A stretch of 64,000 bases of DNA from Comamonas thiooxydans. Lineage in GTDB: Bacteria > Pseudomonadota > Gammaproteobacteria > Burkholderiales > Burkholderiaceae_C. The DNA is taken from NCBI RefSeq assembly GCF_002157685.2, contig NZ_AP026738.1, positions 4,650,001 to 4,714,000 on the forward strand. The letters are read 5' to 3'. How positions within the stretch are numbered: the stretch's first letter is position 1; each line of letters begins with the position of its first letter. This document shows, one piece after another, positions 1 to 64,000 of the stretch. The position numbers were made by a program, and so were the translations under genes. The notes below the pieces were generated by a model that searched no databases, was not told the DNA's origin, and saw only the letters and a program-made list of their open reading frames with translations.

Positions 1-122
1 GCTCCTCCCAGAGCACGAAATGCAGCGAGGAACAGGGGATGCGGAGGCAGCCACGTAGTGGTCAGCACATAGGTGAATCCCCAGAGAATGGCTGCGGCGG
101 CAGCTGAAAGTTTGGCGTTCAT
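1..122 (-). CDS. EamA/DMT-family transporter, N-terminal fragment cut by window edge
   Basis: The reading frame starts at ATG 122 and runs off the left edge, giving 40 residues. It begins MNAKLSAAAAAILWGFTYV and continues to LFLAAFRALGG. A short hydrophobic first helix with the ILWG(F/S)xY motif, followed by an FR-A pattern at the second helix, is typical of the first two membrane segments of EamA/RhaT drug-metabolite transporters in the inner membrane. The substrate cannot be told. The gene lies in the same direction as pirin, about 126 bases downstream of it. Confidence is limited by the short fragment. Confidence 0.7.
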   Translation of the reverse strand, partial: MNAKLSAAAAAILWGFTYVLTTTWLPPHPLFLAAFRALGG

Positions 123-214
123 TGTTTATCCCAGGTAAAGGCGCGGCTCTCCCACGCTTCGAAGTTGAAGACGAAACACGGCTGGCAAGGATTGAGAAAA
201 GAGGTGGCAATAAC

Positions 215-231
215 ATCAGCCCTTGGCTGAT
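215..231 (-). terminator. Possible weak terminator after pirin
   Basis: A 7-bp perfect stem (ATCAGCC / GGCTGAT, 3-base loop) lies 18 bases after the pirin stop codon. On the minus strand it is followed by only a mixed GTTATT stretch, so it is at best a weak rho-independent terminator between pirin and the EamA gene. Confidence 0.35.
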
Positions 232-248
232 TTCATGCGCTGTGCGGT

Positions 249-1127
249 CTAGGAGGCTGGAACATGGATCTGGCCAAATCTGCCGCTGTTGAAGTCTGTG
301 ATGGCCATGCGAATTTCCTCCTCGCTATTCATCACAAACGGGCCATATCCAACAATGGGCTCCGAGATCGGTATCCCGCTGAGAACAAGCAACGAGCTGT
401 CGTTGTTCGCCTCCAGCAACACCTGCGTACCGTCCACACTCAGATGTGCCACTTGGTCGGTACGAACAGCATCCCGGCCATTGATCAGCAACGAGCCTTG
501 CAGCATCGCCACAGCCAGTGTGTGCCCTTCCGGCATATGCAGCATTGCGGACTTGCCGGCTGTCATCCGTACATCCCAGACGTTGATGGGCGTATGGGTA
601 TGTGCCGGGCCTGTATGACCCTGATGGTTTCCGGCAATGACTCGCACTCGCCCGGCATTGCCGGGAAGTGGGACATCGGGAATTTCTGCATTGGTGATCG
701 ACTGATAACCAGGCTTGACCATCTTGTCGCTGGATGGCAGATTGACCCACAACTGAACCATGTGGAAGGGGCCACCACTCTCGGCATAGGCAGATGAATG
801 GAATTCCTCATGCAGGATGCCACTAGCAGCAGTCATCCACTGCACGTCACCGGGGCCGATGACTCCACCTGCACCTGTGGAATCACGATGCTCGACCTCC
901 CCCTCGTAGACGATTGTTACCGTCTCAAATCCACGATGCGGATGTTGACCCACACCCCTACGTTTGCTGGTAGGCGCGAAGCTGTATGGACCAGCATGGT
1001 CCAGCAGTAGAAAAGGACTCAGCTGGGTTCCGTGCTGACTGTAGTGAAACAGGGAGCGCACGGGGAATCCATCGCCGACCCAGTGCTGCTGAGGTGCGCT
1101 GTAGATTCCTTGAATGGTCTTTTGCAT
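249..1127 (-). CDS. Pirin family protein
   Basis: A 292-residue protein of the bicupin pirin family. The N-terminal cupin carries the complete metal-binding set H62 and H64 (in QHPHRGFETV), H106 and E108 (in GILHEE), matching the iron site of pirin and of the YhhW quercetinase group. Family members are cytosolic and act as redox-sensing partners or as dioxygenases on flavonols. The actual substrate here is unknown. The C-terminal cupin lacks an obvious second metal site. A LysR gene lies directly upstream on the same strand, a common pairing in which the LysR protein is the likely regulator (inference). Confidence 0.9.
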   Translation of the reverse strand: MQKTIQGIYSAPQQHWVGDGFPVRSLFHYSQHGTQLSPFLLLDHAGPYSFAPTSKRRGVGQHPHRGFETVTIVYEGEVEHRDSTGAGGVIGPGDVQWMTAASGILHEEFHSSAYAESGGPFHMVQLWVNLPSSDKMVKPGYQSITNAEIPDVPLPGNAGRVRVIAGNHQGHTGPAHTHTPINVWDVRMTAGKSAMLHMPEGHTLAVAMLQGSLLINGRDAVRTDQVAHLSVDGTQVLLEANNDSSLLVLSGIPISEPIVGYGPFVMNSEEEIRMAITDFNSGRFGQIHVPAS

Positions 1128-1283
1128 TGACTTCTCCTGAAGTGCGCAAGAACGTAGGACTTGCGAACGAGTTAGAAGTAACTGTAGAGACGCACACGAG
1201 CGCTGAATAGCCTGGAATTCTTGCCACCAGCGTTCATTAATTGGAACGATAGTGCATCGTCCCTTTTGAGCTGGTCCTGGACG

Positions 1284-2201
1284 TCATGCCTGCTTGATTT
1301 GTGCCTGCAAAGCAGTGAACTCCACGCCAAGAAAGTCAAGCAGCAACCTTACCGAAGGCAGCAGCCCACGGCGGGACGGGAATACGGCGTGAACGATGCC
1401 AGCACGAGGCTTCCAGCCGGGCATGACGTCGACCAGGCGCCCGCTACGCAAATCATCCAGGATCATCATGGCCGGCAACTGCACTACGCCAACGCCATGC
1501 AAAGCCGCCTGAAGCAAGGCAATACGGTCTTCGCAAACCATACGAGGCTGGTAATGCACCTCCGCCGTTGCGCCTTGTGGCCCCTGCAACTGCCAAATTT
1601 CACTGCGTTGCAGCCGACCGTCGCCCAGGCTTGGCCACTGCGAAAGATCCGCCAGTTGAGGCATCCCGCCCATTGCGCTCACGAGCTTGGGACTAGCCAC
1701 CAAAAATTGCGTGCTCTCACCTAAAGTCTTCATTACCAACTCGCTGTCTTCGAGCGGCGGAAAACGTACACGCAGAGCCAGGTCCAGTCCCTCACGGATC
1801 ACATCTACCCGGCGGTTTGTGCTGTCCACCTGAAGTTGAACACGCGGATGCTGCACCATGAAGCGCGCCAACATGTCACCGACTTGGTAGTCCAGCAGCG
1901 CCAGCGGGCAACTTAGACGCACGATGCCTTGAGGATCCTCGTGGGTACGATCAATGACTTCCTGCGCAAACTCCGCCTCCACCAGCATGGCCTGACAGCG
2001 CTGGTAATACTCTTGGCCAATATCCGTCACAGCAAAGCGCCGGCTTGAACGCTGCAGCAGTCGCACGCCCAAAGACTCCTCAAGCAGAGCAATACGGCGG
2101 CTGAGTTTGGACTTGGGCATACCCAGAGCTCGGCCTGCCGGAGCAAAACCACCATAGTCCACTACCTGGACGAAGTAGTACAAATCATTGAGGTCGCGCA
2201 T
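1284..2201 (-). CDS. LysR family transcriptional regulator
   Basis: A 305-residue LysR regulator. The start was placed at ATG 2201, giving the normal N-terminus MRDLNDLYYFVQVVDYGGFA; the frame stays open upstream to 2273, but the extra 24 residues do not resemble the family. The N-terminal winged helix (about residues 1-60) includes LGMPKSKLSRRIALLEESLG, the recognition-helix region, followed by a type 2 periplasmic-binding-like effector domain. It lies 156 bases upstream of pirin in the same direction. The effector is not predictable. Confidence 0.88.
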   Translation of the reverse strand: MRDLNDLYYFVQVVDYGGFAPAGRALGMPKSKLSRRIALLEESLGVRLLQRSSRRFAVTDIGQEYYQRCQAMLVEAEFAQEVIDRTHEDPQGIVRLSCPLALLDYQVGDMLARFMVQHPRVQLQVDSTNRRVDVIREGLDLALRVRFPPLEDSELVMKTLGESTQFLVASPKLVSAMGGMPQLADLSQWPSLGDGRLQRSEIWQLQGPQGATAEVHYQPRMVCEDRIALLQAALHGVGVVQLPAMMILDDLRSGRLVDVMPGWKPRAGIVHAVFPSRRGLLPSVRLLLDFLGVEFTALQAQIKQA

Positions 2202-2394
2202 GGGTGGTGACGAAGCAAAGAACCACGGCAAATCTGCCGCACATGATGATTCCGCATTGTGGCGCATCATCAAAAACAGCAGATAACATGAACTTGCCTA
2301 GCAGTTCTATGAGCCAGTCTGCAATCGCACACAGGTGCGTGGACATCGCTCCAGGCCAGGGCATGGGCGGTGGGTATGTGGTGCGACTGCTGAA

Positions 2395-2640
2395 TTAGGT
2401 TGCGCAGAGCAGATAGCCGGACTCGCGCCCCTGTCTGCCGTTGTGATGTACGACACCCAGCCTGCTCAGCTGGGCCACCACCTGCATGACGGTTCCCACA
2501 CTGACAGGAGTCCCCCGAAGGTATAGCTGACGATATATCTCATCTCTGCTCAGAGCATGGGGAGCAGAACTCAGCAGGACTTGAAGCACGCCAATTCTGG
2601 CGACGGTTGGACGCAGTCCTGCTGCCCTCAACTGTTGCAT
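2395..2640 (-). CDS. Mini Fur-like DNA-binding protein (winged helix only)
   Basis: An 81-residue protein from ATG 2640. AGGAAC lies about 11 bases upstream, which favours this start over the TTG at 2658. It matches the Fur/Zur N-terminal winged helix: MQQLRAAGLRPTVARIGVLQ, then DEIYRQLYLRGTPVSVGTV and QVVAQLSRLGVV. It stops shortly after the wing (GYLLCAT), where full-length Fur proteins continue for about 60 residues with the dimerisation and metal-binding domain. It has no HHDH-type metal cluster. It is the last gene of the siderophore/MacAB operon, 14 bases after the preceding stop codon. It could be a real single-domain regulator or a truncated Fur paralogue. Confidence 0.68.
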   Translation of the reverse strand: MQQLRAAGLRPTVARIGVLQVLLSSAPHALSRDEIYRQLYLRGTPVSVGTVMQVVAQLSRLGVVHHNGRQGRESGYLLCAT

Positions 2641-2654
2641 TACGCTTACGTTCC

Positions 2655-4043
2655 TCAACTCTCGGGCCCTTCCGGCAACCGCCTCCAGCCTCCTCCCAAG
2701 GCTCTGTAAAGCGCGATGCTTGCCTGAAGGCGCTCCTGTCGCATTTGAACTGCCAGGTCCCTGCTCTGATAGGCCACACGCTGCACATCCAGCAAGGTCT
2801 GCAAGTTGTCCGCACCAGCCTTGTATCGGCTTTCCGCCAGCGAAAGCGCCTTCTGCGCCTGAACCACTTCCTCCGCCTGAACTACCGCTTGTTTTTCTGC
2901 GCCGTCAACCGCATTCAATGCAGTTTGAACATCATTGAAGGCTTGCAGAATGGCTTTGCGGTAGCCGATCACAAGCTCCTGCTTTTGTGCTGCAGCCAGC
3001 TCCCGGTTCGAAGCAAGTCGCCCTGCATCAAAAATCGGAGCCAGAATTCCAGCAGCCAGAGAAGACAGGGGATTCTCCAGCAGCCTGCCGAGCTTTTCGC
3101 TCTCTGAGCTCAGGCCCGCAGTCAGCGTCACGCGGGGCAGCATGGCTGCTCTGGCAGCGGCAAGATTCGCATCCGCAGCAAGCAATTGAGCCTCCGCTTT
3201 CGCCACATCCGGCCTGCGTGTTATCAGATCCGCGGGCGCACCCTGGCGAACGCCTGGAATCGCCAGATTCGAAAGACTGGTCTCGCTCACAAGATCCATA
3301 GTCCATTGCCCCGACAACAGTGCCAGCACCGCGTGTGCATCTGCAATCTGTTTTCGGAGCAACGCCACAACACGCTGCTGTGCAGCAACCTGGCCACGCT
3401 GCTGAGCCAGTTCCACGGAGGTCGCAGCCCCATAACGGGCTCTGGACTCGACCAGCTTCAAGAGCCGCTCCGAAATCTCCAGGTTGAGCTGGGCAATCGC
3501 GGCGCGCTCGCGCAAGCCCACACACTGGAGCCATGCCTGGGCGACTGAGGCAGTGACCGTCAGTCTCACGGTCTCACGGTCAAACACGCTGGCCTGCCTG
3601 TTGGACTCTGCGGCGTCTCTCAAAGCACGCTGACGCCCCCAGAAGTCCAGCTCGTAGCTACTCGACAGACCCACTCGCCAAGTGCTGGCGTCTCTTTCCG
3701 TATGACTGTCCATCGCTGCAGATCTTGTGGCACCGAAATCTGCATTCAAATCCGGTACCAGGGCGGCACGTGCATAAGCTGCCCGGGCATCCGCCTGCTG
3801 CACTCTTGCGACGGCAGCCGCCACATCCAGACTTTGATTCCTGGCTTGCTCAACCAGTGCGCTTAGCTCCGGGCTGCCAAAACCGTGCCACCAACTGGCG
3901 CTGACTTGTTCGTTTTCCGCCCCCTGCTCCTGCGCCCAGGCATGAGGAATATCGAGAGACATTCCCCGGGCCTCGTCACTGGATTGCGTTGTCGCACATC
4001 CAGCCAGAGCAAGAGCCGCCAGCACTGTGTTCCATTTGTACAT
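2655..4043 (-). CDS. NodT/TolC-type outer membrane efflux lipoprotein
   Basis: A 462-residue outer-membrane factor. The N-terminus is a lipoprotein signal with lipobox LAGC (Cys at residue 15, followed by ATTQSS). Two long helical repeats follow, with heptad-like Ala/Gln-rich stretches such as VARVQQADARAAYARAALV and the second-half equivalent LLAADANLAAARAAMLPRV, as in the NodT/OprM family. It should form the trimeric exit duct for the MacA-MacB pump encoded just upstream (2-base gap to macB). The gene trio resembles PvdRT-OpmQ or MacAB-TolC systems. The link to siderophore export is inferred from the shared operon. Confidence 0.9.
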   Translation of the reverse strand: MYKWNTVLAALALAGCATTQSSDEARGMSLDIPHAWAQEQGAENEQVSASWWHGFGSPELSALVEQARNQSLDVAAAVARVQQADARAAYARAALVPDLNADFGATRSAAMDSHTERDASTWRVGLSSSYELDFWGRQRALRDAAESNRQASVFDRETVRLTVTASVAQAWLQCVGLRERAAIAQLNLEISERLLKLVESRARYGAATSVELAQQRGQVAAQQRVVALLRKQIADAHAVLALLSGQWTMDLVSETSLSNLAIPGVRQGAPADLITRRPDVAKAEAQLLAADANLAAARAAMLPRVTLTAGLSSESEKLGRLLENPLSSLAAGILAPIFDAGRLASNRELAAAQKQELVIGYRKAILQAFNDVQTALNAVDGAEKQAVVQAEEVVQAQKALSLAESRYKAGADNLQTLLDVQRVAYQSRDLAVQMRQERLQASIALYRALGGGWRRLPEGPES

Positions 4044-4045
4044 GC

Positions 4046-6025
4046 CTACTCTCCCGCCAATGCTCGCACGGGCTCCAGGCGGGCCGCCGTCCTGGCAGGC
4101 ATGAAGCCAAAAACCAGGCCGGTGAGCACTGCACAGGCAAATGCCCCCAGCATGGCTTTCACCGAAAAAATCACAGGTACGCCCGAGACAAGAAGCGTCA
4201 TTCCGATGCCCAGCCCCGCAAGCAGACCGACGCCCCCACCCACAATGGTCACCATGCTGGCTTCCGTAAGGAACTGGCGCAGGATGTCACGCTGTCGAGC
4301 CCCAACCGCCATGCGAATGCCGATCTCCCTGGTCCGCTCGCGCACTGTCATCAGCATCACGTTCATGACTCCGATACCTCCGACCACCAGTGAAACTGCC
4401 GCAATCAGCCCCAGCATCACGGCCATGCTCTGGCGAGTTGCTGCTTCGGCCTGAATACGAGCTGCGGCATTGCCGATGCCGAAGTCTTCCCGCCCCCCGT
4501 GCCGCGCCAGCAGAAGGCTGCGGATCGATCCCTCGGCTTCATGGACCAGCTCCGAGGAGCTGGCCTCCACGACCACGTAATCGGGCTGTGTCTGCGCCTG
4601 ATAGACTCGCGCGCGCCCCGACTGATAGGGAATGAAGACCATGTCGTCATAGTCCTGGGCGCCGGAGTCAGCCCCACGCTCGCTCATGACGCCGATGACT
4701 TCGAACGCCGAGTTCCCGATGATCAGCTGCAGCCCCAATGGATTGGCCACCTCCGGGAAAAAATGCTGATGCGCCTTGTGGCCTATCACCACCAGCGGAG
4801 CCAGATCGCGGTCCTCCACATCCGTGAAGTAGCGCCCCTGGGCCACCCTCCAGTGGTGAACCAGCGGCATCTCCTCGCTGGCCGCAAACACATAGACCTG
4901 CTTGTCGGCCTTGCCATAGCGCACCGTGACAGGGTCTCCGATGACGGGCATGACTCTGCGTATCGCCGGCAACTCCCGCATGGCGGCCAGATCGTCTTCG
5001 GTGATCTGGCCCGCAGGTCCACCGCTGGCCGGTGGTTTGCTGCCCATATAGAGAATGGCTGTTCCCATGGTGCCCATCTGCTCGACCACTTTGCGCCGCG
5101 CGCCCTCGCCTATGGCCAGCATGACGATCACCGAGGCCACGCCGATCACGATTCCCAGCAAGGTCAGGCTGGTGCGTACCCGGTTCATGCGCATGCCGCG
5201 CCAGGCACTGCGTGCAGCTTCGGAAATCTCAGCCACCCAGGATATCGCCGACGTTGCGGTGTTGCGCTGCGGGGTCAGAAGAGGAACCTCTGCTCGGTTC
5301 GGAATGCCATCGGGAGCACTGTCATTGACGACACGTCCATCGCTGATTTCGATGACACGCCTTGCCTGAGCCGCAACTTCGCGGTCATGCGTGATAACGA
5401 TGATGGTGTGTCCCGCATCGGCCAGCTCGCGCAGCAAAGCCATCACCTCGGCGCCGCTATGCGAGTCAAGCGCCCCGGTGGGCTCGTCGGCCAAAATGAT
5501 GTGGCCGCCATTCATCAACGCCCGCGCAATGGACACCCGCTGCTGCTGACCGCCCGACAGCTGATTGGGACGATTTTCCAGACGCGACCCCAGCCCCAGA
5601 CGCTCGAGCAGGAGCTGGGCTCTGTGCACCCGCTGCTCCTTGGCCAGGCCTGCGTAGATCGCAGGCATCTGCACATTTTCCGAAGCGCTTTCACTGGGAA
5701 TCAGGTGATAGCCCTGAAACACGAAACCAAAGGCTTCGCGACGCAACCAGGCCAGGGCATCCGAGTCCAGCGTGGATACATCCTTCCCTTGAAATTGATA
5801 GCAACCTTCGCTTGCCTTATCAAGGCAACCCAGGATATTCATCAAAGTGGATTTGCCCGAGCCGGAGCTGCCGACGACGGCCACATACTCACCCGCGCGA
5901 ATATCCAGATCAATACCGTGCAACACGGTCACCGACGGCTGCTCGCCCACTCCGCCATAGTGCTTGCGAATGCCACGCAGCGAAATCAGCGCAGCCTGCT
6001 CCGTCACACTCACCATTGCAGCCAC
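4046..6025 (-). CDS. macB: MacB-type ABC transporter, ATPase-permease fusion
   Basis: A 659-residue MacB-family protein. The ATP-binding domain (residues 1-240) has Walker A GSSGSGKST at 52-60, signature LSGGQQQRVSIARAL and Walker B IILADEPTGALD. The permease half has the usual four membrane helices: one near 285-310 (TLLGIVIGVASVIVML) and three at the C-terminus, with the large periplasmic domain between them and the conserved MTVRERTREIGIRMAVGAR coupling region. It overlaps the macA stop by 16 bases. MacB moves substrates from the periplasm through MacA and the outer-membrane duct. Its position in an iron-receptor operon suggests a siderophore or similar peptide (inference). Confidence 0.93.
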   Translation of the reverse strand: MAAMVSVTEQAALISLRGIRKHYGGVGEQPSVTVLHGIDLDIRAGEYVAVVGSSGSGKSTLMNILGCLDKASEGCYQFQGKDVSTLDSDALAWLRREAFGFVFQGYHLIPSESASENVQMPAIYAGLAKEQRVHRAQLLLERLGLGSRLENRPNQLSGGQQQRVSIARALMNGGHIILADEPTGALDSHSGAEVMALLRELADAGHTIIVITHDREVAAQARRVIEISDGRVVNDSAPDGIPNRAEVPLLTPQRNTATSAISWVAEISEAARSAWRGMRMNRVRTSLTLLGIVIGVASVIVMLAIGEGARRKVVEQMGTMGTAILYMGSKPPASGGPAGQITEDDLAAMRELPAIRRVMPVIGDPVTVRYGKADKQVYVFAASEEMPLVHHWRVAQGRYFTDVEDRDLAPLVVIGHKAHQHFFPEVANPLGLQLIIGNSAFEVIGVMSERGADSGAQDYDDMVFIPYQSGRARVYQAQTQPDYVVVEASSSELVHEAEGSIRSLLLARHGGREDFGIGNAAARIQAEAATRQSMAVMLGLIAAVSLVVGGIGVMNVMLMTVRERTREIGIRMAVGARQRDILRQFLTEASMVTIVGGGVGLLAGLGIGMTLLVSGVPVIFSVKAMLGAFACAVLTGLVFGFMPARTAARLEPVRALAGE

Positions 6026-7191
6026 CGCAGACCGCCAGGAATCAGGGTTTCGCCAACGATGACCCGCTCGCCCTCAGCCACGCCGTCGAGCACCTGCACC
6101 TGATGGCGACTTCGTACTCCGAGCTTCACGTTTCGCTGCTCAGGCTGCCGCTTGGCTGTCAGCACCCAAACGCTCTGCGATTGCGGATCTTTCTCAGACT
6201 GAAGAGCTGTCAATGGAACCGTCAATGCCTGCTGCGCACTGCCGGTCACAAAGACCACCTGGGCCGTCATCTGCGGCAGCAGTTCCGCGTCCTTGTTATC
6301 CACGTCGAACAATGCCGTATAGGTCACGGCCTTGGTGGCCGCCGCAGGCGCCGCCGCATTGCCCGCTGCGGGGGCAACGCTGGCCGGCGGCGCAGGCAGC
6401 ACCTGCCTCACTCGGCTGTTCCACCGACGCGCCTGTTCCTGACCGGCACTCCCCAAAGTCGTGAAATACACGGACATGTCCGCTCTCACGCGCCGCACGT
6501 CGGCTTCCGACACATCGGTCCAGACCGTCATGGCAGTCAGATCGGCGATACGCAAAATATTGGGTGTCTGATAGGTCGCATTCAAGGTCTGCCCTTCACG
6601 CGCGTCGACGGATACCACCGTGCCGGACATCGGTGCATAGATGCGGGTATAGCCCAGACGCGCTTCGTCAGCCTTGAGGCTGGCCTGTGTTTGCTGCATC
6701 TGAGCCTTGAGATGGTCGATGCGCGCTGCAGCCCCGGCGACCTGGGCCTCGGCAATCTGCACATCCTCCTGCCTTGTGGCCTCTTCGGCGGCCAGTTGCT
6801 GCTGTCGTTTCAACTGCTGGCCGGCCAGCTTCAGTTGCGCCTGCTGCTCCGCGATCTGGGCCCGCAGGCTCGCCAGCGATGCCCTGCCGGCATCCACGGT
6901 GGCACGCTGCACGCTGGGGTCGATCTCCACCAGCAATGCACCTTTCTCGACCCTGGCTCCTGGGCTGACCAGCAAACGGGTGATCTGACCCGAGACCTGC
7001 GCCCCTACATCCACATAGGTTCTGGGCTGCAAAGTACCGATGGCAGTGACGGTGGACTCCACATCGCCGCGCTGCACCGCAACACTTTGGTACTCGACCC
7101 TGGGCCGACTCCCCCACCACAAGGCAATACCCCCAGCACAGAACAGCAGCAGCCCGAGGCTGCCCCAGCGTTTGATTTGTCCCACCGTCAT
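6010..7191 (-). CDS. macA: MacA-type periplasmic adaptor (membrane fusion protein)
   Basis: A 393-residue HlyD/MacA-family adaptor. ATG 7191 was chosen: it gives MTVGQIKRWGSLGLLLFCAG, a standard single N-terminal membrane anchor, with GGAAA-like bases upstream; the frame is open to 7251 but that extension is uncharacteristic. It has lipoyl/biotinyl halves around GAQVSGQITRLLVSPGARVEKG and GTVVSVDAREGQTL, a Gln/Ala-rich coiled coil between them, and a beta-barrel toward the C-terminus. It bridges MacB and the outer-membrane factor. It sits 107 bases downstream of the DUF3325 gene. Confidence 0.92.
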   Translation of the reverse strand: MTVGQIKRWGSLGLLLFCAGGIALWWGSRPRVEYQSVAVQRGDVESTVTAIGTLQPRTYVDVGAQVSGQITRLLVSPGARVEKGALLVEIDPSVQRATVDAGRASLASLRAQIAEQQAQLKLAGQQLKRQQQLAAEEATRQEDVQIAEAQVAGAAARIDHLKAQMQQTQASLKADEARLGYTRIYAPMSGTVVSVDAREGQTLNATYQTPNILRIADLTAMTVWTDVSEADVRRVRADMSVYFTTLGSAGQEQARRWNSRVRQVLPAPPASVAPAAGNAAAPAAATKAVTYTALFDVDNKDAELLPQMTAQVVFVTGSAQQALTVPLTALQSEKDPQSQSVWVLTAKRQPEQRNVKLGVRSRHQVQVLDGVAEGERVIVGETLIPGGLRWLQW

Positions 7192-7297
7192 GAACGTTGC
7201 ACTTTCCAGAAAACAATTCGCAGTCGCTGCTGAAACCCATGGCCACGGCATGAATTGGAGCGATTGAAGATCAGAAGCCTTGCGAGCTCCAAGGGAT

Positions 7298-7636
7298 TCA
7301 GAGGCAGCTGACGTTCCCCAGCAGCACCGCCACGGCGGCTGCCACAGCCAGGTGTCGAGCCGACCAGGAAAGCCCCGCGACCGTCGCGAGAGCCCCCAGA
7401 CTCCAGAAGCCCAGCACGAGCAAGGTGCTGACCGTTGCGCTCCATCCGCGGGTGCTCGGCAGCCAGACGGCTAGCAAAAGCAGTCCCCCCAGCACACGCA
7501 GCGCCATACGATGCGCTGCCGGCACCTCGTCCAGAGATGTCAATTGCGCGTAATGGCGGTCCATGGCAAAAGCGAGAGCCGTCATGCCTCCCATCGAAAG
7601 AGCAAAGGCCTGCAACGATGACTGCCACAAAGTCAT
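7298..7636 (-). CDS. DUF3325 small membrane protein
   Basis: A 112-residue, very hydrophobic protein with about three predicted membrane helices (around residues 10-25, 45-62 and 67-110). Composition and operon place match DUF3325, a family found almost only beside PepSY proteins and TonB siderophore receptors. Its role is not established; it may assist the PepSY reductase-like protein. The start overlaps the stop of the PepSY gene by 4 bases (ATGA), implying translational coupling. Confidence 0.8.
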   Translation of the reverse strand: MTLWQSSLQAFALSMGGMTALAFAMDRHYAQLTSLDEVPAAHRMALRVLGGLLLLAVWLPSTRGWSATVSTLLVLGFWSLGALATVAGLSWSARHLAVAAAVAVLLGNVSCL

Positions 7637-9354
7637 GACAGGCTCCCTTGCTTCGCGGCATTTGCGTCCGTAGCCACAGGCAGGTCTGTCGACAATTCAC
7701 AAGCCATTTGCTTTCGCGCAGGTTTCAGGTTCGATGCCTTGCGCATCCAGGCCCAGGCACCAGCCGCCGCCACTCCGACAGCAACGGCGAAAAGCTCAAC
7801 CCCCGCGCTCTCCCAGTCACCATCGAGAAGGTATGAAGCAAGTTGCTCTCCGGTCGTCACGAGATTCAGCAAGGGCAACAGAAGACAGAGCACAGCCAGC
7901 GCTGCCATCTGATCACGCCATGCCAATGGCGGCGACCTCAGCAACGCATGTATGAGAGCCAGAATCCACAGCGCAAAGAACACCACCAACTCCCATCTGG
8001 AGCGTTGCGAAATCTCGACAGGCAGCAAACGATTGGCCCCCAAAAATCCCGCACAGGCGATGCCCAGTCCCACAATGGCCGCCACATTTGCGGCTTCAAT
8101 CATCCGGTAGACCGTGGAGGTGCTGGAGCCAAACTCCCCCTGATGCTTGCCCCGCCGTTTGACCATGAAGAGAATCGCCCCAGTGGCCATCATGGCGCTT
8201 CCGGCCAGCCCGCAAATGAAGTACATCCACTTCAGCGGCAGCCCGCCATAAGTCGCCATATGCAGCCCGCCGATCACCGATTGCGCAAGTGATGCCGCAC
8301 CGCCATCCACACCTCCGGGCAAGCGCAACTGCTGCAACTCTCCAGTGGCGGCAGAGAACATGGCCATGCCGCTGCTGGGGCTGAGACGCTTGCTCAGATC
8401 GTCGGCTTCATTCCATCCATAGATGCCGATGCGTGCAGCCGCATCACCCGGGTAATCAATCACCACCGCGCGCACCGGTTGCCCGATCAAGGCCTGCCCG
8501 CGCAGCACGAAGGACTCCAGATCCGGTACGGGCATGGCCTGGCCCGAACGCTGCGGCTTGCCCGGTTCATTCAGCGCCACTTGAAAAGACTTGACGGCTT
8601 CGGCACTGCTGCCGAAGTAGGCCGCAATGCCGGCAGGCATGAAGGTCGAGCAAGATATGGCGATGCCTGTATAGGCGATCATGAGCTGGAACGGAAGCGT
8701 CAGCACCGCCACGGCGTTGTGCATGTCCAGCCAGCTTCTCTGCCCTTTGCGGGCACGGAAGGTGAAGAAGTCCTTGAAGATCCGTCTATGGGTAATCACT
8801 CCGCTGACCAGTGCCACCAGCATGGCAAGCGCGGCGATGCCCACGATCCAGAGACCGAGCTGGCCCGCGTGCAGCTGATAGTGGAAATCCACAAAATGAT
8901 GACCGCCCAATGTCTGGCGCACCTTGGGTGCTTCGGAAGCATCCAAGGCATTTCCGGACGCAGGATCCAGCTGGGCCGCCGCATACTGGCCGTCGCCATC
9001 GAACCAGTAGACGCGCAAGTCCCCGCCTCCTTTGGCGTCTGCAGGCCACAGCTCCCACATGTCCGCCCCCGGGTGCTGCCGCTGCATATATCCCATGCTC
9101 CACTGCAGACGCTGGCTCATGGAAGCCTGTGCTTGCGGCACAGTGCCTGCCTGCCTGGCCTCGGCGTGCTCATGCGCATGATGCTCCGGGGTCATCCAGT
9201 GGGTGATGGGCTCCTCGAAGACGGCCAGGGTACCCGTCAGAAAAACGGCATACAACAGCCAGGAGAACCACAGGCCGCACCAGGTATGCAACCATGCCTG
9301 AGCCTGACGGAAGCTGCCCTTGCCCGCACCCGATTCCTTTTTTGCCGGCTGCAT
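7633..9354 (-). CDS. PepSY-associated TM helix protein (iron-uptake type)
   Basis: A 573-residue inner-membrane protein beginning at ATG 9354 (MQPAKKESGAGKGSFRQAQ). The first helix carries the family motif WLHTWCGLWFSWLLYAVFLTG and is followed by a His-rich stretch HHAHEHAEAR. A PepSY periplasmic region, GVITHRRIFKDFFTFR, RSWLDMHNAVAVLTLPFQL and further helices follow. PepSY_TM proteins of this length sit beside ferric-siderophore receptors and are thought to reduce or release iron in the periplasm, as shown for the FoxB/PiuB type. It forms a TGATG junction with DUF3649 upstream. The function is inferred from family and context. Confidence 0.87.
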   Translation of the reverse strand: MQPAKKESGAGKGSFRQAQAWLHTWCGLWFSWLLYAVFLTGTLAVFEEPITHWMTPEHHAHEHAEARQAGTVPQAQASMSQRLQWSMGYMQRQHPGADMWELWPADAKGGGDLRVYWFDGDGQYAAAQLDPASGNALDASEAPKVRQTLGGHHFVDFHYQLHAGQLGLWIVGIAALAMLVALVSGVITHRRIFKDFFTFRARKGQRSWLDMHNAVAVLTLPFQLMIAYTGIAISCSTFMPAGIAAYFGSSAEAVKSFQVALNEPGKPQRSGQAMPVPDLESFVLRGQALIGQPVRAVVIDYPGDAAARIGIYGWNEADDLSKRLSPSSGMAMFSAATGELQQLRLPGGVDGGAASLAQSVIGGLHMATYGGLPLKWMYFICGLAGSAMMATGAILFMVKRRGKHQGEFGSSTSTVYRMIEAANVAAIVGLGIACAGFLGANRLLPVEISQRSRWELVVFFALWILALIHALLRSPPLAWRDQMAALAVLCLLLPLLNLVTTGEQLASYLLDGDWESAGVELFAVAVGVAAAGAWAWMRKASNLKPARKQMACELSTDLPVATDANAAKQGSLS

Positions 9355-9647
9355 CAGCGCCCCTTCAGCAAGATCAAGGCTGCAGTGGCTGCAAGCATGG
9401 CGAAAGCCAGAATGAGCAGCACGCCCCAGATTCGACGCGGCGATGCCGGACTGAAGGCCCCGATCACCACAGCCACGTACCACAGCCAGCTGGACTGCAT
9501 GCCCCCCAGAATGGTCTCCACACGAGATTGACTCATCGCACCACATAAAACCACCCAGGCACTGGAGACGGCATAGCCTCCCAGCACTGCCGCAGCCAGG
9601 CGCGATCCCAGTCCCCAGTCAGAGCGCAGCCCATCAGATTGCGACAT
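9354..9647 (-). CDS. DUF3649 small membrane protein
   Basis: A 97-residue protein with three membrane segments (about residues 15-38, 52-65 and 72-95). Sequence style (LAAAVLGGYAVSSAWVVLC; RRIWGVLLILAFAML) and placement between a TonB receptor and PepSY match DUF3649, an accessory family of siderophore uptake operons with unknown biochemical role. It starts 12 bases after the receptor stop codon and its own stop shares one base with the PepSY start. Confidence 0.82.
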   Translation of the reverse strand: MSQSDGLRSDWGLGSRLAAAVLGGYAVSSAWVVLCGAMSQSRVETILGGMQSSWLWYVAVVIGAFSPASPRRIWGVLLILAFAMLAATAALILLKGR

Positions 9648-9659
9648 TGCTATGCCCTG

Positions 9660-11882
9660 TCAGAAACGGCCTTTGAGCGACACGGTAACCGTACGCTTTT
9701 CGCCGTAAAAGTTGCCATAACCCGCATAACCGACCGTGCTGTAGTAAGTCTTGTCAAACAAGTTCCCCACATTCATCGCAAGGCTCCAGTCCTTGCTGAA
9801 TGCATAGGCCACACGTGCCGACCAGACCGCCTGGCCCGGGGAAGTGAAGTTGTAAGGCGTCCAGGCTCCGTCATAACGGCCCGTTGCCGGGTTGTAGGCG
9901 CTGATGCCAGAGGCCCGGTAGTTCGAGCTCTGAGCCACCACACCGCCGCCCACGCTCCAGCCGCGCAAATCACCGCTCAAGCGATAGTCCGCCCAGGCCT
10001 TGAACAGATGGCGCGGCGTGACCGTGCTGAACTGAGCGCTGTCCTTGCGTCTGTCTTCGTTGCTGTTGTAGGTATAGCCCACCGCCAGTTGGAGATTGGG
10101 AGTGATTCGCCCCGTCATCTCCAGATCGATGCCCTGGCTCAGCTTGAAGCCGTCGCGGAAGTAGCAGCAACCGCCGCGCCAATCGGTCTGGGGGTAAGCG
10201 GGGTCGTAAACGGCTTCGCCTTTTTTATCGGTACGAAACAATGCAGCACTGGCGATCAGATGGGGAGTCAGCTCGCTTTTGACGCCCAGCTCGTAGGTAC
10301 GACCACGCACAGGATCCAGAGGCGTTCCAGGCAGCGGTGCAGAGAATTTGCCGGCCTGAGACTGATAGATCTCGGCGGTGCTGAAATACAGATTGGTCGA
10401 CTTGGTCAGCTCATGCATCAGCCCCATATAGGGCACAAAGACATTCGACTCCCGGCTACTGGCCGTGAGCGCACCGTTCATGTCATGCTGGGTATTGCGA
10501 TCCTGCAGCACATAGCGTCCACCAAGAATCACAGACCAACGCTCCACGGGACGCAGACGAACGGAACCATACAGGCCGCTCTTTTGCGTCTTGGTCTGCG
10601 AGCCACTGGTCCAGTCACCGAGCGGATAGCCCGGATCCTGCGGTGGAATCCGGTTGAAGACGTCGGCAGGCCCCACTCTGGGCCACAGGCTTCGATTGGT
10701 ATTGCTGTTGCGGTGCTGATCCAGACCCAGTATCACATCGTGGCGCTGACCCAAGGCATCAAAGCTACCCTGCAAATTGATATCGAAGCTGGTTTCACGC
10801 TCGCGTGACTTGGCTTGATGGATCCACCAGTCCGCCCCCTGCAGCGTGACGGGATCCGGCGAACTTTCGATCTCCGCGCCATTCACGCCCTCATTGAAGC
10901 GGGTGTGTCTGAGCTGGGTCTTGAGCAGCCAGTCATTGCCGAGCTGCTGCTCCAGCTTGGCAAAGACCGTGGTGTTCTCGCGATTGATCCAGTTCCAGGG
11001 TGCACCAAAGTTGGTATTGCGCGCAAAGCCGATATCGCTGCCGTCCGCATAGCGCGGCAGGCTGGCATTGAAGCCCGTATTTCTGTCTTTCTGATAGCTG
11101 GCACCCAGCGTGGCGACCGTGCTGGACGTCAGGTCCATCTCCAGCGCCCCATACAGCATCTGCCGCTTGAGCTTGGATGGTGCTGCCATCTCCTTGCGGT
11201 CATGGTTCACGGCCACGAAACGACCACGCAGAGTTCCGCTTTCGTTCAACGCGCCCGTCGTGTCGAGCTCGGCGCGATAGTTGCTCATGGTTCCGCCGGA
11301 AAGCAGAACCTGCGTCTGACGTTTGGCCTGGGGCCTTTTGTAGGTGAAGTTCAGCACCCCGCCAGCCTCGCCTGCACCAAACAGGCCGTCGGCCCCGCGC
11401 AGCACGCTGACGCTGTCGAACTGCGCCATGTCCAGGCTGCGACTGCCCGAGCGAGAGGAACTGGCAGCACCGCCATCGAACCGGAAATTGGTGATGTTCA
11501 TGCCGCGGGACAGATAGGTCGTATCCAGCCAGGTCTCTTCGCGTGTGATCCCGGTGGTGTACTTCATCACATCATCGAGCGTGCGCATGGCCTGATCGTC
11601 CATGCGCTGACGGGTCACCACAGTCACCGACTGCGGAACCTCGCGCAGAGACTGCGCCGCCTTGCCGACCTCGACTCCGCCAGCCGCGTAGGAATCACTC
11701 GACTCTCCATAGACATTGGGAATGGCCTTTTCCTGCACCGTCACTTCCGCAAGTGTCGAGGCGGCATCCTCTTGTGCATGGCTGAGACCAGGCAGCAGGC
11801 AGACCACGCTGACGGCCACAGCCGTGGCATGAAGACGAAATGGCAAAACCCCGGCTACGGGGAAAAACGAGCGTTCCAGCAT
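9660..11882 (-). CDS. TonB-dependent siderophore receptor
   Basis: A 740-residue outer-membrane receptor from ATG 11882; a TTG five codons upstream is an alternative. It has a signal peptide ending near LPGLSHAQ and a TonB-box-like start LAEVTVQEK. The plug domain has REVPQSVTVVTRQRMDDQ, TLDDVMKYTTGI and VLRGADGLFGAGEAGGVLN. The 22-strand barrel ends in the canonical terminal Phe (VSLKGRF). These are hallmarks of the FpvA/FhuE group for ferric hydroxamate or pyoverdine-type siderophores. The ligand is unknown. It heads a seven-to-eight-gene operon and is preceded by a Fur-box-like site, consistent with iron-starvation control. Confidence 0.93.
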   Translation of the reverse strand: MLERSFFPVAGVLPFRLHATAVAVSVVCLLPGLSHAQEDAASTLAEVTVQEKAIPNVYGESSDSYAAGGVEVGKAAQSLREVPQSVTVVTRQRMDDQAMRTLDDVMKYTTGITREETWLDTTYLSRGMNITNFRFDGGAASSSRSGSRSLDMAQFDSVSVLRGADGLFGAGEAGGVLNFTYKRPQAKRQTQVLLSGGTMSNYRAELDTTGALNESGTLRGRFVAVNHDRKEMAAPSKLKRQMLYGALEMDLTSSTVATLGASYQKDRNTGFNASLPRYADGSDIGFARNTNFGAPWNWINRENTTVFAKLEQQLGNDWLLKTQLRHTRFNEGVNGAEIESSPDPVTLQGADWWIHQAKSRERETSFDINLQGSFDALGQRHDVILGLDQHRNSNTNRSLWPRVGPADVFNRIPPQDPGYPLGDWTSGSQTKTQKSGLYGSVRLRPVERWSVILGGRYVLQDRNTQHDMNGALTASSRESNVFVPYMGLMHELTKSTNLYFSTAEIYQSQAGKFSAPLPGTPLDPVRGRTYELGVKSELTPHLIASAALFRTDKKGEAVYDPAYPQTDWRGGCCYFRDGFKLSQGIDLEMTGRITPNLQLAVGYTYNSNEDRRKDSAQFSTVTPRHLFKAWADYRLSGDLRGWSVGGGVVAQSSNYRASGISAYNPATGRYDGAWTPYNFTSPGQAVWSARVAYAFSKDWSLAMNVGNLFDKTYYSTVGYAGYGNFYGEKRTVTVSLKGRF

Positions 11883-11990
11883 GAGCGTAAAAAACAAGCC
11901 TGGGTGTTCTCTTCAGGCAAGAAGTGCCGAAGAACGAATGACGCTGTGGCTGGAACGGAGACACCGTATAGGGGCTGGCAGCAAATAATC

Positions 11991-12014
11991 AGAACGAGAA
12001 TCAATCTCAGTTCT
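11991..12014 (-). promoter_or_regulatory. Candidate Fur box upstream of siderophore receptor
   Basis: An inverted repeat with core GAGA-TTGAT-TCTC flanked by GAAC and GTTC, giving extended dyad symmetry like the Fur consensus built on GATAAT/ATTATC. It lies about 110 bases upstream of the receptor start codon in an AT-richer stretch. The spacer of the core is asymmetric, so this is a plausible site rather than a proven one. The remainder of the 11.9-12.35 kb intergenic region shows no gene that I can support. Confidence 0.5.
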
Positions 12015-12352
12015 ATTTCTGCGCGAATTGTAAAGCCCAGGTAAAAAAATTGCCACTGTTTTGTAAAACAATAGCGCCTGTCTCTGCGGCTGTATCGCTG
12101 CGCATCTGCCAGCCTGTTGCCTGGCCGATAGCCAGCTGGTGCTATTCACACACCGGCATCAAGCCGGATTCACTGTCGCAACGAGGCGGTCTGGCGCTGC
12201 TTGGCGCCTAGCCCAGCGAGGTTCCGATTGAAAAGTGGACTGTTGCGAAATGCCGCTTGCTTCTGGCGCATAGAAGATGCACGGCATGAGCGTCACTCGA
12301 TGGAGGTAGCAGGCCAGCGTCCAAAGATGGCAGATGCGCCTCGAGCACAAAG

Positions 12353-12387
12353 AAAAAGCCCCGGCTGCATAAACAACCGGGGCTTTT
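12353..12387 (-). terminator. Rho-independent terminator of tRNA-Gln
   Basis: A strong hairpin, AAAGCCCCGG pairing with CCGGGGCTTTT around a 12-base loop, with a T-rich run on the minus-strand side. It lies 7 bases after the tRNA 3' end. The stem is symmetrical enough to work in both directions. Confidence 0.85.
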
Positions 12388-12393
12388 ATATCT

Positions 12394-12470
12394 TGGCAGG
12401 GGAAGAAGGATTCGAACCTTCGCATGCTGGAATCAAAATCCAGTGCCTTAACCAGCTTGGCGACTCCCCT
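12394..12470 (-). tRNA. tRNA-Gln (anticodon TTG)
   Basis: A 77-base cloverleaf with encoded CCA. The acceptor pair is AGGGGAG with TTCCCCT (one G-T pair). The anticodon stem CTGGA/TCCAG encloses loop TTTTGAT, which sets anticodon TTG reading CAA. The T-arm has GGTTCGAATCC. Discriminator G precedes CCA, as usual for tRNA-Gln. It stands alone between the siderophore operon and the first Bug gene. No integrase or duplicated tRNA 3' end is seen beside it. Confidence 0.97.
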
Positions 12471-12482
12471 AAAGAGAAAGCG

Positions 12483-12488
12483 ATTATA
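12483..12488 (-). promoter_or_regulatory. Promoter -10 (TATAAT) of tRNA-Gln
   Basis: A perfect TATAAT on the minus strand, 12 bases before the tRNA 5' end, preceded by a GC-rich spacer. No close match to TTGACA lies at the ideal 17-base distance; TTGGGA lies nearer. The position fits a stable-RNA promoter. Confidence 0.6.
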
Positions 12489-12713
12489 GCGCGGTTTTCC
12501 CAACTTTGAGAGAACTCCGGCGATCAGGGCCTGAAGGCGAAAACGCTCAATGCCAGCCAGACGCTTCGCGGCAGCTAAACCGGCCTGACTTGCGGCCGCG
12601 CCAGATGCCAGATCTGCGACCGCCTGCATGGCGCGCTGCGATGAAGCAAGCCGTGAAAAACGGCTTGGCAACGATCGCGGCCATCCGCGTATGACCCGCT
12701 GCAGGCGCTGCCA

Positions 12714-13700
12714 TCAGTCCAACGTGACCTTGGCCTCGCGAATGACCTTGCCCCATTTGGCAGTTTCAGCGGCGATGAAACGATCGCACTCCTCCGGTGT
12801 GGAACCTTCTGCAAACGTGCCCATGGTCTGCTGCATACGCTGCGAAATCTCAGGACTGCGGATGATGCGAGCGACTTCGGCGGACATGCGCTGCACGATC
12901 TCCTTGGGCACTCCTGCCGGTGCAATCATTGCAGCCCAGGTGCTGCCCATCAGGTCGGGGATGCCTTGCTCGGCAAATGTCGGTACATCGGGCAAAACCG
13001 CCAGTCGCTTGTCGCTAGCCACGCCAATCAGACGAATGCGACCGGCCTTGGCAGGCTGGATCAGATTGGGCGGAGGATCGAGGAACAAGGGGATCTGACC
13101 GCCCATGAGGTCGGTCAGTGCCGGTGCGGCCCCTTTGTAAGGCACATGGGTCATGTCCGTCTTGGTCAACAGCTTCATCAGCTCGGTTGTCAGATGCGCG
13201 CTGGAGCCACTTCCCGAGGAGCCAAAGCTGACCTTGCCAGGATGCGCCTTGGCATAGGCAATCAGCTCCTGCGTGGTCTTGAACGGTGCATTGGTGGACA
13301 CCGCTGCAACCAGAGGCGAGATCCCCATCAGTGACACGCCGACCAGATCCTTGCCAGGGTTGTAGGGCAGCTTGGGATACAGCGTGGTGTTGGCCGCATA
13401 AGCGGCAATCACCACTCCGAACGTGTAGCCATCAGGTGCGGACTTGGCCACTTGATCCACACCGATGAGACTGTTCGCACCCGGCTTGTTTTCGATGACG
13501 ATGGGCTGGCCCAGCGCTTTCTGCAAACCCACTTGCAGCAGACGAGCCATCTGATCGGTGAAGCCGCCCGCCGTGTAGGGAACGATGATGCGTATGGGCT
13601 TGGAGGGCCAGGGGCTCTGGGCCCAGGCCGAAGGTGCCAGCATGGCGGCGCCGGCTGCGGCGCCCGATTGCAGAAAGCTGCGGCGAGATGTCGAAGGCAT
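12714..13700 (-). CDS. Bug family (TctC) tripartite tricarboxylate-type solute-binding protein 1
   Basis: A 328-residue periplasmic binding protein starting at ATG 13700 (MPSTSRRSFLQSG), with a twin-arginine signal ending near SAWAQS. The mature part has the Bug signature PIRIIVPYTAGGFTDQMAR, the IVIENKPGANS strand and SAPDGYTFGVV. Bug proteins bind small carboxylates, and in this family most lack a partner permease gene, as here (no TctA/TctB nearby). It is the last gene of the minus-strand cluster, 66 bases after a 2-hydroxyacid dehydrogenase. Confidence 0.93.
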   Translation of the reverse strand: MPSTSRRSFLQSGAAAGAAMLAPSAWAQSPWPSKPIRIIVPYTAGGFTDQMARLLQVGLQKALGQPIVIENKPGANSLIGVDQVAKSAPDGYTFGVVIAAYAANTTLYPKLPYNPGKDLVGVSLMGISPLVAAVSTNAPFKTTQELIAYAKAHPGKVSFGSSGSGSSAHLTTELMKLLTKTDMTHVPYKGAAPALTDLMGGQIPLFLDPPPNLIQPAKAGRIRLIGVASDKRLAVLPDVPTFAEQGIPDLMGSTWAAMIAPAGVPKEIVQRMSAEVARIIRSPEISQRMQQTMGTFAEGSTPEECDRFIAAETAKWGKVIREAKVTLD

Positions 13701-13766
13701 GAGTGTCTCTTGGTTCTTGGGGCAAAAATGCCGCGCGCCAGCGCGACAGGTAAAGGGAAACATGTC

Positions 13767-14696
13767 TCAGTATCCGCGGGCCACGTCCACCAGATTCAGC
13801 AAGGGCTCGCCCGCGCGCAGGCGGCGCAGGTTCTCCAGGCACTGGCGGGCCACGGTGTCGGCCGAGGCCTGGGCCGCGATATGCGGCGTGACAAAGGCCT
13901 TGGGATGCGCCCAGACCTTGTTTCCCGGCTGGGGCGGCTCCTCGCGCAGCACGTCCAGCGCGGCGCCGGCCAGGTGGCCTTCGTCGAGCAGGGCCAGCAG
14001 GTCGTCTTCCACCACCTGCTCGCCGCGCCCCACGTTGATGAAGTAGGCGCCGCGCGGCAGCAGGGACAGGGTGCGGCGGTTCAGCAGGTCGCGCGTCTCG
14101 GGCGTGAGCGGCAAGGCGCAGACCAGGATGTCGCTGGTGGACAGCAGTTGCTCCAGGCCCTGGGCACCACTGTATGTGGCCAGGCCGGCAATGCTTTTGG
14201 CGCTGCGGCTCCAGCCTGCGACCGGATAGCCTATGGCCTGCATGGCGCCGGCCACGAAGCGGCCGACCTCTCCCAGGCCCAGGATACCCACGCGGCAGTC
14301 GGCACTCGCGCGGACGGGGCGGCGCAGCCAGTCGCCGGCCTGCTGCTGACGCGCGAACAGGTCCAGCTCGCGCGTGTGGCGCAGCGCCGTGCCTACCACG
14401 TACTGGGCGATCTCCACATGCTGCTGCGGATCGACGGTGCGCGCCACGGGCAGGCCGGCCGGCAGGTCGGGCACGGCCAGCAGCTTGTCCACGCCCGCGC
14501 TGGGCGCGCACAGCAGCTTCAGGCGCGGATAGGCCGGAAGCACGCCCGGCTTGAGGCTCCAGGCGAGCATGGCCTCGACCGCGTCGGCCGGTGCCTCTTC
14601 GCGGTTCGCCCAGACGGGTACGTCGGGCGCCAGCGCGCGCAGCGCATCGGCGATGGGCGCACCCATGCTGGGGTGGATGTTGACCAGAATTCCCAT
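13767..14696 (-). CDS. D-2-hydroxyacid dehydrogenase (GhrA-like)
   Basis: A 309-residue NAD(P)-dependent 2-hydroxyacid dehydrogenase. ATG 14696 was chosen because GGAG lies 7 bases before it. The Rossmann motif is VGILGLGEVGRFVAG. The catalytic triad is present: Arg in NVGRGEQVV, Glu in DVLREEPPQ and His in VTPHIAA. It resembles glyoxylate/hydroxypyruvate reductases of the GhrA branch, which reduce 2-oxo acids in the cytosol. Here it may process a product of the adjacent catabolic pathway. The exact substrate is unknown. Confidence 0.88.
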   Translation of the reverse strand: MGILVNIHPSMGAPIADALRALAPDVPVWANREEAPADAVEAMLAWSLKPGVLPAYPRLKLLCAPSAGVDKLLAVPDLPAGLPVARTVDPQQHVEIAQYVVGTALRHTRELDLFARQQQAGDWLRRPVRASADCRVGILGLGEVGRFVAGAMQAIGYPVAGWSRSAKSIAGLATYSGAQGLEQLLSTSDILVCALPLTPETRDLLNRRTLSLLPRGAYFINVGRGEQVVEDDLLALLDEGHLAGAALDVLREEPPQPGNKVWAHPKAFVTPHIAAQASADTVARQCLENLRRLRAGEPLLNLVDVARGY

Positions 14697-14754
14697 TGAT
14701 TTCTCCATGAATCTAAGCACTGTTCGCTGCCTGCGAAACGGTAGCAGCCCAAGT

Positions 14755-14880
14755 GCGGGACACCGAGCAAGGGCCTATGCCGGCCGCGCCGCCCCGCAGC
14801 GAGGGTGTCGTCCCCCTCCCTCGCGCAGCGAGTAGAGAGGCGCCGTGCAACGGGGGAAGGCGCGCAGCGACTCAGGGGGT
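14755..14880 (-). repeat. GC-rich post-stop hairpin repeat, copy 1 (long form)
   Basis: The first of seven related elements in 14.7-30.0 kb. The shared blocks on the + strand are GAGCAAGGGCC, CCGCCCCGCAGCGAGG, a GTCGTCCCCCTC arm, a variable apex, GGGGGAAGGCGCGCAGCGA and CTCAGGGGG. It lies immediately beyond the stop codon of the class II aldolase gene. The apex is long and imperfect in this copy. Confidence 0.85.
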
Positions 14881-14881
14881 G

Positions 14882-15652
14882 TTAGTGCTTGTAAGAAGGG
14901 TCTATGCGGTCCAGGCGGCGCAGCAGGCCCGGCCAGGCTAGGCCTGCGCCCTTGCCCTTGGTGACCTGGCGCGACTGGTTGACCGCGTCGGCAATGATGT
15001 CCTGCGGGATGCGAGTCAGCTCGCCGCCGCCCGACTGCGCGAGGATCTGGATGCGGCAGGCCGACTCCAGCGTGTACATGGCCAGCACGGCCTCGGCCAC
15101 GTTGCGGCCGCAGGTCAGCAGGCCGTGGTTGCGCAGGATGAGGAAGTTGCTGGCGCCCAGGTCATCGACCAGGCGCGGCTTCTCGTCGTCGCGCAGGGCC
15201 ACGCCTTCGTAGTCGTGATAGGCCAGGCGTGCCAGCGGGAAGATGGACTGCTGCGAGATGGGCAGCAGCCCATCCTTCTGCGCCGAGACGGCCACGCCGT
15301 AGCGCGTATGCGTGTGCAGCACGCACTGCACCTCGGGGCGACCGTCATGGATGGCGCTGTGGATGACGAAGCCGGCCGGGTTGACGTCGTATTCGGTCTC
15401 CATCAGCGGCCGGCCTTCGTGATCGACCTTGACCAGGCTGGAGGCCGTGATCTCGTCGAACAGCATGCCGTAGGGGTTGATCAGGAACTGGCCGGACTGG
15501 CCCGGCACGCGTGCCGAGATGTGGGTGAAGATCAGGTCGTCCCAGCCGAAGTGGGCGACCAGCCGGTAGGCGGCAGCCAGCTCGACGCGGGTCTGCCACT
15601 CCTCGGAAGTCACCTGGCGGCGGACTTCGGACATCGTGGTGTCATGGCTCAT
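14882..15652 (-). CDS. Class II aldolase/adducin family protein
   Basis: A 256-residue protein of the class II aldolase/adducin fold. The zinc-ligand histidines are recognisable in VLHTHTRYGV and in LILRNHGLLTCG, and the N-terminal loop FTHISARVPG is typical. Family members are zinc aldolases, epimerases or decarboxylases acting on phosphorylated or carboxylated sugars and similar hydroxy acids. This subfamily is often found in carboxylate catabolic operons with Bug proteins. The reaction here is unknown. The gene follows the acyl-CoA ligase by 42 bases. Confidence 0.9.
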   Translation of the reverse strand: MSHDTTMSEVRRQVTSEEWQTRVELAAAYRLVAHFGWDDLIFTHISARVPGQSGQFLINPYGMLFDEITASSLVKVDHEGRPLMETEYDVNPAGFVIHSAIHDGRPEVQCVLHTHTRYGVAVSAQKDGLLPISQQSIFPLARLAYHDYEGVALRDDEKPRLVDDLGASNFLILRNHGLLTCGRNVAEAVLAMYTLESACRIQILAQSGGGELTRIPQDIIADAVNQSRQVTKGKGAGLAWPGLLRRLDRIDPSYKH

Positions 15653-15694
15653 GGGATAGGTCTCGTGATGGGCATCGTGGAATGGAAGACAGGC

Positions 15695-17239
15695 TCAGCG
15701 TCCCGCCGCGTACTGATCGCGCAGCTCGCGCTTGAGCACCTTGCCGATGGCGCTGCGCGGCAGCTCGGCGATGAAGCGCAGGTCCGCCAGGCGCTGGGTC
15801 TTGCCGGCCTGCTGGTTGTACCAGCCCATGATCTCTTCGGGCCGGGCCGGCTGGCCCGTGCGCGACACCACGTAGGCCACGGGCGTCTCGCCCCATTGAT
15901 CGGAAGGCACGCCGACAACGGCCACGTCGTCCACGGCCGGGTGAGCACGCAGCTGGGACTCCAGGTCGCTGGGATAGATGTTGAAGCCGCCGCTGATGAT
16001 CATGTCCTTGCGTCTATCGAACAGGGTCAGGAAGCCGTCGGCATCGAAGCGGCCCACATCGCCCGTGCGGATGAAGCGCTTGCCCGTGGCATCGAACCAT
16101 TCGGCTTCACGCGTCTTGGCGGGCTGGCCGTGGTAGCCGGTCATCATGCTGGCCGAGTGGCCCACGACCTCCCCGTCCGCGCCGGGGGCGACCTCGCTAC
16201 CCTCCTCGTCGATGAGGCGGATGTCATGGCCCTCGGCGGGCTTGCCCACGGTGTGCAGCTTGTCCGGGTGCAGGTGGGCTTCGAGGATGCAGGTGCCGCC
16301 GCCTTCGGTCATGCCGTAGAACTCGGTGAGGCTGCCGGGCCAGCGTGCCACCACGTCGGCCTTGAGCTCGGCGCGGAACGGTGCGCTGGTACAGAACTTG
16401 GCGCGGAAGCTGGACAGGTCATGCTCGCCGAACTGCGGCAGCGCCATGATGCGCTGGTACTGCACGGGCACCAGCATGGTGTGGGTGACGCGGTGCTGCT
16501 GGGCCAGCTGCAGGTAGCGGGCCGCGTCGAATTTGGGCATCAGCACCACGCAGCCGCCGCTACCCAGCGTGGGGAAGAACACCACCAGGGTGGTGTTGGA
16601 GTACAGCGGCGTGGCCAGCAGCGTCGTGCCCTCGGGGCCATAGCCGTAGACGCTGCCCCGGTTGATGTGGGCCCAGCGCATGCCGTGCGATTGCACGATG
16701 CCCTTGGGGGTCCCTGTGGTGCCCGAAGAATAGATGATGTTGAACGGCGCGGCGGGCTCCACGCTCACGGCAGCGGGCTGCGTACCTTCCGGCGCCAGCC
16801 AGTCCTCGAAGGCACTGCCCGGCGCCACGCCGTCCAGCGAGATGCATTGCAGTCCGGCGTCGGCAGGCACCAGGTCCTGGGCTGCCTTGTCGAGGAACAG
16901 GTGACGCGCCTGGGCATCGCGCAGCATGGAAGCCAGGCTTTCGGCCGTGGACGACGGCGCCAGCGGCGCGACCACCACGCCCGCGCGCAGCGCGCCCAGG
17001 AACAGCACGGCATAGCGCACCGAGTTCAACGCGCAGATGGCGATGGCCTGGCCGGGCTGCACGCCGCCCTGTTGCAAGGCGGCGGCCACGCGGTCCATCA
17101 GGGCATCGAGCTGGGCGTAGCTCAGCGTCTGCTGGTCGTCGCGCAGCGCGGCATGACCGGGCTGCTGGCGTGCATGGCTGCGGATCAGCGCAGCCAGCGT
17201 GGTGAAGGGGGCATCGGGAGAAGGCAGGCAGACAGTCAT
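15695..17239 (-). CDS. AMP-dependent acyl-CoA synthetase (class I adenylate-forming)
   Basis: A 514-residue CoA ligase. The phosphate-binding motif IIYSSGTTGTPKG is at about residues 168-180, followed by EFYGMTEGGG, the hinge region TGDVGRFDADGFLTLFDRR and GGFNIYPSDLE. The catalytic lysine sits in LPRSAIGKVLKREL at the C-terminus. It activates a carboxylic acid to its acyl-CoA via acyl-AMP and is the probable entry enzyme of the cluster. The sequence does not tell whether the acid is aliphatic, aromatic or alicyclic. A divergent promoter is not evident; it reads with its neighbours. Confidence 0.93.
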   Translation of the reverse strand: MTVCLPSPDAPFTTLAALIRSHARQQPGHAALRDDQQTLSYAQLDALMDRVAAALQQGGVQPGQAIAICALNSVRYAVLFLGALRAGVVVAPLAPSSTAESLASMLRDAQARHLFLDKAAQDLVPADAGLQCISLDGVAPGSAFEDWLAPEGTQPAAVSVEPAAPFNIIYSSGTTGTPKGIVQSHGMRWAHINRGSVYGYGPEGTTLLATPLYSNTTLVVFFPTLGSGGCVVLMPKFDAARYLQLAQQHRVTHTMLVPVQYQRIMALPQFGEHDLSSFRAKFCTSAPFRAELKADVVARWPGSLTEFYGMTEGGGTCILEAHLHPDKLHTVGKPAEGHDIRLIDEEGSEVAPGADGEVVGHSASMMTGYHGQPAKTREAEWFDATGKRFIRTGDVGRFDADGFLTLFDRRKDMIISGGFNIYPSDLESQLRAHPAVDDVAVVGVPSDQWGETPVAYVVSRTGQPARPEEIMGWYNQQAGKTQRLADLRFIAELPRSAIGKVLKRELRDQYAAGR

Positions 17240-17317
17240 GAAAGCTCCGATTCAGGAATTGCAAGCAGGCTGCGCCTGCGAGCCCCCGGCCCTGCAGGCG
17301 CTTGGGCAGACGGTGGC

Positions 17318-18304
17318 TTATTTGGCAGCCAGACCCAGGCGGTCGATCAGAACCTTGTCCTTGGCAAAGGCCTCCCTGGCCCATTGCGCATAGTCGGCAC
17401 CCGAGCGGTACCAGGCGTCCTGGTTGAGCTGCTTGAGCACCTCGATGTGGCGCGGGTCGTCCATGGCCTTCTTGAAAGCATCGTGCAGCTTGCGCACCAC
17501 GGCCGGGTCCATGCCCTTGGGGCCGGCCAGACCGTAGGGCGAGGTGGAAACCACGCCATAGCCCAGCTCCTTGGCCGTGGGCACGTCGGGCCAGCGCTGG
17601 GTGCGCTTTTCGCCAAAGGTCATGAGCAGGCGCATCTGGCCGCCATTCACATAGGTGTCCCAGCCCGAGGCATCGCTTTGCGCTGCCACATGGCCGCCCA
17701 GCAGGGCCTGCTGCAGGTCGGCGTTGCCCTTGAAAGGCACATGATTGAGAGTGACCTTGGCGTTCTCGGCCAGCTCCTCCATCAGCAGATGCGGCGAGGA
17801 ACCTATGCCCGTGGAGCCGTATTCGATCTTTCCGGGAGTCTTGCGTGCGGCGGCGATGTACTCGTTGAAGCTCTTGTAGGGAGAGTCCGAGCGCACCGTG
17901 AAACCGAAGGTATAGCCCGAGACACCGATGATGTAGGTGAAGTCCGTGACCGGATTCCAGGCGGTCTTTTGCATATGCGCCATGCGCAGCATGGACATGG
18001 GGAACTGGGTGATGGTGTAGCCGTCGGGCTTGGCGGTGCGCGCCATGGCGCCGGGGCCCAGCGTGCCGCCAGCGCCGGGCTTGTTCTCGACGATGATGGG
18101 CTGGCCCAGCTGCTTGCCCGCAATGTCGGCCAGCGTACGCATGTGGCGGTCGGTGGGGCCGCCCGCCGGGAACGGCACGATCAGCGTGACCGGCCGCGCA
18201 GGATAGTCGCCGGACTGTGCCCAGGCTGATGCGCCAGTGCCAGCAGCAGTCACAAAGGCGGCCGTGGCGAGCATCAGGCTGCGGCGGTCAAGGGAAATCT
18301 GCAT
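17318..18304 (-). CDS. Bug family (TctC) solute-binding protein 2
   Basis: A 328-residue periplasmic binding protein. ATG 18304 was chosen (CAGGAGAC just upstream), giving MQISLDRRSLMLATAAF, a twin-arginine signal cut near SAWAQS. Bug motifs are VTLIVPFPAGGPTDRHMR, IIVENKPGAGGTLG and AKPDGYTI. It lies 78 bases after the CoA ligase start and 130 bases from etfA. It likely delivers a carboxylate, plausibly the ligase substrate (inference from adjacency). No cognate permease is encoded nearby. Confidence 0.93.
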   Translation of the reverse strand: MQISLDRRSLMLATAAFVTAAGTGASAWAQSGDYPARPVTLIVPFPAGGPTDRHMRTLADIAGKQLGQPIIVENKPGAGGTLGPGAMARTAKPDGYTITQFPMSMLRMAHMQKTAWNPVTDFTYIIGVSGYTFGFTVRSDSPYKSFNEYIAAARKTPGKIEYGSTGIGSSPHLLMEELAENAKVTLNHVPFKGNADLQQALLGGHVAAQSDASGWDTYVNGGQMRLLMTFGEKRTQRWPDVPTAKELGYGVVSTSPYGLAGPKGMDPAVVRKLHDAFKKAMDDPRHIEVLKQLNQDAWYRSGADYAQWAREAFAKDKVLIDRLGLAAK

Positions 18305-18434
18305 GTCTTTGTCTCCTGAATCTCTGAACCAGGTGGGGCCGGGGCACATGCCTTGTGTGCCGCTCTGGCCAGGGCCCGGACACCGTTGCCCGAGCCCGTT
18401 GACACCGCCCTGTTGCGCGGTGCCATGGCAACGC

Positions 18435-19367
18435 TTAGATCGTCTTCACCAGCTCCGGCACTGCCTGGAACAGATCGGCTTCCAGACCGTAATCGGCCAC
18501 CGAGAAGATCGGTGCCTCGGGGTCCTTGTTGATCGCCACGATCACCTTCGAGTCCTTCATGCCCGCCAGATGCTGGATCGCTCCCGAGATGCCGCAGGCA
18601 ATGTACAGCTGCGGCGCCACGATCTTGCCCGTCTGGCCCACTTGCAAATCATTGGGGGCGTAGCCCGCATCAACGGCTGCACGGCTGGCGCCGATGGCCG
18701 CTCCCAGCTTGTCGGCCAGCGGCGACATGACTTCCTGGAACTTCTCGGCCGAGCCCAGCGCGCGACCGCCGGAGACGATGATCTTGGCGGCCGTCAGTTC
18801 GGGACGCTCGCTCTTGGTCACTTCGCGACCCACAAAGGCGCTCTTGCCGGAGTCGGCCACGGCAGCTGCGGTTTCCACCGCCGCAGAGCCGCCAGTGGCA
18901 GCCGCTGCGTCAAAGCCCGTGGTACGCACGGTGATGACCTTGACGGCATCGGCGGACTGCACGGTGGCAATGGCGTTGCCCGCGTAGATGGGGCGCTCGA
19001 AGGTGTCGGCGGAGTCGACCTTGGTGATGTCGCTGATCTGGGCCACGTCCAGCTTGGCGGCCACGCGAGGCGCCACGTTCTTGCCCGAGGCGGTCGAGGG
19101 GAACAGGATGTGGCTGTAGTTGCCGGCGATGGCCAGCACCTGGGCCGCCACGTTCTCGGCCAGGCCGTCCTTGAGGCTGGCGCCGTCGGCATGGATGACC
19201 TTGGAGACTCCGGCGATCTGGGCGGCAGCGGCTGCTGCAGCGGCTGCACCTTCGCCAACCACCAGCACATGCACATCACCACCGCAGGCCTTGGCGGCCG
19301 TCACGGTGTTCAGGGTCGCGGTCTTGATCGAAGCGTTGTCGTGTTCTGCAATAACGAGAGAAGTCAT
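18435..19367 (-). CDS. etfA: Electron transfer flavoprotein alpha subunit
   Basis: A 310-residue EtfA. ATG 19367 is used because GAGG lies 7 bases upstream; the TTG two codons earlier is poorer. The C-terminal FAD domain has the family motif [34 protein letters not shown] and the closing [28 protein letters not shown]. With EtfB it forms the soluble heterodimer that takes electrons from acyl-CoA dehydrogenases and passes them to ETF:quinone oxidoreductase. It lies downstream of etfB, separated by repeat copy 2. Confidence 0.97.
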
Positions 19368-19440
19368 ATTCAACCTCTAAATTTCTTTACGTTCTGGCGA
19401 AGTCCGAGAGAGGACATCAGCCCTTGGCAGCAGCGCAGCC

Positions 19441-19525
19441 TGGCGAGGGACGGCCAGCAAGGGCCGCCCCGCAGCCAAGGCCGTCGTCCCCCTTTGGGGG
19501 AAGGCGCCGCAGGCGACTCAGGGGG
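19441..19525 (-). repeat. GC-rich post-stop hairpin repeat, copy 2 (short form)
   Basis: It shares the blocks GGACGGCCAGCAAGGGCC, GCCCCGCAGC, a CCCCC-TTT-GGGGG apex, AAGGCGCCGCAGGCGA and CTCAGGGGG with the other copies. It sits directly after the etfB stop codon and separates etfB from etfA. Confidence 0.85.
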
Positions 19526-19527
19526 AG

Positions 19528-20277
19528 TCAGATGACCTTCGCTTCATTTTTCAGCTTGTCGACCAGGGCGGCCACATCGGCCACCTTGACGCCAGCGCCG
19601 CGCTTGGCAGGCTCGGAGACCTTCACGGTCTTCAGGCGAGGCGTCACGTCCACGCCCAGGTCTTCGGGCTTGAAGGTGTCCAGCTGCTTTTTCTTGGCCT
19701 TCATGATGTTGGGCAAGGTGACGTAGCGGGGCTCGTTCAGGCGCAGGTCGGTGGTGATGACGGCGGGCGTGGACAGGGCCACGGTTTCCAGGCCGCCGTC
19801 CACTTCGCGAGTGACGTTGACCTTGTCGCCAGCGACTTCGACCTTGGAGGCAAAAGTGGCCTGGGGCAGGTCGGCCAGGGCCGCCAGCATCTGGCCGGTC
19901 TGGTTGGCGTCGTCGTCGATGGCCTGCTTGCCGCAGATGACCAGACCGGGTTGCTCCTTGTCCACCAGGGCCTTGAGCAGCTTGGCCACGGCCAGGGGCT
20001 GCAGCTCGACATCGGTCTCGACCAAAATGCCGCGATCGGCACCGATGGCCATGGCCGTGCGCAGGGTTTCCTGGCACTGGGCCACGCCGCAGGAGACGGC
20101 GATGACTTCGGTCACCACGCCTTTTTCCTTCAGGCGCACGGCTTCTTCGACGGCGATTTCGTCAAAGGGGTTCATGCTCATCTTGACGTTGGCGATGTCC
20201 ACACCCGTGCCGTCCGACTTCACGCGGACCTTGACGTTGTAGTCCACGACACGTTTGACGGGTACAAGGATTTTCAT
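19528..20277 (-). CDS. etfB: Electron transfer flavoprotein beta subunit
   Basis: A 249-residue EtfB. The N-terminus [19 protein letters not shown] and the strongly conserved [35 protein letters not shown] and the C-terminal [15 protein letters not shown] are diagnostic. It carries the AMP and contacts the dehydrogenase partners. Its presence in the cluster supplies electron transfer for the two acyl-CoA dehydrogenases encoded upstream. Confidence 0.97.
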
Positions 20278-20312
20278 GAGAAAGCTCTTTCCTGGTTTTG
20301 AAGAGTGAAGGC

Positions 20313-21287
20313 TTAGCGGGCAAAGCCTGCGAGCCGCTCGTTGATCAGTGCATGGGCCTGGTCCATGATGCCGGTTATCAGCTGCTGGACCGTGGGCACG
20401 TCGCGGATCAGGCCCGCAACCATGCCGCAGGACCAGACGCCTGCGTCCATGTCGCCGTCATGCATGATGCGTGGGTAGACACCGGCCACTTCGGGTGCGA
20501 TGTCGGCAAAGGTGATGGCCGCACCCAGCTCGCGTTCCTTTTGCAGCAGGCGCTCGGTGGCGGCGTTGGTCAGCACGCGTTCGGTGTTGCGCAAGGGACG
20601 CATGACCAGGCGGGTGTCCAGCTCGCTGGCCGCCACGATGGCCTGCTTGACCTTGTCGTGTACAGGGGCCTCTTTCGTGGCGATGAAGCGCGTGCCCATG
20701 TTGATGCCTTCGGCGCCCAGCGCCAGCGCTGCCACCAGCGAGCGGCCATCGGCCATGCCGCCCGAAGCGACAAAGGGAATCTTGAGTTCTTCGGCTGCGC
20801 GCGGCAGCAGGATGAAGTTGGGGATGTCGTCCTCGCCCGGATGACCGCCGCATTCGAAACCGTCCACGCTGATGGCGTCGCAGCCGATGGCCTCGGCCTT
20901 GAGCGCATGGCGCACCGAGGTGCACTTGTGGATGACCTTGATGCCGGCTTCCTTGAGCGCAGGCAGCCATTTCTGCGGGTTGTTGCCGGCCGTCTCCACG
21001 ACCTTCACGCCGCCTTCGATGATGGCCTTGACATAGCCGGGGTAGTCGGGCGGATTGACCGAGGGCAGAAAGGTCAGGTTGACGCCAAAGGGCTTGTCCG
21101 TCATCTCGCGGCAGCGCGCGATCTCGCGCGCCAGCAGCTCGGGCGTGCGCTGGGTCAGGCCCGTGATGATGCCCAGTCCCCCGGCGTTGGAGACGGCGGC
21201 GGCCAGCTCGGCCAGGCCCACATGGTGCATACCGCCCTGGATGATGGGGTGCTGTATGCCAAAGAGTTCGGTGATGCGTGTCTTCAT
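20313..21287 (-). CDS. Nitronate monooxygenase-like FMN flavoprotein
   Basis: A 324-residue TIM-barrel flavoprotein of the nitronate monooxygenase/2-nitropropane dioxygenase superfamily, starting at ATG 21287 ([19 protein letters not shown]). The phosphate/FMN motifs are [15 protein letters not shown] and [14 protein letters not shown], with [13 protein letters not shown] between them. Members oxidise nitronates or act as FMN enoyl reductases; several sit in CoA-thioester pathways where their role is unclear. It overlaps none of its neighbours and lies 35 bases after etfB in the + direction. Confidence 0.88.
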
Positions 21288-21294
21288 GTCGTTG

Positions 21295-22308
21295 TCACTC
21301 CACAGCAATGCCCTTGTCGCGGATCAGTTGGCCCCAGCGCGTGTAGTCCTGCTGGATGCGCTGGCCCAGCTGGGCTGGATTCTGGAAGGTGGCGATGGCG
21401 CCCGCGTGGAGCAGCTTGCTCTGGACGTCCTTGTCGGCCAGTATCTGCTGGACTTCGGAGGCGATGCGCTCGACCACAGCCTTGGGCGTGCCCTTGGGCG
21501 CGAGCAGGCCGCCCCAGGAAACGGCGTCATAGCCCTTGATGCCCTGCTCGGCAATGGTCTTGATGTCGGGCAGCATGCTCACGCGCTGGGGCGAGCCCAC
21601 GGCGATGGCGCGCAGTTTGCCGGCCTGGATGTGGGGCAGCGCGGCTACGAGGTCGGCATACATGATGGGCACCTGGCCGCCGATGGTGTCGGTGATGGCG
21701 GGCACGCCGCCCTTGTAGGGCACATGCTGCATGTCGAAGCCGGCCATCTGCTTGAGCAGCTCCATGCTCAGGTGGCCGAAGCTGCCGGCCCCCGAGCTGG
21801 TGTAGTTGAGCACTGATTTCTGGGCCTTGGCGTGGGCGATCAGGCTCTTGAGGTCGGTGACATCGGGCAGCAGCGCAGGGTTGACCACGATGACGATGGG
21901 CAGGTCATAGACCGTGGCCACGGGCGCGAAATCCTTGACGGTGTCGTAGCCGGCCTTCTTGTACAGGTGGGGAGCCAGCAGCGTGGGCGTGGCCAGCATC
22001 ATCAGCGTGTAGCCGTCGGCCGGGCTCCTGGCGACCTGCACGGCCGCGATGGAGCCCGAGGCACCGGGACGGTTTTCCACGACCACGGTCTGCTTGAGGC
22101 GCTCGCCCAGCTTCTGACCCACGATGCGCGATGCCGTGTCGGTGGGGCCACCGGCGGGGAACGGCACGACCAGGCGCAGCATCTTGGCGGGCCAGTCGGT
22201 CTCGGCCAGTGCGCGGCCTGCCAGGCCGGCCAGCAGCGGCGCGGCGGCCAGTGCCAGAGCGGTGCGCCGGGTGACGCGGGCCTGGGGTACGGTGGTGCGC
22301 GTGTGCAT
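21295..22308 (-). CDS. Bug family (TctC) solute-binding protein 3
   Basis: A 337-residue periplasmic binding protein. The N-terminus MHTRTTVPQARVTRRTALAL is a twin-arginine signal cut near GRALAE. Bug motifs are RLVVPFPAGGPTDTASR, VVVENRPGASGSIA and SPADGYTLMM. Its stop lies 7 bases before the start of the nitronate monooxygenase-like gene, so the two are probably co-translated. It is the third of four paralogues in this cluster, suggesting uptake of several related acids or alternative adaptors for a distant permease (inference). Confidence 0.92.
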   Translation of the reverse strand: MHTRTTVPQARVTRRTALALAAAPLLAGLAGRALAETDWPAKMLRLVVPFPAGGPTDTASRIVGQKLGERLKQTVVVENRPGASGSIAAVQVARSPADGYTLMMLATPTLLAPHLYKKAGYDTVKDFAPVATVYDLPIVIVVNPALLPDVTDLKSLIAHAKAQKSVLNYTSSGAGSFGHLSMELLKQMAGFDMQHVPYKGGVPAITDTIGGQVPIMYADLVAALPHIQAGKLRAIAVGSPQRVSMLPDIKTIAEQGIKGYDAVSWGGLLAPKGTPKAVVERIASEVQQILADKDVQSKLLHAGAIATFQNPAQLGQRIQQDYTRWGQLIRDKGIAVE

Positions 22309-22440
22309 GAAGTCTCCTGTCTAAGCTGTCTAAGCAGTCGTCGGTGGTGGCCCGCTACCGCAGGCCGTAAAAATCAGTCATCCAGTGATCCATGGCGCTA
22401 CGCGCCACCCCCAGCTCATGAAACCGGCGCAGCCCGACGC

Positions 22441-22566
22441 CAGGGACAGCGAGCAAGGGCCTGAGCCGGCCGCGCCGCCCCGCCGCGAGGCTGTCGTCCC
22501 CCTCCCCCGCGTAGCGGGCAGAGAGGGGGAAGGCGCGGGGCCGCCCAGGCGAAGCGACTCAGGGGG
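22441..22566 (-). repeat. GC-rich post-stop hairpin repeat, copy 3 (long form)
   Basis: It has the same blocks as the other copies (CAGGGACAGCGAGCAAGGGC, GCCGCCCCGCCGCGAGG, GTCGTCCCCCTC, apex, GAGAGGGGGAAGGCGC, GAAGCGACTCAGGGGG). It directly abuts the stop codon of Bug protein gene 4. Confidence 0.85.
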
Positions 22567-23583
22567 TCAATCCAGTTTCGCGCCGGCTTGCTCCACCAGC
22601 GCTTTCCAGACCGGCATATCGCGCTGGTAGTTGTCGCGGAAGGCCTGAGGGCTGTTCATCATGGGGATGAAGCCGGCGCCCGTGATGCGCTCCAGCACCT
22701 TGGGGTCCTTGATGATTTCGCGCAGGTGGCCGTAGAGCTGGTCCACGATCTCCTTGGGCACGCCGGCCGGCGCGCCCATGGCCACCCAGCCGTAGATCGA
22801 ATAGGCGTCGTCGGTCACTCCCTGCTCGAAGATGGTCGGCAGCTTGGGCAGGATTTCCATGCGCTCCTTGCCGGTCACGCCGATGGCCTTGAGACGGCCG
22901 GAATCGATGAAAGGCTTGGTGTTGAGCGCGCTGGAAAAGCACAGCTGCAGCTGTCCGCCGATCAGCTCCTGGATCATGGGCGCCTCGCCCTTGTAGGCAG
23001 CGTGGTTCATGTCGGCATCCATGGTCTTGCTCATGTAGGCACCGGCCAGATGGGCATACGAGCCCACGCCCCAGGAGCCGTACGAGAGCTTGCCCTTGTG
23101 CGCCTTCACATAGGCCAGCAGTTCCTTCATGTTGTTGGCCGGCACCGAAGGGTGGACGACCAGCGTGACGGGCGCCGCGGCGATCTGACTGATCAGGGCG
23201 ATGTCCTTTTGCGGGTTGTAGGGCAGCTTGGTGTAGAGGAACTGGTTGATCAGCATCGAGGTGCTGAGCGACAGCAGCAGCGTATGGCCGTCGGGCGCCG
23301 CCTTGGCCACGGCATCGGTGCCGAGGATGCCGGCCGCGCCGGCGCGGTTGTCCACCACCACGGGCTGGCCCACGCGCTTGGCCAGCACCTCGCCGATGGT
23401 GCGCGCCATGATGTCGGTGGCGCCACCCGCATTGAAGGGCACGACCACACGGATCGGCTTGGTGGGCCAGGCCGGCTTTCCGGACTGTGCGAGGGCGCTG
23501 GTGGCGCCCGTGGCCAGCAGGCTGCCGCCGCCGATGGCGGCCAGTCCTTGCAGAAGATCGCGGCGTGTGACTGGGATGCTCAT
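22567..23583 (-). CDS. Bug family (TctC) solute-binding protein 4
   Basis: A 338-residue periplasmic binding protein. MSIPVTRRDLLQGLAAIGGG is a twin-arginine signal ending near SALAQS. Bug motifs are IRVVVPFNAGGATDIMAR, VVVDNRAGAAGILG and AAPDGHTLLL. It is adjacent to a CaiB/BaiF CoA transferase (78 bases), a pairing seen often in betaproteobacteria and consistent with import of the transferase's acid substrate. No TctA/TctB permease lies in the window. Confidence 0.93.
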   Translation of the reverse strand: MSIPVTRRDLLQGLAAIGGGSLLATGATSALAQSGKPAWPTKPIRVVVPFNAGGATDIMARTIGEVLAKRVGQPVVVDNRAGAAGILGTDAVAKAAPDGHTLLLSLSTSMLINQFLYTKLPYNPQKDIALISQIAAAPVTLVVHPSVPANNMKELLAYVKAHKGKLSYGSWGVGSYAHLAGAYMSKTMDADMNHAAYKGEAPMIQELIGGQLQLCFSSALNTKPFIDSGRLKAIGVTGKERMEILPKLPTIFEQGVTDDAYSIYGWVAMGAPAGVPKEIVDQLYGHLREIIKDPKVLERITGAGFIPMMNSPQAFRDNYQRDMPVWKALVEQAGAKLD

Positions 23584-23661
23584 GGTTTGTCTCCTATGAA
23601 GTCGCTGTCTTTATCTGCCGTCTTATGCGGCTTGATGTGGTCCGGTGGCCGGCCTATGGAA

Positions 23662-24915
23662 TCAACTCGATGCAGGCTCCTGGGGCAGCGTGAGAACGCC
23701 CTTGGCTTGCAGGTCCTGCAGTTGCGCATCATCAAGCGTCAGCAGGCGCTGCAGCACTTCTCGCGTGCCCTCACCCAGCGTGGGCGGTGCATGGCGGATG
23801 GGCAGACGCTGTCCGTCCAGGCGGTAGGGCGGCGCGAACACGGGGGTGGTGCCGACCACGGGATGGGGCATGTCGCGCAGCAGGCCGCTGCGGCGCGTGC
23901 GCTCGCTGGTCAGGGCCTCGTGCAGGCCGGCCACACGGCCGCAGGGAATGCCGGCGGCCGTCAGGCGCTCCAGCAGCAGATCGCGCGGGAAGCTCTGGAT
24001 CAGCTCCTTGAGCATGGGCAGCAGCTCCAGGCGGTTCCTGGCGCGGTTGACGTTGGTGGAGAAGCGCTGGTCCTCGACGATGTCGGGGCGCATGATGACT
24101 TGACGGCAGAACTTGTCGAACTGACTGTTGTTGCCCACGGCAATGATCAGCGGGCCGTCGGCGGACTCGTACATGCCGTAAGGCACGATGGAGGGGTGGG
24201 CATTGCCGTAGCGCTCGGGATCATGGCCCAGTTGCAGGGCATCCAGGCCGTAGTAGCCGGTGACCGTGATGCCGCTGTCGTACAGCGCCATCTCTATGAG
24301 CCGGCCCTTGCCCGTGCGCTCGCGGCGGAACAAGGCGGCCAGCACGGCCTGGGCTGCATACATGCCGGTTACCAGATCCACCACGGCCACGCCGAATTTG
24401 AGCGGCGGCATGCCTGCCTCGCCGTTCAGCGCCATCAGGCCCGCCTCGCCCTGGATCACCAGATCGTAGCCGGGGCGCTTGGCTTCGGGGCCGCTGCTGT
24501 CATAGCCAGCCACTGCGCAGTAGATCAGGTCCGGCTTGATGGCCTTGAGCTGCTCGTAGCCCAGGCCCAGCTTCTCAGCGCCGCCGGTCTTGAAGTTGTG
24601 GATGAGCACGTCGAACTGAGGCAGCAGTTCATGGAGGATCTTCACGCCCTCGGGCGTTTGCAGATCCAGCGTGATGGACCGCTTGTTGCGGTTCATGCTG
24701 TTGTAGTAGGTGGTCTCGGTCTTGCCGATGCGAATGCCCCAGTCACGCGTGTCGTCGCCGCGGCCCGGGTGCTCGACCTTGACCACCTCGGCGCCGAAGT
24801 CGGCCAGTACCATGCCGCACAGCGGCCCGGCGAAGACGCGGGACAGATCGAGTACCTTCACTCCCTCCAGCGGGAAGTCGATGTCCTGGTTCTGTTCGGT
24901 ATTGCTGTCGGCCAT
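23662..24915 (-). CDS. CaiB/BaiF family (class III) CoA transferase
   Basis: A 417-residue class III CoA transferase starting at ATG 24915 with AAGGAG upstream. The N-terminal motif VKVLDLSRVFAGPLCGMVLA and VVKVEHPGRGDDTRDWG are typical. The catalytic aspartate lies in KRPGYDLVIQGEAG, equivalent to Asp169 of formyl-CoA transferase. It moves CoA between a donor thioester and a free acid without ATP, so it offers a second activation route beside the AMP-forming ligase. Substrates are not predictable from sequence. Confidence 0.93.
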   Translation of the reverse strand: MADSNTEQNQDIDFPLEGVKVLDLSRVFAGPLCGMVLADFGAEVVKVEHPGRGDDTRDWGIRIGKTETTYYNSMNRNKRSITLDLQTPEGVKILHELLPQFDVLIHNFKTGGAEKLGLGYEQLKAIKPDLIYCAVAGYDSSGPEAKRPGYDLVIQGEAGLMALNGEAGMPPLKFGVAVVDLVTGMYAAQAVLAALFRRERTGKGRLIEMALYDSGITVTGYYGLDALQLGHDPERYGNAHPSIVPYGMYESADGPLIIAVGNNSQFDKFCRQVIMRPDIVEDQRFSTNVNRARNRLELLPMLKELIQSFPRDLLLERLTAAGIPCGRVAGLHEALTSERTRRSGLLRDMPHPVVGTTPVFAPPYRLDGQRLPIRHAPPTLGEGTREVLQRLLTLDDAQLQDLQAKGVLTLPQEPASS

Positions 24916-24955
24916 CTGCCTTGTCTCCTTGGAAAATCTTGGTTCTGTCAGGTGC

Positions 24956-25747
24956 TCAGGCACGCAGTTTGGTGAAATCGGCGCTGCGCTTTTCGAGAAA
25001 GGCTGCAATGCCTTCACGGGACTCCTCGCTACCTTGCGAGTTCACCATGTGCTGCGCTTCCAGCTCCAGCTGCTGCTCCAGCGTATTGCGCGGCGCCTGC
25101 CGGCACAGGTCCTTGATCAAGGCCATGGCCTGGTCCGGGCCGGCAGCGATCTGGGCGGCCAGCGCGACGGCATCGGCCAAAGCCTGGCCGGGCTCGGCCA
25201 GCCGGTTGACGGGCCCCAGGGCGTGCAGGCGTTCGCCGCTGATGCGCTCGCCGGTCAGGCACAGCTCAGTCAAGACCTGCCGCGAGACGAACTCGGCCAG
25301 AAAGGCCGTGGCGCCGCCGTCGGGCGTCAGACCGACTTTCACATAGGCCACGGAGAACAGGCTGTCGCGGGCGGCCACCAGCATATCGCAGGCCAGTGCC
25401 AGCGACAGACCCGCGCCCGCTGCCGCGCCTTCGACGGCGGCGATGACGGGTTTGGGGCAGTCGCGCACGGCGCGAATCAGATCGTGCAGGCCTTCGAGCT
25501 TTTCTCGGCGCTGCTCCACGGGCAGTTCGCGGCGCCTGGCCAGTTGGCGCAAATCGCCACCGGCGCAGAAATGCCCGCCCTCGCCTGTGAGAACGACCGC
25601 GCCCACGCCGACATCGGCCGCAGCATCCGCCAGCGCGGTCGTGACGGCCGCGTAGAACGCGGGCGACAGCGCATTGCGCGCAGCCGGGTTGTTGTTGCTC
25701 AGCACCAGCACGGCACCTTCGCGGCGGGTCAGCAGGACTTCACTCAT
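24956..25747 (-). CDS. Enoyl-CoA hydratase/isomerase family protein
   Basis: A 263-residue crotonase-fold protein. The oxyanion-hole segments are FCAGGDLRQL and AVEGAAAGAGLSLALACDML. At the active site it reads FSVAYVKVGLTPDGGA: the first catalytic Glu of classical hydratases is absent, while an Asp stands in the second position, as in PaaG-type isomerases. It may therefore be an enoyl-CoA isomerase or a ring-opening type enzyme rather than a simple hydratase (inference). It lies 40 bases upstream of the CoA transferase gene. Confidence 0.88.
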   Translation of the reverse strand: MSEVLLTRREGAVLVLSNNNPAARNALSPAFYAAVTTALADAAADVGVGAVVLTGEGGHFCAGGDLRQLARRRELPVEQRREKLEGLHDLIRAVRDCPKPVIAAVEGAAAGAGLSLALACDMLVAARDSLFSVAYVKVGLTPDGGATAFLAEFVSRQVLTELCLTGERISGERLHALGPVNRLAEPGQALADAVALAAQIAAGPDQAMALIKDLCRQAPRNTLEQQLELEAQHMVNSQGSEESREGIAAFLEKRSADFTKLRA

Positions 25748-25800
25748 CTTCGTTCTCCAGTTTTAGGCAGCACTTACCGCCTGTAGCCGCCCCCCTCCGC

Positions 25801-25918
25801 CAGGGACAGCCAGCAAGGGCCTGGGCCGGCCGCGCCGCCCCGCAGCGAGGCTGTCGTCCCCCTCCCCTAGCGCGCAGCGCGTAGAGAGAGGGGGAAGGCG
25901 CGAAGCGACTCAGGGGGT
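25801..25918 (-). repeat. GC-rich post-stop hairpin repeat, copy 4 (long form)
   Basis: The same block order as the other copies, with a long apex containing CGCGCAGCGCG between the CCCCCTCCCC and GAGGGGGAAGG arms. It ends 8 bases from the stop of the first acyl-CoA dehydrogenase gene. Confidence 0.85.
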
Positions 25919-25926
25919 AGCTCATT

Positions 25927-27054
25927 TCAGCCCAAGGCCATGAAACGCGCCAGGTGATGATCCTCGTCGCCAAACTGGTGGTCGATCATGATCAGCCGCT
26001 TGGCGTAATGCGACAGCGGCAGCTCCCAGGTCATGCCGATGCCGCCATGCATCTGTATGCTTTCCTCGGCTACCAGGCTCCCCACGGAGCCCACGGTGTA
26101 CTTGGCGGCAGACAGCATCTTCTCGCGCTGCGTGCCCTGGGCGTTGTCGATGGCATCGGCCGCATTGATGACGGTGGAGCGCACCTGCTCCACCTCCAGC
26201 AACAGATCTGCCATGCGGTGCTGAAGCGCCTGGAAGCTACCGATGGCCACGCCGAACTGCTTGCGCGTCTGCAGATATTCCAGCGTGCTCTGCTTGGCCA
26301 CATCCATGGCTCCCAGCGCCTCGGCAGCCAGCGCCAGCAGGGCAAAACCCTGTACATGCTCGAGCACGGCATGACCCTGGCCCTCGGCGCCCAGCAGCGC
26401 ATCCTCGGCCAGTTGCACGTTCTCGAAAGTCAGCTCGGCGGCACGGCCGCCTTCCATGCGGCTATAGCCACGCTTGGCAATGCCGGCGGCATTGCCGTCG
26501 ACCAGGAACAGGCTGATGCCGGCAGTATCGAACATGCCCCCTGCAGTGCGCGCCGACACCAGCAGCAGACCGGCTTTTTCGCCAAAGGCGACCACGCTCT
26601 TGGCGCCGTTGAGCACCCAGCCCGTGGCGCTCCTGGCCGCCGTGGCCGTGACCTTGTTGAGCTCGTAGTGGCTGCCCGGTTCGTCGTGCGCCAGGGCGGC
26701 GATCACGCTGCCGGCGATGATGTCCTCCAGCTGGCGCTTCTGCGCTTCGGTGCCGGCCGCAATCAGGGCCTGGCCCACGACCAGCGCCCCCAGCAGAGGC
26801 TCGGCCACCAGGCCGCGGCCCAGCGACTCGAACACCACGCTGATGTCAAAGCCAGAGCCGCCAAAGCCGCCCTCCGCTTCGGGGAACAACGCGCCGATTG
26901 CGCCCAGCTCGGCAAATTGCGCATACAGCGCGGGGCTGTGACCTTCTGCACCATAGGCCAAATGGTTGCGCTGCTCGATACCGTACTGCTCAGAAACAAA
27001 GCGGTTCAGGCTGTCCGCCAGCATGCGGCGGTCTTCGGTGTGTGTGAAGTTCAT
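25927..27054 (-). CDS. Acyl-CoA dehydrogenase (probable subunit of a heteromeric enzyme), 375 aa
   Basis: An acyl-CoA dehydrogenase with the normal three-domain layout. The N-terminal helical part (MNFTHTEDRRMLADSLNRFV) is followed by a shortened mid beta-domain (ALAHDEPGSHYELNKV) and a C-terminal FAD domain with LQTRKQFGVAIGSFQALQHR and IQMHGGIGMTWELPLSHYAKR. The usual C-terminal YEGT-N catalytic segment is missing. It sits beside a second dehydrogenase gene that carries complementary features. Paired genes of this kind encode alpha2beta2 dehydrogenases such as the steroid side-chain FadE/ChsE pairs. Electrons go to ETF. Confidence 0.92.
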   Translation of the reverse strand: MNFTHTEDRRMLADSLNRFVSEQYGIEQRNHLAYGAEGHSPALYAQFAELGAIGALFPEAEGGFGGSGFDISVVFESLGRGLVAEPLLGALVVGQALIAAGTEAQKRQLEDIIAGSVIAALAHDEPGSHYELNKVTATAARSATGWVLNGAKSVVAFGEKAGLLLVSARTAGGMFDTAGISLFLVDGNAAGIAKRGYSRMEGGRAAELTFENVQLAEDALLGAEGQGHAVLEHVQGFALLALAAEALGAMDVAKQSTLEYLQTRKQFGVAIGSFQALQHRMADLLLEVEQVRSTVINAADAIDNAQGTQREKMLSAAKYTVGSVGSLVAEESIQMHGGIGMTWELPLSHYAKRLIMIDHQFGDEDHHLARFMALG

Positions 27055-27112
27055 GACAAATTCTCTCTACCCAATCGAACGAATCGGTGTCGCATGCCAC
27101 CGCCCGGTTCGC

Positions 27113-27190
27113 CAGGGACGCCCAGCAAGGGCCGCCCCGCAGCGAGGGCGTCGTCCCCCCGGGGGGAAGGCGCGCAGCGACTCAGGGGGG
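27113..27190 (-). repeat. GC-rich post-stop hairpin repeat, copy 5 (short form)
   Basis: The cleanest short copy: CAGGGACGCCCAGCAAGGGC, CGCCCCGCAGCGAGGGCG, apex CCCCCC-GGGGGG, AAGGCGCGCAGCGA, CTCAGGGGGG. It ends three bases from the stop codon of the second acyl-CoA dehydrogenase gene. Confidence 0.88.
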
Positions 27191-27193
27191 ATT

Positions 27194-28393
27194 TCACAAG
27201 CCCAGAATCATCTTGGAGATGATGTTCTTCTGGATTTCATTGGAGCCACCGAAGATCGACAGCTTGCGGTAGTTGAAGTAGTTGGCCGAGGCCGTGGCGG
27301 CTTCGTCGATGCCGCCCACAGGCGCCTGGTCATAGCCTTCGTACTGGGCCTCGTCGATATAGGGCACGGCATACACGCCCATGGCCCGGCGGATCAGCGA
27401 CAGGATCTCCTGGCGGATCTCGGTGCCACGGATTTTCAGCATGGAGCTTTCCGCACCGGGCACGCCACCACCGGCCACGGCAGCGATCACACGCAGATTG
27501 GTGGTCTTCATGTTCTCCAGGTCGATCTCGACGCGCGCCATGCGGGCGGCAAACAACGGGTCCTGGTTCAGCGGCTGACCGTTCTTGTGCACCTTGGCGG
27601 CGATGACCTTGAGCTTGGCCAGGGCCGAGATGCAGAAGCCCACGCCCGCAATGCCGGTGCGCTCGTAGGTCAGCAGATACTTTGCATAGGTCCAGCCCCT
27701 GTTTTCCTCGCCCACCAGATTCTCGACAGGCACCTTCACATCGGTGAAGAAGACTTCGTTGACTTCCTTGTCGCCGTCCAGCGTGCGGATGGGGCGCAGC
27801 TCCACGCCGGGGCTGTTCATGTCCACCAGCAAAAAGCTGATGCCGGCCTGGGCCTTGGCCTCGCGGTTGGTGCGCACCAGGCAGAAGATCATGTTGGCGT
27901 GCTGGCCCTGGGTGGTCCAGGTCTTCTGGCCGTTGACGATGTAGAAGTCGCCATCGCGCACGGCCGTGGTCTTCACCGAGGCCAGATCGGAGCCCGCGCC
28001 GGGCTCGGAATAGCCCTGGCACCACCAGTCCTGCCCGCTCAGAATGCGCGGCAGCCAGTACTTCTTTTGCTGCTCGTTGCCGTACTTGATGAGCACCGGC
28101 CCCAGCATGTTCACGCCGAAGGGCACGATGCGCGGGCCGCCGGCCAGAGCGCACTCGGTGTCGAAGATGAACTTCTCGACCGCCCCCCAGCCCGGACCGC
28201 CATGCTCCTGAGGCCAGTGATTCGCATACCAGCCGCGCTCATTGAGGATGGCGTGCCACTCGTCCTGATCGGCCTTGTTCAGACGCTGGCCGGCCTTGAC
28301 CTTGGCCGAAATATGCTTGGGCAGCTTTTCCTTGAGAAAGCTCTGCACCTCGGCGCGAAACGCCTCTTCCTGGGGGGTGAATTGCAAATCCAT
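27194..28393 (-). CDS. Acyl-CoA dehydrogenase (probable partner subunit), 399 aa
   Basis: ATG 28393 was chosen because AGGAA lies 8 bases upstream; another in-frame ATG lies 21 bases earlier. Motifs are WWCQGYSEPGAGSDLAS and FYIVNGQKTWTTQGQHA (mid domain) and IFGGSNEIQKNIISKMILGL at the C-terminus. The last has Gly where most family members have the YEGT Glu, and a Glu is found instead at residue 244 (LLTYERTG), as in isovaleryl-CoA and long-chain types. Together with the 375-residue neighbour it probably forms a heterotetramer (inference). Confidence 0.93.
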   Translation of the reverse strand: MDLQFTPQEEAFRAEVQSFLKEKLPKHISAKVKAGQRLNKADQDEWHAILNERGWYANHWPQEHGGPGWGAVEKFIFDTECALAGGPRIVPFGVNMLGPVLIKYGNEQQKKYWLPRILSGQDWWCQGYSEPGAGSDLASVKTTAVRDGDFYIVNGQKTWTTQGQHANMIFCLVRTNREAKAQAGISFLLVDMNSPGVELRPIRTLDGDKEVNEVFFTDVKVPVENLVGEENRGWTYAKYLLTYERTGIAGVGFCISALAKLKVIAAKVHKNGQPLNQDPLFAARMARVEIDLENMKTTNLRVIAAVAGGGVPGAESSMLKIRGTEIRQEILSLIRRAMGVYAVPYIDEAQYEGYDQAPVGGIDEAATASANYFNYRKLSIFGGSNEIQKNIISKMILGL

Positions 28394-28462
28394 TGCTATT
28401 TCCTGGTAATCCATGGCGCGGCTTCTTGCGCCTTTAATCTTCAAACTGGCATGCCCTTGCGC

Positions 28463-28540
28463 CAGAGGCTGCAAGCAAGGGCCGCCCCGCAGCGATGCAG
28501 CCGTCCCCCTTGGGGGAAGGCGCGCAGCGCCTCAGGGGGC
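28463..28540 (-). repeat. GC-rich post-stop hairpin repeat, copy 6 (short form)
   Basis: Blocks GCAAGCAAGGGCCGCC, CCGCAGCGATGCAGCCGTC, apex CCCCC-TT-GGGGG, AAGGCGCGCAGCGC and CTCAGGGGG. It lies directly after the thiolase stop codon. Confidence 0.85.
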
Positions 28541-28541
28541 G

Positions 28542-29738
28542 TCAAAAGATCTCGAACAGGCCCGCAGCACCCATGCCGCCGGCGATGCACATGGTCACCA
28601 CGCCGTACTTGACCTTGGGGTTGCGGGCCTTGCGGCGCTGGCCTTCGAGCAGAATGTGGCCGGTCAGGCGTGCACCCGTCATGCCGAAGGGGTGGCCGAT
28701 GGCAATCGCGCCGCCGTTGACGTTGAGGCGCTCGTTGGGAATTCCCAGCTGACGCTGGCAATACAGGGCCTGCGAGGCAAAGGCTTCGTTCAGCTCCCAC
28801 AGGTCGATGTCATCCACCGTGAGGCCGTGGCGCTTGAGCAGCTTGGGCACAGCAAACACGGGGCCAATGCCCATCTCGTCAGGCTCGCAGCCGGCCACGG
28901 CAAAGCCGCGGAAAGCGCCCAGGGGCTTGAGGCCCAGGCGCTCTGCCAGCCGGGCTTCCATCACCACGCAGGCGCTGGAGCCGTCGGACAGCTGCGAGGC
29001 ATTGCCGGCCGTGATGAAGTTGCCAGGGCCCTTCACAGGCTCCAGCTTGGCCAGCCCCTCCAGCGTGGTGCTGGCGCGGTTGCAGTTGTCCTGCGTGGCC
29101 ACCACGTCGCGGTAGGTGACTTCGCCGGTTTCCTTGTTCTTCTCCATCATGCGTGTGGAGCAGGCAATGATCTCGTCCTTGAACAGATCGGCGGCCTGGG
29201 CCGCAGCCGTGCGCTGCTGGCTTTGCAGCGAGAATGCATCCTGGTCTTCACGCGTGATGCCGTAGCGCTTGGCCACCACATCGGCGGTGTCGATCATGGC
29301 CATGTAGAGCTCGGGCTTGTGCTCCACCAGCCAGGGGTCCATGTCGGTGGGCAGATTGTTGCCGGCCCGGATGCCGGAGATGGTTTCGATGCCGCCGGCC
29401 AGCATCACGTCCACGCCCTCGGCCACGACGCGCCCCGCAGCGATGGCGATGGATTGCAGACCCGAAGCGCAAAAACGCGTGATGGTGGTGCCGGCGATCG
29501 ACAGCGGCAGCCCGGCGCGCAACACGGTCTGGCGACCCAGATTGCGGCCCTGGAAACCGTCGGGATTGCCGCAGCCCAGAATCAGGTCCTCGATCATTTC
29601 GGGATCGACGCCCGAGCGCTCCACCGCCGCCTTGACGGAGAAAGCAGCCAGCTGGGCCGCAGGAGTGATGTTGAACTCGCCACGATGCGACTTGGTCAGC
29701 GGTGTGCGGGCGGTGGAAACGATAACGGCTTCACGCAT
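28542..29738 (-). CDS. Acetyl-CoA acyltransferase (thiolase)
   Basis: A 398-residue thiolase. The active-site Cys is in [15 protein letters not shown], the catalytic His in [16 protein letters not shown] and the second Cys in [17 protein letters not shown], so all three catalytic elements are intact. It cleaves 3-oxoacyl-CoA with CoA in the last step of a beta-oxidation round. It lies between the dehydrogenase pair and the multifunctional hydratase/dehydrogenase, completing a full beta-oxidation set in one operon. Confidence 0.95.
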
Positions 29739-29761
29739 GGTGCTTGTCTCTGTGAATGTTG

Positions 29762-29861
29762 AAAACTACTTTTGATAGCTATCTGTGCTTGTCATTCATT
29801 GATTTCAGATTCTTTTCATACTGAAACCCATGCAAATCAAGCGCTAGCAGCTACTTTTTTC
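29762..29861. repeat. AT-richer intergenic repeat, family 2, copy A
   Basis: A stretch of about 100 bases whose ends are related as an imperfect inverted repeat: TAGCTATCTGTGCTTG near the left end and CAAGCGCTAGCAGCTA near the right, followed by a T-rich run. A second related copy lies at 35444-35540. Both are far lower in GC than the surrounding genes. Confidence 0.55.
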
Positions 29862-29885
29862 TTAGCAATGGACGCAACTCAAGCA

Positions 29886-29978
29886 AGGGATGCCCAGCAA
29901 GGGCCGCCCCGCAGCGAAGGCATCGTCCCCCTCCCGCGAAGCGAGAGAGGGGGAAGGCGCGTCAGCGCCTCAGGGGGT
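29886..29978 (-). repeat. GC-rich post-stop hairpin repeat, copy 7 (long form)
   Basis: Blocks GGGATGCCCAGCAAGGGC, GCCCCGCAGCGAAGGCATCG, the CCCCCTC arm, apex CCGCGAAGCGAG, GAGGGGGAAGGCGCG, CCTCAGGGGG. It lies directly after the stop codon of the bifunctional 3-hydroxyacyl-CoA dehydrogenase gene. Confidence 0.85.
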
Positions 29979-29979
29979 G

Positions 29980-32097
29980 TTACTTATTCAGGCTTTCGAA
30001 GTCCCTGCCCTCGGCCACCAGCTTCTGCAGCAGCGGCGCAGGCTTCCAGAACAGCGCGTCTTCCTTGGCAAAGGCTTCGATATCGGCCAGCACCTTGGGA
30101 AGGCCCTGCATATCGGCCCACTTCATGGGGCCGCCGCGGTGGCGCGGAAAGCCGTAGCCGGAGATAAAGGTCACATCCACATCCAACGGGCGCAGCGCAA
30201 TGCCCTCGCCCACCACCTTGGCGCCTTCGTTGACCATGGCGGCCATGTAGCGGCGCATGATTTCCTCGGCCGTGAACGGGCGCGGTGTCACGCCCTTCTT
30301 GGCGCGCTCGGCATCCACAATCGCCAGCACTTCGGGGTCGGGCTGACCGATGCGCGCGCCTTGCGGATAGAGGTAAAAGCCGCGTCCCGTCTTCTGACCA
30401 AACCAGCCGTTTTCACAGATGCGGTCGGCAATCTCCACATAACGGGCTTTGGGGTCGCGCGTGGCAGCACGGCGCTTGCGCGTGGCCCAGCCGATATCGC
30501 CGCCGGCCAGATCGGTGACCTGGAAGGGGCCCATGGCAAAGCCGAAACCGCGCACGGCTTCGTCGATCTCGTAGGGACTGGCACCGTCTTCCATCAGGTA
30601 GTCGGCGGCCTGCTTGTAGGTGGCCAGAATGCGGTTGCCGATAAAGCCGTCGCAGACGCCGGCGCGCACCGGCACCTTCTTCATCTTCTTGGCCAGCTCG
30701 AAGGCCGTGGTCACCACATCGGGGGCCACCTTGGCGGGCACGACGATCTCCAGCAGCTTCATGATGTTGGCCGGGCTGAAGAAGTGCAGACCGATCACGT
30801 CCTGCGGGCGGCTGGTGACGGCGGCAATCGCGTCGATGTCCAGATACGAGGTGTTGGTGGCCAGCACGGCGCCGCTCTTGCAGACGCGGTCCAGCTCCCT
30901 GAACACGGCCTTCTTGACCTCCAGGTCTTCGAAGACCGCCTCGATCACCAGATCCACATCGGCAATGTCGTCATAGCGGGTCGAGGGCGTATAGCGAGCC
31001 ATGATGGCGGCCTTGGCTTCCTCGCTCATGCGGCCCTTGGCAATCAGGCCGTTGTAGACCTTCTCCACATTGGCCTGACCGCGTGCGATGGATTCGGCAT
31101 CGCGCTCGATCATGGTCACGACCAGGCCGGCATCCAGCGCCGAGACGGTGATGCCCGCGCCCATGGTGCCGCCACCGATGATGGCGATCTTGCTGAAGGC
31201 GCGCGGCTGGGCAGCGCGGGCCTCGGGAATCTTGGCCGTCTCGCGCTCGGCAAAGAAGGCGTGGATCAGGCCGGCGCGCTGCGGGCTGTCGATACAGGCC
31301 AGAAACTGGGCACGCTCGAACTTCAGGCCTTCCGCAAAAGGCAGATCCAGCGCGGCCTGCACGCAATCGATGATCTTCAGGGGCGAGAACAGACCGCGCG
31401 ACTTCTTGGCCGTGTCGGCACGCAGCACATCGAGTTCCGCCTGGGCGGCTGCCTTGTCGGCCAGACGACCCGGCGTGGCGCTGACGGGACGCAGCGGTGC
31501 GCCCTGCGCCAGCAATTCACGCGCATAGGCCAGGCCCGCAGCCACGGGGTCCGTGCCCTCTTCCAGCTTGTCCACCAGACCGGCTGCCAGTCCGGCCTTG
31601 GCGCCGATCTGCTGGCCGCTGAGCATCAGCTCGGTCGCGGCCTTCACGCCCATCAGGCGCGGTGCACGCTGCGTGCCGCCGGCGCCGGGCACCAGACCCA
31701 GAGAGACTTCGGGAAGACCCAGCTTCGCGCCCGGCAGCGCCAGGCGGTAATGCGCCGACATGGCGATCTCCAGACCGCCACCCAGTGCCGCGCCATGAAT
31801 CACGGCCACCACGGGCTTGCTGCAGGCCTCGATACGGTTGCAGACATCGGGCAGGAAAGGCTGGACCGGAGGCTTGCCGAATTCGCGGATATCGGCACCG
31901 GCGATGAAAGCCTTGCCCTGACCCACGATGACCACGGCCTTGACCGCAGCACTGGCATCGGCCTGCTCCATGGCCGCCATCAGACCCTGGCGCACGGCAG
32001 CGCCCAGCGCATTGACGGGCGGATTGTTGACGCTGACGAGCAGGACGTCACCGTCTTGCTTGAGTTCAACGACAGAAGTGCTGGCTTCGGCGGTCAT
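29980..32097 (-). CDS. Bifunctional enoyl-CoA hydratase / 3-hydroxyacyl-CoA dehydrogenase (FadB/FadJ type)
   Basis: A 705-residue fusion protein. The N-terminal crotonase domain (about 1-190) has IHGAALGGGLEIAMSAHYRL and LGLPEVSLGLVPGAGGTQR with both catalytic acidic positions. The central NAD domain begins KIAIIGGGTMGAGITVSALD, and the catalytic His is in VIGLHFFSPANIMKLLEIV. C-terminal dehydrogenase domains follow (AGVCDGFIGNRILATY; RHRGGPMKWAD). It hydrates trans-2-enoyl-CoA and oxidises the product. It is the first gene of the minus-strand catabolic operon and faces a divergent LysR gene across 112 bases. Confidence 0.95.
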   Translation of the reverse strand: MTAEASTSVVELKQDGDVLLVSVNNPPVNALGAAVRQGLMAAMEQADASAAVKAVVIVGQGKAFIAGADIREFGKPPVQPFLPDVCNRIEACSKPVVAVIHGAALGGGLEIAMSAHYRLALPGAKLGLPEVSLGLVPGAGGTQRAPRLMGVKAATELMLSGQQIGAKAGLAAGLVDKLEEGTDPVAAGLAYARELLAQGAPLRPVSATPGRLADKAAAQAELDVLRADTAKKSRGLFSPLKIIDCVQAALDLPFAEGLKFERAQFLACIDSPQRAGLIHAFFAERETAKIPEARAAQPRAFSKIAIIGGGTMGAGITVSALDAGLVVTMIERDAESIARGQANVEKVYNGLIAKGRMSEEAKAAIMARYTPSTRYDDIADVDLVIEAVFEDLEVKKAVFRELDRVCKSGAVLATNTSYLDIDAIAAVTSRPQDVIGLHFFSPANIMKLLEIVVPAKVAPDVVTTAFELAKKMKKVPVRAGVCDGFIGNRILATYKQAADYLMEDGASPYEIDEAVRGFGFAMGPFQVTDLAGGDIGWATRKRRAATRDPKARYVEIADRICENGWFGQKTGRGFYLYPQGARIGQPDPEVLAIVDAERAKKGVTPRPFTAEEIMRRYMAAMVNEGAKVVGEGIALRPLDVDVTFISGYGFPRHRGGPMKWADMQGLPKVLADIEAFAKEDALFWKPAPLLQKLVAEGRDFESLNK

Positions 32098-32173
32098 GCG
32101 TGTCTCCTGAATCTCTTTATGGAATGGGCTTTATTTTTACGACGACAATGTTTTCTAACAATCCCATGAATCA

Positions 32174-32188
32174 TTGACAGACTGTCAA
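32174..32188. promoter_or_regulatory. Perfect palindrome between divergent LysR and fadB-like genes (candidate operator)
   Basis: TTGACAG-A-CTGTCAA, a perfect 7+1+7 inverted repeat in the 112-base divergent intergenic region. It has the T-N11-A form of LysR-type operators. It lies about 22 bases before the LysR start and 77 bases before the fadB-like start, so it is well placed to control both. Confidence 0.6.
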
Positions 32189-32209
32189 AGGAAATTGGAC
32201 AAACACACC

Positions 32210-33127
32210 ATGGACTCCCAATCACTGACCCTGCTGGTCGAAATCATTGATAGCGGCAATCTCAGCCAGGCAGCGCGCAAGCTCAAGATGACGCGTGCCA
32301 ATGTGAGCTATCACCTGACCCAGCTGGAGAAGTCTGCGGGCGTGCAGCTGGTCAAGCGCACCACGCGCCGCGTGGAGCCCACGGAGATCGGCATGCGCCT
32401 CTATGAGCACGGGCGCAACATCCACAACGAAATGCTGGCCGCGCGCGAGGCCATCACGACGCTGGGCCAAAGTCTGCAGGGCCGCGTGGGCATCAGCGTG
32501 CCCAGCGGCTACGGCCAGATCGTGATGAGCGAATGGCTGATCGAGTTCAAGCGCCTGTACCCGGGCATCGTGCTCGACGTGCTGTTCGAGAACCGGGCCG
32601 ACAATCTGCGTGACGATGTGGACATCATCGTGCGCGTGATCCAGGAGCCCCCCCTGTCCCTGGTGGCGCGCAGCCTGGGCACGGTGCGCTATCTGGCCTG
32701 TGCCTCCCGTGAATATGCGCAGACCCACGGCCTGCCCAAAACCCTGCATGCCCTGCGCGCCAGCCCGCTGATCACCGCCGGCGTGACGGGGCGGCAACTG
32801 CGGCTGGCCGCCTATCTGGGTGCCGAGCGCCACGAGGTGATGCTGGAGCCCACCATGATCTCCGAGCATTTCCCTTTTCTGCGCGACGGCATCCTGGCCG
32901 GCCTGGGCGTGGGCCTGGTGCCCGACTACGTGGTGCAGGACAAGCTGGCCACGGGCGAGGTGCTGAGTACGCTGGACGAGTACCGGCTCAGCATTTTCGG
33001 CACCCATATGTATCTGCTCTACCTGCCCAACCGGCATCAGACCAAGGCCGTGCGCACCTGCATCGATTTTCTGCTGGCCAAGGCCCAGCCCGAGGCAACC
33101 CGGCTGGCCGTGACGCCCCAGCACTGA
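32210..33127 (+). CDS. LysR family transcriptional regulator (divergent to catabolic operon)
   Basis: A 305-residue LysR protein. ATG 32210 gives MDSQSLTLLVEIIDSGNLSQ; the upstream in-frame TTG at 32174 lies inside the palindrome and is unlikely. The helix-turn-helix includes SQAARKLKMTRANVSYHLTQ, followed by an effector domain with LQGRVGISVPSGYGQIVM. It is transcribed away from the fadB-like gene, the classic LysR layout, so it is the likely regulator of the 12.7-32.1 kb operon and of itself. A convergent terminator separates it from the AraC gene. Confidence 0.92.
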   Translation: MDSQSLTLLVEIIDSGNLSQAARKLKMTRANVSYHLTQLEKSAGVQLVKRTTRRVEPTEIGMRLYEHGRNIHNEMLAAREAITTLGQSLQGRVGISVPSGYGQIVMSEWLIEFKRLYPGIVLDVLFENRADNLRDDVDIIVRVIQEPPLSLVARSLGTVRYLACASREYAQTHGLPKTLHALRASPLITAGVTGRQLRLAAYLGAERHEVMLEPTMISEHFPFLRDGILAGLGVGLVPDYVVQDKLATGEVLSTLDEYRLSIFGTHMYLLYLPNRHQTKAVRTCIDFLLAKAQPEATRLAVTPQH

Positions 33128-33137
33128 GGCGCAATGC

Positions 33138-33165
33138 AAAACGCCAGCGCGCAGGCTGGCGTTTT
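33138..33165. terminator. Bidirectional rho-independent terminator
   Basis: An 11-bp perfect stem AAAACGCCAGC/GCTGGCGTTTT with a 6-base loop lies between the convergent LysR (+) and AraC (-) genes. T runs on both strands make it usable in both directions. Confidence 0.9.
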
Positions 33166-33181
33166 CATTGGGACGGAGGCC

Positions 33182-34198
33182 TCAGGACAGGCTGCGATTC
33201 AGGTTCTGCTGGCGCCAGCTGCTGGGGCTTTGCTGAAAATGCTTGCTGAACCAGCGCGTGAACGAGCTGTTCTCGGCAAAGCCGGCCTGAGCGGCCGCTT
33301 CGCTCACCGACAGTTGCGGATTCTGCAGCGCACGCAGCGCGGCCTGGCTGCGCACGGCGTCCAGCGTTTCCTGAAAGCTGGTGTTCTGGGTTTCGAGGTG
33401 CCGCTGCAGCGAGCGGGCCGTATAGCCAAGCGCGCCGGCCACATGGGCAATGCTGTGGCGCCCGTGGGGCAGCAGCGACTGCAAGGTGCTGCGCACCTGC
33501 TGCTCCAGCGATCTGGCCATGGGCCGCGGTGCGTGGCTCTCCATGAGGCTGCGGGCGTGGCTCTCCATGAGGCTGTCGTGGTCGGCATCGATGGCCTCCA
33601 GATCCTCGTTGCTCACCACGATGCCATCGAAGTCCGAGCCGAACACGATCTCGCTGCCCAGCACGCGGCGATGGCTCATGGTGCTGCCCGGCGAGCTGTG
33701 CGAGAAGTGAATGCTGGCCGGGCTCCAGCCCCTGCCCAGCTGATATCGGCACAGACTCATCAGCGCCGTGATCCCCAGCTCCACCGGGTGGCGCCCCGGA
33801 CTCTCGCGCTCGGTATCCAGGTTCAGCTGGATGATGGAATAACGCCCCTGGGTCACCACCTCCGTGCCCACGGTGGTGCTGATCATGTGGTCATAGTCCT
33901 TGAAGGTCTTGAGCATGCTGGAGAGGCTGGCCTGATGCTGCAGCAGCAGGCTGATCGGCCCGAAGTCGGACAGACGCCAATGCGAGCCCATGAGCAGGCC
34001 CAGTGAGGCATGCCCGGCCTGGGCGGACGAAGCCTCGAGCAACTGCGCAAACGCAGCTTCTGGAACCATGAGGTCGGGAGAATTCAGGCAACTGTGGTCC
34101 AGCCCCACCTGGCGGAACATGCGCAGCGGGTCGATGCCGAGCTCGTTCGCCACCTTGGCGTATTTGCACAGGCTCACACTTCGGATACGGGGCTTCAT
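33182..34198 (-). CDS. AraC family transcriptional regulator (OruR-like)
   Basis: A 338-residue AraC regulator from ATG 34198 (MKPRIRSVSLCKYAKVANEL). The N-terminal two-thirds match the arabinose-binding-like domain of OruR/VirF-type regulators (ASSAQAGHASLGLLMGSHWR). The C-terminal two helix-turn-helix motifs are SIAHVAGALGYTARSLQRHL and AAAQAGFAENSSFTRWFSKH. A 24-base tandem duplication gives LMESHARSLMESHA in the linker (33531-33578). It is divergent from the TauD-like dioxygenase gene across 349 bases, suggesting it regulates that gene. Confidence 0.9.
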   Translation of the reverse strand: MKPRIRSVSLCKYAKVANELGIDPLRMFRQVGLDHSCLNSPDLMVPEAAFAQLLEASSAQAGHASLGLLMGSHWRLSDFGPISLLLQHQASLSSMLKTFKDYDHMISTTVGTEVVTQGRYSIIQLNLDTERESPGRHPVELGITALMSLCRYQLGRGWSPASIHFSHSSPGSTMSHRRVLGSEIVFGSDFDGIVVSNEDLEAIDADHDSLMESHARSLMESHAPRPMARSLEQQVRSTLQSLLPHGRHSIAHVAGALGYTARSLQRHLETQNTSFQETLDAVRSQAALRALQNPQLSVSEAAAQAGFAENSSFTRWFSKHFQQSPSSWRQQNLNRSLS

Positions 34199-34547
34199 CG
34201 TGACCAGGAAAACGGTTGATCCGGGTACTGCGCAACAGGCCCGGATTTCATGGATGGAAACAGGCTCCAGGGGCAACCTGCATTTCGGGTGTTGATGTTT
34301 ATCAATATCACAACAAGCAGTCAATCAATGGATACCAGTAGATCACTGCAGATATGACGGTTCGACGCGCAGATGCGTCCACTTCAAGACGCCCCAGGCC
34401 CGGCCCTAGGGTTTTCCTTGCACCCACCCAAGAGGGCAACAAGCTGACGTGATCGGTCAAGCCCCGGGGCTGTTGCTGCGCCGAGAATTTTTCCATCAGA
34501 CGGCGGCGTCCTGCATCAAGGCCTTGCCGGGAACTTAGGAGAAGACC

Positions 34548-35390
34548 ATGAAAGTCGAACAACTGACCTGCAGCATCGGCGCTGAGGTTTCCGACATCCA
34601 CCTCGGCGATGCGTCCCGCGACAAGGGCCTGGCCGAGGAAATTCGCGCGCTGCTGCTGCAGCACAAGGTGCTGTTCTTCCGCGATCAGAACATCACGCGG
34701 GCCGAGCATGTGGGCTTTGCCCGCCACTTCGGCGATCTGGAAGACCACCCCGTGGCCGGCAGCGATCCCGACCACCCCGGTCTGGTGCAGATCTACCGCA
34801 GCGAAAAGCGCGAAAACTACGAGAACACCTATCACACCGACGGTCAGTGGCGCGAGAACCCGACCATGGGCTGCGTGCTGCGCTGCATCGAAGGCCCGGC
34901 CGTCGGCGGCGACACCATCTGGGTCAATATGGCCGAGGCCTACCGCAATCTGCCCGAGGACATCAAGAAAAAGATTGACGGTCTCAAGGCCAAGTCCAGC
35001 ATCGAGCACGGCTTCGGCGCCGTCATGCCCGAAGAAAAGCGCCTGGAACTGGGCCGCCAGCATCCTCCGGTCGAACATCCCGTGGTGCGCACCCACCCCG
35101 AAACCGGCGAGAAGATTCTCTACGTCTGCAGCTTCACCACCCACTTTGCCAACTACCACACGCCCGAGAACGTGCGCTATGGTCAGGACAAGACGCCCGG
35201 TGCCAGCATGCTGCTGAACTACCTGATCAGTCAGGCGGCCATCCCCGAGTACCAGGTGCGCTTTCGCTGGAAGCCCGGCAGCGTCGCCATGTGGGACAAC
35301 CGCTGCACCCAGCATTACGCCGTGCAGGATTACTGGCCCGCCGCGCGCAAGATGGAGCGCGCAGCCATCATCGGCGACAAGCCTTTTTGA
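34548..35390 (+). CDS. TauD/TfdA family Fe(II)/2-oxoglutarate dioxygenase
   Basis: A 280-residue 2-oxoglutarate-dependent dioxygenase. The iron triad is H96-x-D98 (TYHTDGQW) and H256 (CTQHYAVQDY), and the 2-oxoglutarate-binding Arg is R271 (RKMERAAI). AGGAG precedes the ATG by 6 bases. The family hydroxylates taurine, phenoxyacetates, alkyl sulfates and related compounds, releasing succinate and CO2. The substrate is unknown here. The 349-base upstream region separates it from the divergent AraC gene. A strong terminator follows. Confidence 0.93.
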   Translation: MKVEQLTCSIGAEVSDIHLGDASRDKGLAEEIRALLLQHKVLFFRDQNITRAEHVGFARHFGDLEDHPVAGSDPDHPGLVQIYRSEKRENYENTYHTDGQWRENPTMGCVLRCIEGPAVGGDTIWVNMAEAYRNLPEDIKKKIDGLKAKSSIEHGFGAVMPEEKRLELGRQHPPVEHPVVRTHPETGEKILYVCSFTTHFANYHTPENVRYGQDKTPGASMLLNYLISQAAIPEYQVRFRWKPGSVAMWDNRCTQHYAVQDYWPAARKMERAAIIGDKPF

Positions 35391-35443
35391 GCGAGCTATC
35401 TGACCCGCTTTTTTGACCAGCCATTGCCAGCCACCGGCGCTGC

Positions 35444-35540
35444 ACAAAAACAATAGCCGGCATCGCTTGCTTATTCTTGAAAGCAAAGCCATAGCTGCCT
35501 GAAACGCTTTGAAAACAAGCGCAGGCAGCTATTATTTTTC
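35444..35540. repeat. AT-richer intergenic repeat, family 2, copy B
   Basis: Its left part (ATAGCCGG-CATCGCTTGCTTA) and right part (AAAACAAGCGC-AGGCAGCTA, then a T-rich run) correspond in order to the element at 29762-29861, but the two copies differ inside. The right half forms the terminator described separately. Confidence 0.5.
35491..35540 (+). terminator. Rho-independent terminator after the TauD-like gene
   Basis: An 11-bp perfect stem ATAGCTGCCTG/CAGGCAGCTAT with an inner CGCTT/AAGCG pairing in the loop, followed by TATTTTTC. It lies 100 bases after the dioxygenase stop codon. Confidence 0.85.
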
Positions 35541-36254
35541 CCTTCATCTCCCACAGCATGAATACACGGCTCGCCAGACCCTGAGCGGCTCTGTCTTGCG
35601 TCGACCGCACCACGGCGCCCGGCATGCATGCCGTGCTCCCCGTTCCGGTGGACAGGGCCTGACCCGGCCCAGGCGCGCTCGGGCACCGGCATCAGGCCCG
35701 GCCCCGACCTTGCCGCTGCCATTCTTGCGAGCCTGCCCAGCATCATCAGCCGGACATGAAAAATGTCCGCTGTCAAGTCTTTGATGTAGACGGACAGTTC
35801 CGTAAAAGGTCTTATGGAATAACAGGTTAGTCCATATTTTGGTCGCTACGCATCCTTGCTGATTTGCGAGCTAGGTGCCACATAGGCGCTTTGCAGTGGC
35901 AAACGTAAGGATGTCTCAGCGAGCAAAGTCGCATCATCAAAGTTTCGGTCTATCACCATCTTCCTACAGAAGGCAGTTCGAGAAGGGCGTTTATCGTGTT
36001 TGCCCCCCCAATCTGCCAATCGATAGCTCGCACCGTCGAAGCCGATGATGCGGGCGATCCATTTCGATGTGGCACTTGCGCCTGCGTCCGGTGATGTTGG
36101 CCGCGTGTGTCCTGTGCCAATGGGATCGCGCCCATGGGGCGCTTGCGCAACGCGAAGGCTGAGGCGGGCGGTAGGATGCTCTCGAAGCGTTCGCCCCAAC
36201 GAGGTCTGCTTCTATGGGGCATGCCAGTGCAAGCGACTGCTGGAGGCGCAGTAA
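35541..36254. other. Gene-poor interval with no supported coding region
   Basis: About 0.7 kb between the dioxygenase terminator and the MTHFR-like gene. Open frames occur on both strands (longest about 117 codons on the minus strand at 35846-36199) but none shows family motifs, a convincing ribosome site or a coherent composition. Local GC varies sharply, with an AT-rich patch near 35.75-36.0 kb. It may be degenerate sequence at a join between two blocks. Confidence 0.5.
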
Positions 36255-37157
36255 TCACATGGGAGCCGTGTCGATGGGTTGTTCAGGCTCGGCACGCGAG
36301 CAGTACTGCTCTACCCACTTCACGGACTGAGCGATGCCTCCGAATGGAAAGAAATGCAGGCTCACCTTTCCATGTGCTTCGGTCAGGCGGGTGGTCAGAC
36401 GATCCACAAAGAGATCCGGGCCTGCTATGCCGAACAGCTTGCTGATCGAGATGCCGTACTTGGACAACATCGACGCGCATGCGCTAACGCCACACAAGGC
36501 GGCATAGCGCGCCAGCACCGCCACGCCTGCAGGGCCCGGCACGCCCACGCGTACGGGATGTTCGACGCCACGCCCGCGCAGGGCTTCCAGCCAGGCCAGC
36601 ACGATGTCGGCATCGAAGGCAAATTGCGTGACGATCAAGGGCGCCATGCCGCGCCCTTCGATGCAGCGACACTTGTGTTCGAGCACTTTCCAACGATCAG
36701 ATGTGCTCATGACCGGATGGCCCTCGGGATGGCCACCCACGCCGACCATCTGAATGCCCGAGCGCTCGAACACGCCTGATTCGATCAGTGAGGAGCTGTC
36801 GGCAAACGGCCCCAGCGGGGTGGACGGATCTCCAGCGATCACGAAGCAACGCTTGACGCCGGCTTCCGCGACCGCGCGCTGGATGAACGACTCCAGTTCT
36901 GCGAACGAGGCGATACGGCGTGCAGCGAGGTGAGGCATGGGCTCAAAGCCGAGTCCGCGAACGGCCTGCGCTGCGGCCAGTCGCGCGTCGTTGTCCTGGT
37001 TCGCCAGGTAGGGAATGGAAATGGTTGACCCGGGCAATACACGCGGCGCCGCTGCGGTCAGCGCAGAGATATCCTTCGCGTTGACCTCTAACGAATAGGC
37101 GTCGGTGATGTTGCCGATGGGCTTGGACTTGTCGGAATGAAGCAAGGGGCTTGCCAT
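36255..37157 (-). CDS. Methylenetetrahydrofolate reductase-like protein
   Basis: A TIM-barrel protein of the MTHFR (MetF) superfamily, about 300 residues from ATG 37157. A GTG at 37274, inside queH, would add 39 uncharacteristic residues. Motifs are NITDAYSLEVNAKD, FVIAGDPSTPLGPFADSSSL, GVGGHPEGHPV, VTQFAFDADIVLAWLEALRG and GVPGPAGVAVLARYA, all at the positions expected for FAD and folate binding. MetF reduces 5,10-methylene-THF to 5-methyl-THF. It follows metR and queH on the same strand and is probably in the MetR regulon, which ties it to methionine supply. It is a divergent paralogue, so its substrate may differ. Confidence 0.82.
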   Translation of the reverse strand: MASPLLHSDKSKPIGNITDAYSLEVNAKDISALTAAAPRVLPGSTISIPYLANQDNDARLAAAQAVRGLGFEPMPHLAARRIASFAELESFIQRAVAEAGVKRCFVIAGDPSTPLGPFADSSSLIESGVFERSGIQMVGVGGHPEGHPVMSTSDRWKVLEHKCRCIEGRGMAPLIVTQFAFDADIVLAWLEALRGRGVEHPVRVGVPGPAGVAVLARYAALCGVSACASMLSKYGISISKLFGIAGPDLFVDRLTTRLTEAHGKVSLHFFPFGGIAQSVKWVEQYCSRAEPEQPIDTAPM

Positions 37158-37248
37158 ATCTGGCGACTGTTGGGAGAGTTCCGACCCGCCAGCGCTGATC
37201 GGGTCGGTTGGAAGCCATGGAGCGGCATCGCTCACCCGGCAAGGCGCA

Positions 37249-37917
37249 TCAATCTTTGGGGGGCTGTTCGTCACCGTAGAACGTCACGCCGAGCTGGATG
37301 CGCTCGCGGCCGCTTTCCACGCGGTGGCGGTTCGTGTCGCGCAGCGAGTAGACGCAGCCGCAGTATTCCTGTTGGTAGAAGTTCTCGCGCTTGCTGATCT
37401 CGATCATGCGCGCCGAGCCGCCGCCCTTGCGCCAGTTGTATTCCCAGTACATCAGGCCAGAGTACTTGGCCGCCGCACGCACGCCGCAGTCATTGATCTG
37501 CTGCATGTTCTTCCAGCGCGAGATGCCCAGGGAACTGGTGATCACCGGAAAGCCGTGCTCATGCGCATACAGCGCCGTGCGCTCGAAACGCATGTCGAAG
37601 CACATGGTGCAGCGCACGCCGCGTTCGGGCTCGTGCTCCATGCCCTTGGCGCGCTCGAACCAGTTGTCCCGGTCGTAGTCCGCATCGACGAAGGGCACGC
37701 CGAACTGCTCCGCGAAGCGGATGTTCTCGTTCTTGCGCAGCTCGTATTCCTTGAGCGGATGAATGTTGGGGTTGTAGAAAAAGATGGTGTAGTCAATGCC
37801 CGAGGCCAGCATGGCCTCCATGACCTCGCCTGAGCACGGCGCGCAGCACGAATGCAGCAGCACCTTGTCGTGGCCTCCGGGCAGCGCAAGCGGTTTGCGT
37901 TCGACGGTAGTGTTCAT
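37249..37917 (-). CDS. queH: Epoxyqueuosine reductase QueH (DUF208)
   Basis: A 222-residue protein from ATG 37917. The N-terminal [19 protein letters not shown] has the adjacent Cys pair plus Cys (C24, C25, C28) of QueH, and further cysteines in [10 protein letters not shown] and [10 protein letters not shown] complete the metal and Fe-S ligands. QueH reduces epoxyqueuosine to queuosine, the last step in making the tRNA wobble base, replacing QueG. The start codon overlaps the metR stop (ATGA), so translation is coupled to a methionine regulator, an odd pairing. Open sequence upstream in the same frame is not coding. Confidence 0.9.
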
Positions 37918-38843
37918 CTCTTGGTTCCTTGGGCAATGGCGGTGTCGGTGGCGGCGGCAGTTGCAGGCTGGCGGGCCAGTTCGACGAAGGCCCGCACGTA
38001 GTCGATGGCCGTATCCGCCTCGCGTGCGCCCAGGAAGATCTGCTTGGCAATACCGCGCGCGCCCAGCCGCACAGGCACCACGTCCATCCTGGCCGCATAT
38101 TCCTCGACCAGCCAGCGCGGCAGCGCGGCCACGCCGCGGCCGCTGGCCACCATCTGCACCATGATGTCGGTGGTTTCGATGGCTTTGTGGCGCTTGGGCG
38201 TCACGCCGGCCGGCAACAGGAACTGGCTGTAGATGTCCAAACGTTCGATGTCCACGGGGTAACTGATGAGCACTTCCCGGGTCAACTGCTGGGGCTTCAC
38301 GTAGGCCGCTGAAGCCAGGGGGTGGTCTTTGGCCACGACCAGCACCTGCTCGTAGTCGAACACGGGCTCGAACTTCAGCCCCGGCTTGAACAGCGGGTCG
38401 GGCGTGACCAGCAGGTCGATCTCGTAACCGAAGAGCGCGCCGATCCCGCCGAACTGGAACTTCTGCTTGACGTCCACTTCGACATCGGGCCAAGACGCCA
38501 GATAAGGCGCAACGATTTTGAGCAGCCACTGGTAGCAAGGGTGGCATTCCATGCCGATGCGCAGCGCACCGCGCTCGCCCTGCGCGAACTGACCCAGGCG
38601 CTCCTCGGCCAAGTCCAGCTGCGGCAGCACTCGGTTGGCCACCGCCAGCAGGTACTGGCCTGCCTGCGTCAACCGCAGGCTGCGGCCCTCGCGCAGCCAG
38701 ATGTCGGTGCCCAGTTGCTGCTCCAGTTTCTTCATGCTGTGGCTCAGGGCCGACTGGGTCAGGTTCAGCACGCCCGCGGCGGCCGTCAACGACCCTTGCT
38801 TCTCGACCTGCTGAACGATGCTGAGGTGGATGCGCTCAAGCAT
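37914..38843 (-). CDS. metR: LysR family methionine regulator MetR
   Basis: A 309-residue LysR protein very close to enterobacterial MetR in key stretches: [91 protein letters not shown] and [18 protein letters not shown]. MetR is a homocysteine-responsive activator of methionine synthase genes. It is divergent from the FMN reductase-mesX-mesD set across 95 bases that contain a perfect MetR box, and it heads its own transcript with queH and an MTHFR-like gene. Confidence 0.93.
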
Positions 38844-38847
38844 TCAA

Positions 38848-38860
38848 TGAATCTCATTCA
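38848..38860. promoter_or_regulatory. MetR box (TGAA-N5-TTCA)
   Basis: TGAA-TCTCA-TTCA, an exact match to the known MetR consensus TGAANNNNNTTCA. It lies 5 bases upstream of the metR start and about 80 bases upstream of the divergent FMN reductase. The second half of the intergenic region also holds TGAA and TTCA elements with wider spacing. It suggests autoregulation of metR and activation of mesXD. Confidence 0.75.
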
Positions 38861-38938
38861 TGGATTTGTGAAATAAGACCATTTTACTTCATTGACATAC
38901 ATCAATAGCATTCACACCCATTGTTCGGTTGCAGCCCT

Positions 38939-39532
38939 ATGAAAGCAAAAATGACACGTCCACTTCGGGTAGTAGCGGTTTCCGGCGGGCTGCAGCGCCC
39001 CTCCAAGGCTGCGGCCCTGGCAGAGCACCTGCTGGATCTGATCGCCGACGAAATTCCGTGCCACCAACATCTGGTCGAACTGGGCCAGCTCGCGCCGCAG
39101 CTGGCCGGTGCGGTCTGGCGGTCTCAACTGCCCGACACGGTGGAGCGGGAGCTGGCGGCGGTCGAGCAGGCGGATGTCCTGGTGGTGGCAACACCGGTCT
39201 ACCGCGGCTCCTACACGGGACTGTTCAAGCACTTCTTCGACTTCATTGACCAGGACGCATTGATCGACAAGCCCGTCTTGTTGGCGGCCACCGGCGGCAG
39301 CGAGCGCCATGCCCTGGTGATCGACCACCAGCTGCGGCCGCTGTTCAGCTTTTTTCAGGTACGCACCTTGCCGCTGGGCGTCTATGCCACCGACAAGGAC
39401 TTCGTGGATTACAGCCTGCGGGACGAGGCCTTGATCGAGCGGGCCAGGCTGGCGGTTCAACGGGCGTTGCCACTCGTCGAACTGACGCGCCGCACCAATC
39501 CCTTGCGCGCCGACGAAATGGCCCTGGCCTGA
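38939..39532 (+). CDS. NADPH-dependent FMN reductase (MsuE/SsuE-like)
   Basis: A 197-residue flavodoxin-like reductase from ATG 38939; ATG 38951 is an alternative. The FMN phosphate motif is in the N-terminal VVAVSGGLQRPSKAAALAEHL. The flavin ring loop is VVATPVYRGSYTGLFKHFFD, and GGSERHALVIDHQLRPLFSF is typical of MsuE. It supplies reduced flavin to oxygen-using partners in the cytosol. Standing 42 bases before mesX-mesD, it may deliver reduced flavin for the oxygen-dependent methionine synthase (inference). Confidence 0.87.
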   Translation: MKAKMTRPLRVVAVSGGLQRPSKAAALAEHLLDLIADEIPCHQHLVELGQLAPQLAGAVWRSQLPDTVERELAAVEQADVLVVATPVYRGSYTGLFKHFFDFIDQDALIDKPVLLAATGGSERHALVIDHQLRPLFSFFQVRTLPLGVYATDKDFVDYSLRDEALIERARLAVQRALPLVELTRRTNPLRADEMALA

Positions 39533-39574
39533 AGCAGCCATCGTCTTATTTCAAAAACATCAAACCCCATCGCC

Positions 39575-40558
39575 ATGCACGAAGAATTTCGCTTTGACCT
39601 CAAGAGCATCCGCTTCGATGAGAACTACGAGCCATCGGACAACACGCGCATCACCACCAACTTTGCCAACCTGGCCCGTGGAAAGAGCCGGCAGCAGAAC
39701 CTGCGCAACACCCTTCGGATGATCGACAACCGCTTCAATGAGCTGGCGCATTGGGACAATCCGGCGGGAGATCGCTACGCCGTCGAACTCGAGATCATTT
39801 CTGTCGAGATGAACATCGATGCCCAAAGCAGCGATGGTGCATTTCCGTTGATCGAGATACTGAAGACCCACATCATCGACAAGCGGGCGAACAGGCGCAT
39901 CGATGGCATTGTGGGAAACAACTTCTCCTCCTACGTACGCGACTACGACTTCAGCGTCCTGCTTCCAGAGTACAACGCCCATCGCGCGGAGTTCAGCACT
40001 CCGGATGATTTTGGCGATTTGCATGGAAAGCTGTTCAGGAAATTTGCCAACTCGAGCGTGTACAGAGAGCGCTTTGGCAAGCCGCCTGTCATCTGCATCA
40101 GCGCCTCGACCAGCAAGACCTACCGGCAGACCGACAACCGGCACCCAATACTGGGCATCGAGTACCAGCAGAATGAACTGTCGTCGACCGACCAGTATTT
40201 CGCCAAGATGGGGATGCAAGTGCGCTTCTTCATGCCACCGAATGGCGTTGCCCCATTAGCTTTCTACTTTCACGGCGACCTGCTGGGCGACTACACGAAT
40301 CTCGAGTTGATCGGCACCATCAGCACGATGGAGACCTTTCAAAAGATCTACCGCCCGGAAATCTACAACGCCAATGCTGCGGCGGGCAATATCTATCAGC
40401 CAAGCCTGAAAAATCAGGATTACTCGTCAACGCAAATCGTCTATGACCGGGAAGAACGCAGCCAGTTGGCCGTCAAGCAGGGGAAATTTGCGGAGGAGCA
40501 CTTCATCAAGCCGTACAAGAACGTGCTTGAGCAATGGGCTGCCAGCTGCGCACTCTGA
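39575..40558 (+). CDS. mesX: MesX (DUF1852), accessory to methionine synthase MesD
   Basis: A 327-residue protein beginning MHEEFRFDLKSIRFDENYEP and containing NTRITTNFANLARGKSRQQN, FPLIEILKTHIIDKR, ISASTSKTYRQTDNRHPILG and QPSLKNQDYSSTQIVYDREE, which I recognise as DUF1852. From published fitness work on folate-independent methionine synthases (recalled, not checked), DUF1852 proteins were named MesX and are needed, with oxygen, for activity of the neighbouring MesD. No catalytic motif is obvious. The gene lies between an FMN reductase and mesD in one direction with short gaps. Confidence 0.88.
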   Translation: MHEEFRFDLKSIRFDENYEPSDNTRITTNFANLARGKSRQQNLRNTLRMIDNRFNELAHWDNPAGDRYAVELEIISVEMNIDAQSSDGAFPLIEILKTHIIDKRANRRIDGIVGNNFSSYVRDYDFSVLLPEYNAHRAEFSTPDDFGDLHGKLFRKFANSSVYRERFGKPPVICISASTSKTYRQTDNRHPILGIEYQQNELSSTDQYFAKMGMQVRFFMPPNGVAPLAFYFHGDLLGDYTNLELIGTISTMETFQKIYRPEIYNANAAAGNIYQPSLKNQDYSSTQIVYDREERSQLAVKQGKFAEEHFIKPYKNVLEQWAASCAL

Positions 40559-40648
40559 CCCTTCAAAAATACACAGACCATTTTTCACCCGGGCATAGCG
40601 GCCCGAAGTACGCTCGCCGCACCCATTTTTCTTTAAAGGACTTCTCGG

Positions 40649-41686
40649 ATGTTTGAAACCTCCATCGCCGGCAGCCTGCCCAAACCTGCTTGGCTGGCTG
40701 AAACCAACAAGCTCTGGCCCCAGTGGAGGGCCGAAGGCGATGCACTGCTCCAGGCGAAAGCCGATGCGACCCTGCTGTGGATCAAGGCCCAGGAAGACGC
40801 AGGCCTGGACATCGTGTGCGACGGCGAGCAATCGCGCCAGCATTTCGTGCATGGTTTCCTCGAACAGGTCGAGGGCATCGACTTCGAGAACAAGGTGAAG
40901 ATGGGCATCCGCGACAACCGCTACGACGCGATGGTGCCGCAGGTGGTCTCAAGCCTGCGCCTGAAGGGCCGTGTGCATGCATTCGAGGCGCAGCTGGCGC
41001 GTGCGCACACGAAGAAGAAGCTCAAGTTCACCCTGCCCGGCCCCATGACCATCGTCGACACCGTGGCAGACCGCTTCTACGGCGGAGACACCGAAGGAAG
41101 GGTCAAGATGGCCTTCGCGTTTGCGGAACTGCTCAACCAGGAAGCGCTCGCGCTGCAAGCCGACGGCGTGGACATCATCCAGTTCGATGAACCCGCCTTC
41201 AATGTCTACATGAAGGATGCCGCCGACTGGGGCGTGCAGGCGCTTGAGCGCGCGGCGCAGGGTTTGACCTGTACCACGGCGGTGCACATCTGCTACGGCT
41301 ACGGCATCAAGGCCAATACCGACTGGAAGAGCACCCTGGGCGACGAATGGCGCCAGTACGAGGCGGTGTTTCCCGCGCTGGCCAAGAGCCGCATCGACCA
41401 GGTGAGCCTGGAGTGCATCCACTCCCATGTGCCGCCCGACCTGATGAAGCTGCTGGCCGGCAAGGACGTGATGGTTGGCGTGATCGATGTGGCCAGCGAC
41501 GTGGTCGAGACCCCCGAGGAAGTGGCCGACACCATCGGCCGGGCGCTGGAGTTCGTGCCGAAGGAGCGGCTGTTCCCATGTACCAATTGCGGCCTGGCAC
41601 CGATGGGGCGGGACGTGGCGTGGCGCAAGCTGCAAGCGCTGGCAGAAGGCACGAAGCTGGCCAAGGAGCGGTTCGCCGCGGCTTGA
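40649..41686 (+). CDS. mesD: MesD, core-MetE-type folate-independent methionine synthase
   Basis: A 345-residue protein corresponding to the C-terminal catalytic barrel of MetE. The zinc ligands are all present: H213 and C215 (AVHICYGYG), E255 (VSLECIHSH) and C314 (CTNCGLAPM). IQFDEPAFNVY carries the homocysteine-binding Asp. The N-terminal folate-binding half of MetE (about 400 residues) is absent, as in MesA-MesD. With MesX upstream this is the MesD type. It methylates homocysteine to methionine; the methyl donor of MesD is unknown to me. AAAGGA precedes the ATG. Confidence 0.9.
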   Translation: MFETSIAGSLPKPAWLAETNKLWPQWRAEGDALLQAKADATLLWIKAQEDAGLDIVCDGEQSRQHFVHGFLEQVEGIDFENKVKMGIRDNRYDAMVPQVVSSLRLKGRVHAFEAQLARAHTKKKLKFTLPGPMTIVDTVADRFYGGDTEGRVKMAFAFAELLNQEALALQADGVDIIQFDEPAFNVYMKDAADWGVQALERAAQGLTCTTAVHICYGYGIKANTDWKSTLGDEWRQYEAVFPALAKSRIDQVSLECIHSHVPPDLMKLLAGKDVMVGVIDVASDVVETPEEVADTIGRALEFVPKERLFPCTNCGLAPMGRDVAWRKLQALAEGTKLAKERFAAA

Positions 41687-41928
41687 AGTTCACCGGCTAG
41701 TAGCGACCAGCCATCCTGGTCGAGCCGCCGTCGGCGGCGCGACATATCCAACGCATGTATCACGTCGGCAGGCCCGACGAACTTCACCAGCGAGTCACGC
41801 GCCGCTTTCACTCTATCCATGATGATTGTGGTCGCGCGATGCCCGAGGTTGCTTACAGATACTAGGCGGGCAGTAGGTCCAAGCGATCAGATCTGAGGCT
41901 TGAATCGCCCCCGGCCCTCAGACTGGGT

Positions 41929-42183
41929 CTACTTCCCTTTAGCAATGGTGATGGCGAGCCTGCCGAAGTCATTCCCCCCAGGAGCTTCCAGATCCAGTCC
42001 GTTATCAAATAGCGGCCCGACATAGGGAGCCTTGGTACACACGTCAGTATTCAGCTCTTGCGGCGAGGGGCGCATTGCTGCGAGCATCCCGACCACCACC
42101 GCCACAAATGCTACTGCGGACATGGCATACCGGGCAGGGTATCTCCTTCGGATTTTCAACGCTTCTCGCATGCGCCGACTCAT
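41929..42183 (-). CDS. Hypothetical single-helix membrane protein
   Basis: An 84-residue frame from ATG 42183. The basic N-terminus (MSRRMREALKIRRRYPARY) precedes one strong membrane helix (SAVAFVAVVVGMLAAM). The tail contains a single Cys (NTDVCTKAPYVGPLFDN). No family is recognised. It lies between mesD and the dihaem cytochrome gene, on the cytochrome strand, 100 bases downstream of that gene. The positive-then-hydrophobic pattern supports a real protein, but length and lack of a clear ribosome site leave doubt. The 240 bases between it and mesD hold no firm gene. Confidence 0.4.
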   Translation of the reverse strand: MSRRMREALKIRRRYPARYAMSAVAFVAVVVGMLAAMRPSPQELNTDVCTKAPYVGPLFDNGLDLEAPGGNDFGRLAITIAKGK

Positions 42184-42284
42184 CCAAACCCTTTTGCGCG
42201 CATGCGGAGCGGGCCGTACTCGGTGCGTGACCATGATCCGATCGGGCAGACCCGTTCTGTAATGTGCGACGACTGCCAGCATGT

Positions 42285-42956
42285 TCACCTGCTCTTTCCC
42301 ACGATGTAGTCGACAACCTTCTTGATGTCCTCATCGGAGCAGTCTGAGCAGCCCCCGCGTGCGGGCATGGCATTTAAACCCTTGATCGCATGCTCCAGCA
42401 GCTTGTCGCTGCCTTGCGCGATTCGGGCGCTCCACGCAGCCTTGTCTCCGACCTTGGGCGCACCTGCAACGCCGCTGGCGTGGCACGCTGCGCAGCTCGC
42501 GTTGTAGACCGCGTCCGCGGATCGTGGCACAGCCGGAGCAGCAGGCGCCTCGGCCACAGCCACGCTCGCCACAGGCTTGATCCGCTCGTTGGTCTCGATC
42601 ACCGAAGCCAGCGTCTCACCGCGCGCGTTCTTCACCGCCAGATGGAAATAGGTGGCGATATTCACCATGTCCGTATCGCTCAGCGGCTTGACCATAGCGA
42701 CCATCGTCGGATCTTGCCGCTGACCGTTGCGGTAGGCCTGCATCGCCTTGATCAGGTAGGCGCGGTCCTGCCCCGCGAGATGTGGCGTGCCGCTGATCTT
42801 GGACACGCCGTTCTCGCCATGGCAGGCGAAGCAGACCTGCGCCCGCTTCTTGCCCGCTGCGATGTCGGGAAGCTGTGCCGACGCGGTGGAAGCCAGTCCC
42901 AGCCAAGCGGCCACGAATATGAGGGCCGTGGTGGCCCGCCGTGCAATCGTTGTCAT
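42285..42956 (-). CDS. Exported dihaem c-type cytochrome
   Basis: A 223-residue periplasmic cytochrome. ATG 42956 follows GCAGGAGACTCACA. The signal peptide ends near TASA-QLP. Haem site 1 is C42-FA-C45-H46 (VCFACHGENG) and haem site 2 is C155-AA-C158-H159 (SCAACHASG). A further Cys pair, C203-SD-C206, near the C-terminus could bind metal or form a disulfide. An Ala/Pro-rich linker joins the two cytochrome domains, a cytochrome c4 or CccA-like layout. As the last gene of the oxidoreductase operon it is the likely electron carrier for the membrane subunits. Confidence 0.92.
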   Translation of the reverse strand: MTTIARRATTALIFVAAWLGLASTASAQLPDIAAGKKRAQVCFACHGENGVSKISGTPHLAGQDRAYLIKAMQAYRNGQRQDPTMVAMVKPLSDTDMVNIATYFHLAVKNARGETLASVIETNERIKPVASVAVAEAPAAPAVPRSADAVYNASCAACHASGVAGAPKVGDKAAWSARIAQGSDKLLEHAIKGLNAMPARGGCSDCSDEDIKKVVDYIVGKSR

Positions 42957-42972
42957 TGTGAGTCTCCTGCGT

Positions 42973-44196
42973 TCAAAGGGTGAAGGCGTTGCGCATCCAA
43001 ATCGTGATGCCGTACGCGAAAAAGACCGTGATCCACACGCCCAGCACCGCCACTGCGGCGGTTCCCAGGCGCGCGACGCCACGCTCGGCGGTGTACAGGC
43101 CCTGCACGCGGCCGGCGCGGTAAATGGTGGTGAGAAAGAAGCCGCCCACCAGACCACCCACGCCAATGAAGGTGGAGAAGAACAGGACCATGGACGGCCA
43201 GTCGGCATGCACGGTGTAGTCCGTGATGTCGTAGCCAAAGGGCAGCATGTAGCGGATGCGGATCAGCTCTCGCCACACGGCCAGCACCCCGAGCACGCCC
43301 AGGCCGGCCAGCATCGGGAGATAGCCGTGCACCTGCAGGCCTCGGCGCTGCACCCACCAGGCCAGTGCCAGCAGCGAAGCTCCGAGCGCCCATCCCACCG
43401 GGTGCCAGCTCAGCCGGGTACTGGCCGGATGCACGAACTGCCAGGCCAGCAGCAGCACGAACGAGATCACCAGGCCCCGCATGGCCAACCGATGGCCGAG
43501 GCTGCGCGCGAGCGCGAGGTACTCGGGTGCTCGATCCGGCCGACCACGGAAGTAGTCCGCGTAGGCCATGAGGTACAACCCCAACGCCGGCAGTGACAGG
43601 CTGATGATGAACAGGTAGCGCGGCCACTGGATGGCGTGCAGCGTGGCACCCCGGCTGTCCACCACCCCGCCCGGCGCGTACCAGTTCATCCACTGATCCG
43701 GCAGCAGCGACTGGTAGGCCAGCACATGCATGATCAGGCCGTCGAGCAGGAACAACCCCAAGCCAACCAACGCAAACACACCCAGCCGCTTTTTCGCTCC
43801 CTCGTGGTTGCTGTAGTAGAAAACGAACCACGAGCAATAACCGATGATCAGCGTGAAGATGAACGCGATCAGCCAGCGCGCCGACAGCACGCTGGCGGTG
43901 TACCACTGCGGGTCGTAGATGACCTGGGTGAACAGCAGCGGCGCGACGCCCAGCACGATCAGCAGCGAGACCCCGACCTTGGCGGCCTTGGTCATCGCCA
44001 TCGAGAGCTGCTCCCAGTGCGTGCCGGGAGCGCGCTTGCAGAAAGCATAGATCGCGAACGCAGCCGTGCCCAGCGTCATGTGGACGAAGGCGATGTGGAA
44101 GAGCCAGGTGACGATCATCAGCACCTGGAAGATGACCGGGTGGGACGGTATGCCCGCCGGATCGCGCATGGCATGCAGAACGGTCCCGATGTCCAT
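42973..44196 (-). CDS. Polytopic bd-superfamily-like membrane protein (no haem c domain)
   Basis: A 407-residue integral membrane protein with about nine predicted helices. The N-terminal region FHIAFVHMTLGTAAFAIYAF places histidines at the end of helix 1, reminiscent of the haem-ligand region of CydA, and HVLAYQSLLPD and HAIQWPRYLF supply more histidines. It ends with a helix IWMRNAFTL. It lies 4 bases after the stop of the c-haem partner, so the two are co-translated and probably form a heterodimer. No copper-binding oxidase motif is seen. Assignment to the cytochrome bd superfamily rests on pattern only. Confidence 0.7.
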   Translation of the reverse strand: MDIGTVLHAMRDPAGIPSHPVIFQVLMIVTWLFHIAFVHMTLGTAAFAIYAFCKRAPGTHWEQLSMAMTKAAKVGVSLLIVLGVAPLLFTQVIYDPQWYTASVLSARWLIAFIFTLIIGYCSWFVFYYSNHEGAKKRLGVFALVGLGLFLLDGLIMHVLAYQSLLPDQWMNWYAPGGVVDSRGATLHAIQWPRYLFIISLSLPALGLYLMAYADYFRGRPDRAPEYLALARSLGHRLAMRGLVISFVLLLAWQFVHPASTRLSWHPVGWALGASLLALAWWVQRRGLQVHGYLPMLAGLGVLGVLAVWRELIRIRYMLPFGYDITDYTVHADWPSMVLFFSTFIGVGGLVGGFFLTTIYRAGRVQGLYTAERGVARLGTAAVAVLGVWITVFFAYGITIWMRNAFTL

Positions 44197-44200
44197 GGTC

Positions 44201-45607
44201 TTACTCCTGTTTCACGCCGGCCTGGGCCGACACGGTGGATGGGGGGTGGCCAGCGGCGCGGCGGGCATTGGCATCGGCCAGGAACGCGGCGATGGCCTCG
44301 ACTTCTTCGGCCGGCAGGTCGATGCGCGGCATGTAGGTGACGGCACCGTGTTTGAGCGGGCCATTGATGAAGGCCGCGATCAAGTCCTTGTCGGTGGACC
44401 CGTAGAACTTGTCCGGGATGTTGCGCAGCGGCGCACCCGGCTCAAGCGCATGGCAGTTGGCGCAGGAGATCTTGGCCAGCACGCGGCCCACCTCGATCTG
44501 GTTATCCGGCGTGATGGTGCGCAACCGGTCCGGAATGAAGGGATGCAGCTTGAGCAGCCCTTTCTCGGCGATCACGTCCACCTCGCCCTGGATGCCCTTG
44601 CCGGGCACGTCGCGCGCGATCACCTGGTTGCCGTAGATGTACTGGCCTGCCACATAAGGCTTGCGCATGCTCTCTCGCATGCGTTCCTCCGGCCAGACGC
44701 CCACGATGCCGATGAACAGGAACAGGGGCACGGCCACCCAGGTCGTGACCCACAGCGGACGCCACCAGGCAAACACCAGGTAGGCCACGGTCACCGCGAC
44801 GACGGCGATCATGCCCCAGGCATAGCGCGGCAGCAGGTGCGAATCCAGCATCACCAGCGCGTTGTGCGGCAGGGTCTGGAGGTAGTAGAAGAACATGATT
44901 ACGGCGACCGCACCGCCTATCAGGCCCATGGGCGCGATGGTGCGCACCACGCTCTTGCGCAGCGCCTCGGGCTTGTCCTTCATGCCCGCGACCACCATCA
45001 GTCCGACGATGGCCGCCATCACCAGCATCGACCCCGTGCGCACGCCCAGGTGCGCGAAGAAGTTGATGTTGTAGAAGGCGTCGTTGGTCGAGCCCGTCTG
45101 GTACCAGGCGTCGTTGCCCGGCCACATCATGAAAGAGATGATCCCGACGATCAGCAGCATCGTCGCCCACGACGCGAGCGCGAAAGCCCAGGTGAGCTTG
45201 AGGTGCGTGCGCGCGTCGATCTTGCCGATCAGGTAGACCAGTGCATAGACACCGATCACCTCCACGGTGAAGTACACCCACTCGGCGGCCCACACCCAGA
45301 CGAAGCTGTGGATCAGCCCGGCCGTACCGCGCGGACTGGCGATGGTGATGGCGTACCAGATGCCCACGCCGGTGACGGAACCGACGATGTACGAGAACAC
45401 GAGCAGGAACTTGCCGTAGCGTTTGATGAAGTCCATCAGCTCCGGCTTGTTCTCGCGGTAGGCCTTGGTCTCCAGCAGCGCGAACAGGAAGGATGCGCCG
45501 ACCGATGTGTGAGAGGCCACGACGTGGATCACGCCGATGATGCCCATGACCCAGGCCGAACCGATCCAGGGCATGTAGAAGGTGGGATAGAACCCGATGA
45601 TGTCCAT
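44201..45607 (-). CDS. bd-superfamily-like oxidoreductase subunit with C-terminal cytochrome c domain
   Basis: A 468-residue protein with about eight membrane helices in residues 15-305. Histidines in GVIHVVASHTSVGASFLFAL (helix 1) and the GVGIWYAITIASPRGTA / WAAEWVYFTVEVIGVYALVY segments recall CydA. A soluble C-terminal cytochrome c domain follows with C382-AN-C385-H386 and a later candidate Met ligand in TYMPRIDLP. Such fusions occur in the branches of the bd superfamily that use cytochrome c rather than quinol. It probably exchanges electrons with the dihaem cytochrome of the same operon. It has no copper centre, unlike haem-copper oxidases. Confidence 0.75.
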   Translation of the reverse strand: MDIIGFYPTFYMPWIGSAWVMGIIGVIHVVASHTSVGASFLFALLETKAYRENKPELMDFIKRYGKFLLVFSYIVGSVTGVGIWYAITIASPRGTAGLIHSFVWVWAAEWVYFTVEVIGVYALVYLIGKIDARTHLKLTWAFALASWATMLLIVGIISFMMWPGNDAWYQTGSTNDAFYNINFFAHLGVRTGSMLVMAAIVGLMVVAGMKDKPEALRKSVVRTIAPMGLIGGAVAVIMFFYYLQTLPHNALVMLDSHLLPRYAWGMIAVVAVTVAYLVFAWWRPLWVTTWVAVPLFLFIGIVGVWPEERMRESMRKPYVAGQYIYGNQVIARDVPGKGIQGEVDVIAEKGLLKLHPFIPDRLRTITPDNQIEVGRVLAKISCANCHALEPGAPLRNIPDKFYGSTDKDLIAAFINGPLKHGAVTYMPRIDLPAEEVEAIAAFLADANARRAAGHPPSTVSAQAGVKQE

Positions 45608-45634
45608 GGCTGTCTCCTTGGATGCCGAGCGGCT

Positions 45635-45820
45635 TCAGGTGCTGGGCACCGGCTGGCAGCACGGCGGCGAGGAGGACGGAGGCGCGGCGTGGGCGGCACC
45701 CGGCGGCACAGGCGCACTGCCTTGCGTGAAGCCGACGGCCCAACTGAGCCAGAGCGCGACGGCCAGCGCGGACAACTTCATGCCGCGGCGGGCGCCGCGT
45801 ACGGAAAGCCAACGGCTCAT
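45635..45820 (-). CDS. Small exported or membrane protein with terminal Cys pair (61 aa)
   Basis: A 61-residue protein starting in a 4-base overlap (ATGA) with the preceding small gene. The basic start MSRWLSVRGARRG is followed by one hydrophobic helix (MKLSALAVALWLSWAVGF) and a Pro/Ala-rich tail ending SPPCCQPVPST. The adjacent Cys-Cys could bind a metal or be a redox pair. It lies 28 bases before the c-haem oxidoreductase gene. No family is recognised. The tight overlap and operon position support it as real. Confidence 0.6.
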   Translation of the reverse strand: MSRWLSVRGARRGMKLSALAVALWLSWAVGFTQGSAPVPPGAAHAAPPSSSPPCCQPVPST

Positions 45821-46023
45821 GGTTTGGCCTCCGCAGGTGCGCGCAGGCTCGACTCGGCCACGGGCTTGGACTGAGCCGGCGATGCGACGGAGGAACGGGA
45901 GGCGACGGGCACGTCGCCACGAACGATCTGTTGGCCGGACCACAGGATCCAGACAAACATGGCGATGGCGGCACCGATGTTCAGGTGCGTCATGGCGCGC
46001 ATCGCCTTTTCGAGGAAAGGCAT
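45817..46023 (-). CDS. Small single-helix membrane protein, possible CydX-like subunit (68 aa)
   Basis: A 68-residue protein from ATG 46023, with GGAG 8 bases upstream. One membrane helix near the N-terminus (LNIGAAIAMFVWILWSG) is followed by a Ser/Ala/Pro-rich tail. Bd oxidases carry single-helix subunits such as CydX, and this protein heads the structural part of the operon, so a structural or assembly role is plausible. That is an inference; the sequence is longer than CydX and has no diagnostic motif. Confidence 0.6.
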   Translation of the reverse strand: MPFLEKAMRAMTHLNIGAAIAMFVWILWSGQQIVRGDVPVASRSSVASPAQSKPVAESSLRAPAEAKP

Positions 46024-46126
46024 GGAATTCTCCAGACAGGTATCGCGGGGAGCGGCACGCGCGCACGACAACCCTGCGCGAGGGGCGCAGAGGCTCAGGC
46101 GTGGCGAGCCGCGTGGAAGCGAGGGG

Positions 46127-46519
46127 TCAGGAGAATCGAGGCGGCGCGCGGCTGTGGTGCGCGGGCCAGACGGCCGCCGGCAGGGGCGGCGTCAGTGCGG
46201 GCGGCGCGGGCACACCGCGCACGGTGCCATCGGCCAGCACCAGCACGCCGGGCGCATGGGCGACGGCGGGCAGGTCCTGCTGGAGACGGCAGTACGGGCA
46301 ATGCACGCCCGTGTGGATGCTGTTCTTCTGGTCGTCGGGTGTTTCGTCCACATCCACCGCGACCAGTTTGGTGCCGGTGGAGGTACAGACTTCGATCCAG
46401 GCTTGGCCGGAAGACGAAGCCAGGAAGGTGGTCAACGACGGCGCAACCGATCCAAACAGGACCGCCAGTGCGGCGATCCAGAGGATTCGGGTGCGGAGCC
46501 GGCGCAGGACCAGGGTCAT
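46127..46519 (-). CDS. DUF2946 protein (copy 1)
   Basis: A 130-residue protein from ATG 46519, one base after the regulator stop (TGATATG). It has an N-terminal signal or anchor helix (ILWIAALAVLFGSVAPSL), a Cys in WIEVCTSTGTKLVAVD, and the family's C-x-x-C in GVHCPYCRLQQDLP, then a Pro-rich tail. DUF2946 proteins are small membrane proteins linked to copper-responsive genes and TonB receptors. It is encoded between the GbsR-like regulator and the oxidoreductase genes. Confidence 0.82.
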   Translation of the reverse strand: MTLVLRRLRTRILWIAALAVLFGSVAPSLTTFLASSSGQAWIEVCTSTGTKLVAVDVDETPDDQKNSIHTGVHCPYCRLQQDLPAVAHAPGVLVLADGTVRGVPAPPALTPPLPAAVWPAHHSRAPPRFS

Positions 46520-46520
46520 A

Positions 46521-47075
46521 TCAGCCGTCGGTGCCCGTCGAGGATCCAAACAATCGGTCCTTGGCCGTGAGCAGCTTCTGCATCTTGGAGCCCATCTTCA
46601 TCAACTGCGCCATGGACTCGGGCGAGAGCCGCTGTAAGTCATCGAACCAGTTGTTGGCCAGATCCACCAGATCGTGCATCTCGCGCATGCGCTGCTGAGC
46701 GAAGGCGTCTTCGGGCGAGGTGGTGTCGGCCAACAGCGACTCGCGCAGCACCGAGAGCGTAGGCGCTACCTCACGCCGACGGCGCTCGGCGGCCACCACG
46801 CGGAAGATTTCCCACACATCACCCAACGAGGAGAAGTATTCGCGCCGGTCGCCAGGAATACGACTCTGCCGAACCAGCCCCCAGGACTGCAGTTCCTTGA
46901 GTCCGATGCTCACGTTGGAGCGGGAAATGCCCAACTGCTCGCCGATGTCGTCCGCATGCAGTTGCCGCTCCGTCACGAACAACAAGGCGTAGATCTGCCC
47001 CACCGTGCGGTTGATCCCCCAGCGGCTGCCCATCTCGCCAAAGTGGCTGACGAAGCTGTGGACGAGGGGGCTCAT
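46521..47075 (-). CDS. GbsR/MarR family transcriptional regulator
   Basis: A 184-residue winged-helix regulator. It has N-terminal FVSHFGEMGSRWGINRTVGQ, the recognition region ADDIGEQLGISRSNVSIGLKE, wing GDRREYFSS and a long C-terminal helical dimerisation region ending GSKMQKLLTAKDRLFG. This matches GbsR-type MarR proteins. It is the first gene of the leftward oxidoreductase operon and is divergent from the second DUF2946 gene. A perfect 13-base palindrome lies in the short divergent region. The signal it senses is unknown; copper or a related ligand would fit the neighbours. Confidence 0.88.
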   Translation of the reverse strand: MSPLVHSFVSHFGEMGSRWGINRTVGQIYALLFVTERQLHADDIGEQLGISRSNVSIGLKELQSWGLVRQSRIPGDRREYFSSLGDVWEIFRVVAAERRRREVAPTLSVLRESLLADTTSPEDAFAQQRMREMHDLVDLANNWFDDLQRLSPESMAQLMKMGSKMQKLLTAKDRLFGSSTGTDG

Positions 47076-47120
47076 GGGTAAGGTGCAGTTTTCGAGTTTT
47101 CAGAGAATTCGGAAAGTATG

Positions 47121-47133
47121 ACATGAATCATGT
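47121..47133. promoter_or_regulatory. Perfect palindrome in divergent GbsR/DUF2946 promoter region
   Basis: ACATGA-A-TCATGT, an exact 6+1+6 inverted repeat centred 52 bases upstream of the regulator start and 21 bases upstream of the preferred DUF2946 start. It is a good candidate operator for the GbsR/MarR protein to control both transcripts. Confidence 0.55.
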
Positions 47134-47147
47134 TGAAACAAGCCATA

Positions 47148-47516
47148 ATGCGAAACATGCACGCCTTGCGCACATCCTCAACGCTCATCCGCCTGGTTTT
47201 GGCGTGGTTTGCGTTGACGCTGGGCGTCGCCATGGCATCGCCCCTTGTCGCGCCCAAGACGATGGAGATGATCTGCTCGGACGGCGGCACGATGAGACTC
47301 ATCGTGGTCGACAAGAACGGTGAAGTCGTCGAAGCCGGCCAGCACACGCTCGATTGTGCGATGTGTCTGCCGGCATCTTTGCCTGCACCTGCCACCACCC
47401 GGCAGCTCACCCAGCCGCAGCCGCTGGCGCATGCCCTGACTCCGATTGAGGAGGCGCGCATCGCCGCCCTCGTCGGAGCGCCCCTGCCGCCTCGCGGCCC
47501 TCCCTCGCGCGCCTGA
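47148..47516 (+). CDS. DUF2946 protein (copy 2), possible copper-sensing upstream frame
   Basis: A 122-residue protein from ATG 47148. An ATG at 47130 falls inside the palindrome and ATG 47157 is also possible. It has a membrane helix LIRLVLAWFALTLGVAMASP, then TMEMICSDGGTMRLIVVDKN and the C-x-x-C site TLDCAMCLPAS, then a Pro-rich tail. In Bordetella a DUF2946 upstream frame with a CxxC controls translation of the following TonB receptor in response to copper (recalled from the literature). The same order is found here: DUF2946, a 248-base leader, then a TonB receptor. Confidence 0.8.
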   Translation: MRNMHALRTSSTLIRLVLAWFALTLGVAMASPLVAPKTMEMICSDGGTMRLIVVDKNGEVVEAGQHTLDCAMCLPASLPAPATTRQLTQPQPLAHALTPIEEARIAALVGAPLPPRGPPSRA

Positions 47517-47698
47517 CATCCGGCTGCTGAAGCGATTCGGCCAGAAGCGTACGTGAGTATGCCTAATGGCCGCTGATCGGCGCAACGGCTCCGCGCACAC
47601 GTCCTGAAGGGCTCCTGCCCGCTGCGGCCCATGGCATGCCCATCGGCCACGACTGCGCTGGCATCGACGCGACCTTGCCTCGGCCGAGATGGTTCATC

Positions 47699-47716
47699 CG
47701 AGTCCACGCGGACTCG
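47699..47716 (+). promoter_or_regulatory. Leader hairpin upstream of TonB receptor
   Basis: CGAGTCC-ACGC-GGACTCG, a perfect 7-bp stem with 4-base loop, 48 bases before the receptor ATG. A palindrome CTCGGCCGAG lies just upstream at 47679-47688 and a CTCTCTCT tract just downstream. There is no T run, so it is more likely a leader structure than a terminator. Confidence 0.45.
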
Positions 47717-47764
47717 CTTCTCTCTCTACGCCCAGATCCATCAGAACCGCTTTCGAGGATCGTC

Positions 47765-49933
47765 ATGCAAGCCCATCCGCCAGTGTCTCTCACCATCTTG
47801 GCCGCCGCCAGCCTCATCGCCATGGCGACCAGCGCCGTTGCGCAAGAGTCGACGGTCACATCCACACTGCCCGCCGTCACGGTCACCGGGGCGCCGGACG
47901 ACTACCGGCCGCCAGCCACCAGCACCGCCACGCGGACAGACACGCCTTCGCTGCAGACCTCGCAAAGCGTTCAAGTCGTGCCCCGCGCGGTCATCGAAGA
48001 CCAGAACGCGCTCACGCTGACCGATGCCGTGCGCAACGTCTCGGGGGTGCAGTACGACTTCGGGTTCAACGGGTCCATGCAGCCGCTGCTGATCCTGCGC
48101 GGGTTCCCCAGCACGTCGATGACAGCCATGGGTTCCATGTCGGGCAGTTCCAGCTACTACCTGGACGGCTCCAAAGTCATGGGCGTGCCGATCAACATGG
48201 CCAATGTACAGTCGGTCGAAGTCGTCAAGGGGCCGGCCAGCGTGCTGTACGGCCGCTCGGAACCGGGCGGCCTTGTCAACGTGGTCACCAAGCCAATCTC
48301 CAGCGTGTCCGAGCTGAGCTTCGAGCAGACCATCGGCCAGCGCGGCCTCTCGCGCACCGCCATCGAAGCCTCGGGCAGCCTCAATGCCGACCAGACGTTG
48401 CGCGGCCGCGTGGCCGCGTCGCACTACACCGCGGATTCCATCCGCGATTTCGTCGAGGACCGGCTGAGCAGCTTCACGGGCAGCCTGGCCTGGGTGCCCG
48501 ATGCGCGCACGAACGTCACGGCCACGCTGGACTACTCCGACAACCGCTACCGCACCGACTACGGCATCCCGGCCGTTGGCAACCGGCCTGCCGATCTCCC
48601 GTGGTCGCGCCAGTACAACGATTCGCCCTATCTCTCCAGCGCCAAGACCACGAGCCTCAAGCTCGATGCCTCCCACCAACTCAACGACGCCTGGCAGATC
48701 AAGGGCCGCCTGCTGAGCCTGCGCAGCGACACCTCCGAGATGGACATCGCGCCTTACCGCGTGGACATGGGCATGGCCATGCTGCCCAGCCAGACCTGCC
48801 CCGGGACTGGCGACCCGATGTGCCGCTACTACTTCGGCGTGCGCCCTGATGGCCGCTACAAGGTCGATCAGGTCAACGTGGACCTCACGGGCAAGTTCCA
48901 GACCGGTGGCATCGGGCACACCGTGTTGGTGGGCTTTGACACCTACCGCACCAAGAAAACCGGAACGACCTATACGCAGCAGGTGGACGCTGTCAGCGTC
49001 TACAACCCGTCCCTGGGCAACACGCCCGGCTTGGATCCGATGATGTCCATGCCACAGGACTACGACGACCACAGCCGCTGGACCAGCTTCTACGTGCAGG
49101 ATCAGCTCGCCCTGGGCAACGGCGTCTTCCTCACCGGCGCGCTGCGGCATGACCGCACGAACGCGGTGTTCGGCATGCCGGGCACGGAGCCGAACAAGCA
49201 ATCCTTCACCACGCCCCGCCTGGGCGCCGTGTGGCAGTTCGCACCCAACCAGTCCATCTACGCCCAATACCAGGACTCGGTGGCCGCGAACAACGGCCGC
49301 GATGCGGTCACCGGCGCCGCACTGGATTCCGAGCGCGCCCGCCAGATCGAGATCGGCCACAAGATCGAACTGTTTGACGGCAAGCTCAGCTCCACCGTGG
49401 CCCTGTTCGAGCTGACCAAGCGAAACCGAGGCGCCACCGTGCCCGATCCGCTGTCCCCCACCTTGACCAACGTGGTCACCATTGGCAAAGCGGTCGCGCG
49501 CGGCCTGGAATGGGACGTGTCGGGCCAGCTCACGAAGAAGCTGTCGCTGATTGGCTCCTACGCCTACACCGACGCCAAGGTCACCGAAGACCCGACCTAC
49601 CAGGGTATGAAGCTGGCCAACGTGGCACGGCACACTGCCAGCCTCTGGGCACGCTACGCCGTTGACAGCCAGTGGACGGTCGGCGGCGGCGTGTTCGCAC
49701 AGAGCCAACGCCAGGGCGACTCGGGCAACACCTTCCAGTTGCCGGGCTACGCGCGCGTGGATGCGATGGTCGCCTACCGATTCGCACTCGGTGCCAGCAA
49801 GGCGTCTCTGCAGTTCAACCTGGACAACGTCTTCAACCGCAAGTACTACACCGGCAGCCACCAGTTCCTGCAGGACTGGATCAAGCTGGGCAACCCGCGC
49901 ACGGCCAAGCTCACGCTGCGCGTGGACTACTGA
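47765..49933 (+). CDS. TonB-dependent siderophore-type receptor (first of the island)
   Basis: A 722-residue outer-membrane receptor from ATG 47765; the frame is open upstream but that part is the leader. The signal peptide ends near TSAVAQES. The plug has LPAVTVTGAPDDY, QSVQVVPRAVIEDQ, LTDAVRNVSGVQYD and VVKGPASVLYGRSEPGGLVN. The barrel ends LTLRVDY with the terminal aromatic residue. It is of the siderophore-receptor subfamily (GxxSEPGGLVN). A Met/Ser-rich plug loop SMTAMGSMSGSSSYY and MDMGMAMLPSQTC suggest soft-metal contacts (speculative). It follows DUF2946 and precedes the two DJ-1-like genes. Confidence 0.92.
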   Translation: MQAHPPVSLTILAAASLIAMATSAVAQESTVTSTLPAVTVTGAPDDYRPPATSTATRTDTPSLQTSQSVQVVPRAVIEDQNALTLTDAVRNVSGVQYDFGFNGSMQPLLILRGFPSTSMTAMGSMSGSSSYYLDGSKVMGVPINMANVQSVEVVKGPASVLYGRSEPGGLVNVVTKPISSVSELSFEQTIGQRGLSRTAIEASGSLNADQTLRGRVAASHYTADSIRDFVEDRLSSFTGSLAWVPDARTNVTATLDYSDNRYRTDYGIPAVGNRPADLPWSRQYNDSPYLSSAKTTSLKLDASHQLNDAWQIKGRLLSLRSDTSEMDIAPYRVDMGMAMLPSQTCPGTGDPMCRYYFGVRPDGRYKVDQVNVDLTGKFQTGGIGHTVLVGFDTYRTKKTGTTYTQQVDAVSVYNPSLGNTPGLDPMMSMPQDYDDHSRWTSFYVQDQLALGNGVFLTGALRHDRTNAVFGMPGTEPNKQSFTTPRLGAVWQFAPNQSIYAQYQDSVAANNGRDAVTGAALDSERARQIEIGHKIELFDGKLSSTVALFELTKRNRGATVPDPLSPTLTNVVTIGKAVARGLEWDVSGQLTKKLSLIGSYAYTDAKVTEDPTYQGMKLANVARHTASLWARYAVDSQWTVGGGVFAQSQRQGDSGNTFQLPGYARVDAMVAYRFALGASKASLQFNLDNVFNRKYYTGSHQFLQDWIKLGNPRTAKLTLRVDY

Positions 49934-49949
49934 GTGCCAGGACGTGGCC

Positions 49950-50804
49950 ATGATGATCACTGAACGGCGCAGCTTCCTGCGCGCAGCCACCGCCGCGCTG
50001 GCCGCCTCGCCGTGGCTGACCCACGCGGGTCAAGGCCAATCGGCCCAGGTGTCCGCGCAGACGCCCGCGCCGCACGATATGAGCGCCATGCCCGCGTCCT
50101 GGACCGGCAAGGAACAGATCGGCATGCTGCTCTATCCGGGCATGACCGCCCTGGACTTCGTGGGGCCGCAGCACATGTTCGCGGCACTGATGGGGGCGAA
50201 GGTGCACCACGTCGCCAAGACCCTGGACCCGGTGGTGAGCGACACCCAACTCGCTCTCTCGCCGACGGTGACGCTGGAGCACTGCCCGCGCGACCTGGAC
50301 ATCCTCTTCGTCCCCGGCGGTGGCGCGGGCACCATCGACGCGATGCGCGACGCGCAGATTCTGGCCTTTGTCGCAGACAGAGGCCGGCGCGCGAAGCTCG
50401 TGACCAGCGTCTGCACCGGCTCGCTCGTGCTGGGCGCGGCCGGCCTGCTGCAGGGGTACAAGGCGACCACGCACTGGGCGACGCACGCACTGCTGAAGGA
50501 AGCGGGTGCCATTTCCGTGCAAGCGCGCGTGGTGCGCGACCGCAACCGCATCACCGGTGCCGGGGTCAGCGCGGGCCTGGACCTGGGCCTGGCCATCGTG
50601 GGCATGCTGCGCGACCCAGCCTACGCGCAGACCGTGCAGTTGCTGGCCGAGTACGCCCCCGAGCCGCCCTTCGACGCTGGGACGCCGCGCACGGCGCCAC
50701 CGGCCGTCACCACCATGGTGGCGGACATGTTCAAGGATTTCGAGCTGCAGGCCCACGCCGCTCTGGCCCGGACCAAGGTCTCCCGGCCTGCGTCGAGCCG
50801 CTGA
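49950..50804 (+). CDS. Exported DJ-1/PfpI family protein, isonitrile hydratase-like (Tat substrate)
   Basis: A 284-residue protein with a twin-arginine signal (ERRSFLRAATAALAASPWL). The mature domain matches the isonitrile hydratase branch of DJ-1/PfpI: LYPGMTALDFVGPQHMFAAL (D69), ILFVPGGGAGTID and the nucleophile elbow SVCTGSLVLGAAGLL (C155-T156), equivalent to D17, C101 and T102 of Pseudomonas InhA. InhA hydrates isonitriles to N-formamides and is cytosolic; export of this one is unusual. It lies 16 bases after the TonB receptor stop. The function is inferred from the catalytic residues. Confidence 0.85.
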   Translation: MMITERRSFLRAATAALAASPWLTHAGQGQSAQVSAQTPAPHDMSAMPASWTGKEQIGMLLYPGMTALDFVGPQHMFAALMGAKVHHVAKTLDPVVSDTQLALSPTVTLEHCPRDLDILFVPGGGAGTIDAMRDAQILAFVADRGRRAKLVTSVCTGSLVLGAAGLLQGYKATTHWATHALLKEAGAISVQARVVRDRNRITGAGVSAGLDLGLAIVGMLRDPAYAQTVQLLAEYAPEPPFDAGTPRTAPPAVTTMVADMFKDFELQAHAALARTKVSRPASSR

Positions 50805-50811
50805 ATCGGTG

Positions 50812-51798
50812 ATGAATTTCGACCACGCGAACCAGTACCTGCCGAGGCTGTGGGCCCGGCGCGCGGCTCAGTCCACGCTTGGATGCGCTCCGAAGCGAGC
50901 ATGGTGCATCGCCATGGCTGCTTGTGCGTTGGCGTTGGGCGGCTGCGGCGACAAGGCGCCGCCGCGCGCCGAACCGCCTGCCATTGAACGGCTGTCGGCC
51001 GAGGATGCGGCGCTGAAGCAGCAACTGCCCCAGGACATCACGCCCGAGAACCACTCCATGGTCATGGATGCGATTCTGGGCAAGCCCAAGCATCCCATTC
51101 GGCAGATCGGCATCCTGGTCTACGACGGTGTCAACGACCTGGACTTCACGGGGCCGCGCTACATCCTGGGCCAGGCAGGCGCCACCACGCGGCTGATTGG
51201 CGTGAAACCGGGCCCGATCAGGACCGTGATGGGCGTGCAGGTCATTCCCGACACAGTGATCGACGACGTGAAGCAACTCGACATCCTGATCATCCCCGGC
51301 GGCTTCACCGGAACCATCGAGGCGTCCTACGACGACCGCGTCCTCGACTGGATCCGCGCCATCGACCGAGGCACCACCTACACCGGCGCCATCTGCACGG
51401 GGGTGTGGATCCTCGGCGCCACCGGGCTGCTGGAGGGCAGGCGCGCTTCCACCAACTGGTACCGCGAAGAAGAGTTCCTCAAGAAATACAAGGCCATCCC
51501 GGCCAACGAGCGCTACACGCGCGACGGCAAGTACTGGACCTCGGCGGGCGTCACCGCCGGCATGGACATGTCCCTGGCCTTGCTCAACGACAACTGGGGT
51601 CAGCGCTACACGCAAGGCGTGATGCTGGACATGGAGTACGACCCCGCGCCGCCGATCCAGGGCGGCACGCCCGAGAAGACCGGCTGGCTGGTCGAGTGGA
51701 TGGTGAAAGCCATGTACGACGCGGGTGTCGATCCGCTGATCAAGCGCCTCGAAAGCCAAAAGAAGGAACGCACGGAAGGTCCCGTGCCCCCTCGCTGA
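50812..51798 (+). CDS. DJ-1/PfpI family lipoprotein, isonitrile hydratase-like
   Basis: A 328-residue protein from ATG 50812. Lipobox ALGGC45 follows a hydrophobic stretch (IAMAACALALGGC), so it should be anchored in a membrane facing the periplasm. The DJ-1/PfpI domain has LVYDGVNDLDFTGPRYILGQ, ILIIPGGFTGTIE and the nucleophile elbow GAICTGVWILGATGLLEG (C195-T196). It is a diverged paralogue of the preceding Tat-exported gene, 7 bases away. Two exported isonitrile hydratase-like proteins in tandem next to TonB receptors suggest periplasmic breakdown of an imported ligand (inference). Confidence 0.85.
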   Translation: MNFDHANQYLPRLWARRAAQSTLGCAPKRAWCIAMAACALALGGCGDKAPPRAEPPAIERLSAEDAALKQQLPQDITPENHSMVMDAILGKPKHPIRQIGILVYDGVNDLDFTGPRYILGQAGATTRLIGVKPGPIRTVMGVQVIPDTVIDDVKQLDILIIPGGFTGTIEASYDDRVLDWIRAIDRGTTYTGAICTGVWILGATGLLEGRRASTNWYREEEFLKKYKAIPANERYTRDGKYWTSAGVTAGMDMSLALLNDNWGQRYTQGVMLDMEYDPAPPIQGGTPEKTGWLVEWMVKAMYDAGVDPLIKRLESQKKERTEGPVPPR

Positions 51799-51832
51799 CT
51801 CCACCCCATCAATACCCCCAAGAAGAAATCGC

Positions 51833-53884
51833 ATGCACCAACACGCTTCACCTCTCTCCATTGCCCTTGCCGCAGCGGGCCTGCTCACCTTGGCTCAGGT
51901 GCCCAGTGTCTGGGCGCAATCGGCGATCGCCACACTTCCGACCGTCGAAGTTCGGGCCTCCACCTCCCCGGATGCCCAGGCGGCAGAAGCGTTGAAGAAC
52001 GCACGAGAGGAACTCAACCGGCGCGCGGGCGCAACCGCCGTCATTGATGCGCAGAGCTACACCAGCGGCCGCGCCGCCACGGCCGTCGATGCGCTGGCCT
52101 ACGCCCCTGGCGTCGTCGCGCAAACGCGCCACGGACAAGACGCTCGGCTGTCGATCCGCGGCTCCGGCATCCAACGCAGCTTCCTGATGCGCGGCATCCA
52201 GCTCTACCAGGACGGCATTCCGCTGAACCAGACCGACGGCGCCGCCGACTTCCAGTCCATCGACCCCGCAGCCCTGCAGTACATCGAGGTCTGGCGTGGT
52301 GCCAATGCGCTGGAGTACGGGGCGAACGGCCTGGGAGGTGCCATCAACTTCGTTTCGCCCACCGGCCTGACGGCGCCCACGGCGGCGCTGCGGGTCCAGG
52401 CCGGGTCGTTCGGCCAGCGGCAGGCACAAGCCAACCTGGCGGCCCGTGGCGAGGTGGTCGATGGATTCCTCAGCGTCAGCCGGGGTGAACAGGACGGCTG
52501 GCGCGAACAGTCGGGCTATCGGGCCGACCGGCTTTCGGGCAATGTCGGTCTGCGCCTGTCGGACACGCTGGAGTTGCGCGGCTTCCTCTCGTACGTCGAT
52601 TCGACCATGCAGATGCCGGGCAGCCTCTCGCTGGCGGCGATGAACGCCAACCCGCGCCAGGCCGGCACCAATTACGCCGCGCTCAAAGCCACGAACGATT
52701 ACACGCAGAAGCGCGCAGCGCTGCGGCTGACCTGGCAGCCCAGTGCCGACGTTCGCTGGACGACCTCGCTGTACGGCGCAGACCGAGACCGCTATCACGC
52801 GATGACCGTCGGCATTCTGCAGCAGGACATGCAGGACACCGGCCTCGACTCGCGGGTCGCGGTCGAGTTCGGCACGCCCGTGCTGACGCGCCGTCTGGTC
52901 GCGGGCTTCTCCTTCGCTCGGCTGGACGGCGAAGAGCGGCGCAATGCCAACGTGGCGGGTAGTCCGGGGGCCGCCACAGGGCGCACGCAACTGGACGGCC
53001 GCCAGAACACGGTCTATGCCGAGTACACGCACGGCTTGAACGAACGCTGGGCCTTGCAGGCGGGCGTGCAAAGCGTGCAGGCACGCCGCCGCCTGGACAA
53101 CCTGATGAACCCGGCCGCGAGCTACGACGTCAAGTTCGAGAGCACGTCGCCCAAGCTGGGCGTGCTGTACACCGCGTCCCCGCAGTCGCAGTGGTTCGCC
53201 AATATCAGCGGCAGCTTTGAGGCCGCTCCGTTCGGCGAGGTGGCCTACAACGCGACGAACCCGCTGGCACGGGCGCAAGGCGCGACCACGGTCGAGTTTG
53301 GCTGGCGTGGCCGTACCGATCAATGGACCTGGGACGCGGCGCTGTACCGCTCCAACGTGCGGCGCGAGTTGCTGGCCATGACCAACGCCAGCGGCGTAGC
53401 GCTGGGCACGGTCAACGCCGATCGCACCATCCACCAGGGCCTGGAACTGTCGGCCACAGGCACGCTCGCGCCCGGCTGGACGCTGCGCGGCCAGTACCTC
53501 TACAACGACTTCCGCTTCGACGGCGACGCCGTGTATGGCAACAAGCGCCTGGCCGGCGTCCCGCCGCACCTGCTGCGCGCCGAGCTGCAGTGGCAGGCGG
53601 CACCCTGGATCAAGGTGGCACCCAGCCTCGACTGGCAGCCCTCGCGCACCTGGATCGACCATGCCAACACCGTGGCGGCAGACGGCTTCGCGCTGCTTAA
53701 TCTCACGCTCAGCGGCACCTTGCGTGGCGGCTGGGGCTGGTTCGTCGAAGGACGCAATCTCACCGATCGCCGCTACGCGGCCACGACCGCCGTGCAGGCC
53801 AACGCCCGGGGTCTCGACGGCGCTTATTACTTCCCTGGGGATGGCCGGTCCGTCTATGCCGGACTGACCTGGCGCACACCCTGA
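51833..53884 (+). CDS. TonB-dependent receptor (second of the island)
   Basis: A 683-residue outer-membrane receptor. The signal peptide ends near PSVWAQS; the TonB-box-like region is LPTVEVRAS. The plug has AVDALAYAPGVVAQTRHGQD, RLSIRGSGIQRSFLMRGIQL and YIEVWRGANALEYGANGLGG. The barrel ends YAGLTWRTP without the usual terminal Phe, so the last strand may be atypical. The plug sequence is closer to FecA/PupB-like or cobalamin/metal receptors than to the siderophore group. It starts 34 bases after the DJ-1 lipoprotein and is followed closely by a gene remnant. Confidence 0.9.
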   Translation: MHQHASPLSIALAAAGLLTLAQVPSVWAQSAIATLPTVEVRASTSPDAQAAEALKNAREELNRRAGATAVIDAQSYTSGRAATAVDALAYAPGVVAQTRHGQDARLSIRGSGIQRSFLMRGIQLYQDGIPLNQTDGAADFQSIDPAALQYIEVWRGANALEYGANGLGGAINFVSPTGLTAPTAALRVQAGSFGQRQAQANLAARGEVVDGFLSVSRGEQDGWREQSGYRADRLSGNVGLRLSDTLELRGFLSYVDSTMQMPGSLSLAAMNANPRQAGTNYAALKATNDYTQKRAALRLTWQPSADVRWTTSLYGADRDRYHAMTVGILQQDMQDTGLDSRVAVEFGTPVLTRRLVAGFSFARLDGEERRNANVAGSPGAATGRTQLDGRQNTVYAEYTHGLNERWALQAGVQSVQARRRLDNLMNPAASYDVKFESTSPKLGVLYTASPQSQWFANISGSFEAAPFGEVAYNATNPLARAQGATTVEFGWRGRTDQWTWDAALYRSNVRRELLAMTNASGVALGTVNADRTIHQGLELSATGTLAPGWTLRGQYLYNDFRFDGDAVYGNKRLAGVPPHLLRAELQWQAAPWIKVAPSLDWQPSRTWIDHANTVAADGFALLNLTLSGTLRGGWGWFVEGRNLTDRRYAATTAVQANARGLDGAYYFPGDGRSVYAGLTWRTP

Positions 53885-53901
53885 TCCACAGGAGCTTCGG
53901 C

Positions 53902-54107
53902 ATGGACCACACCCTCACCCGGCGCGCGCTGCTGACCGCCACGGCTTTGAGCACCATCACGCTGGCCTCGCGCGGGCTGACCATTGGGGAGACCACTTCT
54001 CCATCTTCCTGACGTTCGAGCGTGCGGGCGAACGCGAGGCGGTTGTGTGGATGCAAACGTCCAGAGAGCATCAGTCCGATACGCACGCGCATCACACGCA
54101 CCCATAA
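53902..54107 (+). pseudogene. Remnant joining a Tat signal fragment to a PCu(A)C-like C-terminus (frameshifted)
   Basis: ATG 53902 opens a twin-arginine-like signal (MDHTLTRRALLTATALSTIT) that stops at 54012. In another frame the same stretch continues as HWGDHFSIFLTFERAGEREA and ends with a His-rich tail THAHHTHP before a stop at 54107. The latter resembles the last strands of PCu(A)C-type copper chaperones (GD-F-L-LTFE-AG). The two pieces look like the ends of one gene that lost its middle and its frame. A complete PCu(A)C gene exists at 58044. Confidence 0.5.
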
Positions 54108-54122
54108 GCTTGAAAGGAAAAA

Positions 54123-56180
54123 ATGAAAACGATCCGAGCTGCGCTCACCCCCATCGCTGCCTTGCTGGCGCTGCATTCCCCGGCGTTGATGGCTTCTCCA
54201 GAGACGCCGACGCCCGTTGCTTCCGGCGCATCGCCCAAGGACGGCGTGTTGCCCGAAGTCGTTGTGACGGCGACGCGAACAGAGCGCCAGGTTGACGAGG
54301 TGCCCGCGAGCATCAGCGTGCTGAACGGCTCTGCCATCGCCACCAAGCAACGCCAGAACGTATACGAGGCCTTGCGCGATTTCGAGGGTCTGGACTTCGT
54401 CAGCCAACCTGGTGTCGCCCATCAGGTGTACCCGACGATTCGCGGTGTCGGCGGCTCTTCCGCCGGTGCGACGACGCAGGTCCTGGTCGATGGGCTGGCA
54501 CTGGATTCTCTGGTGTCCAGTGTGATGGGGCGTGGGGGGCTGAATTTCACCTCTTTGCTGGACGTGGAGCGCGTGGAGGTGCTGCGCGGTCCCGCATCGG
54601 CACTGTACGGCCCCAGCACCGTCGGCGGCGTCATCAACGTCATTCCCAAGCGCTGGAAAGGTGGGCCTGGGGGCGAGTTCTCCGCTGCCTACGGCTCGCA
54701 CGACACGCGCTCGATTGCGGCGGCCGTTGGCACGTCGGGAGAGGTGTTCGATGTCCGTCTGTCAATGCACGACAGCCGCAGCGATGGCTACGTTGCCACA
54801 CCGGTAGAAAATCCATACGGGCAATGGGATCTCGGTCCGCGTGGCTGGAAAGACCGGAAACTCGGGCTGCAGGTGAATCTGCGCCCGAACAAGGACCACG
54901 AGTTGAGTCTGGGCCTGCAGCAATACGACACGGCCTCGTTCAGCGACGGCGGGCGGCCCAATGCCTATCAGAACATGGACGGCCGCTCTGCCACCCTGGC
55001 GTACCGCCATGACTTGAGCGAACAGACGCAGGTCAAGGCCCAGTTGCGCTCGACACGCTTGAAGCAGCATTACGGATTCGACCGCTGGAGTTGGGACGGC
55101 CTGACGCAGCCGGGGGTGGTGTCTGTCGGCGACCTGGCGTTGGCCAGCCGGGGCGGGCGCATCAGCGACTCGACCTTCTTCCAGGCCAGCATCGACACCC
55201 GGCCCTGGACTGGCAACCAACTGGTGGCGGGGTACGCGCACGATACCGGCAAGCACGACCAATGGGGCCAGCCAGTCGGCGGCGATCGCTGGGTTACGGG
55301 CAGCAAGAGCCGGGTGGACAGTCTGTTCGTTCAGGATGAGCAGGTGCTGGGCCAGTTCGTGCTCACCGCCGGCATGCGCTACGACCGCATCGTCCTCTCG
55401 CCGGTGACCGACAACGGCATTCCAGTCAACGGGAAGGCCTCGGTAGACCACGTCGTCAACCCTCGATTGGGTGTGCGCTACCACGTTGACGATGTCACGT
55501 CCCTGTATGCCTCGTACGGCACGGCCTACCTACCGGCCACGAACAGCTTCAAGTTCGTGCAGCCTTCGACCACCCGCGTGGACAACCCGGACCTCAAGCC
55601 CGAGACTTCGGCTACCTTTGAAGTCGGCGTCAACCATCGGTGGCCTAGCGGCTCGCTGCGCTCGTCGCTGTTCCAGACCGACTACGAGGACAAGATCACG
55701 CTCGCGACCGACGCGGGCAGCGGCCTGCGCCAATGGCAGAACATCGCCGCGGTCAAGGTGGTGGGTATCGAGCTGGCTTACCAGGGCGACCTGGGGAACG
55801 GATGGAAACCCTACGCCAATTTCTCCTACACGCGGGCCCGTGACCATGCCACGCCCGGGGCGGTCGGCACCCAGTCGCTTCGCGTCGCCCCGCGCAAGTT
55901 CAATGCAGGCCTGACCTATGCCCCAAGCTCCGCGTGGGCGGCCACGCTCAATGCGCGCTACGTCAGTGGCCTGTACTTCAACAGCCTGAGCGAAGCCCAG
56001 TGGGCCAGTGGGTACACCCAGGTCGACGCCAAGCTGAGCGCGAAACTGCCGGCGCTGGGGCATCAGACGGAGGTGTTCTTCGCGGTCAACAACCTGACCG
56101 GCAAGACCTACGAGGCCTTCAACAAGGGGGAATGGACGGATGGGCGCACCTTCACCGTGGGCCTGACAGGCCGCTTCTGA
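54123..56180 (+). CDS. TonB-dependent receptor (third of the island)
   Basis: A 685-residue outer-membrane receptor, with AAAGGAAAAA before the ATG. The signal peptide ends near LMASPE. TonB box LPEVVVTATRTERQ. The plug has VPASISVLNGSAIATKQ, IRGVGGSSAGATTQVLVDGL and VEVLRGPASALYGPSTVGGVIN. The barrel ends FTVGLTGRF with terminal Phe. The plug is of the general ETATR subfamily used by heme, cobalamin and copper receptors. It is followed by PepSY, SCO and PCu(A)C genes in the same direction, pointing to copper as the likely cargo (inference). Confidence 0.93.
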   Translation: MKTIRAALTPIAALLALHSPALMASPETPTPVASGASPKDGVLPEVVVTATRTERQVDEVPASISVLNGSAIATKQRQNVYEALRDFEGLDFVSQPGVAHQVYPTIRGVGGSSAGATTQVLVDGLALDSLVSSVMGRGGLNFTSLLDVERVEVLRGPASALYGPSTVGGVINVIPKRWKGGPGGEFSAAYGSHDTRSIAAAVGTSGEVFDVRLSMHDSRSDGYVATPVENPYGQWDLGPRGWKDRKLGLQVNLRPNKDHELSLGLQQYDTASFSDGGRPNAYQNMDGRSATLAYRHDLSEQTQVKAQLRSTRLKQHYGFDRWSWDGLTQPGVVSVGDLALASRGGRISDSTFFQASIDTRPWTGNQLVAGYAHDTGKHDQWGQPVGGDRWVTGSKSRVDSLFVQDEQVLGQFVLTAGMRYDRIVLSPVTDNGIPVNGKASVDHVVNPRLGVRYHVDDVTSLYASYGTAYLPATNSFKFVQPSTTRVDNPDLKPETSATFEVGVNHRWPSGSLRSSLFQTDYEDKITLATDAGSGLRQWQNIAAVKVVGIELAYQGDLGNGWKPYANFSYTRARDHATPGAVGTQSLRVAPRKFNAGLTYAPSSAWAATLNARYVSGLYFNSLSEAQWASGYTQVDAKLSAKLPALGHQTEVFFAVNNLTGKTYEAFNKGEWTDGRTFTVGLTGRF

Positions 56181-56210
56181 CCCGTGGACCATGCACCATT
56201 GGAGCACGAC

Positions 56211-57305
56211 ATGCCTGCGCATTCCGTTTCGCCACTTTCTTCGCCGCTGCGATGCTGGCTGTCCCGCCTGCATCGCTGGACCGGGCTGCTGTCCCTGCCT
56301 TTCATATTGGTGTCGATTCTGCTCGGCATCGGGTTGACCCATCCTGACCTGCTCGATGCTTTCTCCGAGCGAATCTACCCGTCGCAGGCGATTCCCCACG
56401 TGGCGCTGCAAGAGCCTGTGCGCGTGGGCTCATGGGACCAGGCGCACGAACTGGCCCGGCAGGCCGTTGGCCGAAAAGGTCAGGTCATCACGCTGTCCGG
56501 CGACCACGTTGCGGTGGTGCAGGCTTTCGAGGCGCATACGCACGACCCTGCCGTGGCCAGCCGCAACAGGCACGTCAAGGTTCACGTCGATTTGCGCGAC
56601 ATGCGCGTCGTTCGCATCACCGACAGGGCCAGTTCTTTGGTGACGCAGGCGCACGCCGTTCATGCCTACCACTTCTTTGGCATTTCCTGGCTGACGGTGT
56701 CGATGGTGACCACGGTGGCCCTGGCCGTTCTGCTGCTCACTGGCGGTCTGATGGCGTGGCTGGACGGCCGGCGCGGCGTGGCATACCGTGCCGCCGTGAA
56801 ATGGCATGTGTGCGTGGGGCGTGTCAGCGGTCTGCTCCTGCTAGTCATCGTGCTGACCACTCTGCATTTGGAGTTCGGTGTCTTCGGGCATGGTGCGCCC
56901 GACGCGTCTCACCCGATTCCGGCTGTGCAGCCGGTCGGCACCGTGCATCCGAATTCCCTAGATCAGGCCAGGGATTTGGTGCACCAGGCCACCGGCACGC
57001 AGCCCAGGGCCGTGTTCATCCGCGATGGCGGCCGGGACACCAAATTCTCCGAGGCCGGGGACGGCATTGGCGGCCAGTCGGTGTGGATGGACATGACCAC
57101 CATGCGCATTCACCGCATGACGGATTGGCGCAACGACCGACAGGCACTGAACTTCATCCTTCACGACGGCCGTTGGCTGGGTGGCATGAATGCCTTGAAC
57201 GTCAACGACATGGTGGCATTGGCGCTGCTGTTCCTGGCGGTGGGAGGCGTTGGTCTCGGTTGGCAAAAGCGAAGGGGCCAGGATTCCGCGCCGGGCAACC
57301 CATGA
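56211..57305 (+). CDS. PepSY-associated TM helix protein (copper-cluster type)
   Basis: A 364-residue inner-membrane protein. ATG 56211 has GGAG 8 bases upstream and is preferred to the GTG at 56184. Helix 1 holds LHRWTGLLSLPFILVSILLG. A periplasmic PepSY stretch with many His (VQAFEAHTHDPAVASRNRH; AHAVHAYHFF) is followed by helix 2 (LAVLLLTGGLMAWLDGRRGV), helix 3 (RVSGLLLLVIVLTTLHLEFG), a second periplasmic part and a final helix VALALLFLAVGGVGLG. Such proteins are thought to reduce metal in the periplasm using quinol. It is 30 bases downstream of a TonB receptor. Confidence 0.87.
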   Translation: MPAHSVSPLSSPLRCWLSRLHRWTGLLSLPFILVSILLGIGLTHPDLLDAFSERIYPSQAIPHVALQEPVRVGSWDQAHELARQAVGRKGQVITLSGDHVAVVQAFEAHTHDPAVASRNRHVKVHVDLRDMRVVRITDRASSLVTQAHAVHAYHFFGISWLTVSMVTTVALAVLLLTGGLMAWLDGRRGVAYRAAVKWHVCVGRVSGLLLLVIVLTTLHLEFGVFGHGAPDASHPIPAVQPVGTVHPNSLDQARDLVHQATGTQPRAVFIRDGGRDTKFSEAGDGIGGQSVWMDMTTMRIHRMTDWRNDRQALNFILHDGRWLGGMNALNVNDMVALALLFLAVGGVGLGWQKRRGQDSAPGNP

Positions 57306-57417
57306 AACTCAGCCGACTTAGGAACCTCAGGAAAAACCACTGCGGCTTCTTGCGGGTCGATTGGTCAATCGACGTCAATCTGACTAAGAGTCAGCAGTGA
57401 GCAAAGAAAGAATTCGC

Positions 57418-58017
57418 ATGAGCCAAAAAATCAGAAGACGGATCCTACTGGTTGTCGCAGCACTTGGCGCCATTGCACTGGCCGCGTGTGAGCGCAAGTC
57501 ATCCGCGGCCTACCACGGCATTGACCTGACCGGCGCCACCTACGCCACCGACTTCCGGCTCACTGATCCGGATGGCAAGGAGCGCACGCTGGCGGGCTTC
57601 CGAGGCAAGGCCATCCTGATCTTCTTCGGTTTCACCCAGTGCCCCGATGTCTGCCCGACCGCCCTGGCGCGGGCGGCCGAGGTCAAGCGGCTTCTCGGCC
57701 CCGATGGCGAGCGCTTCCAGACGCTGTTCGTCACGGTCGATCCCGAGCGCGACACGCCCGAGGTGCTCAAGGCCTACACGGCCGCCTTCGACCCCAGCTT
57801 CATCGGGCTGTACGGCGACCTAGAACGCACCGCACAGATCGCCAAGGACTTCAAGGTCTACTACAAGAAAGTGCCGACGGGAGCGTCCTACACCATGGAC
57901 CACACGTCGCTCAGCTACGTCTACGACCCGCAGGGCAAGCTGCGCCTGGCCCTGCGTCATGAGCAACCCGCCCAGGACTACGCGGACGACATCCGCAGGC
58001 TCCTGAATCCCACCTGA
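57418..58017 (+). CDS. SCO1/SenC family copper chaperone lipoprotein
   Basis: A 199-residue thioredoxin-fold lipoprotein from ATG 57418. Lipobox IALAAC24. The copper site is C75-PDV-C79 (FTQCPDVCPTA) with H162 (TMDHTSLSYVYD), the complete SCO triad. SCO proteins deliver copper to the CuA site of cytochrome oxidase or act as thiol reductases. It lies 112 bases after the PepSY gene and 26 bases before a PCu(A)C gene, the standard SCO-PCuAC partnership. No haem-copper oxidase is encoded in the window. Confidence 0.94.
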   Translation: MSQKIRRRILLVVAALGAIALAACERKSSAAYHGIDLTGATYATDFRLTDPDGKERTLAGFRGKAILIFFGFTQCPDVCPTALARAAEVKRLLGPDGERFQTLFVTVDPERDTPEVLKAYTAAFDPSFIGLYGDLERTAQIAKDFKVYYKKVPTGASYTMDHTSLSYVYDPQGKLRLALRHEQPAQDYADDIRRLLNPT

Positions 58018-58043
58018 CCCTCAACCCTCTCAAGGAGAACACC

Positions 58044-58523
58044 ATGAAACTCGTCATCCGCACCGCCATCGTCGCTGCCTCGTTGCTCGCAGCCGCCGCC
58101 CAAGCCCAGGTCACCGTGAAAGACGCCTGGGTGCGTGCCACCGTACCGCAACAGAAAGCCACGGGCGCCTTCATGCAGTTGCAGGCCGCAAAGAACAGCA
58201 AGCTGGTCTCGGCCAGCTCGCCGCTCACGCCCGCGGTCGAGGTCCACGAGATGGCCATGCAGGACAACGTGATGAAGATGCGCCAAGTGCCGGCCGTCGA
58301 GCTGCCCGCGGGCAAGACCGTGGAACTCAAGCCCGGCGGCTACCACGTGATGCTGATGGACCTGAAGCAGCAGGTGAGGGAGGGCGACACGGTGCCGCTG
58401 ACGCTCGTCATCGAGGGCCCAGACGGCAAGCGCGAATCGGTCGAAGTGAAGGCCCCCGTGCGTGCGCTCAACGCCAGCGCCCAGCCGGCTGGCCACGATG
58501 CCCAGGGCGGCCACAAGCACTGA
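58044..58523 (+). CDS. PCu(A)C family periplasmic copper chaperone
   Basis: A 159-residue exported protein with AAGGAG before the ATG and a signal peptide ending AQAQ-VTV. The copper(I) motif H-X10-M-X21-H-X-M is exact: H68, M79, H101, M103. A His-rich C-terminal tail (AGHDAQGGHKH) may bind extra copper. PCu(A)C works with SCO to load copper oxidase centres. It is the last gene of the rightward copper set before the conjugation operon begins on the other strand. Confidence 0.94.
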   Translation: MKLVIRTAIVAASLLAAAAQAQVTVKDAWVRATVPQQKATGAFMQLQAAKNSKLVSASSPLTPAVEVHEMAMQDNVMKMRQVPAVELPAGKTVELKPGGYHVMLMDLKQQVREGDTVPLTLVIEGPDGKRESVEVKAPVRALNASAQPAGHDAQGGHKH

Positions 58524-58639
58524 AGCGCTTGGCGGGTGGGTGAATGGCGCACCTGTAGCTCACCCCACCGCTTGCAGCCCTCGAAATTCGAAGCCGCGAT
58601 GCCAACTCCCGCAACCTAGGTCACGCATAGCCAAAATGC

Positions 58640-58915
58640 TCACGGCGTACGGCAACCGGAGATGGTTACTCCACCAGCGTTTTGCAATGCGTGTTTACTA
58701 GCGCTGTTTCTCTGAAACCCACGGTCTCCTTGCATGAAGGCCTCTAGCATGTGCGGGATCAGCGTCGTGGCATCGACCGCTTCGCCGTACACCTGCGCGT
58801 GCAGCGCGGCGTAACGGTCGAGGTCGGCTTTCAGGCTGACCGGGCACGCAAAGGCCAGCTTGACGCTTTCGACCTTGGGCAGCGGCCCAAGCCGCAACTT
58901 CCTGGTGGTGTTCAT
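58640..58915 (-). CDS. DUF2274 protein at the end of the trb operon
   Basis: A 91-residue protein overlapping the trbI stop by 4 bases (ATGA). The body MNTTRKLRLGPLPKVESVKL and YAALHAQVYGEAVDATTLIP and HMLEAFMQGDRGFQR match DUF2274, which nearly always follows trbI in Tn4371/IncP-like elements. The last 20 or so residues (SASKHALQNAGGVTISGCR) look unlike the family and may have been added by a rearrangement at the element's end. The function is unknown. Confidence 0.88.
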   Translation of the reverse strand: MNTTRKLRLGPLPKVESVKLAFACPVSLKADLDRYAALHAQVYGEAVDATTLIPHMLEAFMQGDRGFQRNSASKHALQNAGGVTISGCRTP

Positions 58916-60177
58916 TTCGCAACTCCACGGTTGAAGAACATAGGCTGGTACGGCCGCAACACGAGGTCACGGTTGGCGATGATGCGCACCGGCAGACCCG
59001 GACGCTCGGTCAGCGTCGGCTGGATGTTCATGTTGCGCCGGGCCATCTCTTGGCCGACCTGATTGATGCTGTCCTGTGCGCTATCGCGCCCGGCGATCAC
59101 GATGCGGTTGCCGCCCTGCCGGTTCTGCGGCGCGGCCAGCTCGGCGCCCACGCCCAGCAGCGTGGTCAGCGCCGCGCCGGCAAAGACGCGATCCCAGTGC
59201 CAATCGACGCCATCCTCCAGGCCAGCGTAGCCGGCGGCATCGGTGCCTGCCAGGTTGTCGAGCTTCAGCGAAGACGTGTCCGGCAAGATGACGCGGCTCC
59301 ACACCACCTGCACGCGGCTTTGCCCATAGCTCACCTGGCTGTTGTACTTGCCCAGGATGCGCGATCCTTGCGGGATCAGCAGGAACTTGCCCGTGGCCGT
59401 GTCATAGACCGGCTCCGTCACCGTGGCGATCACGTCGCCGGGCAAATCCGACTTGATGCCCGTCACCAACGCCCCGGCGATCACCGTTCCGGCCATGACC
59501 TGATACGGCGACGATGGCATTTGCAGATTGCCGGAATTGCGGGTTTCCGTAGAGCCGCCTTTCAGGAAAGCCTCTTTCTGGTCTTGCCGGTTCTGCACGG
59601 CGGTGGGGTCGGATGGCTGGGCCGCCGTCGAGGCCGGGCCAGCGGCCAGCGGGTCGAAACCCGCCAAGGCACTGCCGGGCGCAGCCGCAGCGGCTTGCGC
59701 CGTGACCGGCGCGGTGGCCTTGCCTTGGTTGCCCGAGCGGAAGAACACCGACGAGTTCGCCGCCGCATCGGCCTCCTTGCGCCACGCATCCGCCGGATCA
59801 TGTCCCGGCGGCGCATACGTCGGCGTCACCGGCTGCTGCGACTTCACGATGGCCGGCCCCAGGTCGCCCGGCAGCGGCGGCCCCAGCTCCGGCGCCTTGC
59901 GCAGCTTCGAGTAGTCGGAAGGCAGGCCATCCAGCCCCTCGGACTTCGACACGCGATCGACGTTGTAAAGCTCGGTCTGCTCGCCCGTGCCGCGCCGGTG
60001 CGGCTGCAATGACCAGATCGTGGCCCCGAGCACGGCGACCGACAGGACGCCGACGAGGATGGCCAGCGTGCGCCGGTTCAGGCGCGTGACCGGGCGCGGC
60101 TGGGCGCGCAGCGCCACCGCCTCGGGCGCGACCTTGCCCGCCTGCGGAGCAAGATCAGGGGAATCGTCCTGGCTCAT
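58912..60177 (-). CDS. trbI: Conjugal transfer protein TrbI (VirB10-like)
   Basis: A 421-residue VirB10-family protein. It has a cytosolic N-terminus, a membrane helix at about 36-57 (TLAILVGVLSVAVLGATIWS), a Pro-rich periplasmic linker (LGPPLPGDLGPAIVKSQQP) and a C-terminal beta-barrel domain with PYQVMAGTVIAGALVTGIKS, LIPQGSRILGKYNSQVSYGQ and the antenna-loop region GVDWHWDRVFAGAALTTLLG. It spans both membranes in the type IV secretion core complex with TrbG and TrbH-like partners. It ends 3 bases before trbG's stop reading, in tight operon order. Confidence 0.95.
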   Translation of the reverse strand: MSQDDSPDLAPQAGKVAPEAVALRAQPRPVTRLNRRTLAILVGVLSVAVLGATIWSLQPHRRGTGEQTELYNVDRVSKSEGLDGLPSDYSKLRKAPELGPPLPGDLGPAIVKSQQPVTPTYAPPGHDPADAWRKEADAAANSSVFFRSGNQGKATAPVTAQAAAAAPGSALAGFDPLAAGPASTAAQPSDPTAVQNRQDQKEAFLKGGSTETRNSGNLQMPSSPYQVMAGTVIAGALVTGIKSDLPGDVIATVTEPVYDTATGKFLLIPQGSRILGKYNSQVSYGQSRVQVVWSRVILPDTSSLKLDNLAGTDAAGYAGLEDGVDWHWDRVFAGAALTTLLGVGAELAAPQNRQGGNRIVIAGRDSAQDSINQVGQEMARRNMNIQPTLTERPGLPVRIIANRDLVLRPYQPMFFNRGVAK

Positions 60178-60179
60178 GG

Positions 60180-61172
60180 TCAGTTCCTCCGTGTGCCGTC
60201 CGTGCGCTCAATCCGCACCACGTCGCCTTTGTCCCCGCCCAGGCGCAGTTCGGCCGCGCCGAACAGGCGATCAACGATGTAGTACGGCGCACGGAATCGG
60301 TAGTTCACCAGTTGCCCGTCGCCTTGTGCGCCGATCACGAACAGCGGCGGCAGCTCGCCCTGGGCGATGCCGGGCGGGAACTGGATGTAGACCTTCTCGC
60401 CGTCATCGAAAGCACGCAGCGGCTTCCACGGCGGATTGCTGCCGCTGATGGCATAGCGGAAACGGATCTTCTCCAGCGACAGGCCGCTATCGACCGGCGC
60501 GGCGGCGCTGGCCGCCTGCGCCTGGCGCTGCAGGGCCAGCATCTTGTCCTTCGGGTACTCCCAGGACACCGAAGCCATCCAGGTCTTCTCGGTCGAGGTC
60601 AGTTCCAGCAGGTAGGTGCGCCGGCTGGTGGTGATGACGAGATTGGTCTTCAGGCCCGAGCGGATCGGTTTGACCATCACATTGACGCGCAGCGCGTCAG
60701 CGCTGCCGCTCGATGTGTCCCCGACGATCCAGCGCACGGTATCGCCAGCGGCCACCGTCACCAGCTCCTCGCCCGGCTGGAGCGCGATCACGGTCACGCG
60801 GCCCACGGCCGCATAGACCTGATACAGCGCGCCATCGGTGAAAGGCCACACCTGAATCGCGTTGACGTAGCCCTCGCGCGTCGGTGCAATGCGCGCTTCG
60901 GCATTCGCGCGGGATACGCGCAAGGTTTCATCGGCGGGTTCTGGCGTGGGCTTGGCATCCGGCACAGGTTTCATCTGCGCAGGCATCGGCAGCACCTGCG
61001 GCACGGCCACCACCTCCACAGGCGCAGGCGACTCCGGCAGCGGCTGGGCCTGTACCGGCTCATCGAGCGAGATGGACGGCGGCGGCTTGCCCTGCGTAGC
61101 GCAGCCTGAGAACAGCACGGTCGAAGCCAGAAGCATCACCGGCAAGGCGGATTTACGGAAAAGATCATTCAT
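60180..61172 (-). CDS. trbG: Conjugal transfer protein TrbG (VirB9-like lipoprotein)
   Basis: A 330-residue VirB9-family protein from ATG 61172, which overlaps the trbF stop. Lipobox LFSGC24. It has a Pro-rich N-terminal part, then the VirB9 domains: YVNAIQVWPFTDGALYQVYA, VTVIALQPGEELVTVAAGDT, RTYLLELTSTEKTWMASVSW, and C-terminal KPLRAFDDGEKVYIQFPPGI and PYYIVDRLFGAAELRLG. It forms the outer-membrane ring of the mating channel with TrbI. Confidence 0.94.
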   Translation of the reverse strand: MNDLFRKSALPVMLLASTVLFSGCATQGKPPPSISLDEPVQAQPLPESPAPVEVVAVPQVLPMPAQMKPVPDAKPTPEPADETLRVSRANAEARIAPTREGYVNAIQVWPFTDGALYQVYAAVGRVTVIALQPGEELVTVAAGDTVRWIVGDTSSGSADALRVNVMVKPIRSGLKTNLVITTSRRTYLLELTSTEKTWMASVSWEYPKDKMLALQRQAQAASAAAPVDSGLSLEKIRFRYAISGSNPPWKPLRAFDDGEKVYIQFPPGIAQGELPPLFVIGAQGDGQLVNYRFRAPYYIVDRLFGAAELRLGGDKGDVVRIERTDGTRRN

Positions 61173-61873
61173 GGTTTTGCTCCTTCGTTCGCTTCCAGTT
61201 CGCGGCTCCACGACAGGCCGTTGACGTAGATGCCCAAGGGGTTCTTGCGCAGGCGCTGCTCGGTGCGCGGGGTTTGCAGCACCGTGGAAATCACCGCGTT
61301 CCATCGTTCGGTGCGATCCAGCGCGCCATTGACGAAGCGCGTCTCCGTCCAGCGCACGTTGAAAGACGTGTCGCTGGCGCGGGTCACGCTGGTGATCTGC
61401 ACCGTCACCGACTCCTTGCCGATGCGCGCGAACGGATCGTTCACGCGGGCGTACTCGTTGAGCACCACGGCGCCCTTGTCGGTCGTGTAGTCGTAGGCAT
61501 CGAGCCAGTTCTGCCGCACCACGATGGGGTCGATGGACAGCGAGCGCACCAGGTCGATGAAGCGGCCCAGGTGGTAGGCGATCTGCGCATCGCTGGGCCG
61601 GTACGGCGTGGCGGCCTCGCCGACAGCACGCACCTGACCCGCGTTGTCCACCTCGATGACGTAGGGCGTGACGATGGATTGCGCCGAGCGCCAGACCAGG
61701 CCGCCCGCCATCAGCACGGCCAGCGTGAGGCAGCCGAAGGCCATGAAACGCCAGTTCTTCGCCTGCACACGGGCCGAGCCGATGCGTTCGTCCCAGACCT
61801 GGGCGGCGGATTGGTACGGGGTGGCAGGCTGCGGCGTATCGGCGTAGCGCACCTGCGGTCGTTTGAATCGCAT
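61169..61873 (-). CDS. trbF: Conjugal transfer protein TrbF (VirB8-like)
   Basis: A 234-residue VirB8-family protein. It has a single membrane helix at about 45-66 (FMAFGCLTLAVLMAGGLVWR), then a periplasmic NTF2-like domain with IVTPYVIEVDNAGQVRAVGE, YHLGRFIDLVRSLSIDPIVV, RVNDPFARIGKESVTVQITS and NPLGIYVNGLSWSREL. It is an inner-membrane assembly factor of the Trb type IV secretion system. It lies 18 bases after trbL and overlaps trbG by 4 bases. Confidence 0.95.
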   Translation of the reverse strand: MRFKRPQVRYADTPQPATPYQSAAQVWDERIGSARVQAKNWRFMAFGCLTLAVLMAGGLVWRSAQSIVTPYVIEVDNAGQVRAVGEAATPYRPSDAQIAYHLGRFIDLVRSLSIDPIVVRQNWLDAYDYTTDKGAVVLNEYARVNDPFARIGKESVTVQITSVTRASDTSFNVRWTETRFVNGALDRTERWNAVISTVLQTPRTEQRLRKNPLGIYVNGLSWSRELEANEGAKP

Positions 61874-61891
61874 GGGAGTTCTCCTTGAGGA

Positions 61892-63244
61892 TCAGGAATC
61901 GGAATCACGAAGGCTTGGCCCTTGGCTGGAGCTGCCACCGTCGCCACCGCGCAGCGTGTGGGCGGCCGTGGTCGCGGCATGGGTGAGCTGTTGCCTGCGG
62001 TGCAGGCGCTTGGCCCAGGCGGGTTGCGCAGCGGATGGGGTTGACTCGGTTGCCGCCTGCGCGGCACCGGCCCCCGACGCCGATCCGGCGTCATCGGGCC
62101 GGAAGGCAGCGGCGACGCGCTCCTTCATCGAGCGCGCGCCCTCAGCCACCTTCTGCCCGGTCGCCTGCGCGCCGGTCTTGGCGACATTGCCGACACCAGC
62201 GGCAGCGCCCTTGAGGCCGCCGCCGGCGGATGCAGAACCCGCCTGAAACGCTGACCGTGCGCTGCTAGCCGCTCCGGTAGCGGCCCGCGCTCCGCTGCCG
62301 GCCAGCTTGGCGACAGCAGGCGCCATGCGCGCTCCAGCGGCTACCGCGCCGCCGACGCCCGTGGCTGCGGCGCCGACGGCCACGACAGCGCCGGCCGCGC
62401 CCAGCGCCGCGCCGGCCATTGCGCCCGCGCCGAGCTGCGGGCCGCCAGACACAAGGCCCGTGGCGATGCCTGGCCCGAAGATGCCGAGCGCGAGCATGGC
62501 GAGCGAGGCCAGCATCACGACCAGCGCATGGTCGATGGATGGCTCGTTCGGTGTCGTCTGGAACTCCGCGAACAGACCCGTGCCGATGCCGACGATGACG
62601 GCGAGCACCAGCACCTTGATGCCCGAGGACACCACGTTGCCCAGTACCTTCTCGGCCAGAAACGCGGTCTTGTTCCACAGCGCGAACGGCACCAGCACGA
62701 AGCCGGCGAGCGTGGTCAGCTTGAACTCGATCAGCGTGATGAAAAGCTGGATCGCCAGCACGAAGAAGCACAGCAGGACGATCAGCCACGCGAGGAACAT
62801 CACGACGATGGGCGTGATGTTCACGAACACTTCGGGAAAGCCCGCCATGTCGCCGATCTGTTTCAGGATCGGCGCCCCGGCGTCGATGCCGACTTTCGCC
62901 AGCCGGCCCGGTTGCAGGAAGTTCTCCATGCTCAGGGTCGAACCACTGGCCGTCAGGCCCAGGCCCGCGAATGAGCGGAAAACGATGCCCGTCAACCAGT
63001 TGAAATTGCCGATGATGTAGGCGAAGGCGCCCACATACAGCACTTTGCGGATCAACTTGACGATCACGTCCTCACCCTGGCCGGTGGCATGACTCATCGC
63101 CCAGAACAGCCCGGCGAGCGTCATGTCGATGACGATCAGCGTGGTGGTCAGAAACGCCACCTCGCCATGCAGCAAGCCAAAGCCCGAGTCGATATAGCGC
63201 GAGAAGGTATCGAGGAAGCGGTCGATGATCGTTACGTCGTTCAT
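61892..63244 (-). CDS. trbL: Conjugal transfer protein TrbL (VirB6-like)
   Basis: A 450-residue polytopic inner-membrane protein. Five to six helices lie in residues 25-260, with the TrbL hallmarks FLDTFSRYIDSGFGLLHGEV, LTTTLIVIDMTLAGLFWAM, LIRKVLYVGAFAYIIGNFNW and LTTLAGFVLVPFALWNKTAF. A long Ala/Gly-rich, low-complexity cytosolic tail (about 265-450) ends in a basic region. It is the central channel component of the mating-pair system. The start overlaps the stop of the TrbK-like lipoprotein gene by 4 bases. Confidence 0.95.
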   Translation of the reverse strand: MNDVTIIDRFLDTFSRYIDSGFGLLHGEVAFLTTTLIVIDMTLAGLFWAMSHATGQGEDVIVKLIRKVLYVGAFAYIIGNFNWLTGIVFRSFAGLGLTASGSTLSMENFLQPGRLAKVGIDAGAPILKQIGDMAGFPEVFVNITPIVVMFLAWLIVLLCFFVLAIQLFITLIEFKLTTLAGFVLVPFALWNKTAFLAEKVLGNVVSSGIKVLVLAVIVGIGTGLFAEFQTTPNEPSIDHALVVMLASLAMLALGIFGPGIATGLVSGGPQLGAGAMAGAALGAAGAVVAVGAAATGVGGAVAAGARMAPAVAKLAGSGARAATGAASSARSAFQAGSASAGGGLKGAAAGVGNVAKTGAQATGQKVAEGARSMKERVAAAFRPDDAGSASGAGAAQAATESTPSAAQPAWAKRLHRRQQLTHAATTAAHTLRGGDGGSSSQGPSLRDSDS

Positions 63245-63567
63245 GGCGAGTCCTCCTGCCCAGGCAAAGCGATTGCCGCGCTGCCATCGGTGGGTTCATC
63301 GAAGCTGGGCGGGATTGGCGGCAGGTCGGCCAGTGTCTGGTACTCGTCCGGCCCGGCCTGACCAGAGAGAAAGCGCCGCAGGTCGGCTTTGGCTACCTGC
63401 GCGCAAAACGCGCCGTCGTGGTTGCCCGCGCGGCACTGCGCGCGCAGCGCGTGCAGCCGGGACGGATCGGTGGCCAGCGTGTCCACCGACAGCGGTTGCG
63501 GCCGGTCGCAGCCGGCCAGCAGGAGCGCAGGAACAGCGACGGCGAGCAGGACGGGCGCGTGCTTCAT
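63241..63567 (-). CDS. TrbK-alt-type putative entry exclusion lipoprotein
   Basis: A 108-residue lipoprotein from ATG 63567. The signal MKHAPVLLAVAVPALLLAGC gives lipid attachment at C20. The mature part has TDPSRLHALRAQCRAG and AFCAQVAKADLRRFLSG with two Cys, matching the TrbK-alt family that lies between trbJ and trbL in Tn4371-like elements. It is thought to block redundant entry of the same element. The C-terminal Pro-rich tail is variable. Confidence 0.87.
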   Translation of the reverse strand: MKHAPVLLAVAVPALLLAGCDRPQPLSVDTLATDPSRLHALRAQCRAGNHDGAFCAQVAKADLRRFLSGQAGPDEYQTLADLPPIPPSFDEPTDGSAAIALPGQEDSP

Positions 63568-63578
63568 GTCGCACCTCG

Positions 63579-64000
63579 TCAGTGGTTGTAGAAATCGACG
63601 GCTTGCGGCGTGTACGGCGTACCACTGCCCAGGAACCGGCGCGTCACCTCGCGCCCGCGCTCCGTGGCGGCCGCCTGCCGCGCCAGTTCCAGCGCGGCAG
63701 CCCGATCCTGCGTGATCTGGAGCCGCTGTGTCTGGATCGACTGCTTGGCCTGCAAGGCCAGCAACTGGTTCATGGCCTGCATCGCCTGCAGCGCGCCCTC
63801 GGCCGACTGGCTCTTGCCCACGAGGTCGGCCAGCACGCTTTCGTCGTCGCTCAGGTTCTGCGACGCCTGCGCTTGCATCTGCATGGTGGTTTGCAGGCCG
63901 CCCAGCGTGTTCTTCCAACGCTCCTGCGCATCGAGGTACATCTGATTGCCGCTCACCGTGGCGGCGTACTTCTCGGGATACAGGCGCGCGAACTCCCGGT
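63579..64000 (-). CDS. trbJ: Conjugal transfer protein TrbJ (VirB5-like), C-terminal part, cut by window edge
   Basis: The frame enters from the right edge with REFARLYPEKYAATVSGNQM and ends 11 bases before the TrbK-like gene, giving 139 residues of the C-terminus. It is helical and Gln/Ala-rich (TTMQMQAQASQNLSDDESVL; AMQAMNQLLALQAKQSIQTQ), ending FLGSGTPYTPQAVDFYNH. Position upstream of trbK-alt and trbL and the LQ-repeat helices match TrbJ, a periplasmic type IV secretion component related to VirB5. The true start lies beyond the window. Confidence 0.9.
   Translation of the reverse strand, partial: REFARLYPEKYAATVSGNQMYLDAQERWKNTLGGLQTTMQMQAQASQNLSDDESVLADLVGKSQSAEGALQAMQAMNQLLALQAKQSIQTQRLQITQDRAAALELARQAAATERGREVTRRFLGSGTPYTPQAVDFYNH

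Follow-up and report, generated by a model that had tools for sequence, protein, structure and literature searches.

Bacteria are known to free a metal by destroying the chelator that carried it into the cell, as the siderophore esterases Fes and IroE do. The route considered here would follow the same principle with another metal, another chemistry and another protein fold. An isonitrile metallophore of mycobacteria, kupyaphore, reportedly comes with an isonitrile hydratase that modifies it; such a system would set an example of metal release driven by a hydratase, while being actinobacterial, built on a self-made metallophore and devoid of a TonB receptor.

The closest described operon is CruR(bp2923)-bfrG-bp2921, a copper-repressed operon of Bordetella pertussis (PMC9426467). 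Its leader protein has a CXXC motif and a RAPP motif at a spacing of 45; copper at CXXC lifts the stall at RAPP, after which Rho terminates transcription before the receptor gene, and a ‘C>G bubble’ is reported at the cruR Rho site (PMC9426467). According to the authors, neighbours of CruR homologues include SCO, PCu(A)C and MbnPH. As described in the available sections of that report, the operon consists of three genes, with one receptor and no DJ-1/PfpI protein; the term ‘DJ-1’ occurs zero times in the main text of two DUF2946 surveys, this one included. Isocyanide hydratases (ICH) are described as probable defence enzymes in the same paragraphs that present isonitriles as chalkophores (PMC10792529 sec. 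2.7; PMC10971408 introduction). In the accessible parts of the open-licence literature we came across no report of a copper-uptake operon that includes an exported DJ-1 protein or an isonitrile hydratase.

DUF2946 leaders are not tied to copper only, as Caulobacter crescentus illustrates: a zinc efflux operon there begins with a DUF2946 gene, and another, a DUF2946-GntR-sodA-TonB receptor-ThiJ/PfpI cluster falls jointly in a zur mutant microarray, with no Zur site listed for it and no copper reading given in the available text (PMC4176598). In Bacteroidota, CutF-like genes have already been shown with their neighbours, and we set aside the idea of a wholly new copper leader in that phylum; some CutF-like proteins may bind metals besides copper (PMC9973294).

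The window analysed here is a stretch of 64,000 nt, bases 4,650,001-4,714,000 of the 5.91-Mb genome of Comamonas thiooxydans, which lies on one contig. Its features are the following (window coordinates).

42973..44196, minus strand: membrane partner of the oxidase-like protein, without a family match.
44201..45607, minus strand: cytochrome bd-I-like protein (PF01654, 32.5 bits) whose C-terminal part bears CANCH, a c-type haem motif.
46127..46549, minus strand: second DUF2946/CruR-like leader, ahead of the oxidase-like genes (PF11162, 60.7 bits; CPYC, 46 residues, RAPP).
46521..47075, minus strand: MarR/GbsR-like regulator, divergent from the operon (PF12802, 42.7 bits).
47130..47516, plus strand: DUF2946/CruR-like leader gene (PF11162, 25.6 bits against a cut-off of 23.7, a narrow pass; CAMC, 42 residues, C-terminal RGPP).
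47517..47764, plus strand: leader gap of 248 bp, with a base composition of C>G like the cruR Rho-site bubble.
47765..49933, plus strand: TonB-dependent receptor 1, siderophore-receptor type (PF00593/PF07715; TIGR01783).
49950..50804, plus strand: DJ1a, DJ-1/PfpI protein of twin-arginine type, isocyanide-hydratase clade by tree and fold (DJ-1_PfpI, 93 bits).
50812..51798, plus strand: DJ1b, DJ-1/PfpI lipoprotein of a separate clade by tree (DJ-1_PfpI, 100 bits).
51833..53884, plus strand: TonB-dependent receptor 2 (Pfam).
54123..56180, plus strand: TonB-dependent receptor 3 (Pfam).
56184..57305, plus strand: PepSY_TM inner-membrane protein (PF03929, 52.9 bits), by analogy a candidate reductase for imported complexes.
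57397..58017, plus strand: SCO copper chaperone (PF02630, SCO1-SenC, 155.6 bits; CPDVC and a later His).
58044..58523, plus strand: PCu(A)C periplasmic copper chaperone (PF04314, 133.2 bits; HxM...M...HxM).
58640..63244, minus strand: DUF2274 gene with trbI-like (below its model cut-off), trbG, trbF and trbL conjugation genes, abutting the operon.

The nine genes that the initial annotation had named, from DUF2946 to PCu(A)C, are thus all present in the order given, on a single strand at 47130-58523, and each scores above its curated Pfam cut-off. Its metal sites also hold, C-C-H in SCO as CPDVC plus a later His and H-M-H-M in PCu(A)C as the HxM...M...HxM pattern. The short gaps that it had described are real for distances of 16, 7, 34, 3, 91 and 26 bp; two gaps of the operon, the 248-bp leader gap and the 238 bp between receptors 2 and 3, are not short. 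The most likely start of receptor 1 is the ATG at 47765, in an ORF open from 47636. The window operon shares with the B. pertussis operon a DUF2946 leader with CXXC and R-x-PP, a long C-rich gap, a TonB receptor and a PepSY_TM protein; it differs in having three receptors and two DJ-1 proteins. The divergent minus-strand regulator, the second DUF2946 gene and the two oxidase-like genes had gone unmentioned in the initial annotation. The match of PF13442 to the cytochrome bd-I-like protein (24.8 bits) is under the cut-off of 27, and a homologue of this protein adjoins DJ1b in Bacteroidota.

The trb genes, with traG and parA beyond them, mark a conjugative element downstream of the operon. A zinc-starvation-replacement-like gene cluster lies close by, within the same conjugation region. 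A search for plasmid copies of the island at the DNA level gave one record, covering 1% of the query, and a search with the DJ1b protein gave 304 records, every one of <60% identity; all these matches being partial or distant, no close plasmid copy of the island was found. Among the 14 proteins scanned at 42973-58915 none matched PF20243 or PF03150, the models for MbnP and MbnH. The isonitrile synthase model PF05141 had no match in the genome, a blank that is no evidence of absence since the same search also gave 0 of 14 in positive controls. We judge the arrangement to be more than chance because the gene set recurs in other genomes.

Both DUF2946 genes of the window bear the signature of a CruR copper leader. 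In the gene at 47130 the CXXC motif (CAMC) is followed after 42 residues by RGPP, with Gly for the Ala of RAPP; in the gene at 46127 CPYC is followed after 46 residues by a C-terminal RAPP. CXXC and R[AG]PP are invariant in all 16 leaders of alignment A4, which was made from 16 of 22 candidates (six, mostly weaker ones, were dropped and one row was trimmed at its start). Counted in 78-nt windows, C is more frequent than G from the 3' part of the leader gene (window start 47340) onward, with one tie, and windows starting at 47340-47460 have a C content of 0.41-0.46 and a G content of 0.24-0.35. With a CruR-type leader at its head the operon is most likely switched on by copper scarcity; copper, to judge from the motifs, would repress it.

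The protein that we call DJ1a begins with MMITERRSFLR, a twin-arginine pattern as read from the sequence, and DJ1b has an LGGC lipobox-like pattern read in the same way; the Tat-type export and the lipoprotein nature proposed earlier for the two remain the probable assignments. The nearest characterised relative of DJ1a is ICH, of DJ-1/PfpI fold, and identity to the Pseudomonas fluorescens enzyme is 47% across the fold. Residues D71, C157 and T158 (numbering of the translation of 49944-50804) correspond to D17, C101 and T102 of ICH. In the tree a 97/93 branch parts 20 rows from 76 others; on the ICH side are the P. fluorescens ICH, the structure 3EWN, 15 DJ1a proteins, one non-exported hydratase-like protein and two partial DJ-1 proteins on a very long branch. 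Equivalents of Cys101, Asp17 and Thr102 are each present in 15/15 DJ1a rows. These residues are not diagnostic of isonitrile hydration, since catalytic Cys and Asp are common in the other DJ-1 proteins of the tree (15/15 and 12/15, respectively). For the dimer-interface pair Asp168-Tyr181 (P. fluorescens numbering), which we took as D180-Y204 of RsICH, the Tyr equivalent is found in 15/15 DJ1a and 56/56 DJ1b rows, and the Asp equivalent in 8 of the 15 DJ1a rows, the window copy included, and in 0/56 DJ1b rows. DJ1a thus has the fold, clade, D17/C101/T102 and Y181 of the Pseudomonas ICH/InhA, to which it adds an export-type N-terminus and, in 15/15 rows, Val in place of Ile152.

The closest solved relative of DJ1a is 3EWN, a ‘ThiJ/PfpI family protein’ from Pseudomonas syringae, at 56-57% identity. 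Both proteins have a DM...P..W lead-in ahead of the domain, and the aligned residues of 3EWN are numbered 34-273, a numbering that suggests an omitted signal peptide. From these comparisons it is plausible that DJ1a acts on isonitriles.

The co-occurrence survey that the initial annotation had proposed was carried out for both DJ-1 proteins, and it lends support to the copper reading. A DJ1a profile search of 399 genomes of the family (E ≤ 1e-75) found the protein in 14 genomes, including that of the window. A copper-type gene lies no more than 8 kb away at all 13 other loci, and a TonB receptor at 11; the 13 loci contain DUF2946 in 12 cases (counted with a profile built partly from DJ1a loci), PCu(A)C in nine, MbnH in five, MbnP in five and SCO in four. 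As a first control we used loci of other DJ-1-superfamily proteins, of which 0/20 have a copper-type gene (Fisher p=1.7e-9) and 2/20 a receptor; these 20 genes, chosen among the higher-ranking of 45 non-own matches, belong to 10 genomes of the family out of 15 that were searched, with four matches skipped, one at a contig edge and three near chosen genes.

Non-exported hydratase-like genes made a second control, with a copper-type gene at 4/41 loci (p=2e-9) and a receptor at 1/41 (p=9e-9). They are matches at E ≤ 1e-38, in those 399 genomes, that lack the N-terminal part of the DJ1a model, the 41 being what was left of 58 matches after removal of 14 DJ1a genes, the DJ1b genes of two genomes and one gene inside the L098 locus. 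The label ‘non-exported’ means that the match starts at position 32 or later of the DJ1a model in 40 cases and at position 17 in one (1-13 for DJ1a); it also draws on a reading of the N-termini, with the core located in 27/41. An RR pair near the N-terminus is present in 14/14 DJ1a proteins (the 13 and that of L009). A flank is shorter than 7 kb on one side for 14/41 non-exported and 1/13 DJ1a genes; where both flanks are at least 7 kb, a copper-type gene is found at 12/12 DJ1a versus 3/27 non-exported loci (p=1e-7). With the DUF2946 label ignored, 9/13 DJ1a versus 4/41 non-exported loci are still copper-labelled (p=7e-5).

A Pfam check of the labels confirmed PCu(A)C in 13/13, MauG in 5/5, MbnP in 5/5, SCO in 4/4 and DUF2946 in 15/18 cases; one of 19 DUF2946 candidates, one of five SCO candidates (a fragment) and all three PepSY candidates fell outside this check. 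The leaders of the four loci labelled by DUF2946 only (L099, L102, L107 and L110) are each Pfam-confirmed, that of L110 barely (23.8 against a cut-off of 23.7). Pfam likewise upholds the copper labels of four of the 41 non-exported loci: two MauG, one SCO and one DUF2946 with SCO and a receptor. The counts of 13/13 and 4/41 indicate that an export-type N-terminus and a copper neighbourhood go together. An exception is locus L139, where a non-exported hydratase-like gene lies beside DUF2946, a receptor resembling receptor 1 (1077 bits) and SCO; in L098 another non-exported hydratase gene is found beside the DJ1a cluster.

DJ1b has D113, C197 and T198 (translation of 50806-51798) at the hydratase-site positions, and in its 56 rows Cys and Asp are present throughout, with Thr in 53 and Ser in three; the lipobox-like pattern is seen in 41/56. 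Still, all 56 rows fall on the other side of the 97/93 branch from the characterised ICH, and DJ1b would not be filed as ICH. The isonitrile reading put forward at first for both proteins is thus plausible for DJ1a and weaker for DJ1b. The AlphaFold2 model of DJ1b is poor (mean pLDDT 54).

DJ1b matches 2/399 family genomes, that of the window counted; the family sample includes four more genomes of the genus, and none of these gave a match at E ≤ 1e-70. The distribution is thus patchy. Matches in the class sample (3/368 other genomes at 1e-40; loci L078-L080, the last a 5-kb contig) were rejected as distant relatives without the export segment and without nearby copper labels. A pattern scan of a genome collection described as covering 84,980 species by a single genome each gave 58 DJ1b loci, mostly from Bacteroidota, with some from Burkholderiales, Methylococcaceae and others. 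On the same strand within 5 kb, TonB receptors are found at 34/58 loci, MauG/MbnH at 14, PepSY at 11, MbnP at 10, oxidase-like genes at four and PCu(A)C at two, as raw counts with families assigned through representatives. At 30/58 loci there is a small protein with CxGxC, mostly with a C-terminal F-[HR]-P-P. Contig edges truncate many loci; 40 retain at least 4 kb upstream, and in these 40 a receptor is present in 26 and at least one other listed neighbour in 33. None of the listed neighbours occurs at 9/58 loci, five of which have at least 4 kb upstream. A minimal unit, in L077, consists of DUF2946, a receptor, DJ1b, a small protein with a signal-like start and PCu(A)C. Thus, in Bacteroidota and Burkholderiales, DJ1b recurs beside receptors, PepSY and, like DJ1a in relatives, the methanobactin-associated, copper-linked pair MbnP/MbnH, which the scanned island of the window lacks.

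The three receptors score 201, 122 and 176 bits with Pfam. Receptor 1 matches TIGR01783 with 360 bits (cut-off 223.5), and its nearest solved relatives are the metallophore receptors FhuA, CntO and FoxA. For receptor 2 the complete list of 18 families lacks the OprC model TIGR01778; for receptors 1 and 3 it is absent from the 25 of 29 and 25 of 31 families listed, respectively. These receptors might import a copper-isonitrile complex.

Membership of the operon genes in a recurrent copper-uptake neighbourhood is supported by sequence and context, and the copper interpretation, now extended to two phyla, is well supported by context. We favour, tentatively and with somewhat less than even confidence, a reading in which a patchily distributed CruR-type operon imports copper-metallophore complexes and exported hydratase-like enzymes free the copper. 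Under copper starvation, transcription would pass the leader; receptors 1-3 would take up chelators already loaded with metal, probably products of other microbes; and DJ1a in the periplasm, perhaps with the lipoprotein DJ1b, would covalently inactivate the chelator. The simplest chemistry would be hydration of the isonitrile to an N-formamide, which would no longer hold Cu(I), a step that is attractive and unproven. PCu(A)C and SCO would receive the freed copper for the assembly of heme-copper oxidase, and PepSY could act as reductase. A copper-free oxidase may be provided under the same condition by the oxidase-like genes and their divergent leader; in copper-starved Mycobacterium tuberculosis it is cytochrome bd that sustains respiration (PMC12140626). 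The more specific proposal is possible but doubtful: Gram-negatives of at least two phyla would import fungal or actinobacterial Cu(I)-isonitrile chalkophores through TonB receptors and release the copper with exported periplasmic hydratases, under a copper-sensing leader, in a system passed between species and found here beside conjugation genes. Several observations count against the favoured reading, among them the separate clade of DJ1b with the D168 equivalent missing in 56/56, the poor structure model of DJ1b, the DJ1b loci without listed neighbours, the defensive and not nutritional role proposed for ICH (PMC10792529; PMC10971408) and L139, whose receptor-1-like operon has a non-exported hydratase-like gene instead.

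The MbnP/MbnH neighbours equally suggest other chelators. The exported DJ-1 proteins of the same copper-starvation import operon might direct their cysteine chemistry at such a compound, e.g. a methanobactin-like oxazolone/thioamide, and not at isonitriles. This is unlikely; in its favour are that DJ1b is outside the ICH clade, that MbnP and MbnH lie beside DJ1a at 5/13 loci and MauG and MbnP near DJ1b at 14/58 and 10/58, and that receptor 1 resembles receptors for hydroxamates and opine metallophores. DJ1a, however, groups with characterised ICH by sequence, fold and tree, and we know of no DJ-1 protein that cleaves methanobactin-like or other metallophores.

The exported proteins could also be copper carriers or thiol/redox helpers that bind Cu(I) through the Cys and an N-terminal His/Met segment and hand it to PCu(A)C/SCO without hydrolysis. 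In one protein (P0119) DJ1b is fused to a YHS domain, and at L019 a second DJ-1 protein is preceded by a heavy-metal-binding domain (25.2 bits against a cut-off of 23.6), fusions that point to metal. His83 and Met87 ahead of the domain are invariant in the 23 DJ1b proteins of alignment A1, and a His occurs within 35 residues before the core in 51/53 DJ1b and 7/8 DJ1a rows (those of the 56 and 14, respectively, in which a simple pattern found the core). A carrier role is nonetheless unlikely, as the hydratase site keeps its Asp, Thr/Ser and Tyr beside the Cys and a carrier has no obvious need of them.

A third reading is defence: the starvation leader would sense the loss of copper to isonitrile antibiotics, exported hydratases would destroy the antibiotic, and receptors and chaperones would restore copper in parallel. 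It agrees with the role published for ICH, and in fungal isocyanide clusters, where ICH is frequent, the enzyme is read as self-protection (PMC10153163). We consider it improbable, since the DJ-1 genes directly follow a TonB receptor gene (16-bp gap), an import function, and non-exported hydratase-like genes are seldom near copper genes (4/41). That the system serves zinc instead of copper, or both, is very improbable: the zinc-starvation-replacement-like cluster in the conjugation region, the C. crescentus zur-mutant cluster and zinc efflux DUF2946 gene (PMC4176598) and the other metals of CutF-like proteins (PMC9973294) would fit it, but the chaperones SCO and PCu(A)C handle copper, CruR responds to copper (PMC9426467), and the C. 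crescentus ThiJ/PfpI cluster is without a listed Zur site in the sections available (PMC4176598).

The mechanism of isonitrile hydratases is well studied, while defence is no more than their presumed role in nature. With members that have an export-type N-terminus in copper-uptake neighbourhoods and those without it mostly elsewhere, the question of a role in nutrition is now directly testable. If the favoured reading is true, exported isonitrile hydratases would gain a nutritional role, and bacteria would pirate copper by destroying the chelators of other microbes, a copper counterpart of the siderophore esterases. This would bear on competition between fungi and bacteria and on antimicrobials that act via copper starvation.

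Upstream of the copper-type operon, the window contains a set of genes with its own leader:

42973-46549: a gene for a leader resembling CruR (the DUF2946 copper leader of Bordetella pertussis), then the genes for a bd-like oxidase that also carries a c-type haem motif and for its membrane partner

Homologues of the oxidase/membrane-partner pair also lie beside the gene for DJ1b, the DJ-1/PfpI lipoprotein of the operon, at four loci in other genomes (L021, L026, L060 and L061); the homologue at L021 had matches to cytochrome c families only. The pair is possibly a copper-free oxidase, turned on by copper starvation.

Candidates for leaders were also found at 33 loci, mostly from Bacteroidota:

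L053:9345-9803 and L033:8371-8739, for example: small CxGxC proteins

These proteins have a signal-like N-terminal start; CxGxC is present in 37/37 members and PP near the C-terminus in 35 of the 37 (spacing 64-71). The four proteins scanned gave no Pfam match above cut-off. The family is a candidate Bacteroidota counterpart of the CruR and CutF-like leaders.

Further neighbours, relatives and domain fusions of the DJ-1 proteins are as follows:

L015:5576-6594, L016:1001-2308 and L014:1869-3125: conserved CDCC-motif protein following DJ1b in some Bacteroidota (no Pfam match above cut-off)
L098:5753-6457 and L139:8408-9112: non-exported hydratase-like genes immediately adjoining copper operons in two genomes
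L019:8976-10091, L022:10782-11981 and L061:10798-11946: DJ-1 proteins that begin with a heavy-metal-binding-like segment at the N-terminus

The L098 and L139 genes are the clearest exceptions within the non-exported set. When the L019 and L061 proteins were scanned against Pfam, the metal-binding-like segment scored above cut-off in the former and under it in the latter. Protein P0119, a DJ1b, carries a YHS domain at the C-terminus. PDB 3EWN, a ThiJ/PfpI structure from P. syringae, looks like a solved relative of DJ1a (the twin-arginine-type DJ-1 protein of the operon) that lacks the signal peptide.

Two more clusters lie in the window's own genome:

Window 4046-12470: TonB receptor, PepSY_TM, DUF3325, HlyD-type and MacB-type genes, adjoined by tRNA-Gln (12394-12470)
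L081:8383-18266 (genome 4,722,383-4,732,266): HisI, dihydroorotase, ThrS, CysS and ZigA genes, just past the window end and beyond the trb/traG genes

The first looks like a further island for chelator uptake and export. In the second, assigned by family models, all five genes scored above model cut-offs (ZigA with 712 bits versus 600), and a gamma-carbonic-anhydrase-like gene scored under them. Its gene content resembles that of zinc-starvation replacement sets, so cargo genes for copper starvation and for zinc starvation may be transferred jointly.
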